64,000 nt of DNA from contig CM055896.1 in assembly GCA_029582155.1 (NCBI GenBank), forward strand, positions 4,781,598 through 4,845,597, given 5' to 3'. Each line of letters starts with the position of its first letter. Position 1 is the first letter of the stretch. The notes under the pieces were generated by a model. It was not told the origin of the DNA, did not search any database, and saw only the letters and a list, made by a program, of their open reading frames with translations. The DNA is from Panopea generosa (lineage: Eukaryota > Mollusca > Bivalvia > Adapedonta > Hiatellidae). Shown here one piece after another: positions 1 to 64,000 of the stretch. The position numbers and the translations under genes are program-made.

Positions 1-3000
1 TGGGAGGGTGAGTGGCTAAGACAGGTACCAAGGTATACCAGTTTAAACTGGACCGAGTATTTTAATACATAGAAATGGGAGGGTGAGTGGCTCAGACAGG
101 TACCAAGGTAAACAAGTTTAAACAGGACCGAGTATTTTAATACATAGAAATGGGAGGGTGAGTGGCTCAGACAGGTACCAAGGTATACAAGATTAAACAG
201 GACCGAGTATTTTTATACATAGAAATGGGAGGGTGAGTGGCTCAGACAGGTACCAAGGTATACCAATTTAAACTAGACCGAGTATTTTAATACATAGAAA
301 TGGGAGGGTGAGTGGCTCAGACAGGTCCCAAGGTATACAAGTAAACAGGACCGAGTATTTTAATACATAGAAATGGGAGGGTGAGTGGCTAAGACAGGTA
401 CCAAGGTATACAAGTTTAAACAGGACCGAGTATTTTAATACATAAAAATGGGAGGGTGAGTGGTTCAGACAGGTACCAAGGTATACCAGTTTAAACAGGA
501 CCGAGTATTTTAATACATAGTAATGGGAAGGTGAATGGCTCAGACAGGTACCAAGGTATACCAGTTTAAACTGGACCGAATATTTTAATACAAAGAAATG
601 GGAGGGTGGTAGCTCAGACAGTTACCAAATTATACAAGTTTAAACAGGACCGAGTATTTTAATACACCGAAATGGGAGGGTGAGTGGCTCAGACAGGTAC
701 CAAGATATACCAATTTAAACTGGACGAGTATTTTAATACATAGAAATGGGAAGGTGAGTGGCTCAGACAGGTACCAAGGTAAACAAGTTAAAACAGGACC
801 GAGTACTTTAATACATAGAAATGGGAGGGTGAGTGGCTCAGACAGGTACCAAGGTAAACAAGTTTAAACAGGACCGAGTATTTTAATACATAGAAATAGG
901 AGGGTGAGTGGCTCAGATAGGTACCAAGGTATACCAATTTAAACTGGACCGAGTATTTTAATACATAGAAATGGGAGGGTGAGTGGCTCAGACTGGTACC
1001 AAGGTATACAAGTTTAAACAGGACCGAGTATTTTAATACATAGAAATGGGAGGGTGAGTGGCTCAGACAGGTACCAAGGTATACCAGTTTAAACTCGACC
1101 GAGTATTTTAATACATAGAAATGGGAAGGTGAGTGGCTCAGACAGGTACCAAGGTATACCAGTTTAAACAGGACCGAGTATTTTAATACATAGAAATGGG
1201 AGGGTGAGTGGCTCAGACAGGTACCAATGTATACTAGTTTAAACAGGACTGAGTATTTTAATACATAGACATGGGAGGGTGAGTGGCTCAGACATGTACC
1301 AAGGTATACCAGTTGATACTAGGGTGAGTGGCTCCGACAGGTACCATGTTATACCAGTTTAAACTGGACCTAGTATTTCAATAGATAGAAATGGCAAGGT
1401 GAGTGACTCAGACAGGTACCAAGGTATACGAGTTTAAACAGGACCGAGTATTTTAATACATAGAAATAGGAGGGTAAGTGGCTCAGACATGTACCAAGGT
1501 ATACCAGTTTAAACTGGACCGAGTATTTTAATACATAGAAATGAGAGGGTGAGTGGCTCAGACAGGTACCAAGGTATACCAGTTTAAACAGGACCGAGTA
1601 TTTTAATACATATAAATGGGAGGGTGAGTGGCTAAGACAGGTACCAAGGTATACAAGTTTAAACAGGACCGGGTATTTTAATACACAGAAATGGGAGGGT
1701 GAGTGGCTAAGACAGGTACCAAGGTATACCAGTTTAAACAGGACCGGGTATTTTAATACATATAAATGGGAGGGTGAGTGGCTGAGACAGGTACCAAGGT
1801 ATACCAGTTTAAACAGGACCGAGTATTTTAATACATAGTAATGGGAAGGTGAATGGCTCAGACAGGTACCAAGGTATACCAGTTTAAACTGGACCGAGTA
1901 TTTTAATACAAAGAAATGGGAGGATGAGTAACTCAGACAGGTACCAAAGTATACAAGTTTAAACAGGACCGAGTAATTTAATCCACAGAAATGGGAGGGT
2001 GAGTGGCTCAGAAAGGTACCAAGGTATACCAGTTTCAACTGGACAGAGTATTTTAATACATAGAAATGGGAGGGTGAGTGGCTCAGACAGGTTCCAAGAT
2101 TACCAGTTTAAACTGGACTGAGTTTTTTAATACATAGAAATGGGAGGGTGAGTGGCTCAGACAGGTACCAAGGTAAACAAGTTTAAACTGGACGGATTAA
2201 TTTAATACATATAAATGAGAGGGTGAGTGTCTCAGACAGGTACAAAGGTATTCCAGTTTAAACTGGACCGAGTATTTTAATACATAGAAATGGGAGGGTG
2301 AGAGGCTCAGACAGGTACCAAGGTAAACAAGTTAAAACAAGATCGAGTATTTTAATACATAGACATGGGAGGGTGAGTGGCTCAGACAGGTACCAAGGTA
2401 TACCCGTTTTAACAGGACCGAGTATTTTAATACATAAAAATGGGAGGGTGAGTGGCTCAGACAAGTACCAAGGTATACCAGTATAAACCGGACCGAGTAT
2501 TTTGATACATAGAAATGGGAGGGTGAGTGGCTCAGACAGATACCAAGGTATATAAGTTTAAACAGGACCGAGTATTTTAATACATAGAAATGGGAGGGTG
2601 AGTGGCTCAGACAGGTACCAATGTATACCAATTTAAACTGGACCGAGTATTTTAATACATAGAAATGGGAGGGTGAGTGGCTCAGACAGGTACCAAGGTA
2701 TACACGTTTAAACAGGACCGAATACTTTAATGAATAGAAATGGGAGGGTGAGTGGCTCAGACAGGTACCAAGGTAAACGAGTTTAAACAGGACCGAGTAT
2801 TTTAATACATAGAAATGGGAGGGTGAGTGGCTCAGACAGGTACCAAGGTATACCAATTTAAACTGGACCGAGTATTTTAATACATAGAAATGGGAGGGTG
2901 AGTGGCTCAGACAGGTACCAAGGTATACAAGTTTAAACAGCAACGAGTATTTTAAAACGTAGACATGGGAGGGTGAGTGGCTTAGACAGGTACCAAGGTA

Positions 3001-5599
3001 TACCAGTTCCAAGTAGGGTGAGTGGCTCAGACAGGTACCAAGGTATACCAGTTTAAACTGGACCGGGTAATTTAATACATAGAAATGAGAGGGGAAGTGT
3101 CTCAGACAGGTACAAAGGCATACCAGTTTAAACTGGACCGAATATTTTAATACATAGAAATGGGAGGGTGAGTGGCTCAGACAGGTACCAAGGTATACCA
3201 GTTTAAACAGGACCGAGTATTTTAATACATAGAAATGGGAGGCTGAGTGGCTCAAACAGGTACCAAAGTATACCAGTTTAAACTGGACCGAGTATTTTAA
3301 TACATAGAAATGGGAGGGTGAGTGGCTCAGACAGGTACCAATGTTTACAAGTTTAAACAGGACCGAGTATTTTAATACATAGAAATGGGAGGGTGAGTGG
3401 CTCAGACAGGTACCAATGTATACAAATTTAAACTGGACCTAGTATTTTAATACATACAAATGGGAGGGTGAGTGGCTCAGACAGGTACCAAGGTATACCA
3501 GCTTAAACTAGGGTGAGTGGCTCAGACAGGTACCAAGGTATACCAGTTTAAACCGGACAGAGTATTTTAATACATAGAAATGGGAGGGTGAGTTGTTCAG
3601 ACAGGTACCAAGGTATACAAGTTTAAACAGGACCGAGAATTTTAATACATAGAAATGGGAGGGTGAGTGGCTAAGACAGGTGCCAAGGTATACCAGTTTA
3701 AACTGAACCGAGTATTTTAATACATAGAAATGGGAGGGTGAATGGCTCAGACAGGTACCAAGGTATACCAGTTTTTATTGGACCGAGTATTTTAATACAT
3801 AAAAATGGGAGGGTGAGTGGCTCAGACAGGTATCATGGTATAACAGTTTAAAGAGGATAGAGTATTTTAATACATAGAAATGGGAGGGTGAGTGGCTCAG
3901 GCAGGTACCAAGGTAAACAAGTTTAAACAGGACCGAGTATTTAAATTCATAGAAATGGGAGGGTGAGTGGCTCAGACAGGTACCAAGGTATACCAATTTA
4001 AACTTGACCGAGTATTTCAATACATAGAAATGGGAGGGTGAGTGGCTCAGACAGGTACCAAGGTATACAAGTTTAAACAGTACCGAATATTTTAATACAT
4101 AGAAATGGGAAAGTGAGTGGCTCAGACAGGTACCAAGGTATACTAGTTTAAACAGGACAGTGTATTTTAATACATAGAAATGGGAGGGTGAGTGGTTCAG
4201 ACAGGTACCAAGGTATACCAGTTTAAAAGGGACCGAGTATTTTAATACATAGAAATGGGAGGGTGAGTGGATCAGACAGGTACCAAGGTATACCAGTATA
4301 AACTGGACCGAGTATTTTAATACATAGAAATGGGAGGGTGAGTGACTCAGACAGGTACCAAGGTATACAAGTTTAAACAGGACCTTGTATTTTAATACAT
4401 AGAAATAAAAGGGTGAGTAGCTCAGACAGGTACCAAGTTTAAACAGGACCAAGTATTTTAATACATAGAAATAGGAGGGTGAGTGGCTCAGACAGGTACC
4501 AAGGTATACCAATTTAAACAGGACCGAGTATTTTAATACATAGAAATGGGAGGGTGAGTGGCTGAGACAGTTACCAAGGTATACTAGTTTAAACTGGACC
4601 GAGTATTTTAATACATAGAAATGGGAGGGTGAGTGGCTAAAGACAGGTACCAAGGTATACAAGTTAAAACATAACCGTGTATTTTAATACATAGAAATGG
4701 GAGGGTGAGTTGCTCAGACAGGTACAAAGGTATGCTAGTTTAAACTGGACCGAGTATTTTAATAGATAGAAATGGGAGGGTGAATGGCTCAGACAGGTAC
4801 GAAGGTATACCAGTTTAAACTGGACCGAGTATTTTAATACATAGACATGGGAGGGTGAGTGGGTCAGACAGGTACCAAGGTATACAAGTTTAAACAGGAC
4901 CGAGTATTTTAATATATAGAAATGGGAGGGTGAGTGGCTCAGACAGGTACCAAGGTATACCAGTTTAAACTGGATCTAGTATTTTAATACATAGAAATGG
5001 GAAGGTGAATGGCTCAGACAGGTATCAATGTAAACCAGTTTAAACTGGACCGAATATTTTAATACATAGAAATGGGAGGGTGAGTGGCTAAGACAGGTAC
5101 CAAGGCATACCAGTTTAAACTGAACCGAGTATTTTAATACATAGAAATGGGAGGGTGAGTGGCTCAGACAGGTACCAAGGTATACAAGTTTAAACTGGAC
5201 CGAGTATTTTAATACATAAAAATGGGAGGGTGAGTGGCTCAGACAAGTAACAAGGTATACCAGTATAAACAGGACCGAGTATTTTAATACATAGAAATTT
5301 GAGGGTGAATGGCTCAGACAGGTACCAAGGTATACTAGTTTAATCTGGACCGAGTATTTTAATACATAGAAATGGGAGGGTGAGTGGCTCAGAAAGGTAC
5401 CAAGGTATACAAGTTTAAACTGGACCGAGTATTTTAATACATATCAATGGGAGGGTGAGTGGCTTAGACAGGTACCAATGTATACAAGTTTAAACAGGAC
5501 CGAGTATTTTAATACATAGAAATGGGAGGGTGAATGGCTCAGACAGGTACCAAGGTATACCAGTTTAAACTGGACCGAGTATTTTAATACATAGAAATG

Positions 5600-7960
5600 G
5601 GAGGGTGAGTGGCTCAGAGAGGTACCATTGTATACAAATTTAAACAGGACCGAGTATTTTAATACATAGAAATGGGAGGGTGAGTGGCTCAGACAGGTAC
5701 CAAGGTATACTAGTTTAAACTAGGGTGAGTAGCTCAGACAGGTACCAAGATATACCAGTTTAAACTGGACAGAGTATTTTAATACATAGAAATGGGAGGG
5801 TGAGTTGTTCAAACAGGTACCAAGGTATACAAATTTAAACAGGACCGAGTATTTTAATACATAGAAATGGTAGGGTGAGTGGCTAAGACAGGTACCAAGG
5901 TATACCAGTTGAAACTGAACCGAGTATTTTAATACATAGATATGGGAGGGTGAGTGGCTCAGACAGGTACCAAGGTATACCAGTTTAAATTGGACCGAGT
6001 ATTTTAATACATAAAAATGGGAGGGTGAGTGGCTCAGACAGGTACCAAGGTATACCAGTATAAATGGGACCGAGTATTTTAATACATAGAAATGGGAGGG
6101 TGAGTGGCTCAGACAGGTACCAAGGTATACCTGTTTAAACAGGACAGAATATTTTAATACATAGAAATGGGAGGGCGAGTGGCTAAGACAGGTACCAAGG
6201 TAAACAAGTTTAAACAGGACCGAGTATTTAAATTCATAGAAATTGGAGGGTGAGTGTCTCAGACAGGTACCAAGGTATACCAATTTAAACTGGACCGAGT
6301 ATTTTAATACATAGAAATGGGATGGTGAGTGGCTCTGACAGGTACCAAAGTATACAAGTTTAAACAGGACTGAGTATTTTAATACATGGAAATGGGAGGG
6401 TGAGTGGCTCAGACAGGACCCAAGGTATACCAGTTTATACTGGACCAAGTATTTTAATACATAGAAATGGGAAGGTGAGTGGCTCAGACAGGTACCAAAG
6501 TATTCCAGTTTAAACAGGACCGAGTATTTTAATACATAGAAATGGGAGGGTGAGTGGCTCAGACAGGTACCAAGGTATACCAGTTTAAACTAGGGTGAGT
6601 GGCTCAGACAGGTACCAAGTTATACCAGTTTAAACTGGACCGAGTATTTTAATACATAGAAATGGGAGGGTGAGTGGCTAAAAAGGTAACAAGGTATACC
6701 AGTTTAAATTGGACCGAGTATTTTAATACATAGAAATGGGAGGGTGAGTGGATCAGACAGGTACCAAGGTATACCAGTTAAATTGGACCGAATATTTTAA
6801 TACATAGAAATGGGAGGGTGAGTGGATCAGACAGGTACCAAGGTATACCAGTATAAACAGGACCGAGTGTTTTAATACATAGAAATGGGAGGGTGAATGT
6901 CTCAGACAGGTACCAAGGTATACTAGTTTTATCTGGACCTAGTATTGTAATACATATAAATGGAACGGTGAGTTGCTCAGACAGGTACCAAAGTATACAA
7001 GTTTAAACTGGACCGAGTATTTTATTACATAGAAATGGAAGGGTGAGTAGCTCAGACAGGAACCAAGGAATACCTGTTTAAAGAGGACCGAGTATTTTAA
7101 TACATAGAAATGGCAGGGTGAGTGGCTCAGACATGTACCAAGGTAAACAAATCAAAACAGGACCGAGTATTTTAATACATAGAAATGGGAGGGTGAATGG
7201 CTTAGACAGGTACCAAGGTATACCAATTTAAACTGGACCGAGTATTTTAATACATAGAAATGGGAAGGTGAGTGGCTCAGACAGGTACCAAGCTATACAA
7301 GTTTAAACAGGACCGAGTATTTTAATACATAGAAATGGGAAGGTGAGTGGCTCAGAATGGTAGCAAGGTATACCAGTTTAAACAGGACCGAGTATTTTAA
7401 TACATAGAAATTGGAGGGTGAGTGGCTCAGACAGGTACTAAGGTATACCAGTATAAACAGGACCGAGTATTTTAATACATAGAAATGGGAGGGTGAGTGG
7501 CTCAGACAGGTACCAAGGTATACAAGTTTAAACAGGACCGAGTATTTTAATACATAGAAATGGGAGGGTGAGTGGCTTAGACAGGTACCAAGGTATACCA
7601 GTTTAAACAGGACCGAGTATTTTAATACATAGAAATGGGAGGGTGAGTGGCTCAGACAGGTACCAAGGTATACAAGTTTAAACAGGACCGAGTATTTTAA
7701 TACATAGAAATGGGAGGGGGTGGGGGTGGGGGGGGGGGGGGGGTGGCTGAGACAGTTACGAAGGGATACTAGTTTAAACTGGACCGAGTATTTTAATACA
7801 TAGAAATTGGAAGGTGAGTGGCTCTGACAGGTACCAAGGTATACAGATTTAAACAGGACCGAATATTTTAATACATCGAAATCGTAAGGTGAGTGGCTCA
7901 GACAGGTATTAAGGTATACCAGTTTAAACTGGACCGAGTATTTTAATACATCGAAATGGG
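5600..7960. repeat. Higher-order repeat of the 75-bp satellite, copy A
   Basis: Rare unit variants occur here in the same order as in the next ~2.3 kb. Matching landmarks are the CAGAGAGGTACCATTG variant at about 5616, a 45-bp short unit followed by CAAGATATACC near 5722, a second short unit followed by CAAGTTATACC near 6589, and a G-run at 7712-7743. The offset to copy B is 2359 bp for the first three and 2284 bp for the G-run, so copy B has one 75-bp unit fewer. Confidence 0.85.
7712..7743. repeat. G-run inside the satellite (copy A)
   Basis: The usual GGGAGGGTGAG stretch of one unit has expanded into about 30 bases that are nearly all G. On the minus strand it reads as a run of proline codons. 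The run could form a G-quadruplex. A second expansion in the duplicated block (9996-10027) shows the run was copied with the block and has since changed length. Confidence 0.9.
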
Positions 7961-10240
7961 AGGGTGAGTGGCTCAGAGAGGTACCATTGTATACAAATTT
8001 AAACAGGACCGAGTATTTTAATACATAGAAATGGGAGGGTGAGTGGCTCAGACAGGTACCAAGGTATACTAGTTTAAACCAGGGTGAGTAGCTCAGACAG
8101 GTACCAAGATATACCAGTTTAAACTGGACAGAGTATTTTAATACATAGAAATGGGAGGGTGAGTTGTTCAAACAGGTACCAAGGTATACAAGTTTAAACA
8201 GGACCGAGTATTTTAATACATAGAAATGGGAGGGTGAGTGGCTAAGACAGGTACCAAGGTATACCAGTTGAAACTGAACCGAGTATTTTAATACATAGAT
8301 ATGGGAGGGTGAGTGGCTCAGACAGGTACCAAGGTATACCAGTTTAAATTGTACCGAGTATTTTAATACATAAAAATGGGAGGGTGAGTGGCTCAGACAG
8401 GTACCAAGGTATACCAGTATAAATGGGACCGAGTATTTTAATACATAGAAATGGGAGGGTGAGTGGCTCAGACAGGTACCAAGGTGTACCTGTTTAAACA
8501 GGACAGAATATTTTAATACATAGAAATGGGAGGGCGAGTGGCTAAGACAGGTACCAAGGTAAACAAGTTTAAACAGGACCGAGTATTTAAATTCATAGAA
8601 ATTGGAGGGTGAGTGTCTCAGACAGGTACCAAGGTATACCAATTTAATCTGGACCGAGTATTTTAATACATAGAAATGGGATGGTGAGTGGCTCAGACAG
8701 GTACCAAGGTATACAAGTTTAAACAGGACTGAGTATTTTAATACATGGAAATGGGAGGGTGAGTGGCTCAGACAGGAACCAAGATATACCAGTTTATACT
8801 GGACAAAGTATTTTAATACATAGAAATGGGAGTGTGAGTGGCTCAGACAGGTACCAAAGTATTCCAGTTTAAACAGGACCGAGTATTTTAATACATAGAA
8901 ATGGGAGGGTGAGTGGCTCAGACAGGTACCAAGGTATACCAGTTTAAACTAGGGTGAGTGGCTCAGACAGGTACCAAGTTATACCAGTTTAAACTGGACC
9001 GAGTATTTTAATACATAGAAATGGGAGGGTGAGTGGCTAAAAAGGTAACAAGGTATACCAGTTTAAATTGGACCGAGTATTTTAATACATAGAAATGGGA
9101 GGGTGAGTGGATCAGACAGGTACCAAGGTATACCAGTTAAATTGGACCGAGTATTTTAATACATAGAAATGGGAGGGTGAGTGGATCAGACAGGTACCAA
9201 GGTATACCAGTATAAACAGGACCGAGTGTTTTAATACATAGAAATGGGAGGGTGAATGTCTCAGACAGGTACCATGGTATACTAGTTTAATCTGGACCTA
9301 GTATTGTAATACATATAAATGGAACGGTGAGTTGCTCAGACAGGTACCAAAGTATACAAGTTTAAACTGGACCGAGTATTTTATTACATAGAAATGGAAG
9401 GGTGAGTAGCTCAGACAGGTACCAAAGAATACCTGTTTAAAGAGGACCGAGTATTTTAATACATAGAAATGGCAGGGTGAGTGGCTCAGACATGTACCAA
9501 GGTAAACAAATTAAAACAGGACCGAGTATTTTAATACATAGAAATGGGAGGGTGAATGGCTTAGACAGGTACCAAGGTATACCAATTTAAACTGGACCGA
9601 GTATTTTAATACATTGAAATGGGAAGGTGAGTGGCTCAGACAGGTACCAAGCTATACAAGTTTAAACAGGACCGAGTATTTTAATACATAGAAATGGGAA
9701 GGTGAGTGGCTCAGAATGGTAGCAAGGTATACCAGTTTAAACAGGACCGAGTATTTTAATACATAGAAATTGGAGGGTGAGTGGCTCAGACAGGTACTAA
9801 GGTATACCAGTATAAACAGGACCGAGTATTTTAATACATAGAAATGGGAGGGTGAGTGGCTCAGACAGGTACCAAGGTATACCAGTTTAAACAGGACCGA
9901 GTATTTTAATACATAGAAATGGGAGGGTGAGTGGCTCAGACAGGTACCAAGGTATACAAGTTTAAACAGGACCGAGTATTTTAATACATAGAAATGGGAA
10001 GGGGTGGGGGGGGGGGGGGGGGGGTGGTGGCTGAGACAGTTACGAAGGGATACTAGTTTAAACTGGACCGAGTATTTTAATACATAGAAATTGGAAGGTG
10101 AGTGGCTCAGACAGGTACCAAGGTATACAGATTTAAACAGGACCGAGTATTATAATACATCGAAATCGTAAGGTGAGTGGCTCAGACAGGTACCAAGGTA
10201 TACCAGTTTAAACTGGACCGAGTATTTTAATACATAGAAA
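7961..10240. repeat. Higher-order repeat of the 75-bp satellite, copy B
   Basis: Nearly identical to copy A, with only scattered substitutions and one missing 75-bp unit just before the G-run at 9996-10027. The match fades after about 10240. A duplication of about 30 units within the array is the simplest explanation. Confidence 0.85.
9996..10027. repeat. G-run inside the satellite (copy B)
   Basis: Counterpart of the G-run at 7712, with slightly different length and interruption. The downstream sequence (CTGAGACAGTTACGAAGGGA) is the same in both, which proves common origin. Confidence 0.9.
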
Positions 10241-10929
10241 TGGGAGGGTGTGTGGCTCAGACAGGTTCCAAAGTATACCAGTTTAAACTGGACCTAGTAT
10301 TTTAATACATAGAAATTTGAGGGTGAGTGGCTCAGATAGGTATCAAGGTATACCAGTTTAAACTGGACCGGAATATTTTAATACATAGAAATGGGAGGGT
10401 GAGTGGCTAAGACAGGTACCAAGGTATACCAGTTTAAACTGAACCGAATATTTTTATACATAGAAATGGGAGGGTGAGTGGCTCAGACAGGTACCAAGGT
10501 ATACCCGTATAAACAGGACCGAGTATTTTAATACATAGAAATGGGAAGGTGAATGGCTCAGACAGGTACCAAGGTATACCAGTTTAAACTGGACCGAGTA
10601 TTTTAATACATAGAAATGGGAGGGTTAGTGGCTCAGAAAGGTACCAAGGTATACCAGTTTAAACTGGACCGAGTATTTTAATACATAGAAATGGGAGTGT
10701 GAGTAGCTCAGAAAGGTACCAAGGTAAACCAGTATAAACAAGACCGAGTATTTTAATACATATAAATGGGAGGGTGAATGGCTCAGACCGGTACCAAGGT
10801 ATACTAGTTTAATCTGGAACGAGTATTTTAATACATAGAAATGGGAGGGTGAATGGCTCAGACAGGTACCAAGGTATACCAGTTTAAACTGGACCGAGTA
10901 TTTTAATACATAGAAATGGGAGGGTGAGT

Positions 10930-12240
10930 GGCTTAGACAGGTACCTAGGTGTACTAGTTTAAACAGGACCGAGTATTTTAATACATAAAAATGGGAAGGC
11001 GAGTGGCTCAGACAGGTACCAAGGTATACCAGTTTAAACTGGACCGAGTATTTTTAATACATAGACATGGGAAGGTGAGTGGCTCAGACAGGTATCAAGG
11101 TATACCAGTTTAAACTGGACCGAGTATTTTAATACATAGAAATGGGAGGGTGAGTGGCTCAGACAGGTTCCAAGGTATACCAGTTTAAACTGGACCAAGT
11201 ACAAGTATTTTAATAGATAGAAATGGGAGGGTGAGTGGCTCAGACAGGTACCAAGGTATACCAGTTTAAACAGGACCGAGTATTTTAATACATAGAAATG
11301 AGAGTGTAAGTGGCTCAGACAGGTACCAAGGTATACCTAGTTTAAACTGGACCGAGTATTTTAATACATAGAATGGGAGGGTGAGTGGCTTAGACAGGTA
11401 CCTAGGTGTACTAGTTTAAACAGGACCGAGTATTTTAATACATAAAAATGGGAAGGCGAGTGGCTCAGACAGGTACCAAGGTATACCAGTTTAAACTGGA
11501 CCGAGTATTTAATACATGTATATAGAAATGGGAGGGTGAGTGGCTCAGACAGGTACCAATGTATACAAGTTTAAACAGGACCGAGTATTTTAATACATAG
11601 AAATGGGAGGGTGAGTGGCTCAGACAGGTACCACGGTATACCAGTTTAAACTGGACCTGGTATTTTAATACATAGAAATGGGAGGGTGAGTGGCTCAGAC
11701 AGGTACCTAGGTATACAAGTTTAAACAGGACCGAGTATTTTAATACATAGAAATGGGAAGGTGAGTTGCTCAAACAGGTACCAAGGTATACCAGTTTAAA
11801 CTGGACCGAGTACTTTTATACATAGAAATTGGATGGTGAGTGGCTCAGACAGGTATCAAGGTATATCAGTTTAAACTGGACCGAGTATTTTAATACATAG
11901 AAATAGGAGGGTGAGTGGCTCAGACAGGTACCAAGGTATACCAGTTTAAACTGGACCGAGTATTTTAATACATAGACATGGGAAGGTGAGTGGCTCAGAC
12001 AGGTATCAAGGTATACCAGTTTAAACTGGACCGAGTATTTTAATACATAGAAATGGGAGGGTGAGTGGCTCAGACAGGTTCCAAGGTATACCAGTTTAAA
12101 CTGGACCAAGTACAAGTATTTTAATAGATAGAAATGGGAGGGTGAGTGGCTCAGACAGGTACCAAGGTATACCAGTTTAAACAGGACCGAGTATTTTAAT
12201 ACATAGAAATGGGAGTGTAAGTGGCTCAGACAGGTACCAA
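10930..12240. repeat. Second higher-order repeat, about 455 bp (six units)
   Basis: The rare variant ACCTAGGTGTACTAG occurs at 10942 and 11400 (offset 458). An insertion variant reading ACCAAGTACAAGTATTTTAA occurs at 11194 and 12105 (offset 911, twice about 455). This part of the array therefore grew by duplicating six-unit blocks, independently of the 2.36-kb block. Confidence 0.7.
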
Positions 12241-12523
12241 GGTATACCAGTTTAAACTGGACCAAGTATTTTAATAGACAGAAATGGGAGGGTGAGTGGC
12301 TCAGACAGGTACCAAGGTATACCAGTTTAAACTGGACCGAGTATTTTAATACATAGAAATGGGAGGTTGAGTGGCTCAGACATGACCCAAGGTATACCAG
12401 TTTAAACTGGACCGAGTATTTTAATACATAGAAAAGTGAAGGTGAGTGGCTCAGACTGGTACCAAGGTATACAAATTTAAACAGTACCGATTATTAAATC
12501 GTAAAAATGGGAGGGTGAGTGGG

Positions 12524-13983
12524 AAAACATTTCATTTGATAAAAATCAATTTAAGAAGTTAAAATATGGCACAGTACTACTATTTTAATTAATCTAACTG
12601 AAAACAAAATCGAGGATTTGGTGGGAGAAGTATAGAGGGGTCGATCAGTACTGCAGTAAATATTGTAGAGTATTTCATTTAATCTATAACAAACTTGAAC
12701 AAATCGGGGAAGTGTGAGTGTTGGAGGTGGGTGAGGCCATATCTTTTGTATTGTGTTCTATGCCAAAGTATAACAATCTGAATACATTTTACAACAGCTC
12801 ATATAATAGTTTTTGGCTCCAACGGGAATAATAAAATTACACTGACTCCAAAAGTTGTAATGATCTATATGATATTCATTATATTCATTAACAACTCCCC
12901 CCTTAACATTTGGTTTGGTTGAAGATTGAATAAGACAAAATAAAATAAAATTTATAATAAAAAAGTGAAAGTTAAATCTATATATACAACTTTAACCTAA
13001 ACTTTAACATAGGTTATCATCATAATTTGTCGTTTTTCAACACGTTATTTCGCCTTGAACTTAAATATATCAGCCGTTTAATAGTATAAAAAATCGAGGT
13101 ATAAGCATAAACCCTCGTGACAAATAAAACTCACATAATTGTAAGTATACATGTAGTAGATAACAACTTGCACCAAAACTTAAACACAGAGTTTAAAGAC
13201 AAAATGTGACCTTTTCACACTGAAATATGACATTGACCATCAGGGTAGGAGCTCGATATGTTGCAAACTCTCTTAGAGTATAAACATGCACACTTACGTC
13301 GGGTTTCATGCATATACTCACAAATCATGCACACTTGCCCCTAAACCAGACGCCGACGCCAGGGCAAGTACGAAGTTACAAAATTATTTAATGATCCTAC
13401 TGTTTAATAAGAGCTGTCGAAGAACAGCGCTGCTCGATTATTTGTATTTCACATATAAAGTCTAATAACAGCTGTCGGAGAAACAACAATCGACAATTGA
13501 AAGTGGCTATGAAAATGGCTCTCCTTACAACAATAGTGGGGACTGTGGTACAAACATGCTATAAAACATGTTACCCATTATTGTAAACATAAAGATACAA
13601 AATATACAATTTCTACAAAGTACAAGTCAAGTTTGTTTTTATGAGATACTGCTTTCATACTTTATAAGATATATTACATTTTTGTGAACTGCGATATGAG
13701 CTAGTTTAAATAGTTAACCAAATTTTATATGTATAAAAGAGGCAATTTATAAAAATTGGTGACCTTAATGGTGGAAGATATAGTTTCCAATTGAATAATG
13801 ACTAGTAGTAAAAGTTATTATTGTATTTTATATTATTGTATTATTTTACATGCACATCTTTTTCTGGTGATAGTTAGTCATTAAATCAACATAGTGTAAT
13901 CTCATTTACCAACGGATCGCCGTTAAAGTAATGATCACACATGTAAAGTGTCATTGATGTATACGTAGCATTTACTGATGTGA
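12524..13983. other. AT-rich intergenic DNA, no gene seen
   Basis: No sustained reading frame. Two similar short segments around 13410 and 13459 share the core AGCTGTCG followed by a GA-rich stretch. The region 13330-13370 contains a GACGCCGACGCC phrase that looks like a piece of an interspersed repeat. Nothing else is assignable. Confidence 0.5.
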
Positions 13984-14052
13984 ACTTTGTGGCAACCCTC
14001 GGTGTAACACAATCCCTTAGTGTAACAATAGTTATAGTTTTATTACAGTAAC

Positions 14053-14280
14053 CGTTATTGATAACCGCAACCCTTAGTGTAACAAAATAAGTTTGGTTAT
14101 ACTAAGAGTTATTGATAACCGCAAACCTTAGTGTAACAAAATAAGTAACAAATAAGTTTTGTTACACTAAGCGTTATTGATAACCACAAACCTTAGAGTA
14201 ACAGAATTAAGTTTACAGGGATGTGATACGATGAAGACAATCTTATTCCGGCGATAAGCTTTATTTTATTACACTAAGGG
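14053..14280. repeat. Subterminal repeats of the inverted-repeat element
   Basis: Three head-to-tail units of roughly 54-65 bp begin GTTATTGATAACC. Each contains CTTAGTGTAACA and, later, its inverse TTGTTACACTAAG, so each unit can fold on itself. Such motifs are often transposase binding sites in DNA transposons (inference). Confidence 0.6.
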
Positions 14281-15394
14281 TTGACGAATATGAGTTGTAT
14301 ACCGCATTCTTTAATAATTTGTTAACAACAGACCTAACTCGTCCGTGGCACCTTGGTTCTGAACACTGATATGAAGTTGGATTAAAATAAGGGCGAAAGA
14401 GCGGTGGTTTCTACTTGTAGTAATGATGACATTGAAAATTGTGAAACGCAAACGCATCCGAAGTATTTCTGTTCTGAACATATGTGTAACTTTGTAACAA
14501 AATAGTTAGGTTGTTGTGGCCTAATTTTGTAGTGTCAGCTAGTAGTTGTCTATTGGAATGATATAGGCTTTATTTAGAACAGGTAGTGTGGAATTGTTAA
14601 AACGTATCGATAGCTCGATTGAGTAACTTTTTTAAGATCTTTAAACATATTCATTCTTTGATTAAAGAATAAATCATTTTGACAGGTTTTTTCATGAAAT
14701 TTTATGAAGTATTCAGAAAGTTAGAATAATTAAACGGGTTTATATTTTATAAAACTAACTTAATTATATATTGGGCCTAATAACGTAAAATCCGCATCGT
14801 ATCATATCGTACGATATTCTGAAAGTTTGTTGTTTCATTCACTAAGGTATGTGGAGTGTTTTGCTATATATGTCTGACTGTATTATGGAAACGCGGTCAA
14901 GTCTAGCACAAACATCTTTTGGAGTTATCATGACGAGAAGGATTGAGAATGTTACTGTTCCAATACATAACAACAGATGGGTATGTGAATTTTATTTTAT
15001 CTTGTATATGGTCAAGTTATTTAAATGTCTGATAGATATATTTTGACGTAATCAGATCTTAATAAAGTTATATAAATTGTTCATATCCATTCCGACGAGA
15101 ATATCTGTAATTTAATTTCACATCCACGGTATTGAGAGTCGTTTTGTTAGAATATATGCCGAGGAAACTGAGAACGTATTTGAGCTGTTGATATCGTGTT
15201 TACCATGAAATTCAACATGTTAGAATTGATTGATATGTGTAACTAAATTTTGTTGATGCTTATTCTGATATTCACAAAGTGAATAGATACAGAATTGGTC
15301 CATAATTGGTTATATTATAAATGAGATGTTATGAAGAGATATAATTGCTATTTTGAGATTGACGGAAATTCAAATATGAGATGTTGTTTAAACT

Positions 15395-15540
15395 ACCATG
15401 AAACTGCATATAGTAAGAATTGAAAGAACTGTTATCATATATTGATAAATATACCATGAAACTGTTAGATGGTAAGAAATGAATACATTGTAATTATGTA
15501 TTGATAAAAGTACCATGAAATTGATAGATGGTAAGTAATA
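15395..15540. repeat. ~62-bp tandem repeat, three diverged copies
   Basis: The phrase TACCATGAAACTG (third copy TACCATGAAATTG) recurs near 15396, 15453 and 15512. Each is followed by a segment ending ATTGATAAA. It lies within the ~2.6-kb inverted-repeat element and has no coding potential. Confidence 0.6.
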
Positions 15541-16570
15541 GACGCCATGTCATTACGTAATAAGTAACAAGTAAATATATTGTAGCCGTTTTTAGACGAA
15601 CGCGAGGTATGTGTCCGCTACGTCAACGACGTATCTAGACGTGACAGGAAGTCAGCTGGTGGTAGTACCGTCATAAGGACAGAAACTAACATAATCGTTA
15701 TATAGACAGCTTGACGATCCTGACGTCGGAGTACGGTCGAAGATAGTTGGTACGAGGCGACGTTAAACACGAAAACTCAGTACAGAGTTTAGGGAAGATA
15801 AACCTGTTTATATAGCCATCGCCGCAAGGGACGATTGACGCTAAATCTACCATAATCCGCACGCGATAGTAGCATTTTGAAAACAATATTAGTGTATTAT
15901 TATAACAGTGTTAACATTCATATGATGTAAGCAGTTTAGATCGCGATATAGAGTTATGAAACATGTAGGAGAAAGAACTGTGTAAAAAAAGTGTTAATTC
16001 CATCATAGGACCTTTTTAAACCAACTGTTTTTTTTTGAGTAATTAGCTTTTAATTTAATATATTGTATAATTGTATATTCGTAATTTTATTCATGTAAAA
16101 TTAAAATTGCAAATTTTATTTTGAGTATACTTGTTTTCTACCCTCGTGAGTTGTCGGGCCTTGATCATTTTGCTACAAACTTGCATCGGATGGAAAATAA
16201 TGCCTGTAAGCGTTGACAGCGATTTTCTATCTTAGTAACAGTGACATTGACCGTTACCTGAAAATCGTGAAGTACTAAAAATGGACGGATAGACGGACAG
16301 TATAACGGACGGACATGGGTAGCACTTTATCCTCCTCACATAACCCACACCCCATTTTAAGGCAGTTGCATAACAAATACGTATCAGTATTAAACAGAAA
16401 ATTTGCCATAATATGTAGGGATATTATAGAGATGATTTCCTAAATTCTGTTACATATTGCAACAATATGTCATATATCGCCCCTTAATGTAACAAAATAT
16501 TTTTGTTCCACTAAGGGTGAAATAATTGTTACACTTAGGGGTTTTGTTACTCTAAGGGTTACCACAAAGT

Positions 16571-18300
16571 TTGCCATAAAAACGTTAACCAAAGTATAAA
16601 ATGGGTCATAATTTCGTCTTAATTAAATCAATATCATGTTATTCCATTTACTGCACATATTGCAATTGAGGTAATGAACACAAATGTAAAGTTTTATTGA
16701 TGGGTTACATTTAATATTTTGTAATGATATAAGGGCTTGTTATAGAACGTTAACTATATTCTGAGTATACAATAAAGGTCAAAACCAAATAATCTTATTA
16801 ACTTCAAAGGCAATAACAGTAAATAACGCACTTAAGTCCATGGATGTATGATTATTAAAAGCTGAGATATGAGTTTACTATAAAGTTTGGATAAAATTGA
16901 AATTGTCTAAAATTGCCTTAGTATAAGAGAACTAATAACTCTGCCTAAAATAAAAGCAATGTTATCGAAGACCCATGAGTTCCCTGAATGGTAGTGAATG
17001 CATGTGATATTTTAACACATTTCACTAGACCAGATAATGATTCCACCAAAACGAAGACACAATCATATCTATTCTTTAATATCGTATCGTATATATCTAT
17101 TTTATCATGTAAAGCCCATAACTAATCCCCATAAAAAGTGTAACCATCTTAAGACTATATAAATTATTTAAATAAATAAACCTGATATTTATTCAGATAT
17201 GTATATTTATTGGGTGATACTTTCTAATGAAGACATACGATCAATAAAAGTATAAAACGATGGAAGGTAACGTGCTGATTATATGTTTATTTTGCTGTTC
17301 TTAATATTTCAAAAAATTTTTTTTAAATTAATTTACATTTGTTTTATAATTTTTTATGAGTTTTATTGTAACACAATCGCATTGGAAAGTCATGTTCATC
17401 AATGTTGGCACTAGACATTGCTGCTGTGGTAACAAAACGATTTATTTTCTTAAAAACACTCGCTGAACGCCAGTGTTAAAATAATAATAAGTATATAAAA
17501 CAGTTATATTTTAAACGTGTATTGTAATATACACATGTTTTGCAATAGCAATCATGCACAGATTATGCTATTTATTATTTTTGAAATATTTAGATCTGAA
17601 TTTGTTTTTTAACAAAAAAAGTAAAATTATCTTTTGATAATTTACAGAAACTCTTGATCTAAATCATATTAAAATTTAAAAGAAATGTTTCGCCTTGACC
17701 GATATTTGGAACTACAACCTTAAACATGCAAAGAGAACGATACACTACGTTCACTACGGAAATAACATATAAGAAAAATAATCATATACACATAATGATC
17801 TATTTCGCAAACAGGTATTTTTCAAATTAATCTTCAGCCGCAGGATAATATTTTCTTAGTTATTGCCATAAGGTCATATAAGGACTTCCTTAAAGCCTAA
17901 ACATTAGTAACCTCCATCATTCTTAAGTTTATGTATACTTGGTAGGAGTACCTGTTGTTTAACACAATTATGTAGTTCTTACAGGTCAAGTGTGTTAGCG
18001 CGTGTCAAAATTAATAAGACCATTGACGATCCACATGCATTATTTCCGAATACTAGTAGTTACTTGATGGCCTCACAACCAAATGATCTTCCCGTAACAT
18101 TGCACTTATTTAATTGTTAAAAATGCCGGTAGTAATTGGAATATTTAAAACATGAAGGCCTTTACGCTCTCCTGAACTTGATTTGTTTAAAATATTGAAA
18201 GCATTTGAATGTATAGCTTTATTCATTGAGAAGTTAATGAAATTTATGGAACATCGATAGGCGAAAAGAAACATGTTCTTTCAATTAAAGGGCATATAAC
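16571..18300. other. AT-rich intergenic DNA, no gene seen
   Basis: Only short frames broken by frequent stops; long A/T runs near 17310-17360. Nothing supported as a gene, RNA or mobile element. Confidence 0.5.
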
Positions 18301-18309
18301 TCAGCATAT

Positions 18310-18650
18310 ATCTTTCCAAACCAATTGTTAAAAATTATGGTCTTATACGATATAAAAATAAAACTAGATCTCCTGTTACAAATAGATTGCTCTGACAACG
18401 CAAGAACAAATAGCAGATCCTATAATAGTTGATATAAAATAGTCCATATTTTCGAAAGTGTCTGAGATACTACGGTTATATACATCACACCAATTGTTAA
18501 AAATCATTGTCTTATGGCTATATACAATATAAAAATAAAAATAAAACTAGAGCTTCTGCTGGAAATATCTCATCCTAAAATAGTTGCAATAAACTAGTAC
18601 ATGTATACGAAACTGTCTGAGATACTACAGCTATATACATTATAGCATAC
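18310..18650. repeat. ~170-bp tandem duplication, diverged
   Basis: Two similar segments follow each other. Each has CCAATTGTTAAAAAT, then a TCTTAT phrase, ATATAAAAATAAAACTAGA, and later GTCTGAGATACTAC with a GCTATATACAT-like end. The copies differ at many positions, so the duplication is not recent. Confidence 0.65.
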
Positions 18651-19013
18651 TAGTTCATTTTCATTCCATTCAAATCAAATGTAAAAATTATATCGATGAG
18701 ATAAACGAAATGAAAATTTCAAAGAGTGATTAACCCCACCTTCGACTATTGAAATTAGATAGCTTTAGATTACCCGAGGTCTGATGTTTGTATGCATCAT
18801 GTGTAAGATTGATTACAACTCGATCACAATTAAATCATATACATGTATATATGAACTGATTTGCAGATTTGTTATACGTCCTGTTGTTATAAACAACATT
18901 TCCAAATTCCAATACAGTCTAAATTTAAATGAAACTTTAATTACACACACACTATGGCATTTTATACAATGTAATTGCATGTATAGGACACATACCTTGA
19001 TGTTTCGATTTCT

Positions 19014-19982
19014 TTAAGGTTCTTTTTCCATGTCTACTAGCTTCTTATTACAGGCTTCAACTTCTAACTGTAAAGTATGTTCGTGTTTTCTGCTTTCTTT
19101 AAGTTGTTCTAATGTTACCAAATCCTGTCTACGTTTCATTTTTGCCAGAGTGATTTCCTTTTGCAATTGATCTTTACTTTTTTGTAACGTGTCTATCTTC
19201 TTATTAGATAACTCAAGTTCTTGTGTTTGCTGTTGGACATTCTCATTGGCCTGGTTCAACTTCAGTTCTTTTTCTGATAGTTTTTCCTGTAAAATTCCCT
19301 TTGTACGAGCTAAATATTCGTTTCCCGACTTTAATTGTACTATCTCTCTATGCTGCTGATCGAGCGAGTTTTGCATTGTTTCAGTAGTGTCGTTATATGC
19401 TTGCTTAAAACTTTCTAGCTCAACTTGTTTTGCACTTATGTCATGTTTAAGTATTTCTTTCTCTTTCGTAATTTCATCATTCTGACATCGGGCTAATTTA
19501 ATGGCGTCATCAAAATTTTCTTGTTGCTTGTCAATTGTCTTTTGCATACTTTCACATTTTGAAGCATATTTCTCACAATTCTTTTCAGCTTCTTTCAATG
19601 CAAGGTCTTGTTGTTTAACAACCTTTTGCAAATCATCATTATCATGCTGGTTCTGGTCGATTTGTTCTCGAAACACTTGATGTTCGACTTTGGACCGTTG
19701 ATATATCTCTTCTAGATTTTTAAATTCACCAACAGCTTCATTGTATCTGGCGTTTATTTCTTCTATTTCATTTTGCTGCTGATTTATGATATCCTTCAGT
19801 TTTTCAATTTTCAACTTCAGTTTTTCATTCTTTGCTGCTTGTTGGGCCATAGAGGCAATAACAGCATTGCTGTTGCGAACTAATTCCTGATATTCAGATT
19901 GTTTTTCTTCTAAATGGCCTTTAAGTGTTGTTATCTCATGTTCAAGAACGACCTCGCGACTTTTGCCTTCTGAAAAGCGAGT
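19014..19982 (-). CDS. B-box/coiled-coil protein, exon 2 (coiled coil and C-terminus)
   Basis: Minus-strand exon of 969 bases ending in TAA, preceded by a pyrimidine-rich stretch and an AG acceptor at 19983-19984 (TTTTTCAG). It enters in phase 0. It encodes 322 residues, almost entirely heptad-like and rich in E, K, Q and L (for example EKLKLKIEKLKDIINQQQNE), so a long parallel coiled coil is predicted. In TRIM-type proteins such a segment drives dimerisation. No NHL, filamin, SPRY or other C-terminal domain follows the coiled coil; the frame simply stops. Joined to exon 1 across a ~3.6-kb intron in matching phase, the predicted protein is about 507 residues. An intervening exon cannot be excluded, and the frame could also belong to another coiled-coil gene. 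Confidence 0.65.
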   Translation of the reverse strand, partial: TRFSEGKSREVVLEHEITTLKGHLEEKQSEYQELVRNSNAVIASMAQQAAKNEKLKLKIEKLKDIINQQQNEIEEINARYNEAVGEFKNLEEIYQRSKVEHQVFREQIDQNQHDNDDLQKVVKQQDLALKEAEKNCEKYASKCESMQKTIDKQQENFDDAIKLARCQNDEITKEKEILKHDISAKQVELESFKQAYNDTTETMQNSLDQQHREIVQLKSGNEYLARTKGILQEKLSEKELKLNQANENVQQQTQELELSNKKIDTLQKSKDQLQKEITLAKMKRRQDLVTLEQLKESRKHEHTLQLEVEACNKKLVDMEKEP

Positions 19983-20659
19983 CTGAAAAAGATATCTTTA
20001 TTGCCATGCATCTTTTAAATATTTCAATATCGTAAAGAGAGTTTAATGAAGAATATCATGGTCGTTAGCTGTTACTAGCCTGGTAATTCCTGGTTGCAAC
20101 AAACAAATCTCAAAGCATACGTTTACTGCGTTAAACAATGTTTAATTCCTCTGCTTTCGTATAACAAAACGCATATATAATTATAATCTAATTGATTTTT
20201 CGATTAGAAAACGTAATTTGAATACAACTGTTGAAATATTGTCATTAAAATAATCTTTGCATTGGCTGTTTTGAATAGTATTACATGCTTCAAATATTAA
20301 AATGATCGCATAGAAATGCATGGGATTGGGCCATTTGTTATACCTACAACAGGAGAGGAAATGAAAAGTAGTGGTGGGGTGGGAGGTGTGAGGGGGTGGG
20401 GAAGAGACATTTACTCTGTCCTTAGTGAAGAATACTGATTATGTAAAAGGTGTGATTTAATTGTGACAAACGCACATGTGCTACTTGGAGGAAGCAACCC
20501 TTTCTTACACCGTCATTTACTCGCAAAAATTACCAATTCAAAGTGCGAAGGTAAATACAAACTTAAACCTGACTAAACCGTCATTATTTGTGTACATATC
20601 GTACCAAAAACTTTAAATACCACCATTAATTGTCTACATTTTTAAATTTGAAAATGTCA

Positions 20660-21610
20660 ATTGTACACTGATTGAAGTCGGGCAAGGCGCAGACAAACTC
20701 TCCATCGATTCCTGGACTACCTGATCCGCTGTTGCGGACACACCAACACATGCACTGTCTTGCAAGGCTGAAGAGAAAACAGGGTCAATATAACAACTAC
20801 GTCGGGACGAGGAAGAAAATAGAACGCTTCGCTGTTGACAACGGAGTTACAAAAATACACTTAAAAAATTAGCAAAAAAACATTTACGAGCATGAGAGAC
20901 AGAACGTCAAACTGAAGAAACTGAACAATGGAGAAACGTGGTTGTTAACAAGTTACCATCAGCGGCTTGGACGATACAAGACAAATGACCGTTCTCCTCA
21001 CCATAACACATAGTAGTTCTCTATTACCGTTACAACTGATCTACCTGATCTACGCCGGAAAGACTGACGGGTGCCTACCAACAGGAGTTGATTGTCCACC
21101 TGAGTGAAGTGTTAACATACAGTGAGTCGCGATGGAGTACATAAGAGACATTGCTTAGATACGGAGACAGCGGGAGCACCCCCTATGTAACCGGCGTCCG
21201 GACACCCTACCCTATATCAGTGTGAGCAGCAAGATGTCGCAATATTCGACGTGTTAAGAACAGATCAGAGTCCAGCCGTGATGAAGAAACTAAAGTATAA
21301 CGGGATCACACCCATGTTTCTACCAGCATGATGTACGGACTTTCTCCAGCCACTGAACCTAGCTGTCAACTACGACTAAAAGGAAGTGTTAAAGGGACAG
21401 ATCCACAAATTGTATACGCAGGAGATAAGGATCACGTTACAAGCAAACATCGACGGAGAACGACCATATGCTGTGGATATGAAAACTTCGACCCTCAAAC
21501 CAATTCATGCAAAGTGAGTCATCAACACGCACATCGAGATGGATGGACGCTGAGATATCATTTAGAAAGGATTCCAGAAGGTAGGCCTACTGTAAATGAT
21601 GCCATGTGAC
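20660..21610 (+). pseudogene. Decayed coding-like stretch with one galaxin-like motif
   Basis: This plus-strand stretch is less AT-rich than its surroundings and contains short open pieces broken by stops. The first piece (about 20672-20872) has a helix-turn-helix-like tail (ERFAVDNGVTKIHLKN). The last (21328-21609) contains ICCGYENFDPQTNSCK (about 21466-21513), which fits the CCG-x3-Y/F-D/N-P-x-T-x2-C pattern of galaxin-type repeats found in some calcifying animals. A GTGAGT donor-like sequence follows directly. With a single motif, this could be a stray exon, a pseudogene or coincidence. The function is not recognised. Confidence 0.25.
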
Positions 21611-23084
21611 TACGTACCATTGTGTTCTAATGATCTGTAAATGAATGTGCTTCGGCTTTGTTAATTTTATTCATTAAAAACGTACCACAATATACTGGAT
21701 GATAAAAAGAAACGATACTATTACAAATAAAATAAAATATTCCATTTAATATAAGATATTACATTACTAGTAACGTTGTATTTTAGTTTTCTTTGTATGC
21801 GCGTATACTGTCCTTTTACAATGTTTACCGTAGGCCTACGCGTATCGTAAAATAACTCGATAACATTTTGATTCAAGGTGACGGTCTATTTTTAGCACCT
21901 ATTACATTTAATATCAGATTGAAATACACAAGCAGTAATTAGCGTATATTATAACACGCAACACACACATGTCTATGAGCGGGTGGACGTAGATTTACAG
22001 ATGAATTGAGTATTCAAATAATTCTTAGTATACTATTTACAAAATCATGTATGTAAATATTGATGCAATCTGCCGAAAGAAAAATATATAAATAAAGGAT
22101 GAATTATTGACCGCAATGCGGCGCACGTAGGCATATAAAAACAAAGATAATTTCTATTGACAGCATTAACATAGTGTAAACTATGTTTGTGTGCATTTGA
22201 TTTTGTTGTCAAGGATACTTGATTCTAAAGCAGCACACATGGTTTCAGTAATATCTGTTAAAAAGATATTTTGAAAGCAGAGATTATAATGAAAAAAAGA
22301 AAATATATATTCGATTTTATTGAACCATTACAATTACATACATATGCGCTCTCTATCACTTGCCGTAGTAGTGTTCTCTTTTCGAGCCACATAGAGTGAT
22401 CTCCCGTGATCCTAAAGAATCAGAAATGATAAAATCCTGGGGCAATTGTTACAGTTCGGCATGAATTACGACATTGGGAGAGCACAGAAGCCCTAATGAT
22501 GAGTGACATGGACTTAGATTGGCCCCTGGCCGAAAGGTGTCGTTTGAAGATTATTGGAACAGTTTTTGTAACTAATTAGAATTACAATCAACGGTTAGAT
22601 TTTTTTTAACTATATTGCAAGGCAGATATTTTGAAAAGGGATAAAGCTATCTTCTTTTTTTCTAAAGTATATTAAATAATGAATCTTATATATTAATATC
22701 ACTTCAGTCAAACTATGTTTACCCCAGAGAAATTATGAGGGAAACTGAAATAAAATCAGAATATGAAACTGTGTTTTTATTTAGATTAGTAAATATAGGC
22801 AACCGGTCCATACCATTAACAAAGAATATGAGAAATACGTAGTCTATATTGATCTTAATTCATTAAACGATGTAAGTGCTGTACAAATTGGTACAGGCAA
22901 CTTCAAACTTGTTAAAACAATAAATATAATGCATACTTCACAAAATATTCTTTTTCCAGTTATCATCCAGCGATAAAGTTATTAACGTCATTTTCATCTC
23001 TTTGATAACAATTTTTAAGTGATGGAAAAAGACACCAAACTTGTGAACGTTTATCCGCAAATAACTGGACAACTAGGGTTAGGG

Positions 23085-23183
23085 ACAGGGTTTTGGGTGG
23101 GGCTGGGCTTAAACTAACGATATGGGAGGTGTGAGAACGTGATCTGAAGACAGCGCTTTAGTCCACTCGGCAACTGATACCAT
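23085..23183 (-). repeat. tRNA-Leu-like fragment (SINE head or tRNA pseudogene)
   Basis: Reading the minus strand, GTTGCCGAGTGGACTAAAGC resembles the A-box region of tRNA-Leu, and AGTTTAAGCCC further on resembles a weak B box. The acceptor arms do not pair, so it is not a working tRNA gene. Confidence 0.45.
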
Positions 23184-23598
23184 TTGTGAATATCTAATTA
23201 TCTAATATCTTAATCGGGCTCAATTAAATTTTAAACACGGGCTAATCCTAAATTACTTGTGAAGTAGAGTTAAAGAAACATATATAGTTCATTCACTCCA
23301 TTTGTTTAAAACCGTATTTCTCTATTTAAAAGGTTTATTGATATCGATCAATTTATTATGTACAGTATACAAAAATATGACCAGTCGTTGTAGTTTATTA
23401 ACTGTATGAGTGAGTATGGCCATGTTTAGTCAGTAAATAAAAATGCATAACAATAAGTAAACACATACTGCATTTTGCTTGTGGTTGATTTATTGTTTGT
23501 GTTTTATAAACAAACTTTATGTATTTGCCAATAATACAATATGTATGACTTCACCGAGCATGATCTTATTTAAATTATTGTATTAATAAACACATTAC

Positions 23599-24153
23599 CT
23601 TTGGTTCGTTCTTCATTTCTTTAAACTTTTGAGGCGCAACTGTCTTGTGTTGTTTCACATATGCATTACACAGGTTCATCGACGTATCTGATGTAGAATC
23701 TTTAACAACGTTACCTTTAGCAATGGCACCGGTCTCTTGACCTTGATCAACCAACTGATGGTCATAATTAAAAGCAAATCGGTTGTGGTGTTTAGTACAA
23801 ACTGCACACATTGCAACATGACAATCTACACAGTATTTTACAGCATCGTTAGTTTCATCTTTTTCCATGCATATTACACAAACCGATATGTCTTCTGACC
23901 CATGCTGGATTGTCTGGGAAAAATCAACATTCTTTTCTTTCATTTCCGCCATGTTTAGCAGTGTATGTGCCTTCATCGGTTTCAACATATTATGGTATTT
24001 AACACAAGGATCGCAAAACAGCTCGCTGCATTGTTCACAGAAGCATGAAGCTGAAACAAATGAATCATCCTTACGACACGGTGAACATATATAGGCCCGC
24101 TTTGCCTCCTGAACAACATCTATTCCGCCGTACAAATCGCTTCCTTCCGCCAT
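23599..24153 (-). CDS. B-box/coiled-coil (TRIM-like) protein, exon 1 with two B-box zinc fingers
   Basis: Begins with ATG at 24153 and runs 185 codons to a donor after AAG at 23599. The first zinc-binding cluster is C23, C26, C39, C42, C47, C50, H54 and H63. The second is C92, C95, C108, C111, C116, C119, H122 and H132. The spacing is that of tandem B-boxes in TRIM proteins. There is no RING finger ahead of them, so this is a RING-less TRIM relative; such proteins bind partners or act as scaffolds rather than as ubiquitin ligases themselves (family knowledge). Bivalves carry very many genes of this type, often linked to innate immunity. A TTTATAGC stretch about 55 bases upstream of the ATG could be a TATA-like element. 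It could also be transcribed with an extra upstream exon not seen here. Confidence 0.75.
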
Positions 24154-24844
24154 TTTGATCGTGCCGAATGAAATGATAGATTTGACATGCTCCGTTGCTT
24201 GCTATAAATTGCTTTTGAAGTAGGAAGTAGAGTTTGAATACCTACATAGTTCATTCACTTTATATGTTTAAAACCGTATTGCTATATTTGTTTAAATATT
24301 TCGATCTTGTTGTAGAAATAACTTCACAAGGTAATTGCTTTTTAGATAAAACGCTTTATAATGTATGGGTATAGAGTGTTCTAATATATTATCTGCAGTA
24401 TTTTACTGGCTGTTTTGTCACTAATTCGTATATGCACGTAATTGGATCTAAGCAAAACATTTCAATATTTTGAGTAATAGAGTTTACCAAATGTCATGAG
24501 TGTATCTTGATTTGTATAAATTGTGCAAATATACCTTTTGTTAATCAAGAACATATTCTAGTTGGCATAACTAGATCTTCTCCGTTTACATTCATATAGT
24601 GTACTTAACTTGTATGAGCGCTAATAATGTAACAGGAAGAATGCTAGGCTTTGTTTTCGTTATAAACTTTAAAATCACGTCACGAAGTGTAATCTGATAG
24701 ACTTTGTTAACGACAGATCAAATATTTAATAACACATAATCAATAATTGAATGTAAGCTCTAAATTCAGGTCTCCTTATATTATCTATATCATCTATATA
24801 AAACAGTATTTGCCTGTTTAACTATAACTTTTATATTACACATA
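24154..24844. other. Region upstream of the B-box gene, no gene seen
   Basis: Contains the presumed promoter of the B-box gene at its left edge. The rest is AT-rich with no frame or recognised repeat. Confidence 0.45.
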
Positions 24845-25019
24845 CAGTCAAACCTGTATTAAGCAACTAGTGAATGGAAGGGGCAAAAGTGGTCTTTTAA
24901 GACAGGTGGTTGCTTAATACAGGTTAATTTGCTCTGAAAACATAGAAATGGAAAAAAACAAATATGGCTGCTTAAGACAAGTGGCTTAATAGAGGTGGCC
25001 GCATACACAGGTTTGACTG
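24845..25019. mobile_element. 175-bp MITE, pogo/Tc1-like ends, TA target duplication
   Basis: Starts CAGTCAAACCTGTATTAAGC and ends in the inverse CAGGTTTGACTG, with TA on both sides (24843-24844 and 25020-25021). Inside, the phrase TTAAGACAGGTGG and near-copies recur. The ends resemble those of pogo-type elements, which also duplicate TA. It is too short for a transposase, so it depends on a partner element. A truncated relative lies at 56150-56316. Confidence 0.75.
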
Positions 25020-25021
25020 TA

Positions 25022-26410
25022 CAATGTTTTTAAAAGTGGTTTCATTCCAGGGAATTAATGTATTTTTACCTAAAATGCACTTTAACTTGCATGTTGTCCA
25101 GTTGTTTTTTTAATGCAGTGGACTATTCCACTTCGGTTTTTATTAAAAAGCCGTCAATGTTTGATCTAAAGTTCATCCACCTCCTAAAATCGCATACAAC
25201 TCAGTTCCTGTGGATCCAGTGGGTTCTCATCTCTGTATATTTTAGCCAAGACTTTGTTTTTCACAACTGAAGAAAAGCATAATCTCTTTGAATCACTTTG
25301 AAAAAATACTAAACCGAATAATACAGCACTTAATTTTAGCGTAAGAATCATATTACCGTGACTAAAAGGGGGCAAAACTGTGTACTGAGATGAAACATTC
25401 TGTGATATAGAACTATGACCTTATCACTGATGCGATCCTTTAATATATTCATGACCGCACAGTTGTTATTTCATTGCATTGAAGCCATGACCAAGGTATT
25501 CCAACTGTAATATTTATCGATTTAAGACAAACTCTTTATTAAAGAGGAGTGTTATTGTCATTGTCCCAGCCTACCTCATATAATGGCTGTAGCCACTGTT
25601 CAACATCACTTTTGACCAACTATATTGAAGTGAAAGTATATAACGCGATCACAGCAATGCCTAATGATTTTTTTGTGAAAACACTTTGATGGAAAGTTAG
25701 TAAATTTTAGATTAAAAATTCAAAACTGATCTGTGATATTTGACCTTGTGATTAATGCTATTTATGTTGATAATATTCATGACTGCAATTGTTATCACAT
25801 TATATATTACCTTGGAGTTCAATAAATATAAATACTCTAGGTTCAATGCTTATAAAAAATTGCCAACGAGCTTAATAAATTCAATAATAAATGAACACAA
25901 ATGTTACATTCTATTTATCACATATCTATAAAATACTAGTAGTACATTTAGGTCTACCATTTAGTTTTCCGAATACATGTAAAACGAATTAGAAAAATCG
26001 GACATACTATTCATCCTCAGTCGTAGTATGACGCAACGTATGTAAATGACGTCATTTCATCATGACAAATAGACGTCATTGGTATATTCGGATAAGTCGG
26101 AAAGCAATTCGGCATTAAACGTATGAGAGCTATAGGGGATTTATCATTGGCGCAAAACGCCTGTGAAAATCACCGGAACTGTATTGTTATAACATGAAAA
26201 TGATTAAACACATAAACACTAAACAAGTTGAGTAACTTACATGCACATATGTTCACATACACACACGCACATACATACACGCCTGTGCACCACCACACGT
26301 ATACGCACTTATTATCGACATTTCAATACTCATATAAATGTGATCTTATTTTGTATTAACCCAAAGTTTCTTTTACATAAGAAAGTTTTTTTTAGGATGA
26401 ACACATTTGT
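25022..26410. other. Intergenic DNA, no gene seen
   Basis: Only short, stop-rich frames. A CA-rich stretch lies near 26250-26310. Nothing supported. Confidence 0.45.
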
Positions 26411-26416
26411 CAGGTA

Positions 26417-27436
26417 CGAGGTATGTCCCAAAAGTAATAGGACGACCCTGTCATTTTTGTATTTCGGGCGTTACATGCAAACCAATGGTATCAATGGTTA
26501 GATCGACATCTCTTCTAACGTCACGAAAAATCTAATCAACTTTCAGTCATCATTAAGTTCATGCAAAAGTCACCATAAGAACGCGAGTTTAGAAAGTACG
26601 GGGACTTTGAAATAAGACGCCATTTAAAAAAGCAACATTGAATTGAAAAGCAGACAACTTCCTCAATACCGTGCCAAATGTTTTTAAATAACAGCGGACG
26701 TAATTTCAGATCATGTGCGAATGTTGTTTAAAAATTCGACGTTATCGATAAACATTTGAATATTGTGCGCACTTTCGAAAGAATAGTGCGAATTTGAATA
26801 GTAAAAAAAATGACAACGTCACGTCTAGAGTGGAAATTTGGAGTGTGGTAAAAATTTGTGTTGGGTGTAATATGACCCCACAGAATACTCTGAAGTTTAT
26901 TTCACACAACTCTTTAACATTAAACATATCTTGAAGTCTTATCTATTGTTGGTACAAACGGGTTTCAAATGGTGAGGCAAAAGAAACTGACCATCAGCGA
27001 TCTTGACGACCGAAATATTGTGTGGTTTTCCTGGGATTCAAGTCAGATCTTGATGAAAAGCGCTTTCAGTACCTCCAGACCAAGTGCCTGAGTGTACATT
27101 CTGTGGCTATGAGTCATCATAGTATCGTAACATGTACCAGTAGTGGGTGCAGTACCACAAAAATTGTGTTTTACACAGAGGTTCATAGTTTGAAAAAAGA
27201 ATGACTTTCATTTGAATGTCAATTTGACGTCGCACAAATAATGTCAAACTCCCCCGTACTTTGTTACATATACATTTTGACTTGTCAAAATTAATGTTAA
27301 ATGGTGGTGTTCAATATTGAAATTTTGCATGTTTATAGTTTAAATATTGAAAAGCATTCATGCTAAGTTTTGTTTGGATTGAAACACTAAAAGGCATATT
27401 TCAAAATGCGTCCTATTACTTTTGGGACATACCTCG
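26417..27436 (+). mobile_element. mariner DNA transposon, ~1.0 kb, decayed
   Basis: The terminal inverted repeats are near-perfect: CGAGGTATGTCCCAAAAGTA at the left and its inverse ending at 27436, each flanked by the TA target duplication (26415-26416 and 27437-27438). Around 26880-27020 the plus strand still reads like the N-terminal part of a mariner transposase: NTLKFISHNSLTLN, then WYKRVSNGEAKETDHQRS and RPKY. The WYKR-GR-SGRP linker before the catalytic domain is recognisable. Several in-frame stops interrupt it and the catalytic half is not readable, so the copy is dead. The length is slightly short for mariner (about 1.3 kb). A TA microsatellite has grown from the right-hand target site. 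Confidence 0.85.
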
Positions 27437-27818
27437 TATATATATATATATATATATATACAAAGGAGAATAGAACTACACCTAACAAGATCCTTTCAAT
27501 AGTATTGGATCACGGAGTGATACAAGGGTGTGAAGGTAATAGTATGGGAGAGATAATAAATTAATTATTAAAAATTAATTAATACACCCAAACAATACTG
27601 AATTATTTAAATTTATTATAAAAAAACCCGAGCGCTTTCGGAATATATATTATTCCTTCTTCACGGGATGAAATGAAAATATGAATGATGATAATGTTAT
27701 GATGTCAAACGATTACGATGATAAAAACATGGAGGTGTGAAAAAATCACAATAAAAATTAATAAAATTGTGAAAACGTTCACAAATTATGATGTGCACCT
27801 TAAGGCGCGCATATACTT

Positions 27819-27904
27819 CACAAAAATATAAAACAAATTGTGAAATTTATAAATTTCACAATTTTTTTTTTTAAAAATTTCACAATTTGTTTTATATTTT
27901 TGTG
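27819..27904. repeat. Perfect 30-bp-arm hairpin
   Basis: Bases 27819-27848 (CACAAAAATATAAAACAAAT onward) are the exact reverse complement of 27875-27904, with a 26-base AT-rich loop. A transcript in either direction would fold tightly. It is probably the centre or an end of a small foldback element; the nearby TTCACAATTT phrases are partial copies of the same arm. Confidence 0.85.
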
Positions 27905-28089
27905 TTTCTTAATTAAAGCGTTTTAAAGTCACACACTATCGGAGTAAATAATAATCATACCCCTCTTCCCTCCTCAGTTAAACTCACTAGAATGCATGAT
28001 TTCATCCCCCGCTTTGACTTGCTGTGCATGATGAACTTGGTGTGATACTCATTGGAGATTCGCTTTTAAAAATACATCTTAAACATCTT

Positions 28090-28151
<62 letters not shown>

Positions 28152-28156
28152 TGCGT

Positions 28157-28193
<37 letters not shown>

Positions 28194-28228
28194 CGTACGC
28201 GTGTGTGCGTGTTCGTGCGTGTTTGTTA
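28090..28228. repeat. (GA)n then (GT)n compound microsatellite
   Basis: About 30 GA units up to 28149 run directly into a GT-rich stretch with GC interruptions. Frames across it on both strands give only dipeptide runs and are not genes. Confidence 0.98.
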
Positions 28229-28680
28229 AAACAATACCGCATAAAAGAAAAAAAAAACTTGGCGTAAATAACAACCATATTTTCTAAAATATCAGCAGAA
28301 TTCAGCAGTAAGTGTTTAAGATATCAAACATTTTTCAGAGCAGTTCCTCGTACCCTAATAGCGGGAGGTAAAGTAGAATTATCACTACCAGCAGAAGAGG
28401 GAAACCCTTCCCACACACTACCCCCTGGTTGCCTCTCCCCAATAACTGAAGTGCTCTTATGCCAATTATAGTATCGTTTACCTACAAACTATTTTAATTA
28501 CACTAAGTTACTCAACAGGGCAAGCCGTTCCTTTTGAAAGGAAGTTTTATCTGTATTTAAGTTTGTATGTGCTTGTGTAAATACCAAAGTGTGTTGGTGA
28601 AATATAAGCCAGTATTCTGTAAGCTTTATGTTTAAACATATATATTTTACTTCGATTGCAAAACATGTTCTCACACACAT

Positions 28681-28748
28681 CGCTGTGGGTGAGGATCGAA
28701 CCCACGACCCTCCGATCCTGGATTTGGTGCTCTACCAATGGACCACTG
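28681..28748 (-). repeat. tRNA-like SINE head
   Basis: The minus strand reads CCATTGGTAGAGC (A-box-like) and later GGGTTCGATCC, a perfect pol III B box with a pairing T stem. The acceptor arms do not pair, so this is a tRNA-derived SINE head or dead tRNA copy. Confidence 0.6.
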
Positions 28749-28963
28749 TGAATTATATGGCGTAAAAAAAATTGCTTGTGAGGATTTCTATTCACAGAAT
28801 GTATAAAGCACAAATTGACCTGTTAACATAATTAACGTAGACTGTAAGTACAAAATGAAACATTATTGTACAGTCATTGCATTACTATCTTGATATCAAT
28901 AACATTGAAATAACTAAAGCTCTAAAGAGTTCATCAACTGATTTCATCAACTTTTCTGAAATT

Positions 28964-29255
28964 TAGACTTTCAATCCAGAGGTCGTGGGTTCGAATCCCC
29001 GCCCGTCAACAGTCTCCGTGATGACTGATATACGACATTGTGTCTCATTGTTATTTGTCTCTCACCGCTGATTCAAGTTGGAAAGTTATCAGTTACTTGC
29101 GGAGATGAGGTGTGCTCAAAAACTGGTTTACCTTCCAGGATTCCAGGAAACAGTGGTTAGGTTAATTGATCGTCTGTTAGCCCTCAATGTCATAATACTG
29201 ACGATTAATAATCTATCAATCATTCAATCAATTAATCAATTAATCAATCAATGCC
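28964..29255 (+). mobile_element. tRNA-derived SINE, 5' truncated
   Basis: Lacks the first part of the tRNA head but keeps the B box (GGGTTCGAATCCCC), the body phrases GATATACGACATTGTGTCTC, CTGATTCAAGTTGGAAAGTT and ACAGTGGTTAGG, and a tail of ATCAATCA repeats. It belongs to the SINE family found at least seven more times in this window. Confidence 0.85.
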
Positions 29256-30540
29256 TTTAACATAAAATATAACAATAGAATACTAGAAATTTCATATACA
29301 GGTCATATGCATGATTTAAACCTAATATTGCTAAACTGATAATGAACTAATAAAAAGGCTAAAAAAAATCAATGCAATATAAAGCCGCTTGTCCGATGGA
29401 ACAAGTTAAAATCCGGAACTTTAACAAATGCAAAACATTACAAAAGACTCCTTTTGTCCTTAAAATAAATTGTAATAAAGCAAAATTTTATGGAGAAGGT
29501 TAACAAGCAATATACTTTGATGAAAAGTTCAAATTTTCATGTTATTTTTTATGGAATTAAGCGCTGTAAGTGCCATGAATGAGCGTTGAAGATTGCAATA
29601 TGCTTTAAAAACAGAAAACTTGTTTTCAAAAAAAACAATAACGTTCATTTAAAGGTAAACTATAAGTTTTTTTGCAGTTTTACCCTAGATAAGGCAATTA
29701 TTCTACATTACCCATAGACAAGTATGATTTCAATACACTATTATATAAAATAAACTATTATGTAAAATAACAAGGAAACATTTATGTTTTTACTAAAGGC
29801 AGGTGTAGTTATTTTCAATACGCATAACAAAAATTTGCTTATCATTCGATTTTATACAGTTTCGTATATATACATTTGTACACCGGTATATATTTTGTAA
29901 GGTATTTTTTACCTGTAAAATGGCACATGTCTACTTAACAGTATGAATAATGCATTGCCAAACTGACTGGTGAACATGTTTACACAAAAAATCTAGGTAA
30001 ATAATCATGTTTCAATAAGTTTATACCCACGAAGATCAAAATTTACCTGCCGTATTATCAACCATGTATATGCACATTTACCTGTAAAATACTATCTACA
30101 GTACATATACAATAGCTGTAATTGTCATCGTTTTCTATTTATATAACAATGTAGTACAAAAGGTATGAAGTAATAGTGAAGTATAGCAATTGCTGTTTTT
30201 AAATCACAACTTGAAAAATGCACAATTGTAAGTCTATGTTGTCATGGCAATTTCACAATTGGGCTTTTTTCGCCAGTCTTACTCTATCCTGAGTTTATAG
30301 TCAGTGTATTTCACTTCATGGATTGACCCAGATTTATTCTTGAAAAAGAGTCGACCATTGTGTGACCATGTTTTTTTTCAAATTCATCAGATACATGTCA
30401 TTACATGTGAGTTCAATTTCGTCAAATCTTTGTTCACAAATATTCGTGATCCGACGCGCTCATAGTCTTCTGCTTTACTAAATCACATCACGTGTCAATC
30501 GAGATACAAATTTGACAATGATTTGCTTCGTTCTTTGGTT
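29256..30540. other. AT-rich intergenic DNA, no gene seen
   Basis: No frame or repeat could be supported in this stretch. Confidence 0.45.
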
Positions 30541-30544
30541 TTGT

Positions 30545-31115
30545 GTCAGATTGTTAGCCTAAATGATGGGCGATATCTATGTCGCACCTTCTGATCAACA
30601 AATTGGGGATCATGGCATTAATACATTCTGCCACCTTTCGTCCCGTCCGCTCTGCTGGTACAGTCTCCGGTTTATCCTCAGTTATGCCAAATCTGTGGTT
30701 ATTTCTTCTTCCGTATTGTTCAAGATTATTTATCTCTGCTTTCAGCTTGTCTTAATCATTTTTGTCATCTACAAACGCTTGTTTTTGTTCTGTTGTCATT
30801 TTCTCATGTTTTTAATAGGTTTACAATTTTCATATTAAGGTTACTATTCTTTTGTTATTTTTCAAAAAGTTTTCCATCTAGAATGTCTGTTCTATGAGAT
30901 ACTGATGTGAGAATTCATCTTTTATCATTTTTAGTGTTTCTCTAATCATATTATCTCTTTTAGAATTTTATTGATATCTTGATCATGTTCACTCACTTCG
31001 TCACTTGATGGTTCTGCAAATTCTGCAATTTCTTTTATTATTTGTGTTTTTGTTTGTTTTGGCTTTTGTTTGCTTTCAGTTTTATCTACACTTGTTTCAA
31101 GACCTGCTGATACAA
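30545..31115 (-). mobile_element. LINE ORF1 remnant
   Basis: On the minus strand, an open piece from about 30735 down to 30560 reads DKLKAEINNLEQYGRRNNHR, then FGITEDKPETVPAERTGRKV and later CDIDIAHHLG. This is the coiled-coil end and RNA-binding domain pattern of LINE ORF1 proteins (EQY-RRNN-x-GI and ID-x-AH-x-GL). Upstream on the same strand (to about 31115) a lysine/glutamine-rich stretch continues with frame breaks. It is a dead fragment with no ORF2 next to it. Confidence 0.7.
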
Positions 31116-31319
31116 CTGGATTATACCCTATAAATGTTATAAAGGATTAGTCCAAGACTAGGTTGAGTTTGACTTATTGTTCAGTAACTTATTAAATTTA
31201 TACTATTACTTATACTAATCACACCTATAAGCTTTAACACAAGGACATATAATTAGTTCATCATGAATATTAATGAACTTCATGAACTTTTCAACATCTA
31301 ATAATCACTAGCGCACTAT

Positions 31320-31690
31320 AGCAATTTATCGGACCCTGCTATCGAAATATCTCTCTTAATATATCTCTGAAAATATCTCTGAATATATCTCTAGGGCAGG
31401 GTCAAAACAGTCAAATTTAAGGTAAACTTTGAAAATCTTCTTCTCAATATAGGAGGCACTGGGAAACGAATGGTGAGCATGATTATGGACGTAAATGAGT
31501 CCTTTATAAAAACTGTGAATAAGATGTCCCTGAGTCTCACGGTTTAGCTCTTGGGATGGGACCTACTTAACCAAATCTATATAAGAGAAATGGACAAAAA
31601 ACATTATTTCTTATGACTGAATAGACTTATGTGAATGCTGTTTGGATAATCAGGTGACCGTTAAGGCCCTTGGGCCTCTTGTTTAAAAAA
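31320..31690. repeat. Interspersed repeat with palindromic GGCCC...GGGCC end
   Basis: The segment ends GTTAAGGCCCTTGGGCCTCT TG, a phrase I recognise as a common repeat end in bivalve genomes. Its left part contains repeated ATATCTCTGA. The exact class (SINE, MITE or other) is not clear. Confidence 0.5.
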
Positions 31691-31929
31691 TATTAAATTA
31701 AGGTTTCCAAGTCTGTAATGTACTCATATATATAAATATACTTAGTCAGTTACCTCCCTGTTCATGTCATGATGTAATTATTTCAGTCAGCGAACAGTAC
31801 TTATAACGTTCATTTGTTGCCCATGGTTGGACTTTTGCTTTGTTTTCATAATAATTTAGGTGAGTACATTGCAAATTCTGACAGAGTTGTCTTTGTTACT
31901 GTAAACACTTTTCAAATTGTTTTTTTTTC

Positions 31930-32570
31930 GCTTGACTAGTTGAAGAATAACCCGGGTGTTTGCGTCACACCTTGGTTAATAGTTTGCGTGCAAGTCCCTA
32001 TCTCAGTAACCATTGCATGTATTGACTTGTACTTTACACAAGACTTCCCAGTCATCAAACCTACTACAATAACTAAGTTAGATAACTCTTGCGTGAATAT
32101 AATGCAAATTATTGCCCTTGTTTGATTTAGAAATTCTGGTTAAAGTATCATCAAGTCCATATATCACCAACCACTCAATGTATTTGATTAAAACTTCACA
32201 CAAGACTTCCAAGTCATCAAAAGTACTACAATACCTAATTTAGATAACTTTTGCAGGAATATAATGCAAATCATTGCCCTTGTTTGACTTAGAAATTCTG
32301 GTTAATCTTTTGCGTGCAAGTATCATCAAGTCCATATCACAACAACCACTTAATTTATTTGATTGAAACTTAACATATGGCTTTGTAGTAAATTTAATCA
32401 AGTGGAATAACTCTTGCCAGATTTATTTTGCAAATTATGGCCTGTGTTTGAATTAGAAATTCTAAAACTCAGTAACTACTTCATGTATTGGATTGAAACT
32501 TCATACAAGGTATTGCAGTTATAAAACCTACTTAATTTAGTAAGTTAGATAACTCTTGTTTGCTTGGATT
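31930..32570 (+). repeat. ~165-bp tandem repeat, about 3.5 diverged units
   Basis: The phrases AAGACTTCC, TTAGATAACT(C/T)TTGC, AATATAATGCAAAT and GACTTAGAAATTCTGGTTAA recur with a spacing of about 165 bp (for example at 32041 and 32205). Later units are more diverged. This sequence type is widespread in bivalve DNA (established knowledge, recalled rather than checked). The short frame in it is not a gene. Confidence 0.75.
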
Positions 32571-32814
32571 TCTCATCAGTCTTAGTCAAATTTGTACTTT
32601 TGTGACAAATATTCGGTTAGTCTAGCACGCTGTCTTATCGGCAGCTCTTGTTCTGTTGATGCTTGTATGAATGGGTTTTATGTTGTTTTTCAACAGTATA
32701 TCATTTACTTAATGACAGTTAGTACACCTAATCATCGTACGTGTGTTCGCTAGGCTGGTCAACAGTACTAAACTCACCTTGGAAGCCTCATGACTGTAGA
32801 ACAAAATTCAAGGA

Positions 32815-32905
32815 CTAATCATCACAGAGGCTATGGCTGGATGGGAATTGGAACTCACAACCCTTGAATTGACAGTCAGACACTTTACTGATTTTATGTA
32901 TAACC
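32815..32905 (-). mobile_element. Fragment of the tRNA-derived SINE
   Basis: The stretch with AATCATCACAGAGGCTATGG and AATTGACAGTCAGAC matches, on the minus strand, the tRNA head and first body segment of the SINE family at 59221. It is strongly diverged. Confidence 0.55.
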
Positions 32906-32909
32906 AGAA

Positions 32910-34080
32910 TTAACTCCAAAGGTGTGATTCATTTTACAAAGGGGGGCATTTATTTGGGACCGAGAGATCAAAATTTAACCATTTTATAAACTACATATGT
33001 ATTTATGTGGAAAAAACACATGCAATTGATGCTTTGAATGTTTCAACCAGACTTGAAATCAATTTGCATGTTTTGATTAAAGACCAGCTTTGTTGAAGCA
33101 TTTTCCCCAATAAAAAAGGATGAGTCAACCTTGTTTTTAATTCCACAAAATTTGATATTATACTATATAGTATTAGAACACATGTTATGCTGTGATTGTG
33201 TGATACAAGAGTGTTTATCATGAATAGAAAATTGGGCTATTTTGAATATTGATATATATTAATTTACATAATCTGATTTAGGTAAATATTTAAATCCATT
33301 ATTTTAGTACAACATGATATGCTTCTGGGGTGTAACTGGCAAACACATCTGCACTTTTGTAGAAAATCTAGGCTCGAAACCAAGCGGTTGCAAACAACAT
33401 AAATAAGATGGCTTAAATATGGTGAAAAAAAGAAATGTCTCGTTTCATTTAATAAAATTATTCTCTTTTAAAAATGCGTATTTTTTTAAACAATGTTGCT
33501 TGGACAAAATACAATTACAATATGTTTTTCATTGCTTGTATTTACCAGTATTACAAAAATTTGATTTTAGCTCCTCACATTTTCAATTTAAATTTTTATA
33601 TTTTAAGTTTTATGAGGCATCAGGGTCATGCTTACTCTTTCTGACTGCTTAACGTTCAAAAATATATTTTATATACATTTTCTGTGGACTTCAGTTTATA
33701 ATGGTCAATATTTTAGTCTGGTTTGTCTGTTTCTGTTTAGTATTACAACCAGATTGTAGGAGAGTCTGGACACGATATGAAGAGATCCTATGTCCAGCTT
33801 GCATATATATTTGAATGCCTCAGTTGCTAATTTTGGAACTTAAGTAAATGGATTGGTATATGTGTGCAGTTATGCGCAATTCTGTAGTTTTTTCTTGGCA
33901 TACAGGAGATGGAGGTTCAAATAACTGCCATGTCCAAAGACTTCTTTTAATTTTTTATTCTAGTCCTGTGGCCCTGAAGATTCCAGCATTTGATTGACGC
34001 TGTCCGGAGAAATGCCTTTAGTTAAGTCATTTTTTAACATTTAAACCGCAAGAACTATATTTAACAAGACAAGAAAAATA
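32910..34080. other. AT-rich intergenic DNA, no gene seen
   Basis: Only short stop-rich frames; nothing supported. Confidence 0.45.
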
Positions 34081-34082
34081 TG

Positions 34083-34156
34083 CATCCATTGAGGGACTCG
34101 AACCCGGGACCTTTCACTTACTGGGCAAATGCTCTACCGACTGAGCTAACCAGACC
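34083..34156 (-). repeat. tRNA-Thr-like SINE head or tRNA pseudogene
   Basis: Minus strand: TTAGCTCAGTCGGTAGAGC is a perfect D arm/A box, followed by an anticodon stem-loop that pairs (loop CCAGTAA, anticodon AGT) and a B box GGGTTCGAGTCCC. The acceptor ends and T stem do not pair, so it is not a functional tRNA. Confidence 0.65.
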
Positions 34157-35240
34157 GTTGGCATATGTTTCTCTCTTAACAGGTAATCACTGTGACAATT
34201 GAATTATGCAAGAAGCAGTAATAACAGAAGATGTCAAGAGGCCCTGAAAACCCTTTGTGACAAGCATCCACTTATGTAGCCTGATTAAATAAGGCATGAA
34301 TGGACAGTTTCTTTATTATTTGGATATCCAATCTGCTGTCCATAACTTAGAGGACGCAAATTAAAAATATTTTAAAGGCCTTTAAAGACATGCAATATGT
34401 CGCACTACCATATATGGTACTATTAATGTTTGCTTTTGTTATGAAAACCAAGGAATTAGAGATATTGCTCCTTGAACTAAGTTACATCATGTAATAAGTA
34501 ATTTATTTATGATAAACATAACACATATTAATTATATAACAGAAACAACTACAACGTCATCCTAAACATATAATACATGTACTATAAGGTTATTTAGTTA
34601 GTATTTGTTTGTTTACTATACTTATGAAATTGAATTTCGACCCTAAGACAGGCAATGCCTTAGTTCATATAATGTTAATTGCAAAAACTTGTATAATTGT
34701 AGTAATATATTAGGTAATAATCATACATTTTCAAATAACTAATACTTTTAAAACAAATAATGTTCGTTAAAATATGATAAAATCAAATCTATCAATGTGT
34801 TGATTTATATTTTAGTTCTGGTTATGCCATCATGTGACACCCACGCGTAATCCATTCCAATACTCGCTCTTTATCACCCAGTGTGGGAAATAACGCTAGC
34901 TCTGTGTCGTTTTATTTGAACAGAACAGAACAAAATACAGCTAACATTAACGACAACTTATCAAAACGGCGTTTGCATGAAACTAGCGTTGCGATTGGAT
35001 AACGTTCCCTTCATGAAATCGTGAAGGAGCCAATCATATGGTTGCATTGAGGCTAGTGTGACGTTAGTGTAATACTCCACGGGTTATGGATTGAGAGTAT
35101 CGGAATTGACACCCGTGGGTATCCGACGATGTGGTTATGCGTGTTTTAATAAAACTGTAAAACTAATGTTAGTATTTAAATCCAAAACAACTTTCATAAT
35201 GAATGCATAGTTAAGGCTTTACATTATATACTTAAAGACG
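34157..35240. other. Intergenic DNA with possible inverted-repeat remnant
   Basis: Around 34838-35120 the phrases TGACACCCACGCG and TGACACCCGTGGG sit about 270 bp apart, with weakly self-complementary sequence between. This may be an old small transposable element but the boundaries are not convincing. The rest shows nothing. Confidence 0.3.
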
Positions 35241-35249
35241 TTTCTTCGA

Positions 35250-36330
35250 GTAAGTTCTAGCGCGGAGATTTTTTTTAAATTTTGCACACAAGTACTTTGA
35301 AGTAAGACAAGTTTAAAACACTAAAAAAAAAATATAGGTCCCCATGCTTGTTTTTTTGCTATGACTATTTTTAAACTACACCGTTTTACATTTTTTAAAG
35401 AAAAAACAGCAAATTGGTGTAAGTTATAAATCTTGTTTAATTTACTAACAAAGTGATATATTTCAACAAAATATTGTTGTCACTCATGTAACAAAAGATA
35501 AAGTATCTAAAACAGAAAAAGTCATGATGCTCTTTTGAGTTTCACATTTCATACAGTAATTTTCATAAATTTCTACGATTATAGAATTGGCCGTTAACGA
35601 TGTATTTTTACACTAATTTAAAAATAAAAAAAGTTCTAACGCGGAGAATTGTTTCATTCTTTCTACAAAGAGGCACCATAACAAACTATATCAGAAAATG
35701 AAATAAAAAATATATGTCCCCATGCTTGTTACTAAGTTACATTGCTTAATGTTACCTCCCTTTTCATAAAATGGCCGTAAACGATGCATTTTGACACTAA
35801 TTCAGTAATAAAAAAAGTTGTAACGCGGAGAATTGTTTCATTCTTTCTACAAAGAAGCACTAAACCAAACTATATCAGAAAATAAAACAAAAAATAGATG
35901 TCCCCATTCTTGTTACTAAGTTACAGAGCTAAATGTTAGCTCCCTTTTCATAAAATGGCCGTAAATGATGCATTTTGACACTAATTCAATAATAAAAAAG
36001 TTCTAATGCGGAGAATTGTTTCATTCTTTCTACAAAGAGGCATTATTACAAACTATATCAGAAAATAAAATAAAAAATACAGGTCACCATGCTTGTTACG
36101 AAATTACAGTGCTAAATGTCACCTCCCCTTTTCATAAAATGGCCGCAATCGATGCATTTTCACACCAAGTCAATAAAAAAAAATGTTCTCCGTGGAGAAT
36201 TGTTTCATTCTTTCTACAAAGAAGCACAACAACAAACAATATCATGAAATAAAATAAAAAATACATGTCACCTTGCTTGTTACCTAGCTACAGTGCTAAA
36301 TGTTAACTTCCCTTTTCATAAAATGGCCTA
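35250..36330 (+). repeat. 184-bp tandem repeat, four units plus a diverged lead unit
   Basis: The phrase GCGGAGAATTGTTTCATTCT recurs at 35641, 35825, 36008 and (changed) 36192, a spacing of 183-184 bp. Each unit also has TTCATAAAATGGCCGTAAA and CCCCATGCTTGTTAC or close variants. A more diverged unit with GCGCGGAGATTTT starts near 35255. Short frames inside are incidental. Confidence 0.9.
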
Positions 36331-36339
36331 AAATTGTCA

Positions 36340-37260
36340 AAATTGTGAAAATTATCTGTTGTAATTTTTATAAAGGAAGTTTCATTGCAGAAGTAACTTT
36401 CATATTTCTAAATGATGCACTAAATAGCAATTATAATATTTGTAATTTATAATGTAATTACTGTTAAATTGCTTTTATACATTTCATATATACTGGGTAA
36501 TTGATGAACATCAATAGTTGTAAAAGTTTGAAATGTTAGAGGCCTAGTGGTAAAACCATGTACTGTCAATCAAGGTTGGATCACCAGTGACCTGCTACTC
36601 AACATAATATCTTCAGAGTTTTATCTACGAGTCCATTCAAGTAATTTTTTCTGGTATTTATCTTGGCTATAGTAGTCGCACTGTCATCCATTATTATTAC
36701 ATTAACTTGAAATTTTTATTCCTGTACTGGGTTACTTCCAACTTTAATCTTTGAATTGTCATTAAAATTTTAGAACACTGCCTGATGAACAGGTAGTGAT
36801 TGTTCTTAATTTTTCATAATATGTGCATTTCCTAGTCTTCTGAAAAAACATCATATGTTTTTCGAATACTTTTTGTTAACATGGTCCCAGTATCTGATTT
36901 ACTGTCACAATCCATTCTTCTGGCAACACATATTGTAATAAATTGGCCTGGTCCTGGTGTACTACTTAACTGACTTCATCACTGAAAATAAAAGGAAGCT
37001 TATATGAGATAAAGAAATAAATGACAATGTTTGTTTGTATGTAAGCTTAATTTACATCATCACCAGTTTCCCATTTGGGTGATGCACCCAGAGGAGTGAA
37101 CAGTTTAGACTTTTTAGGTTTGTGGGGGATAGCGCAGGAAACACATATCATAGAAACCTAATCATATGTTTCACCTGATTCTTTTGCTTGGTATATAGCA
37201 CCATCATAAAAGTTCTCAGTTTAAAGTCCCATCTGAATGACAGTTAGCACTGTAAGTTAG
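36340..37260. other. Intergenic DNA, no gene seen
   Basis: No sustained frames or recognised repeats. Confidence 0.45.
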
Positions 37261-37261
37261 C

Positions 37262-37335
37262 CAGCCTCAGGTATCAAACTCTCAACCCTGAGCTAGAAGT
37301 ATCGTGCTCTACTGACTGAGCTCATCGGTTTGGCT
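37262..37335 (-). repeat. tRNA-like SINE head, degraded
   Basis: Minus strand reads GATGAGCTCAGTCAGTAGAGC (A box) followed by GGGTTGAGAGTTTGATACC (weak B box). It belongs to a pol III-derived element different from the main SINE family; no body was identified. Confidence 0.5.
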
Positions 37336-37524
37336 AAAAAAACGACAATGTATTTTAATAAAACAGCACAATATATGGGTATAGTTTGACAACTCAAGGG
37401 CTATAACTGAGCAGCAATTCCTGTTATGATATCTATGTTCAAACCATTGAACAAAATCTTATGGTTATAAACTTGCATACATGTATGTGGAAATATTTTT
37501 ACTGAATGAAACTGTTATGTTATG

Positions 37525-37690
37525 TAACGAGCAGTCAAGGGGTTGCAAGCTCAAATCCCCACTTGACCAGTCTTTGTGATGATTTAAATATATGCAAATT
37601 CCAACATTGTGCCTCATGTTCATTCATCTTTAATCACTGATTCAAGTGGGAAAGTTGTCAGTTATTTGCACGGATATTGGGTGTGCCAAA
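37525..37690 (+). mobile_element. tRNA-derived SINE, diverged partial copy
   Basis: Contains CAAGCTCAAATCCCC in place of the B box, then CACTGATTCAAGTGGGAAAG, TGTCAGTTATTTGCACGGAT and GGGTGTGCC, in the order of the main SINE family. The tail is lost. Confidence 0.65.
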
Positions 37691-38086
37691 CAAGTAGTCA
37701 CAGGTTTGATCCCCCTCAGATCATCTGTTATGCTCATGATTATTTTGTTGTAATCCATAGTAGAAATAAACTGAAACGGTTAAATTACATTAATAATTAC
37801 CATTGGCCCCTTTTGATGATTGTCACTCTTTCATTTAGTGTTTCTGTACACGTTGTCTATGTCACGATATTGATTGTCTCTTCATAGTTAATGAAACCAC
37901 TACAGGTATTTAAAGCACCGACATCTCAATCCATCTGTAACCTGAGCCTCTGTTTAGCATTCCTGAAATGTGTTGAATAGTTTCTTATTTTCATAATTCA
38001 TTTAACAATTTTCTGTTTAACAGGAAACACAGAACATGACGGTGTATAAATTTATTTTTAACATTTACTCAATGTAAGAATACTGT

Positions 38087-38292
38087 TCGAATCCCCGCCT
38101 GGCAACAGTCTCCAGGATGATAGATATACAGCATTATGTCTCTTTATCAATCGTCTCTCACCACTGATTCAAGTGGGAAAGCTATCAGTTACTTGCGGAG
38201 ATGGGGTGTGCTCAAATAATGGTTAATTCCAGGAAACAGTGGTTAGGTGATCGTCTGTTAGCCCTCGATGGCATGAAAATGATGTAAATATT
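38087..38292 (+). mobile_element. tRNA-derived SINE, 5' truncated
   Basis: Starts inside the B box (GTTCGAATCCCCGCC) and keeps the whole body: CACTGATTCAAGTGGGAAAG, ACTTGCGGAGATGGGGTGTG, AGGAAACAGTGGTTAGG and GTTAGCCCTCGATGGCA. The tail is a short ATTCAACCAATGAATC. Confidence 0.85.
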
Positions 38293-38294
38293 CA

Positions 38295-40118
38295 ACCAAT
38301 GAATCACTTTTTATAGTTGTTCATCTCTAGAAATCATAAAGTAAGTTATCATTTTATGTGATACATTAATATTGATCAGTGAGTTATGATAAAGCATCAA
38401 CTAACCTTATACTCAATTGCTTTGTGTTGATGTCAAATGATATTGGACTTTTCCTGTTTAATCGATGTGCCTTGTTTGTTTCCACTGTTCTTATACTTCC
38501 ACATATACAGTTTATGTATAACGTTGACCCATATAAGTGTCTTCCATAGTGTCCTTCAATACCAAACTTTTACATGCATCAGGTCAGCTAAATGTCAAAA
38601 TTCAAAATTTATTCTTCCTTGTCTCCATCCCGGTATGAATAATATTGTTAAAAGTAAATTCATTATGTAAACAGCGCTTTGGAACAAATTCACAAATGAT
38701 CCATATCCGAAAAATGAGTTATCCGAAATGTTACCACTACGAGTATTGATTATATTTTCGTAGTTGTTTCTTCGACTTCGTTATGTACAAGCACTTCTGG
38801 TGGTTAAGAACGAAAAACAATATACTCTTCCGTGCTTTTCGATCGCTTACTTAACAAAATTTTCATTTCTGACATCTCGAAATGAAAATACTTCGCTTTG
38901 TAAATATCCTAATGCGACTCGACTTTTAATTAAACAAACGGCGACATTAGTCCCTGAAACTGAAAGTAACAGAAAGGAATTATGCGCGTAGCGATGCGCG
39001 GTAACAACCCGCAGAAACGTCTTTAATTGGATCGGAGTTGATGTATTTAATGTGAATATGTCAAGTTAAAAAATAGCAACAAACATGACGGTTTCAGACA
39101 TATGACAAGTGTTAGTTATAAGTAACAAACAAAAAAGGATGTATGACATATCTAATTGATTATGTGCCAATTTTTGAACTCATATATGTGTATTATAAGA
39201 TGATATGTGTGTTATGTATCTTCTCTGTAATATGTGTTTTATAACCCGCCTAGTATGAGGCAAAAACACACATGTATATGTTATCCTAATAAAATATTGA
39301 ATTGAACTGAATTTGGTATATCAGAGGGTTTCTTTTTTTTTTTATTTATTTATTTACCGGAAATTAAATTAATAAAGAGATTTTGCACAATACAGGTATG
39401 CTTGTATAAAGCAAGGGAGATAACCAGTACTTGACGAAAGTGTATATAGTCGTCAACAAGTTGTTTTTCTTTATCAAGAATTATATACCGATGTGTATTA
39501 CATCTCACACCACTATTATATTTCCCATAGGGCTCCAGTGTTACATTAATGTTCAAAACACAGTGAAATATCGAAAAATGCAGCATCTTTCTGTGCTTAA
39601 ATTCTTCACTGGATCAAGGTCTGCAATTATAAACGAAAAAAAGAATACATTGACCAGTAATTTTTTAATTCAAAGGTTTTGTGATACTTTTTAATTTTCA
39701 GAATAATTATATGTAAGCTATTAGCCCACGATGCAGTTCGAGCCAACAATTCTAAAATGACACAAAATTGACTAAAATCGGAGGTCAGCATCAAATTTTC
39801 AGTAGTGATTTCTTAAATACTGACCATTTAACACATGGTAGGAAAATATAAATCATTGCAATACAACCCCGGACAAAAAAGAAGAAAAAGAGACCTAAAA
39901 AATTATTTTTACCCCGTTCATCCGCTGTACTCAAGGGAGATAATAGTGTTTGAAGTCCGTTGGTTTCCGTAACATATGAATGTACAAATTGTTAGCGCTA
40001 TTCAATTATTTATTTCTTTTTACATTACATTTGTTAAGTTATACAATATTCTTACGCATCATATATTGTATTTGAAATAATGAATAGATTTAACGCTACT
40101 TAAAACTTCAATAAAGAA
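38295..40118. other. Intergenic DNA, no gene seen
   Basis: Short frames at 38437, 38764 and 39431 show no domain or codon pattern. Near 39285 the phrase ATATTGAATTGAACTGAATT resembles the 3' tail of an interspersed repeat also seen near 60220. Confidence 0.4.
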
Positions 40119-40119
40119 T

Positions 40120-40396
40120 GCCGGGCCCGATTACGCGTCTGACTATCAATCCAGGGGTCGTGAGTTCGAATCCCCCGCCCGGCAACAGTCTCTGTGATGA
40201 TTGATATACGACATTGCGTCTCATTATCGTTCGTCTCTCACCACTGATTCAAGTGGAAAAGTTATCAGTTACATGCGGACATAGGGTGTGTCCGAGTACT
40301 GGTTAATCCCAGGAAACAGTGGTTAGGTTAACTGATCGTCTGTTAGCCCTCGATGGCATAAAAATGACGCTAAATATTCAATCAATCATTCAATAA
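40120..40396 (+). mobile_element. tRNA-derived SINE, nearly complete
   Basis: Runs from GCCGGGCCCGATTA through the B box (GAGTTCGAATCCC) and the body to a tail of ATTCAATCAATCATTC. Compared with the copy at 59221-59526 it lacks about 12 bases of the A box (GCTCAGTCGG), so this copy would be poorly transcribed by pol III. Confidence 0.9.
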
Positions 40397-40539
40397 AAAA
40401 TGAAACGATACAAATTGATTTAACAAAACCAAACTTAAATGCATATATAAGTATAATCACTTGAAATCTTTAAACAATAAGCCACCTATCTCTAAACCGG
40501 ATATCTCCCGAATCAGGTCTAAAAACCCCCAATGAAACA

Positions 40540-40831
40540 GCAGGGAATTCTATGCCTATCCCACAATTCATAGCAATTGAACGCTTACTAAACTATGACG
40601 TCATTCAAGCTTTCAATTGAAGCAACTGACCAATCAACGTGTTCAAATGTGGCTTTCCCAACATTGATATTTAACAGACCCAATCGGGAGAACTGGGGGC
40701 TGTTCTACAGACTAGTTAAACGTATACGTAGTTAAGTAAATGTTTGTTAAATGGAACCCCGTCTGAAGAGCGTCATAGTTAAGTAAGCATTCAACTGCTA
40801 TGAATTGTGGGATAGGCATAGCATTCCCTGC
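40540..40831. mobile_element. Foldback/MITE-like element with 62-bp inverted arms
   Basis: Bases 40540-40601 (GCAGGGAATTCTATGCCTAT onward) match the reverse complement of 40770-40831 with 4 mismatches. The middle contains a CAATCAACGTG...TTTCCCAACATTG stretch. A diverged relative of the left arm and middle lies at 56825-57035. No target duplication is clear and there is no coding capacity. A SINE begins 9 bases beyond its right end. Confidence 0.75.
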
Positions 40832-40840
40832 ATATATTCA

Positions 40841-41110
40841 GGTCGAGTTAGCTCAGTCGGTAGCGCGTTTGCCTATCAATCCAGGGGTTGTGTGTACGAA
40901 TCTCCGCCGGGCCACAGTCTCCGTAATGATTGATATACGACATCGCGTCTCATTATCATTCGTCTCTCACCGCTGATTCAATAGGGAAAGTTACAAGTTA
41001 CATGCGGAGATGGATGTGTTCGGATATTCGTTAGCCATCCAGGATCCCAGGAAAGAGTGGGCAGGTGAACTTAGCCCTTGATAGCATAAAAAGACGTTAT
41101 ATAATCAAAC
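40841..41110 (+). mobile_element. tRNA-derived SINE with intact A box, diverged body
   Basis: Begins GGTCGAGTTAGCTCAGTCGG (full A box), then a B box with one change (GTGTACGAATCT) and the usual body. The tail is degraded to AATCAAACAACC. It complements the copy at 40120, which lacks the A box. Confidence 0.85.
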
Positions 41111-41379
41111 AACCAAACTTTATAACAAACAGAAGCTAAACAAAAACTCCAGCAATCATTATTCATTATTGTTGTCTAGAGAATGATTTATTTTATCCAT
41201 ACGGGAACAAGTTCTATCACATTTTCATTCTGTCTATAAGATAAGACTACTTTAGACACAATCAACATGAAAGCATGTATTTTCTTATTGTTGAAAATTA
41301 AGCTTTTTTCATTTCCTCTTTATGCTCGTTTCCTTTTCTGAATATATATAAAATATATTTAGAAACAAATGATGTTATA

Positions 41380-42223
41380 GAAGATGATCGAAATGGCTTT
41401 CGATAAAAAAAGGTCTTGTAGAGAACACATATTCTCATTAACAACGATTATTAGAAATAGGAATGCACAGAATTTAGACACATTTGCGTGCTTTGTTGAT
41501 ATGGCAAAATCTTTTGATTGTATAAATATAGATATTTTGTATACACAGCTTGCAAATATATAAGTATCACTTAAAGGTTTATATAATGAATGTAAAGCCA
41601 CCATTGGTGTTAATGGTAAAATACAGATTTATTTAATATTTGTAGTGGTGTATAGCAGGGGGATGTTATATCCCCAACATTGTTTTTCTATTTTTATCAA
41701 TGATCTTGCATTTGAAATAAAAAATCTTGAAAAAGGAGTCAATTTAAACTCTGAACTTTCTGTCAGTATATTTCTATATGCTGATGATATAATTTTAATA
41801 GCCTCCAAATGAAGAGCAATTACAGTGTATGTTAGCATATCTTAATATGTGGTGTTCAGTAAACAAAATGAGAGTTAATATCAGCAAGACAAAAATTGTT
41901 CACTTTCGAAAGAAGAAAAAAAATGTTACTGCATTTATTTTCAGAATTGGTGAGAGTATTATTGTAATAAACCATAACTATAAATATCTTGGTGTGGTTT
42001 TAAATGAATATCTAGATTTTACTGAAACTGCTAATGTTTTAACAGAATCAGCCAGTAGAGCCATTTTTAGTCATGTATCAAACTTTTTCAATAAAAATGA
42101 CTTAATGTTTTCTACATACAGTAAAATGTATGATGCGCCGGTAGTACCTATAATGGACTATGCATATTCGGTATGGGGATGCAAACGTTATTCTAAAACT
42201 GACTCACTACATAATCGTGATTA
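41380..42223 (+). mobile_element. LINE reverse-transcriptase fragment
   Basis: Conceptual translation shows LINE reverse-transcriptase motifs in order. These are REHIFSLTTIIRNRNAQNL, FACFVDMAKSFDCI (palm motif with its Asp), GMLYPQHCFSIFINDLA (the R/QG-x-LSP region, altered), FLYADDIILIAS (catalytic YADD, intact), then KMRVNISKTKIVHFRKKKKN and NYKYLGVVLNEYLDF. The last 131 codons (41829-42224) are one open stretch ending VVPIMDYAYSVWGCK, typical of the region after the RT domain. A few stops and frame changes separate the earlier pieces. There is no endonuclease part or tail nearby, so the copy is truncated at both ends. The clade is not determined. It represents a dead non-LTR retrotransposon. 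Confidence 0.88.
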
Positions 42224-42419
42224 AATTCTCTTAAGGTGTAAATAAATGTATATCTACTGCCGTAATTCAAGGTGATATGGGTTGGGAAAACCCATATATA
42301 AGACGTAAACTTAATGCTTAAAGGTTTCCGAAAAAAGTTATATCTACGGACGATAGAAAGTAAACATAAAAAACATATGCTTACTTAAGATGTAAAAACA
42401 AGAAATGTCACTGTTAAGT

Positions 42420-42780
42420 GTCACATGCCCCCCAAATGGTCTGTGAAAATAAAAATATATGATATGTTATGTTGATCATTTGTAGCAAGTATCAACAAAA
42501 TCCATCAATGCATGACAAAGTTACAGGCCGGAAACGAAATCTCACACAAACTCAAAGTGTTGTCAAACAAACTCAAATTGTGACCTTTGAGGTACGGGTG
42601 TGGGTCTTACTCGCGACACGTCGTTATACTATGTTGATCATTTGTAGCAAGTATCAACAAAATCCATTTATGCATGGCAAAGTTACAGGCCGGAAACGAA
42701 ATACCGGACGGAAGGACGGAACGGCGGACGGACGTTCTGGTGGAAGTGATGTTGTGTGGTGCGGTTTTTTTATGTTATAA
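42420..42780 (+). repeat. Interspersed repeat with internal duplication and GGAC-rich end
   Basis: The phrase ATGTTGATCATTTGTAGCAA with ACAAAGTTACAGGCCGGAAA downstream occurs at 42470 and again at 42631. It is followed by GGACGGAAGGACGG-type sequence. The CTTTGAGGTACGGGTGTGGG and CGCGACACGTCG phrases are familiar from repeats in bivalve genomes. Frames through it are not genes. Confidence 0.6.
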
Positions 42781-42899
42781 AACATCTTTTTTTTTCATAA
42801 AACAAAACAAAACCTATTTTCCTTCTAACCCTGATGTCACAAACCTTGAGATCCAAAGCTAATGACACTAAAAAAGAATAAAAAAAGGTGAAAAAAAAG

Positions 42900-43135
42900 T
42901 AAAAGAAAAATGTGAAAAAAATGGAATTAACCCCACAATGCCATTTGGACGCATTTTTGCACTTGTGGGGTGAACATTGCACCCCACAAGTACCAAAAAC
43001 ACCCACAATGCAATTCTGTACTGGCAACGCAACCCACAACTGCCGCTCCAGACGTACGGACGGACGGACGGACGGACGGACGCTGCGATAACTATATGCC
43101 ACCCAAAAAATTTTTGGGGGTGGGGCATAATAATT
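42900..43135. repeat. Second repeat with (GGAC)n and a short palindrome
   Basis: Contains CACCCCACAAGTACCAAAAA, five GGAC units near 43058-43082, then ATGCCACCC and GGGTGGGGCAT around an AAAAATTTTT palindrome. All overlapping frames here are by-products of the repeat. Confidence 0.55.
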
Positions 43136-43384
43136 CAAAAGTTAAATCTATATTTATAGAAATCGATAAAAAGGTTTACTTAATTGTTTGTCTATAAGAA
43201 GTTTTCATAACATAACACCACATTTACCCAAGATGTGCGTAATCTTCTATGACAACATTACAAAATGGACAAATGATATAAATTCTCAAAATATAAAAAT
43301 ATTAAATTTGAATGTGAGTGCGAGCTATATGTTAAAATGAACCGTTACAAAAAATTAAAGATAGTGTATTACACAACTACTATC

Positions 43385-44122
43385 AGAGACATATATAGAT
43401 CAGAGGCATATATAGATCAGATGCATATATAGATCAGAGGCATATATAGATCAGAGGCATATATAGATCAGAGTCATATAAAGATCAGAGGCATATATAG
43501 ATCAGAGGCATATATAGATCAGAGACATATATAGATCAGAGGCATATATAGATAAGAGGCATATATAGATCAGAGGCATATTTAGATCAGAGCCATATAT
43601 AGATCAGAGGCATATATATTTCAGAGGCATACATAGATCAGAGGCATATATAGATCAGAGGCATACATAGATCAGAGGCATACATAGATCAGAGGCATAT
43701 ATAGATTAGAGGCATGTGTAGATAAGAGGCATATATAGATCAGAGGCATATATAGATCAGATGCATATATAGATCAGAGGCATACATAGATCCGAGGCAT
43801 ATATAGATTAGAGGCATATATAGATCAGAGGCATATATAGATTAGAGGCATATGTAGATAAGAGGCATATATAGATCAGAGGCATATATAGATCAGATGT
43901 ATGTATAGATCAGAGGCATACATAGATCAGAGGCATATATAGATCAGAGGCATATATAGATCAGAGGCATACATAGATCAGAGGCATATATAGATCAGAG
44001 GCATATATAGATCAGAGGCATATATAGATCAGAGGCATATATAGATCAGAGGCATATATATAGATCAGAGGCATATATAGATCAGAGGCATATATAGATC
44101 AGAGGCATATATAGATCAGATG
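43385..44122. repeat. 17-bp minisatellite, about 43 units
   Basis: The unit is GAGGCATATATAGATCA with frequent one-base variants (GATGCAT, CATACATAG, AGATTAGAGG). The array is interrupted by a few longer units and ends 380 bases upstream of the first HldE-like gene. Confidence 0.97.
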
Positions 44123-44502
44123 CTTGGACCAACAGAGGACTGTCTATTGGAACAAGACACGTTTAGCACCATTGGTAATGTATCCAGTGCGCAAGAAGTG
44201 CATTTCTCTAAATGAAGAACAGTACAAAATTAATACTTGTGTGAGACGTTTACCACTTTATTAGCCAGCTGCACCTTTGTTTGCAAGTCAGGTACGCTCC
44301 ATGCCCACGCAATATATAGAGTGTAAAGTGTTTACGCATGAAGGGGTGTTTAATAGGGACAAGTATACATTGTTCAGTCACCTTCATACAGCTATTGTGT
44401 ATAACTAATGTTATATGTGTGACATTTATGTATCGAATATTGAAGTAGATTAGTGTACATATAGTAATATACAGTTTACACGTTAGCAAGTTAGTCAATG
44501 CA
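44123..44502 (+). promoter_or_regulatory. Leader/promoter region of HldE-like gene 1
   Basis: No frame of note. The last ~60 bases (GTGTACATATAG, then GTTTACACGTTAGCAAGTTAGT) align with the leader of the second HldE-like gene (48280-48332), so the duplication included 5' flanking DNA. A CAATATATAGAG stretch near 44309 could serve as a TATA box (inference). An ATG at 44498 lies 5 bases before the gene start in another frame and opens a 29-codon overlapping uORF. Confidence 0.4.
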
Positions 44503-45978
44503 ATGGAAAACACGAATAAAGCACGTAAAATCGGATCAGAATTTCGTATACTACCATTTTTGGATAACTCGAGGCGGATTCTTGTAATCGGCCAGATTTG
44601 GCTGCACAGGACTGTGTGTGGAAACAGTCCAGGAATAGCAGATGATTTCCCGGGACCAATGTTTGATGAAGTGGCGGTCGACTATAGTTTGGGTGGCGTG
44701 GGCAATATTGTTGCAAACTTGAATGCAATGGGAGCGTCTGCGGATTTAATTACAGTCGTTGGTAGTGTTGGTGACGAAGGGACGATTGCAATAACGAATA
44801 ATGGTATCAGTTGCCAAGGATTCGTTATTTCTGATTCATATCGAATTTCTGTAGTATCGAAATACCGCTCCAAACAGTATAGTTTATTATTTTCTACCAA
44901 TAAGCGACACGGTGCGGATTTGGATGTAGATATGGCAAAAGAAACTGAAATCCTTGATAAATTCGTAAAGCTTATAACAACAAAAGTTTACGATTTGGTT
45001 GTCATCTCAGATGGCCGCCTTAAACATTCGAATGGTATACTCTCTGACAAGGCAGTTCGAGAGATTATACGCATGGCTTTAAATAAGGGCGTTCCAGTTT
45101 TGGTAGATTGTACACGAAATAATTGTGAAAAATACAAGGGAGCACTCATCGAAAGTAACAACGAAATACTGTTGAGGAATGTTACTGATGATGACGATGA
45201 CGCTGAAAAAATATGCAAGGAATTATGTGACCGGATAAATGCGGATGCGCGATCATCAACAACACAAAAAGGATCAGTTTTGTTATACAAAAACTTACAA
45301 AATGAAAAACAATTTGAACTAATTCCTGCATCTCCTTTGATAAATCGTGTTGATGATGACGTAACATGTGCCAATGACGTCGAGTTAGCCGCAAAGGCAT
45401 TCGGGATATCTTGTAAATGGTCAATGGAGGATACGTGTCAGTATGCCGTGACATGCGCAGACAAGGTAAGACAGTATGGAGGGGTTGCTCCTGTAAATAT
45501 GATTGAAGTTATACCAGACAAAGTGCTATATGACAAGCAAGAACTTCTTAATCTGAAAAGAATCATACCTAAAGATTATGTTGCCGTTCTGACGACGGGG
45601 TGTTTTGACATGTTACATCTTGGACATACAAGAGCGTTGCGTGAATTGAAAACTTTAGGTGACATTTTAGTGGTGGCCCTAAATTCGGATAGCTCTGTGA
45701 AGAAAAATAAAGGCAATACCAGACCTATATTTCCACTAAAGCAACGTCTAGAAATGTTGAAAGCTGTCAAATATGTTGATTTTATTGTTGTTTTTGACGA
45801 GAAGAGACCAGACTGGATCGTTGAAACATTAGATCCGGATATATTTGGAAAAGGGAATGAGTATGCAGAGGAAAGGATAAGAACATCTTTCCCAACCATA
45901 AGAAAATACCACGCAACTGACACTATTGACGGTGTCATAAGTACGTCTAAAATTATTGACAGAATCAAAAAGTTATAA
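44503..45978 (+). CDS. HldE/RfaE-like protein 1: degenerate sugar kinase fused to a nucleotidyltransferase
   Basis: Intronless, 491 residues, close to the length of bacterial HldE. In bacteria that enzyme phosphorylates heptose 7-phosphate (PfkB/ribokinase half) and then adenylylates heptose 1-phosphate to ADP-heptose. Residues about 22-330 follow the PfkB fold: SLGGVGNIVANLNAMGA at 62-78 and GVPVLVDCT at 196-204. Residues about 345-491 form the cytidylyltransferase-like half: GCFDMLHLGH with the HxGH motif (366-375), LNSDSSVKKNKG (393-404), FDEKRP (431-436) and STSKII (480-485), all as in active enzymes. The kinase half has lost hallmark residues. The bacterial GDxxLDRY motif is GQIWLHRT (30-37), DPK is DCT, and the GAGD catalytic loop is CAND (289-292). 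Phosphotransfer is therefore doubtful while adenylyl transfer looks possible. The ATG has a purine at -3 and G at +4. The sugar substrate in an animal is unknown. Confidence 0.92.
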   Translation: MENTNKARKIGSEFRILPFLDNSRRILVIGQIWLHRTVCGNSPGIADDFPGPMFDEVAVDYSLGGVGNIVANLNAMGASADLITVVGSVGDEGTIAITNNGISCQGFVISDSYRISVVSKYRSKQYSLLFSTNKRHGADLDVDMAKETEILDKFVKLITTKVYDLVVISDGRLKHSNGILSDKAVREIIRMALNKGVPVLVDCTRNNCEKYKGALIESNNEILLRNVTDDDDDAEKICKELCDRINADARSSTTQKGSVLLYKNLQNEKQFELIPASPLINRVDDDVTCANDVELAAKAFGISCKWSMEDTCQYAVTCADKVRQYGGVAPVNMIEVIPDKVLYDKQELLNLKRIIPKDYVAVLTTGCFDMLHLGHTRALRELKTLGDILVVALNSDSSVKKNKGNTRPIFPLKQRLEMLKAVKYVDFIVVFDEKRPDWIVETLDPDIFGKGNEYAEERIRTSFPTIRKYHATDTIDGVISTSKIIDRIKKL

Positions 45979-46655
45979 CTGAAGTTCCTGTCTTCGTCTT
46001 TCCAAGAACCAGATATTGTTAGTCGCGGATTTCTTCGGTAAGATGTGCCGTTGTGTACATTTTGAATTATAGTAAAGTGGTGCAGAGTTATAACCATTTT
46101 TACAAGCTAATTCTACTTAAATATGTATATACTATCATCATTTCAACAATAGTTTATTGACATTATCTAGTCAGTAATCATCTTATGTAATAGTCATGTA
46201 ATTTAGCCTTCGTATGTATCTAAGTATAGTATTCATTGAGTATAAATCAGATAGCCTTGCCTTATCAGGTAACTAATTATATAAATTGTATAAATCAGCT
46301 ATGCCATCCAACCTCGTTGTTTTCATATATTTCTCTCCATCTATTTAATAACACGACTTGAAGTGTTACAATATGGCGGCAAACAGATAGATAGCTTTCA
46401 AGAACAGACTACAAAAAATAGCAGATTCGAGTTTATTGAGACTGTTCATAAAAATATGCCAAAAAAAAAAAATTAAGCTCCATATTTTGTGTTCCCAAAG
46501 GATCTTTTTATCAGATATTTTATTTTTAGTGAGTTCATGTGAGTGAAGTGCGGTGGAATATTAAACGCGTCAGCAAATATTAGATGCACAGTTTCATCAT
46601 AAGATTCCACAAACTCGCTCAGTAAATTCAAATAAAATCAATATTCGATATTCTG
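45979..46655. other. 3' flank of HldE-like gene 1
   Basis: No gene seen. A segment at about 46595-46650 (TTCCACAAACTCGCTCAGTA) is similar to 54990-55040 beyond the 54-bp minisatellite. This suggests shared ancestry of the two flanks. Confidence 0.45.
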
Positions 46656-46659
46656 TGTG

Positions 46660-47030
46660 GTTCCAGGGAGCCATACGAGTGATGACAAAACTAGGCTCAC
46701 TGTCGCTCATGCATGTCGTAAGAAGCGACAATTTGAGTAATACAAATTTGCTAAAACTCTGCAGTAATCAAGGATCTAGGTTCATTCTGCATATTCATTT
46801 GTTGATTGTGTACACGTAGATTGAACCTAGAATCTTCATTCCTGTTTGCATCGAATAACCTATAATGTGTTGGTACGCCGTAAAACTCTACTAATTCATT
46901 CATTCATTCATTCATTCATTCATTCATTCATTCATTCATTCATTCATTCATTCGTTCGTTCGTTCGTTCGTTCGTTCGTTCGTTCGTTCTTCGTTCATTC
47001 ATTCATTAATTCATTTATTCATTCATTGAC
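46660..47030 (+). mobile_element. Retroposon-like repeat with (ATTC)n/(GTTC)n tail
   Basis: The body includes CATGTCGTAAGAAGCGACAA and TTGGTACGCCGTAAAACTCT and leads straight into a tail of ATTC units (46893-46951) and GTTC units (46952-46989). Body plus ATTC tail is typical of invertebrate SINE-like elements; no clear tRNA head was found. The open frame over the tail is only a tetranucleotide by-product. Confidence 0.6.
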
Positions 47031-48000
47031 CTAGCGTACAATTGAATTCAAACTATACCGTGGAGGTACTTGATTTAATTATCGATTTTTATTTGTCCAA
47101 ATCAAAAGAAAAAAGGCGGATGTTTATTTCTTTCGCCAAAAATATTTCGTCATTTTACCTAAAAGCAACCCCAGTTGCAGAGTTCAGATGATAATGTAAA
47201 AAAAATCGTACGGAAATATTGGACAGTAGATCTGATGAATTTGATATCAACCAGGAGAGAAGTGATGTACTACACGTTTACTTTGCAGCGGAAAGTTTAA
47301 ATAGCCGTTCACTTGAGTAGTCTCAAATTAAATATGTATATATCACCATCACGATCGGAATTACAAGTATTAAATTTGTTTGTTATGCATGTGTAAAGAA
47401 TGTCGAATCATACACAAATCTGATATGAAGTACGCCGGATTTGACATTCTTACACATGCACTAAAACAAGAAAAAACAAATTAATCCTGTAATAAATTAA
47501 ATTCTGTATCTTCGGTCTTGTAGAAATCTCCATCATTGCTATTGAGTGACTTTTATTAGTATTTTAATTATGAAATCGTTAGAAATAAAACACAAGACTG
47601 GTAGCTAATAACAGCACGTGACCTTAAATTATGTATTAATGTTTATTGAGAGCAAGGAATTATATAGAGAAGGAAAGGCAACTGATTGATATTTGTGAAC
47701 TTTCGCGTTTTTACGCAAAATCTCGCAATATCTCGTTTTCAATTATCTTAACATCTCAGGAACACAATTCAAATTTTTTACATTGAAGAATGAAATTCTC
47801 ATCAAAACAATACCATTCCCAGCAATATGTGTTAAAATTGTTATAGTACTTCCGATCATAAAATGTGTTTACTGCAGCTATAACATCAAATTACAAGAAA
47901 TTTTAATTCAAAGCTCACTGTCATTTAATTCAATATCATTATTCGTGATCGCTACATTTTAAATCATCTAAGATTACATACAACTTACATTTCAATTACA
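47031..48000. other. Intergenic DNA with a small inverted repeat
   Basis: TGCATGTGTAAAGAATGTC (about 47387) and GACATTCTTACACATGCA (about 47441) form an imperfect hairpin with 18-base arms, possibly a MITE remnant. No gene seen. Confidence 0.5.
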
Positions 48001-48002
48001 AG

Positions 48003-48332
48003 AAATCAGTTGCCTGTAAATTATGATTGCTTATTTATCAAATAACTAATCCTCCGTGTGCTATTTTATCAACATTTAGTCAGGAGATTAAGTTACCTAT
48101 CCTTCTACATATTAAGTCCTTGTTAAAGGATAACATAATACTTTACACGTGTTTGACCAGGACAGGTTTGGATACAAGTCCGATACGCTTCATGCACATA
48201 AAGCGATGTAAGTGAAGATATAAAGTGTGTATAATATACAGCGGAAATGAACACATATTCATACATGTGTAGATGTAGAGTCGTGTACATATAGCAGTTT
48301 GCAGGGTAAACTCGAACAAGTTGGTCATTACA
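48003..48332 (+). promoter_or_regulatory. Upstream region of HldE-like gene 2, containing a dispersed repeat
   Basis: Bases 48003-48125 (GAAATCAGTTGCCTGTAAAT onward, with CAACATTTAGTCAGGAGAT) are repeated at 59925-60045. The stretch from about 48280 to the start codon resembles the leader of the first HldE-like gene. GATATAAAGTGTG near 48217 could act as a TATA box (inference). Confidence 0.4.
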
Positions 48333-49814
48333 ATGGAAAAAAGGAATAATTCACGTGAAATCGGATCTGAATTCCGTATACTTCCATTTTTGGATAACTC
48401 GAGGCGTATTCTTGTAATTGGCCAACTTTGGCTGCACAGGACGGTGCGTGGAAACAGTCCAGGAATAGCAGATGATTTCCCGGGACCTATGTTTGATGAG
48501 GTGGCGGTCGATTATAGCTTAGGTGGCGTGGGCAGAATTGTTACAAACTTGAATGCAATGGGAGCGTCTGCAAATTTAGTTACGGTCGTTGGAAGTGATG
48601 ATGACGAAGGGACGATTGCACTAAAGAATAATGGTATCAGTTGCCAAGGATTCGTTATGTCTGCTTCATATCAACTTTCTTTAGTATCGAAATACCGATC
48701 CAGACAGAATAGATTATTATTTTCCACCAATAAACAACAAAGTAAAGAATTGAATGTAGCCGTGTCAAAAGAAACTGAAATTCTTCATAAGTTCGAAAAA
48801 CGTATAACAACAGAAGTTTACGATTTGGTTGTCATCTCAGATGGCCGCCTTAAACATTCGAATGGTATACTCTCTGACAAGGCTGTTCGAGAGATTATAC
48901 GAATGGCTCTAAATAAGGACGTTCCAGTTTTGGTAGATTGTACAGGAGATAATTGTGAAAAACACAAGGTGGCAACAATAATAAAATGTAACATCGAAAA
49001 CGTCAACGACATACTAAAAAGGGACATTTCTAAGGACCAGGACGCTGAAAAAGTATGCAAGGAGAAATGTGGCCTAGTTAATGCGGATTCGTGCGCATCA
49101 ACAACTCAAGAAGGGTTAGTATCGTTATACCAATACGCACAAAAAGAAGAAAAGTCAGTTCCTGGATCGCCTTCGATAAGTCGTGCTGGTGTTGACGTAA
49201 TGTGTGCCAATGACACCAAGTTGGCAGCAATGGCATTCGGAATAGCATGTAAATGGCCAATGGAGAATACGTGTCAGTATGCCATGACATTCGCAGACAA
49301 GGTAAGACAGAATGAAGGGGTTGCCCCTGTTAATATGATTGAAGTAATACCAGACAAAGTGCTATATGACAAGCAAGAGTTACTTAATCTGAAAAGAATC
49401 ATACCTAAAGATTATGTTGTCGTTCTGACGACGGGGTGTTTTGACATATTACATCTTGGACATATTAGACTTTTGCGTGAATTGAAAACTGTAGGTGACG
49501 TTTTAGTGGTGGCCCTAAATTCAGATAGCTCTGTGAAGAAAAACAAAGGCAATACCAGACCTATATTTCCGCTAAAGCAACGTCTGGAAATGTTGAAAGC
49601 TGTCAGATATGTTGATTTCATCGTCGTGTTTGACGAGAAGAAACCAACTTGGATTGTTGAAACCTTAGATCCGGATATATTCGGGAAAGCGAGCGAATAT
49701 ACAGAAGAAAGGATAAGAAAAACTTTCCCAACAATAAGAAAATACCACGCTACCGCGTATGACGATTCTGTGAGTACTTCTAAAATAGTAGGAAGGATAA
49801 TGAAGATAACATAG
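48333..49814 (+). CDS. HldE/RfaE-like protein 2: degenerate sugar kinase fused to a nucleotidyltransferase
   Basis: Intronless paralogue of the gene at 44503, 493 residues and roughly three quarters identical by eye. The ATG at 48333 is chosen because MEKRNNSREIGSEF aligns with the first residues of the other copy; the four codons upstream have no ATG. The two align without gaps over about residues 1-210 and 285-485 and differ mainly in 211-283, which is two residues longer here. The nucleotidyltransferase half is intact: GCFDILHLGH (368-377), LNSDSSVKKNKG (395-406) and STSKIV (481-486). The KGGDY-type motif near the end is KASEY here (KGNEY in copy 1). The same kinase losses are present: GQLWLHRT, DCTG, and VMCAND at the catalytic loop. 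Both genes point the same way, 2.35 kb apart. Flanking sequence is animal-type repeat DNA, so this is not bacterial contamination. Role unknown; ADP- or CDP-sugar synthesis is the family-based guess. Confidence 0.92.
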   Translation: MEKRNNSREIGSEFRILPFLDNSRRILVIGQLWLHRTVRGNSPGIADDFPGPMFDEVAVDYSLGGVGRIVTNLNAMGASANLVTVVGSDDDEGTIALKNNGISCQGFVMSASYQLSLVSKYRSRQNRLLFSTNKQQSKELNVAVSKETEILHKFEKRITTEVYDLVVISDGRLKHSNGILSDKAVREIIRMALNKDVPVLVDCTGDNCEKHKVATIIKCNIENVNDILKRDISKDQDAEKVCKEKCGLVNADSCASTTQEGLVSLYQYAQKEEKSVPGSPSISRAGVDVMCANDTKLAAMAFGIACKWPMENTCQYAMTFADKVRQNEGVAPVNMIEVIPDKVLYDKQELLNLKRIIPKDYVVVLTTGCFDILHLGHIRLLRELKTVGDVLVVALNSDSSVKKNKGNTRPIFPLKQRLEMLKAVRYVDFIVVFDEKKPTWIVETLDPDIFGKASEYTEERIRKTFPTIRKYHATAYDDSVSTSKIVGRIMKIT

Positions 49815-50157
49815 GCACCAGTGGTCGGTTTCACTAAACATCTCAAGCTGAGGTCTCAATTTCTCTATACCATGAATCATTACACGTTGAGTGACCACAC
49901 AGTTACGTTTGGAACACGTCTTAACTCATTAGCTAAGGATAATATGCAAAATGACGAATGTAAATGAAATAATATTTCATAAGTCTGAGTTTAGGAAAAT
50001 CTCAATTTTAGATGTTTAGTGAATCTGGGACAAGAATGATGCTGTCATATTGGCTCATAAGTACAACACGAAGAGGAAATCAACACTTACAGCGAACAAA
50101 CACACCCACATTGTCAAAATATGCTAAATGAAGATACTTTGGTATATTGTCACATTT
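49815..50157. other. Spacer between HldE-like gene 2 and the broken copy
   Basis: No frame, repeat or promoter could be supported. Confidence 0.4.
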
Positions 50158-50815
50158 TCTGAGAACAGTCCAGGATTGGCAGATGATTTCTCGGGACCAA
50201 TGTAATAACAGTCGTTTGAAGTGTTGTTGAAGATTGGATAATTGAACTAAATGATAAGGATGTCACTGCTCAAAATTCGTTATGTCTGCTTCATATGGAA
50301 CTTCTCTAGTATGGAAGTAACACTTCAAACGGAATGAATTACTATTATCAGTCAATAAACAACAACGGTTGGATTTGCAATGGAAAAAGTAACTGAAGTT
50401 CTCGACAAATTCGCAAAACTGACAACGGTAAATGTGTACGGTTCGACTGTCTTCTCAAAAAAATTAATCTTAAAGGATCATGGCTGAATATCATGTTGTA
50501 TTTCTGACGCTGCATGCATAGAAAACGATAGTGTATGCTTTAGTAGCGGCCTTAGATTCATATAAACATGTGAAGAGAAACAAAGACGAAACTAGACATA
50601 TGCTTATGCCGCAAAGGGAATGTTGAAAATTGTCAATTATGTTGATTTCATTATTGTTTAAGAAAAGAAACCAGTTTGGATTGTTGAAACATTTGATCTG
50701 TATATTCAGAAAAGGAAATGAGTATAAAGATGAAACATTAAGAGCTGTGTCCCTAACAATGGGACTATACCTCACAGCAGACTCTTCTGTCGGTGTCATA
50801 AGTACCTCTTAACAA
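50158..50815 (+). pseudogene. Broken third copy of the HldE-like gene
   Basis: Begins with AACAGTCCAGGATTGGCAGA, matching codon 41 onward of the intact genes. It continues in pieces: the AGTCGTT and TTCGTTATGTCTGCTTCATA segment, the CTCGACAAATTCGCAAAACT segment, and the C-terminal part (TATGTTGATTTCATTATTGT, then AAACCAGTTTGGATTGTTGA) up to GGTGTCATAAGTACCTCT. The N-terminus is missing. Two internal deletions remove most of the kinase half and the HxGH motif, and several stops and frame changes follow. About 0.65 kb of 1.48 kb remains. Some variants match copy 1 and others copy 2, so it did not simply arise from either. Together the three form a tandem same-strand cluster with one dead member. 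Confidence 0.88.
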
Positions 50816-50894
50816 GTATGTATAAAAGAAATAATCCATAACAAGAAATAAAAAATGAATGCTTGTTATTTTTTAAATGAGGTTGTTTAATTTT

Positions 50895-51130
50895 TAAGCG
50901 CCATTAAGAGTCAACAGACGATTAAATCTCCTAATCACTATTTTCTGGGGTCCTGGAAGGTAAAGCAGTACTCGAACACACCTATCTCCGCAAGTAACTG
51001 ATAAGTTTCCCTCTTGAATCAGCGGTAAGGGACGAATGGCAATGAGACGCATTGTTGTATATCAATCATCACGGTGACTATGACCGGGCTGGGATATGAA
51101 CTCACAATACATGAATTGATAGTCATTACA
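50895..51130 (-). mobile_element. tRNA-derived SINE, diverged
   Basis: The minus strand carries the SINE family body (inverse of AAGTAACTGATAAGTTTCCC, CTTGAATCAGCGGTAAGGGA and ATATCAATCATCACGG) and a damaged tRNA head near 51080-51130. The tail side is at 50895-50940. Confidence 0.75.
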
Positions 51131-51213
51131 AACAGTGCTAACCGCACAAATACTCAGAGAGATAAAATCGCTCAGTGGAATGATATTTTTCTTGCAAATT
51201 GTATATAATATAA

Positions 51214-54200
51214 TGAACAAAGCAGTTAACCCACAACTACTGAATGGAATAGTTACATCGCCACTACTGAACAGGACAGCTAACCCACCACTACTGAATG
51301 GAATAGCTACATCGCCACTACTGAACAGGACAGCTAACCCACCACTACTGAATGGAATAGCTACATCGCCACTGCTGAACAGGACAGCTAACCCACCACT
51401 ACTGAATGGAATAGCTACATCGCCACTACTGAACAGGACAGCTTACCCACCACTACTGAATGGAATAGCTACATCGCCACTACTGAACAGGACAGCTAAC
51501 CCACCACTACTGAATGGAATAGCTACATCGCCACTACTGAACAGGACAGCTAACCCACCACTACTGAATGGAATAGTTACATCGCCACTACTGAACAGGA
51601 CAGCTAACCCACCACTACTGAATGGAATAGCTACATCGCCACTACTGAACAGGACAGCTAACCCACCACTACTGAATGGAATAGCTACATCACCACTACT
51701 GAACAGGACAGCTAACCCACCACTACTGAATGGAATAGCTACATCACCACTACTGAACAGGAGAGCTAACCCACCACTACTGAATGGAATAGCTACATCA
51801 CCACTGCTGAACAGGACAGCTAACCCACCACTACTGAATGGAATAGTTACATCGCCACTGCTGAACAGGACAGCTAACCCACCCCTACTGAATGGAATAG
51901 CTACATCGCCACTGCTGAACAGGACAGCTAACCCACCACTACTGAATGGAATAGCTACCTCGCCACTACTGAACAGGACAGCTAACCCACCACTACTGAA
52001 TGGAATAGCTACATCGCCACTACTGAACAGGACAGCTTACCCACCACTACTGAATGGAATAGCTACCTCGCCACTACTGAACAGGACAGCTAACCCACCC
52101 CTACTGAATGGAATAGCTACATTGCCACTACTGAACAGGACAGCTAACCCACCACTACTGAATGGAATAGTTACATCGCCACTACTGAACAGGACAGCTA
52201 ACCCACCACTACTGAATGGAATAGCTACCTCGCCACTACTGAGCAGGACAGCTAACCCACCACTACTGAATGACATAGTTACCTCGCCACTACTGAACAG
52301 GACAGCTAACCCACCACTACTGAATGACATAGTTACCTCGCCACTACTGAACAGGACAGCTAACCCACCACTACTGAATGGAATAGCTACCTCGCCACTA
52401 CTGAACAGGACAGCTAACCCACCACTACTGAATGGAATAGCTACATCGCCACTACTGAACAGGACAGCTAACCCACCACTACTGAATGGAATAGTTACAT
52501 CGCCACTACTGAACAGGACAGCTAACCCACCCCTACTGAATGGAATAGCTACATCGCCACTACTGAACAGGACAGCTAACCCACCACTACTGAATGGAAT
52601 AGTTACCTCGCCACTACTGAACAGGACAGCTAACCCACCACTACTGAATGGAATAGCTACATCACCACTACTGAACAGGACAGCTAACCCACCACTACTG
52701 AATGGAATAGTAACATTGCCACTGCTGAACAGGACAGCTAACACACCACTACTGAATGGAATAGCTACATCGCCACTGCTGAACAGGACAGCTAACCCAC
52801 CACTACTGGATGGAATAGCTACATCGCCACTGCTGAACAGGACAGCTAACCCACCACTACTGAATGGAATAGTTACATCGCCACTGCTGAACAGGACAGC
52901 TAACCCACCCCTACTGAATGGAATAGCTACATCGCCACTACTGAACAGGACAGCTAACCCACCACTACTGAATGGAATAGCTACCTCGCCACTACTGAAC
53001 AGGACAGCTAACCCACCACTACTGAATGGAATAGCTACATTGCCACTGCTGAACAGGACAGCTAACCCACCACTACTGAATGGAATAGCTACATCGCCAC
53101 TGCTGAACAGGACAGCTAACCCACCACTACTGAATGGAATAGCTACATCGCCACTGCTGAACAGGACAGCTAACCCACCACTACTGAATGGAATAGCTAC
53201 CTCGCCACTGCTGAACAGGACAGCTTACCCACCACTACTGAATGGAATAGCTACCTCGCCACTACTGAACAGGACAGCTAACCCACCACTACTGAATGGA
53301 ATAGCTACATTGCCACTGCTGAACAGGACAGCTAACCCACCACTACTGAATGGAATAGCTACATCGCCACTGCTGAACAGGACAGCTAACCCACCACTAC
53401 TGAATGGAATAGCTACATCGCCACTGCTGAACAGGACAGCTAACCCACCACTATTGAATGGAATAGCTACATCGCCACTGCTGAACAGGACAGCTAACCC
53501 ACCACTACTGAATGGAATAGCTACATCGCCACTGCTGAACAGGACAGCTAACCCACCACTACTGAATGGAATAGCTACATTGCCACTGCTGAACAGGACA
53601 GCTAACCCACCACTACTGAATGGAATAGCTACATCGCCACTGCTGAACAGGACAGCTAACCCACCACTATTGAATGGAATAGCTACATCGCCACTGCTGA
53701 ACAGGACAGCTAACCCACCACTACTGAATGGAATAGCTACATTGCCACTGCTGAACAGGACAGCTAACCCACCACTACTGAAAGGAATAGCTACATCGCC
53801 ACTGCTGAACAGGACAGCTAACCCACCACTACTGAATGGAAAAGCTACCTCGCCACTGCTGAACAGGACAGCTTACCCACCACTACTGAATGGAATAGCT
53901 ACCTCGCCACTGCTGAACAGGACAGCTTACCCACCACTACTGAATGGAATAGCTACCTCGCCACTACTGAACAGGACAGCTAACCCACCACTACTGAATG
54001 GAATAGCTACATTGCCACTGCTGAACAGGACAGCTAACCCACCACTACTGAATGGAATAGCTACATCGCCACTGCTGAACAGGACAGCTAACCCACCACT
54101 ACTGAATGGAATAGCTACATCGCCACTGCTGAACAGGACAGCTAACCCACCACTACTGAATGGAATAGCTACATTGCCACTGCTGAACAGGACAGCTAAC

Positions 54201-54855
54201 CCACCACTACTGAATGGAATAGCTACATTGCCACTGCTGAACAGGACAGCTAACCCACCACTACTGAATGGAATAGCTACATCGCCACTGCTGAACAGGA
54301 CAGCTAACCCACCACTACTGAATGGAATAGCTACCTCGCCACTGCTGAACAGGACAGCTTACCCACCACTACTGAATGGAATAGCTACATCGCCACTGCT
54401 GAACAGGACAGCTAACCCACCACTATTGAATGGAATAGCTACATTGCCACTGCTGAACAGGACAGCTAACCCACCACTACTGAATGGAATAGCTACATCG
54501 CCACTGCTGAACAGGACAGCTAACCCACCACTACTGAATGGAATAGCTACATCGCCACTACTGAACAGGACAGCTTACCCGCCACTACTGAATGGAATAG
54601 CTACATCGCCACTACTGAACAGGACAGCTAACCCACCACTACTGAATGACATAGTTACCTCGCCACTACTGAACAGGACAGATAACCCACCACTACTGAA
54701 TGGAATAGTTACATCGCCACTACTGAACAGGACAGCTAACCCACCACTACTGAATGGAATAGCTACATCGCCACTGCTGAACAGGACAGCTAACCCACCA
54801 CTACTGAATGGAATAGCTACCTTGCCATATCTAAACAGAACAGTCAACCCGCCAT
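51214..54855. repeat. 54-bp minisatellite (two 27-bp halves), about 67 units, one frame open throughout
   Basis: The unit reads CTACTGAACAGGACAGCTAA then CCCACCA, followed by CTACTGAATGGAATAGCTAC then ATCGCCA. The two halves are themselves related, so the 54-bp unit arose from a 27-bp dimer. Since 54 is a multiple of three and no indels occurred, one plus-strand frame stays open from 51135 to 54857 and would encode 18-residue repeats (LLNRTANPPLLNGIATSP). Variants are few and shared by neighbouring units (CTG or CTA, ACATCG or ACCTCG, GCT or GTT, AAC or TAC). The first and last units are the most diverged. There is no signal peptide, flanking domain or good start: the upstream end of the frame lies in a SINE. 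It is most likely a non-coding minisatellite, though expression cannot be excluded. Confidence 0.95.
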
Positions 54856-54859
54856 AGCT

Positions 54860-55930
54860 TAACATATGCTTTTGTTGGGTGTATTCTGTTCTCTCAAAAC
54901 TAATTAATTAATAATTAAGTCTGTTCACGGGGTAGGGTATAGTATAAAACACGTTGGTTAACACAAAGTAGACTAACACATTCATCCTAAGTTTCCACAA
55001 ACTTGCTCTGTAAATTTGAGGAAAATCAAAACACGATAAACCCTTGCAAAATTTATTTAAAAAACTCCTCGAAACAGATATTTCAAAATGATACATGTAT
55101 TTGGGTAACCGATTATAATGTTAGCCATAATATATATGAATAGTTGACTTATGTTAATTGTGCTGATTGTATTAATAGATTTAACACTAAGCTATTAATC
55201 ATCTACGAATGCATAACTGCTTTTTTTTTTCATTAATTTAGTCCGTACGTATATTTATTATCTATTCATAAAATGTAAATGCATTCGATAGACAGATCCC
55301 ATATACGTTATATATACTTAGCCTGTCGTTTCAGTACATTGATTGAAACGAATTCAACTCAAATCTATTAGACTGTATCATGTAGCGATGCATGAACATA
55401 CACATAGGTCGAAAACTGATTAACAGTGTTAAACGTTTGGGAACGCTAATTAACATATTTTCTGAACACCGGCTCTACGAAATTGACTTCGTAGTAGCAT
55501 GCAGTACGCGATAATTTTAGGGAACCAGGCATTAAACGTGTTTGCTGTTTAATGGTGCTGAACACAGGGCAGACTGAAACTATTTAGTAAGTCAACGACA
55601 TAAACCGTATCTGAAGAAAATTTGAATAAATATTAGACTACATTTTAAAACTGCCTCGCTTGTTAAAGCGACATAATCAGTATCTTAAGATACATGTTTT
55701 ATGAAGATATAAACAGTTGGTTTATAAATGACAAACATTTCCGCGAATTCTCCTGGCATTCCGTGGACGTATAACAGCCGATACTTCTTTTACACGTAGA
55801 TTAGTCGTGTTATAAGTGAAGTGTGTTTGTTTATTACAGTGAAAGGGCAGCCAAGCTGGGCTTATGAGACACCTGTATGTTATACACAGTTACTTTCCGA
55901 AAGCTAACATTGCCAGGCGTCAGGCTGTTA
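54860..55930. other. Intergenic DNA, no gene seen
   Basis: 54985-55040 resembles 46595-46650 behind HldE-like gene 1. The rest has no supported frame or repeat. Confidence 0.45.
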
Positions 55931-55934
55931 AAAA

Positions 55935-56003
55935 AATCCAAGGGCTTCCACCAGGATTTGGACCTTCGACCTCGACGCCTTAACCACTAGGCCACGGAGT
56001 TGT
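55935..56003 (-). repeat. tRNA-like SINE head
   Basis: Minus strand: GTGGCCTAGTGGTTAAGGCG (A box) and GGTCCAAATCC (B box with one change). No tRNA fold with pairing ends. Confidence 0.55.
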
Positions 56004-56149
56004 GGATATAATATACATTGTAATATATATTTCACCTTTCGAAATGCTTTATACTTGGCCATTGTGTAATTGTTCGGTAGAAGGTCTCGTTGATGGAATA
56101 TCGTATTAAAGATACCTAATAAGTTTAAAGAAGTTAATACATCAAATAT

Positions 56150-56316
56150 GTTTAAGCGGTCACCTCTATTAAGCAGCCACCTGTCTTAAGCAACCATATC
56201 TTCTAATTCCCATTTCTATGTTTTCATAGTAAATTAACCTATATTAAGCAACAACATGTCTTAAAAGGCCACCTTTTCTCCTTCCCTTGACTTGCTGCTT
56301 AAGACAGGTTTGACTG
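56150..56316. mobile_element. Truncated relative of the pogo-like MITE
   Basis: The right end CAGGTTTGACTG followed by TA matches the element at 24845-25019. Inside are CACCTCTATTAAGCAGCCAC and CTTAAGCAACCATAT phrases in inverse orientation to that copy. The left terminal repeat is missing. Confidence 0.7.
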
Positions 56317-56824
56317 TATTCGGTTTTGTCATAACATATTTTATAACAGAAGATATGTATTAGGTACTGTAGGGAAAAAGTGTTGCTAGTGAAATGAACA
56401 AACCCAACCACCTACCAAAAATAAACAACAACAAACATATAAATAACTTATTTAACGCATTTATATATATGGCGGAGACAGACTGGCGACATAAAAGGTA
56501 GAGATTTTGTAACACTTCACGTGGGGATTAACAACGTATCTGATACAGACTTGACTGAAGCCATTACCGATGAATTTAGATATACTATAAATATCATTCA
56601 AATAAATAAAGAAACAAATATTGTTTCATCTCTCCTTCCAATGCGAAAGGATAAAATTGTGAACGACAAAATATGCAAAACCAACAGATCTCTATAGCGA
56701 GAACAGCTGTGCATGAAAGATGGACCCACCCTACTGAATAATGACGTAAACCGTGTGAAGAATTAACTGCCTGATGCCTTGTCTATCCCAGAACCTTCAA
56801 CCTCCCGCTTCTCAGAACCTAACA

Positions 56825-57035
56825 TCTCCCGAATCCGGTCTATAACCCCTAATAAAAAGCAGGGAATGCTATCCCTGTCCCACAATCCATGGCAAATTAA
56901 AGCTACCTAAGATGTTACGTCATTCAAACTTTCAGTTGAAGCAGCTAACCAATCAACGTGCTCAAATGGGGGTTTCCCAACATTGCTATTTAAAGGACCC
57001 AAATCGAGAGAGCTGGGCCCGTTCTACAGACTACC
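56825..57035. mobile_element. Relative of the 40540 foldback element (left part)
   Basis: AGCAGGGAATGCTATCCCTG, TACGTCATTCAAACTTTCAG, CCAATCAACGTG and TTTCCCAACATTG occur in the same order as at 40540-40715. The right inverted arm is absent. Confidence 0.65.
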
Positions 57036-57141
57036 TGATGTCACTATATACCGTGACAGTTTATATTTGAACACAAAAGAAGTATTATGGACCAGCAAGA
57101 GAAACACACTGAATATGGTATTTGGTATAGTGTCATCTTAA

Positions 57142-57350
57142 CCCTTTACTCCATAGATACATGGTTTCCCTCTCCAATCACAGAAGACCTTTGAAAACAG
57201 TGCAGGAAGAGTTCAGATTGCTCGTGACACTTCCTGCACTGTTTTCCACTCTGTCAGTTAATATAAACATAATTCACCCATTGCTGACACATGGTGAAGT
57301 AATGCTTTCAATATTAGAGGTGTCCAAAGGCGTCTTTATGAAGTAAAGGG
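57142..57350. mobile_element. 209-bp piggyBac-like MITE with TTAA target duplication
   Basis: Begins CCCTTTACTCCATA and ends TATGAAGTAAAGGG, with TTAA at 57138-57141 and 57351-57354. TTAA targets and CCC-type ends mark the piggyBac superfamily. Inside is a perfect 17-base inverted repeat (GAAAACAGTGCAGGAAG at 57197 and its inverse at 57229), so the transcript would form a strong hairpin. No coding capacity. Confidence 0.82.
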
Positions 57351-57474
57351 TTAAGACAGTGAACATAACAGTGAAAATTCTTTTCACAGAGTAAGGTTTT
57401 CAGGGAGAATGTTTCGCAACAAAAAAAAACTTGGTAATAAGCAACAACATGGTTTTTAGGCCAGTACCAACTTT

Positions 57475-58200
57475 GTGAAATGCTTCTGTACATCGCTTGA
57501 TGTAAACAAAACATGGTTTAACCAAAAGAGAATGAATATAGTGCATTTGAATGTTCACTATATGTCCATTAAACTTTATGAAATTGTTTTATCGCAGCAA
57601 AATAACATTGCTATATTATGTTTATGTGAACCATTTTTGGATGATACTTTCTCTGACAATGACCTCAAAATAGATAATTTTATACTATTTCGAAAGGATA
57701 GAAAAGCTATTGGTGGCGGACTTCTCATGTATGTCTGAGATTATTTACATTGTATTCAAATAACTGAAATTGAAACAGATTCAACTGAATTAATTTGTCT
57801 TGAAATTTAACAATTATGCACTAAGAAAATGCTCGTCTGTTGTACATACAGTTCACCGTCATCAAAAGTTGACTGGCTAAAAAAATCACATTATATTTGG
57901 AGAAATCATTGTCAGAAGAAAATGAATTCATTTTACTTTTAATTTTGTTTTATAATTATCCTATTTTGATTTGCATAACCTGTAATGTAATTAATTATGC
58001 AACAGGTACAATGCATAAAACAATAAATTACAGGTCTATGAAATAATTCAAAGAAGAACAGTTTATCAGTTATCTCTCAGAACAAGCTTAGTCAATAAAT
58101 GATATATATGACGACCCATATGATTCATTTGACTTATTCAATGAAATATTTCAAACCGTATTAGGTAGACATGCCTCAAAAGAAAGAAATGACCTTATTT
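57475..58200 (+). mobile_element. LINE endonuclease-domain fragment
   Basis: Translation gives MNIVHLNVHYMSIKLYEIVL, ILCLCEPFLDDTFSDNDLKI and FRKDRKAIGGGLLMYV (57532-57738), the start of an APE-type endonuclease as in many LINE ORF2 proteins (LN-x-R-SL-x-K, LC-ETWL, GGGV-IYV). The next pieces continue the pattern (TELICLEI, VCCTYSSPSSKVDWL, then DIYDDPYDSFDLFNEIFQTV at about 58100) with stops between. The Glu of the E-T/P-x-L motif is kept. The RT region is absent. It could be the same LINE type as 41380 but the pieces do not overlap. Confidence 0.8.
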
Positions 58201-59075
58201 GATTAATAGAGAAATTTAGATACAGTTGGTTTAAACAGTATTTATTTATTATCAACATATTACATATACATACAACATTATATTCATAAATATGTATATA
58301 TATTAACACATTTACTTAGATTACTTAACATCTGGAATTTTTCTATATATAGATTCTTCATCTAATATGCATCACACATTAAACCTTTTTAATATTCATT
58401 AGCTGCACTGCGCATAGCGAACGAATTTTTATTATGAATGACAAATATCAACCGAAACTACGTCATTATATTTATGTACTAGAGGCGTTTGTATATTGAT
58501 TACAGATTCAAATCTATATATAGTTGTATTGGGGGAGTGAATAAAACTGAGCAGAACCACCTTCCACAAGTTAATGGTTGTTACATATTTCGTTTTACAG
58601 AGAGAAAACCAGACCATCGAAATTGGTTTCTTACGCGATAGTGTGTCGTCTGCAGTTTCCAATAGTGTTATCAAGTCCATAGGTACTCGCCCTGATCCGC
58701 CCAAACTATTCCAACCGACGTTTCCTCAAAAGCAGGTCCTGGGTAGTCGTCTGCTATTTTTGAACTGTATCGCGAGAATGCGCTTTGAATAATCTAGTAG
58801 AATTCGTGAATTACTCATAAAAGCAAACCGTTCCTTTTAAAAGGAAATTTTATTGAATTTACAGTCCATGTTTTAGTAATAGCTACTCTGTGTTTCTTAT
58901 TTACAAGTTTTATCAAACAGTGTAATATTGTTTTGTTTATAACCGAAATAATTTGTCGAGTGCTCGGCTGTGGTTCAACAACTGGTGCGTGTATATGACG
59001 TTCATGATACCTAATACACTTGATTGTCGTAATACCACCATCTTGAAATATTCCTGTCTCCTTCAGGTCAGGCAA
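58201..59075. other. Intergenic DNA with a possible exon
   Basis: Around 58600-58730 the plus strand has an acceptor-like TTTTACAG followed by an open piece reading NQTIEIGFLRDSVSSAVSNS and RPDPPKLFQPTFPQKQ. The minus strand over 58815-59108 is also open for 97 codons. Neither shows a known domain; both remain unsupported as genes. Confidence 0.25.
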
Positions 59076-59080
59076 AGCAC

Positions 59081-59158
59081 ACTTACAGTAACGTAAGTGG
59101 GCGGACACTTACAGTAGCGTAAGTGGGCGGACTCTTACAGTAACGTAAGTGGGCGGAC
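59081..59158. repeat. 26-bp minisatellite, three units, palindromic
   Basis: ACTTACAGTAACGTAAGTGG followed by GCGGAC repeats at 59081, 59107 and 59133. Each unit contains ACTTAC and its inverse GTAAGT, and so can fold. Confidence 0.9.
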
Positions 59159-59220
59159 TTGCCGATGCGACGAGTGGTTATGATTGAAGAATAAGTAAAC
59201 GCTGACAAAGTTGAAGACAC

Positions 59221-59265
<45 letters not shown>

Positions 59266-59526
59266 TTAAGCGTCATTCTATGCCATCGAGGGCTAACAGA
59301 AGATCAGTTAACAAAACTACTGTTAACACGGGGATAACCAGTACTCGAGCACACCCCGTCTCCGCAAGTAACTGATAACTTTCCCACTTGAATCAGTGGT
59401 GAGAAACGAATGACAATAAGACACAGTGTCGTATATCAATCATCACGGAGACTGTTGCCGGGCGGGGGATTCGAACTCACAAATTGATAGTCAGACGCGT
59501 AACCGACTGAGCTAATCGGGCCCGGC
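59221..59526 (-). mobile_element. tRNA-derived SINE, complete copy
   Basis: Minus strand runs from GCCGGGCCCGATTAGCTCAG (intact A box) through GAGTTCGAATCCC (B box), the body (GATTGATATACGACACTGTG, CACTGATTCAAGTGGGAAAG, ACTTGCGGAGACGGGGTGTG, GTTAGCCCTCGATGGCATAG) to a tail of about ten ATCA units (59221-59262). This is the best full-length reference for the SINE family in the window, about 305 bp. Confidence 0.93.
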
Positions 59527-60600
59527 TGAAGACAATAAATAAATGTATTACATTGAAGGTCACAGATAGCAAACACAACGACACTTAACAATTTCTATCA
59601 GTTTTAGTTAAATTTAATGTAACACATTTTATAATAAAAATAGTTCGAAATATAATAAATATAATTATCAAATTCACAGTATTGTATCTAAGTTAAATGT
59701 TATACGATTCACTAAAATCACACTTTAAAAGCGGTGTCCATAACATAGACTATTTGCGAATAAACTTAGATAAGAACACAAACATAAAAAAAGAAACACA
59801 ACATGATATACTGGACAATACATAGTAAACATATTATGTACACCAAAATCAATAAGTTTTCACACCTTCAGTTGTTACAATCCATCGGGCTTCAACAGTA
59901 TATATATAAAACGAAAGTTTGAAATCAGTTGCCTGTGAATTATGAATAATTAATTTGTAAAGTAGTAATCCTTCGTGTGTTATTGTATCAACATTTAGTC
60001 AGGAGATGCAAGTTTCCTATCCTTCTATATAAGTTCTTGTACAAATGTATATTTTCAGATCTAGTCGTTCTCCTGTATAAGAATGTTACTATTATGTTTG
60101 TGAATGGGATGTAAGCTTGTGTATGAATTGCAATTGATATTCTCATTTTGTGTTGCATTATACTGTATGTACTTATGCTTTTCACATTGTGTAATTGAGT
60201 ATTGAATAAATGAAATTGAATTGAAAATTGAAATATTTTTCATTCACTGATACATCATCATCATCACTCTACAGCTATCTTCAAGAACCAACTAATTCAA
60301 CAATCTAACTTAGACAAATCAACCGATACAGAAATAATCGTCTTATCCAGTCAGTGGTGCAGCACTAGGAGAAGTAGCGACCCGCCGATGCTGTCCACTG
60401 GCTACGTAATCAGCATATCCTGCTCGTCAAAATGACTAGTTTCAAAGCGCGAGGGTAAAGAAAAACTCTTATATACAGAAATATTTTCACATAATATTTG
60501 ATTAACATCACTGGGTTTAATCAGTTTAAGCTAATGCGTTTTTTCAATAGTAATTAAGATATTAAAAACTTGGCATTTGGCATATATGACAGCAGGGTCC
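59527..60600. other. Intergenic DNA with an interspersed repeat at 59925-60230
   Basis: 59925-60045 matches 48003-48125. The segment goes on to end in ATTGAATAAATGAAATTGAA, a simple tail typical of a retroposed repeat, so 59925-60230 is probably one element. No gene seen in the remainder. Confidence 0.5.
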
Positions 60601-60606
60601 TCTGTG

Positions 60607-60805
60607 ACCGATTGGTCTAATGCCCGGCCCCAAAATCACTTACTTCTCATCGCCAAGGTCGTAGGTTCGAGTCCCGCTCGCTCCAAAAAAACTGTATATG
60701 AAAATTTCCAGTTACTTGCGGAAGGACGGTGGTTCTACTCAGTCTGACTCAGTATGAGGTCTTCCGCTACTAGTAAAACTGGATATGCCATGATATAATA
60801 ACCTG
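60607..60805 (+). mobile_element. tRNA-derived SINE of a second family
   Basis: GACCGATTGGTCTAATGCCC serves as A box and GTAGGTTCGAGTCCCGC as B box. The body has CCAGTTACTTGCGGAAGGAC and GGTGGTTCTACTCAGT, and the element ends near AAACTGGATATGCCATGATA. The body differs from the main SINE except for the shared TTACTTGCGGA phrase. Confidence 0.65.
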
Positions 60806-60999
60806 AAATGTGTTAAAACATATGAGTCATATCGAAAAACTCGATGTGCACGGGTAGATTAGACCTTAGCAGATGATATGCAACAAATCGAACAATGCGT
60901 GGTACAAAAAATAGTTCATTTTTATATTGCATGTATACATGGTAATACGGAATCAACATATGAAGAACAGCGTGCCGTAGTAAGATTTCTTTTTTAATG

Positions 61000-61545
61000 G
61001 GCTTCAAAATGGCTTCAGGGATTCATGTATGTCACGTAGCGCATTTTATTCTTGGGTAGCTCGTTTTCGTAATGGTAGAAACGACGTTAACAATAGACGT
61101 GGCCAGAGGCGTCCAGATTGCATAGTGACCCCGCAAATGGTTAAAAAAATATAGAATCTTATATCATAAAGATCGACGAGTCACTTTGCAAGAAGTTGTA
61201 ATAGACTTAGCATCTCAAAGGTATCGGTATTTAAGATCGTACGGGACAACATTGGCTTAAGCAAGGTAAGTGCTAGATTGGTGCCAAAGCAGTTGTCAGC
61301 AGACCGAAAATTGGTTTGTAAGACCACTTCAAAAGACCTTCTGGCTCGTCATAAGAGACAGGGAGATTTATTTCTGCACCATATTGTGAAAGGGATCGAA
61401 ACATGGATTCATCACTCTGAGCCGGAATCCAAGGTGCAGTCCAAACAATGGGTACGAGCTGGTTCCCCGCCCCCCAAGAAAGCATGTATTCATACCCCAA
61501 TTTCCAAGTATCATTTTTTTTCTAAATTCACAATTCAAACATGAA
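61000..61545 (+). mobile_element. mariner transposase remnant
   Basis: Translation shows WVARFRNGRNDVNNRRGQRR (the linker after the first helix-turn-helix), then IVRDNIGLSKVSARLVPKQL, LLARHKRQGDLFLHHIVKGI and ETWIHHSEPESKVQSKQWVR with GSPPPKK. This covers the middle of a mariner transposase in the right order. The first catalytic Asp of the DD34D triad (normally GDETW) is replaced (GIETW), and two stops interrupt the upstream part. No terminal repeats were found nearby, so it is a dead fragment from a different mariner than the one at 26417. Confidence 0.88.
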
Positions 61546-61691
61546 AATACTTTCAAAATGTTCAAAATACATCAATAATGCCATTCAAATAAAAATGAAT
61601 AATGAAACAAGGAAAATGCATTTTTAAAGAAAAAGAAACAAGGATTATATATAACCGCCATTATCCCCCACGGAAGCACTTCCTTTTTCCA

Positions 61692-61838
61692 CCGGCAACA
61701 GTCTCCGTGATGACATTGTGTCTCATTATAATTTGTCTTTCACCACTGATTAAAGTGGGAAAGTTATCAGTTATTTGTGGAGATGGGGTGTGCTCGAATA
61801 CTGGTTAATCCCAGGAAACAGTGTCAATCAATCATTCC
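61692..61838 (+). mobile_element. tRNA-derived SINE, 5' truncated and internally shortened
   Basis: Starts at CCGGCAACAGTCTCCGTGAT, keeps GATTAAAGTGGGAAAGTTAT and GGAGATGGGGTGTGCTCGAA, and jumps from AGGAAACAGTG straight to a CAATCAATCATTCC tail. The last body segment is missing. Confidence 0.85.
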
Positions 61839-63780
61839 ATTTTAAATGGTGGTACTATGCCTTTACTGGAGGAGTATACATGTAGTTCAATCACAATAAG
61901 TCAAGGGAGTGAACTGTTTTTCTGGTGCGTGTGTAAATCATCAGGAGTTACTCTTCCTATCATTAGACATGCACGAATGTAAAGGTGTACAATCACCATT
62001 GTTTTTTGTTCTTTATTCTGTAGTTAAGGTTTGTTGTTCATAGAATGACCAAACTGAAAGAAGTGAAACTTACATTTTACTAGCTGCTGCATGTGTAACC
62101 GGCCGCGTCAGAAAAAACAAAACAAAGTGCTTTCACTTGGATTCGAACATTCACACTTCTGCTTCCGAGACGGACGCCTTAACCACTAGGTCTGTTTTAG
62201 AACATGATGTTGTCAGACGGACGAGGCATCATCAACCTAAAGAGTAAAAAGTAGAAATTGATTCATGTTGCAAAAAGAAAAAAGAAACACGAATATCAAA
62301 CACAACTTTACGTCAGATTGCCTGAAATTGTGAAATTTACGTATGTAAATGTAATTTAATTTTATAAAAAAATAATTACATTATCCACCCAATATTGTTG
62401 TTCTCGGACTTTGACCGTAGTATATACCGGGAACAAGACTTTTATTGAGACGACGTACATTATACAACGTCATCAACGTCAATTAGTTTTGAAGTTGCCT
62501 AGTTATGACGTTACACATAACGACGTTTGTTGCCGAGACGTACACATTTAGTTCAGCTATATAGAACGATAAACTGATCAACCAGGCAATACTTAGCAGG
62601 TGATATAAAACACATGTAGGCCTACTGGTAATCAATTATTGATTGAATTTGTATTTCAGCTTGTTCAGTTTTGTTTCCTCTAGGGGGCACATGGAGTGAT
62701 ATTGACAAAAAGTTGTCAAACTGCAACAGGCAGATAGTTCCATTTTCTTCTTCTTCCGGTTACTGAAAATCTCTATTTTTTTCCTTCAATTATCTTTATA
62801 GCCGGACATGATCTCCAGTGGATAAAAAACCTTCTCTATATATTTCAAATGTGTATTAAATCCGTTACTTGATTTTGCAAGAACGGGAAAAAAAATTTAC
62901 ATATGTTTGCTAACCTGGACATAATCCCCCGAATAAAATTAAATAATAAGACATAAATCCCATTAAAAATGTATTGAAAACGTGGTAATGGCCCAACCAC
63001 CTATGTAGACACAGTTTACCATTGTATGGTTATGACCCGACTGGGTATCGATCCCAATACAGCCTATATGAGAGGCAGCTGCTATTGAGCGTCATCTAGC
63101 CATTGTATCGTTTGATTATTAGTTTTAAATTAGTTTATTTTAACAACGATTGTGAAACAAGTTCTTACAACTTATATAGATCTACATATCACGAATCTGT
63201 ACTTCAGGTACATGCGGATAAATCGTTTTATTCATGGTAGCCAAACATGGCCGTGATGGGAGATCGAATCCCTGATCATTCAATTTTGGCTCTTTACTAT
63301 ATCGTAAGCTTCATATACTTGATTTAGTTTGTTCCTGATATCTGCGTATTTCCTTGTGTTTATCTGCAGCATTCCCACCATGTTATATAGAATTTACTTT
63401 ATCTTATTCCCAGAGAGACGGCGTGCAAGTGAACGTCTATTGAATCAGTAGGTCTGCTGCATGATTAATTAATGACAGAACTATTAATTGGCAGTTTGTG
63501 AGACAATAAACCCTTAGCAACAATTACCAATGTGTAGAATGGAGTGCCGGTCTTAGTAACTGCAAACATTCCCTATACGAAGACAATATGAATCTGTTTG
63601 GATGAGATAGTTTTCTTTTTTAATAACTTTAAAAAAAATGTGGATTTAAATATGTCGGTTATAATAAAGTAAAGGTAAGAATATACATGTATAGGCAATG
63701 CTGTCTTATATGTCCGTTTCGTGTGTCTGTGTGACTGCAAAGTTACGTTTAAATATCGCTAAAACTGCATTAATTCATTA
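61839..63780. other. Intergenic DNA with two tRNA-like SINE heads
   Basis: Minus-strand heads lie at about 62140-62200 (GACCTAGTGGTTAAGGCG with TGTTCGAATCC) and more weakly at about 63035-63105. No protein-coding frame is supported. Confidence 0.45.
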
Positions 63781-64000
63781 TTCTTCTTTTCTTTTTATTC
63801 TTCTTTTTTCCTGTCATTTTTTTCTTTTTTTATGTCTTCTTCTTCTCTTTATTTTTCGTATTCTACTTCTTGTTAATTTTCTTCAATTCATCAAACTTCT
63901 CGTCTACTTTCTCGTCTTATACGTTCCTCCTCTTCATCGTTGTCTTTCTTCTTATTCTTTTCCCTCTTCTTCTTCATTTTCTACCGCTGATTCTTTTTTG
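63780..64000. repeat. Pyrimidine-rich (TTC)-type low-complexity tract at the right edge
   Basis: Dominated by TTCTTC, TTTTTC and CTTCTT phrases up to the window end; it may continue beyond. Confidence 0.85.

Follow-up and report, generated by a model that had tools for sequence, protein, structure and literature searches.

HldE-like genes of the bivalve Panopea generosa seem to have lost opposite active sites

Three Intact HldE-like Genes

We found that the genome of Panopea generosa carries three intact, intronless HldE-like genes in which opposite active sites seem to have been lost. Two of them, A and B, lie close together in the analysed window (64,000 nucleotides) and lack the catalytic motifs of the PfkB/HldA-like kinase half, whereas the third, located on contig C18 and referred to as C18, retains these motifs and shows substitutions in the nucleotidyltransferase half. 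The simplest reading, to which we give even chances, is that complementary decay has turned a fused enzyme back into two separate genes. Animal heptose enzymes as a kind are already published, Mollusca included (Tang et al., 2024, as conveyed by commentaries); what seems to be new is which halves the copies have lost. No report of complementary loss in animal HldE was found among the titles and abstract openings of the top-ranked literature matches.

Gene A (44503..45978, plus strand) starts with ATG and encodes 491 aa, while gene B (48333..49814, plus strand) encodes 493 aa from its likely ATG, in a frame that is open from a TTG at 48321 (48321-49814, 497 aa). The two are 77% identical; the C18 gene is 38% identical. 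Downstream of B the window holds a third, decayed copy (50137..50809, plus strand), present only as pieces with stops and frame changes. Further decayed pieces occur on contigs C7 and C3, the C7 pseudogene being closer to A/B than to C18. The contig hosting the window is C3 (97.8 Mb), in a genome of 1.474 Gb in 39 contigs. Satellites are present on both flanks, and a dispersed SINE-like repeat (46653..46901, plus strand), which we infer to be a SINE, occurs twice more beside the C18 copy, with identities of 72 and 75% over 296 and 284 columns. Because of the chromosome-scale contigs, the flanking satellites and the dispersed repeat shared with the C18 locus, bacterial contamination is very unlikely and was rejected. 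An earlier, sequence-only reading had described two complete HldE-type frames set among animal repeats; ORF and profile searches bear out both frames as real and as matching bacterial HldE along their length, and the repeats bear out the setting. That reading overlooked the decayed copy after B, the C18 gene with the pieces on C7 and C3, and the loss of catalytic motifs in the PfkB halves of A and B.

Domain Assignment

The best NCBIfam model for A and B is that of bifunctional HldE (NF008454), matched over nearly the full length with E-values of 7.9e-51 (A) and 2.1e-55 (B). The scores of 173.1 (A), 188.2 (B) and 269.9 bits (C18) all stay under the equivalog cut-off of 521. The HldE domain II model scores 121 (A) and 125 (B) bits, whereas the general model reaches 65 and 66. 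In Pfam, PF01467 matches with E-values of 4.6e-19 (A) and 1.5e-18 (B), and PfkB with 2.2e-9 (B) and 1.9e-5 (A), the latter at 24.6 bits, just below the cut-off of 25.8. With this small shortfall for A, both chains present a PfkB kinase followed by an HxGH nucleotidyltransferase. In a phmmer search with the nucleotidyltransferase half of A, the top match was 5x9q, a 'putative cytidylyltransferase' (6.6e-20) which we take to be of the bacterial HldC type, with the ethanolamine-phosphate cytidylyltransferase 3elb close behind (4.8e-19). AlphaFold2 predicts both A and C18 with confidence (mean pLDDT 86.7 and 91.4), and the PDB structures closest to both are those of Burkholderia HldA. Averaged over bacterial homologues, A is 23% identical in its kinase half and 37% in its nucleotidyltransferase half.

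Conservation was assessed on the best 80 of at least 589 bacterial and the best 80 of at least 600 viral stretches, ordered by similarity to C18; full-length frames came from 151 of the 160 loci (78 bacterial, 73 viral), and nine were dropped. The scan patterns were built on nucleotidyltransferase stretches, thus the conservation of columns such as N386, D388 and K442 is partly a matter of sample selection, while K395, R399, S471 and T472 lie outside the patterns. Gaps make the alignment near kinase columns 157-166 and 207-211 uncertain, so that single counts there may shift.

Active-Site Motifs

In the kinase halves of A (44569..45510, plus strand) and B (48402..49346, plus strand), the catalytic motifs are gone. 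The bacterial GDxxLD is replaced by GQIWLH in A (44590..44607, plus strand) and by GQLWLH in B (48420..48437, plus strand), and GAGD by CAND in both (45367..45378 and 49203..49214, plus strand), with the Asp of GAGD retained. Together with the change of DPK to DCT, A and B carry Q, H, C, T, C and N at D22, D26, P191, K192, G281 and G283, i.e., GD to GQ, LD to LH, DPK to DCT and GAGD to CAND, where C18 has the bacterial residue at all six positions. Among the matches listed, every one of the 78 bacterial rows has D at both D22 and D26; of the 73 viral rows, 72 have it at D22 (the remaining one is a gap) and all have it at D26. G281 and G283 are G in all 78 bacterial and all 73 viral rows, and each kinase residue lost in A/B is found in 76 to 78 of the bacterial and 70 to 73 of the viral rows. 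Judged by these residues, the kinase of A and B is very probably dead, although this half may still have a role given its omega below 1 (see below). As their kinase half is catalytically degenerate, A and B are not ordinary bifunctional HldE proteins.

The nucleotidyltransferase halves of A (45583..45969, plus strand) and B (49413..49802, plus strand) retain their motifs: HLGH (HxGH; 45616..45627 in A, 49452..49463 in B), KGNTRP (KG..RP; 45709..45726 and 49545..49562) and STSK at the site of the STT motif (45940..45951 and 49773..49784), all on the plus strand. The H, G and H of HxGH, the K, G, R and P of KG..RP, the K of VKG and the S and T of STT are all kept; the third STT position is S, as in 14 of 78 bacterial rows among the matches listed. 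The conserved columns lost in both are N357, T427, D445 (E in A and B) and G453, to which B adds G443 (A in B; FGKA versus FGKG in A). The residue before STT is I in A and V in B, hence the Arg of (F/L)XXGRSTT, which according to commentaries on Tang et al. (2024) marks the STTR5 type with its wide NTP range, is absent. From the retained motifs, the nucleotidyltransferase of A and B is probably active.

In C18 the motifs GDxxLD, DPK and GAGD are present, and its kinase is, on balance, expected to be active. Yet the KG of DYxKG is changed to CS, and K109, Q118 and E125 are altered; owing to these changed conserved residues, its substrate may differ or the kinase may be weak. Its nucleotidyltransferase half retains HxGH but has E, M, E, R and K at K395, R399, K442, S471 and T472, positions at which A and B are bacterial. 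The K and R of KG..RP are thus lost (K395E, R399M), K442E alters a further site, and STT reads RKS (RKSD in place of STSK). This site is very probably dead.

The HldE-like gene pair of the sequence-only reading therefore stands as regards intact frames and domain order, but not as regards the PfkB halves, from which the catalytic motifs are gone. Its suggested use in nucleotide-sugar synthesis is plausible for the nucleotidyltransferase half, with motifs kept, but not in the manner of an ordinary HldE. On immune signalling, the other use that it raised, the present sequences argue in neither direction.

Loss Counts and Selection

Among the columns near-universal in bacterial and viral rows, A has lost 18 of 31 in the kinase half and 4 of 27 in the nucleotidyltransferase half, and B 18 and 5, versus 6 and 8 for C18 (kinase versus nucleotidyltransferase losses, Fisher p 0.029 for A vs C18 and 0.040 for B vs C18). 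The worst bacterial row listed lacks 3 of 31 kinase and 3 of 27 nucleotidyltransferase columns, the latter with row L093 left out, whose nine nucleotidyltransferase losses are all gaps in a frame cut off at a contig end. The six kinase losses of C18 exceed those of every bacterial row listed (at most three) and equal the worst viral row listed. With columns conserved at 95% in bacteria, A loses 30 kinase and 8 nucleotidyltransferase columns and C18 14 and 12, a borderline difference (p 0.054). Taken alone, C18 shows its halves alike, with 37 of 51 kinase and 19 of 31 nucleotidyltransferase columns kept (p 0.33).

Purifying selection is stronger on the nucleotidyltransferase half of A/B (omega 0.22, 95% 0.12-0.37) than on the kinase half (0.54, 0.38-0.77; permutation p 0.004). 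Omega was computed on the A-B pair, C18 being a single copy, and is 0.41 overall (95% 0.31-0.55). Neutral drift simulated to half of the A-B dS gave on average 7.9 stops, with a minimum of 2 in 300 runs, versus none in A and B.

Origin

Two trees, built on 86 and 57 of 154 rows (bacterial, viral and the three animal genes) thinned by hand, place A, B and C18 in one clade (support 99* and 100/99), which lies inside the bacterial HldE sampling of the bacterial and viral comparison set on a long stem and with no resolved donor. Lateral gain, as proposed in the sequence-only reading, is consistent with the intronless genes, their nesting among bacterial HldE and the clade support; it is likely rather than proven. 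Phage and plasmid searches (69, 65, 71 and 53 records) gave matches all below 60% identity, and thus no close donor; the identities span 22.8-47.5% among the 120 matches listed. Scans of viral contigs with one protein and with the three animal proteins returned 4 and 84 pattern stretches, none encoding a relative, hence by these scan patterns the viral contig collection gives no sign of an animal-type viral carrier.

In a commentary of their own, the authors of Tang et al. (2024) count Arthropoda and Mollusca among NDP-heptose producers and mention heptose enzymes also in dinophytes, and a second commentary refers to functional heptose enzymes in some eukaryotes. The main text of a compendium of horizontal transfers (PMC13342648) makes no mention of HldE, RfaE or heptose.

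Discussion

We propose that an HldE-type bifunctional gene, most likely bacterial, entered the animal lineage long ago and multiplied there; any introns would have been lost, or there were none from the start. The copies would then have degenerated on opposite sides of the fusion. In A and B a working HxGH nucleotidyltransferase would have been kept, while the PfkB kinase died and stayed on as a folded half serving as scaffold or for dimerisation; C18 would have kept the kinase core while its nucleotidyltransferase active site died. C18 would then phosphorylate C1 of heptose 7-phosphate or a related sugar. Once a phosphate has been removed, A/B would couple the resulting sugar 1-phosphate with NMP from an NTP, so that together they would do the work of one bacterial HldE.

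The animal copies share with bacterial HldE the domain order and the full-length match to NF008454, as well as HxGH, NSD, KG..RP and R407 in A/B and GDxxLD, DPK and GAGD in C18. Unlike in bacterial HldE, no intact animal copy keeps both active sites, and scores reach 173-270 bits versus the cut-off of 521. The separate bacterial heptose nucleotidyltransferase is named HldC. In Burkholderia-type bacteria, the heptose kinase (HldA) and the nucleotidyltransferase are encoded by separate genes (PMC10948575), a division of labour like the one that we propose for A/B and C18; unlike there, each animal protein still carries the other half in degenerate form. For the NDP-heptose enzymes of Mollusca and Arthropoda (Tang et al., 2024), the likeness is known through commentaries and not domain by domain.

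The strongest alternative, which we consider unlikely but far from negligible, is that the substrate of the A/B nucleotidyltransferases is now a different sugar phosphate or alcohol phosphate and that C18 is a sugar kinase with another substrate, with no joint work and no heptose. It draws on the large divergence of A from bacteria, the changed conserved kinase residues of C18 and the near equality of 3elb and 5x9q as matches. Moreover, neither GmhA (TIGR00441, PF13580/SIS_2; E 0.001) nor a GT9 heptosyltransferase was matched in the genome, in an exon-by-exon reading that is weak for intron-split genes; a heptose pathway is therefore putative. Against this alternative stand HldE and its domain II as the best models, the kept fusion order and length, and the heptose enzymes reported in molluscs by the commentary of the Tang et al. 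(2024) authors. As for other pathway partners, a search for HldD led to two intronless epimerase-like genes, whose match is not HldD-specific. PF01467 was found, besides the HldE-like family, in one further place (C14); animal genomes are expected to hold more nucleotidyltransferase genes than that. A commentary on Tang et al. (2024) describes the phosphatase as absent in eukaryotes, and the enzyme of PMC4691232, as presented there, is a GHMP kinase and of no help for the present kinase question.

That the family is instead an old eukaryotic inheritance, of protostomes or wider, and not a transfer into the lineage, would be compatible with the lost halves. The long stem with its uncertain place among bacteria and the reported spread over Arthropoda, Mollusca and dinophytes speak for it, but all three intact genes are intronless and fall within the bacterial HldE sampling, which makes it improbable. 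That A and B are full HldE enzymes whose kinase site is unusual yet functional might be read from the Asp kept in CAND and the kinase omega below 1, but was rejected as highly improbable, since GDxxLD has lost both Asp, DPK its P and K, and GAGD both Gly, all of them near-universal residues. Functionless relics or contamination, which the several decayed copies might suggest, are just as improbable in view of the omega of 0.41, the absence of stops in A/B, the chromosome-scale contigs and the flanking repeats and satellites.

We favour complementary loss. It would offer a clear case, open to assay, in which the loss of active sites has subfunctionalised the members of a gene family that probably came from bacteria; a single genome holds two intact genes of the A type, one of the C18 type and decayed sister copies. 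In its fullest form, to which we would give somewhat less than even odds, a laterally gained fusion enzyme has been undone without cutting, by complementary degeneration after duplication, both genes are now needed and the animal itself produces activated heptose, a molecule sensed as foreign by vertebrates. According to the commentary of the Tang et al. (2024) authors, ALPK1 and TIFA homologues occur in vertebrates only. If the enzymes work, an invertebrate would be producing nucleotide-activated sugars of the kind that vertebrates read as a microbial signal; this would bear on how ALPK1 sensing could arise only where the animal makes no heptose itself.

Two intact HldE-like genes and their surroundings

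Profile searches matched HldE over both the kinase and the nucleotidyltransferase halves of two forward-strand genes, A (44503-45978, 491 aa) and B (48321-49814, 497 aa, probable start ATG 48333), each a single uninterrupted open frame; the pair of intact, intronless frames proposed for 44503..49814 in the sequence-only reading is thus present. The window, C3:4781598-4845597, belongs to a 1.474-Gb genome of 39 contigs. Our repeat search of the window found satellite arrays at 1-12522, 43382-44120 and 51223-54827, the latter two on either side of A and B, in agreement with the satellite setting described earlier. The repeat at 51135-54857, a satellite with a 54-base unit (66.8 copies, 96% matches), leaves one frame open for 1240 codons, for which a Pfam search gave no match. 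Elsewhere, two minus-strand frames are ordinary animal-type content: a B-box zinc finger frame (23575-24153; PF22586, 7.1e-10) and a coiled-coil-like frame (19014-19850), recognized by eye and without a Pfam match. Content of this sort suggests an animal host.

Pieces of a decayed copy lie directly 3' of B, across ~50137-50809. Opposite the nucleotidyltransferase halves of A, B and this decayed copy run long minus-strand frames (45576-46097, 49412-49846 and 50491-50799, respectively), which are probably incidental, a consequence of the sense-strand codons. In blastn, A and B align over 44442-45917 and 48272-49753, i.e., the frame plus ~60 bases upstream. Their dS is only ~0.3, yet the flanks beyond do not align; this short unit could be transcript-like or a small duplication unit.

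Family copies in the genome

We found at least eight places in a whole-genome search with A and at least five, none of them additional, with the C18 gene as query, these counts being lower bounds. An HldA-domain model matched A, B and C18 and no other place in the genome. The C18 gene (L003, on contig C18) is an intact frame of 484 aa, 38% identical to A. Decayed copies occur on C7 (two pieces of one copy) and C3 (two near-identical pieces). Judged by its nucleotidyltransferase half, which over 102 residues is 61% identical to A vs 43% to C18, the C7 copy is of the A/B type. The C3 pieces each lie in a 3.36-kb segment present twice on that contig (C3:85900-89256, L006, and C3:4686527-4689883, L007) at 99.67% identity, 4.6 Mb apart and in opposite orientation, the latter ~92 kb before the window.

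Opposite losses of active-site residues

Homologues were taken from the best 80 of at least 589 bacterial and the best 80 of at least 600 viral stretches, which gave 78 and 73 full-length frames, over which 34 motif positions were tabulated. Kinase residues D22, D26, P191, G281 and G283 are invariant in 78/78 bacteria; at K192, 76 rows have K and two have R. At D22, D26, P191, K192, G281 and G283, A and B carry Q, H, C, T, C and N, whereas C18 retains D, D, P, K, G and G. The nucleotidyltransferase half presents the reverse: K395 and R399 are invariant in all 78 bacteria (R399 is R in 64/73 viral rows), K442 and S471 occur in 77 (one gap) and T472 in 75 (two S, one gap), and at these five positions C18 has E, M, E, R and K, while A and B keep K, R, K, S and T. 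The HxGH motif is present in all three.

Among columns near-universal in both the bacterial and viral sets, A has lost 18/31 kinase and 4/27 nucleotidyltransferase residues, B 18/31 and 5/27, and C18 6/31 and 8/27 (Fisher test of the split by half, A vs C18 0.029, B vs C18 0.040). The worst bacterial rows lack three kinase and, leaving out a frame cut off at a contig end, three nucleotidyltransferase columns; the worst viral rows lack six and, leaving out one mostly-gap row, three. The A/B kinase and C18 nucleotidyltransferase losses are therefore far beyond the homologue range. C18 kinase losses also exceed the bacterial range, and those of the A/B nucleotidyltransferase half exceed the range slightly. 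With a wider column set (95% in bacteria), the A vs C18 contrast is borderline (p 0.054) and C18 alone shows no difference between its halves (p 0.33), so the case leans on the identity of the changed residues more than on totals.

Selection and predicted fold

Whole-gene dN/dS between A and B is 0.41 (0.31-0.55): 0.22 (0.12-0.37) for the nucleotidyltransferase and 0.54 (0.38-0.77) for the kinase half (permutation p 0.004), with 0.65 (0.39-1.07) for kinase residues 201-336. An estimate on another alignment, with a further counting method added, put the nucleotidyltransferase half at 0.22-0.29 and the kinase half at 0.54-0.58. Simulated neutral drift of A introduced a mean of 7.9 stops and a minimum of two (300 runs), and both frames are open; selection thus maintains A and B, with the strongest constraint on the nucleotidyltransferase half.

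AlphaFold2 models were built from 61 sequences, an alignment whose intact homologues favour a folded outcome (mean pLDDT 86.7 for A, 91.4 for C18). Both best match Burkholderia HldA in the PDB (A, E 4.3e-21, TMt 0.80; C18, 2.6e-25, TMt 0.84). CAND 289-292 of A is placed at the start of helix 290-303, as is GAGD 281-284 of C18 at helix 282-295. Given the confident model, the HldA match and the CAND placement, the degenerate kinase half of A is predicted to fold still.

Origin

In trees of bacterial and viral homologues, A, B and C18 form a single long-stemmed clade (support 99 in a quick 86-row tree, 100/99 in a careful 57-row tree). The 86-row tree sets this clade on the bacterial side, adjoining L069, a long-branched uncultured Bacilli row (support 94), but the 57-row tree places L069 elsewhere; hence, there is no supported donor. 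The earlier interpretation is partly supported: it holds for HldE-type genes in animal DNA, and a lateral gain is consistent with the trees. That all three genes are intronless suggests an intronless ancestor. One ancient gain is the simplest reading; an older eukaryotic origin of the family seems less likely.

Proposed function and partner enzymes

In its established chemistry, HldE phosphorylates heptose 7-phosphate at C1 and, in a later step, couples heptose 1-phosphate with AMP, and its nucleotidyltransferase half also accepts beta-mannose 1-phosphate, according to an excerpt of PMC10948575. From the residues retained, the present state is most likely a division of labour in a presumed pathway, C18 acting as putative kinase and A/B as putative nucleotidyltransferases. 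Changes in the C18 kinase half (KG of DYxKG to CS; K109I, Q118L, E125R) lessen confidence in heptose 7-phosphate as its substrate. At the position where, according to commentaries on Tang et al. (2024), an Arg confers wide NTP use, A carries I and B carries V.

Genome profile searches, read exon by exon, gave no match for the isomerase GmhA or the heptosyltransferase GT9. A PF01467 search of the same kind reached only one further place (C14) beyond the HldE-like family, and given both this result and the exon-by-exon reading, the absence is weak evidence. Two intronless minus-strand frames of 310 aa, 86% identical, encode NAD-dependent sugar epimerase/dehydratase-like proteins (1021-1953 of both L190, on C8, and L191, on C7); the best phage match of the C8 frame, in cyanobacterial phages, is 34.5%. 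As their matches are not HldD-specific, we rejected them as this epimerase; they are possibly another bacterial-type nucleotide-sugar gene.

In one commentary on Tang et al. (2024), heptose enzymes are reported from archaea, viruses and some eukaryotes, the phosphatase being absent in viruses and eukaryotes; a second lists Arthropoda and Mollusca among animal producers and limits ALPK1 homologues to vertebrates. Since published producers include both phyla, animal HldE as such is already known. Complementary loss between HldE paralogues had no account among the titles and abstract starts listed. Animal heptose enzymes are themselves published, but it is unusual for paralogues of a fused enzyme to lose opposite active sites, and this can be tested directly.
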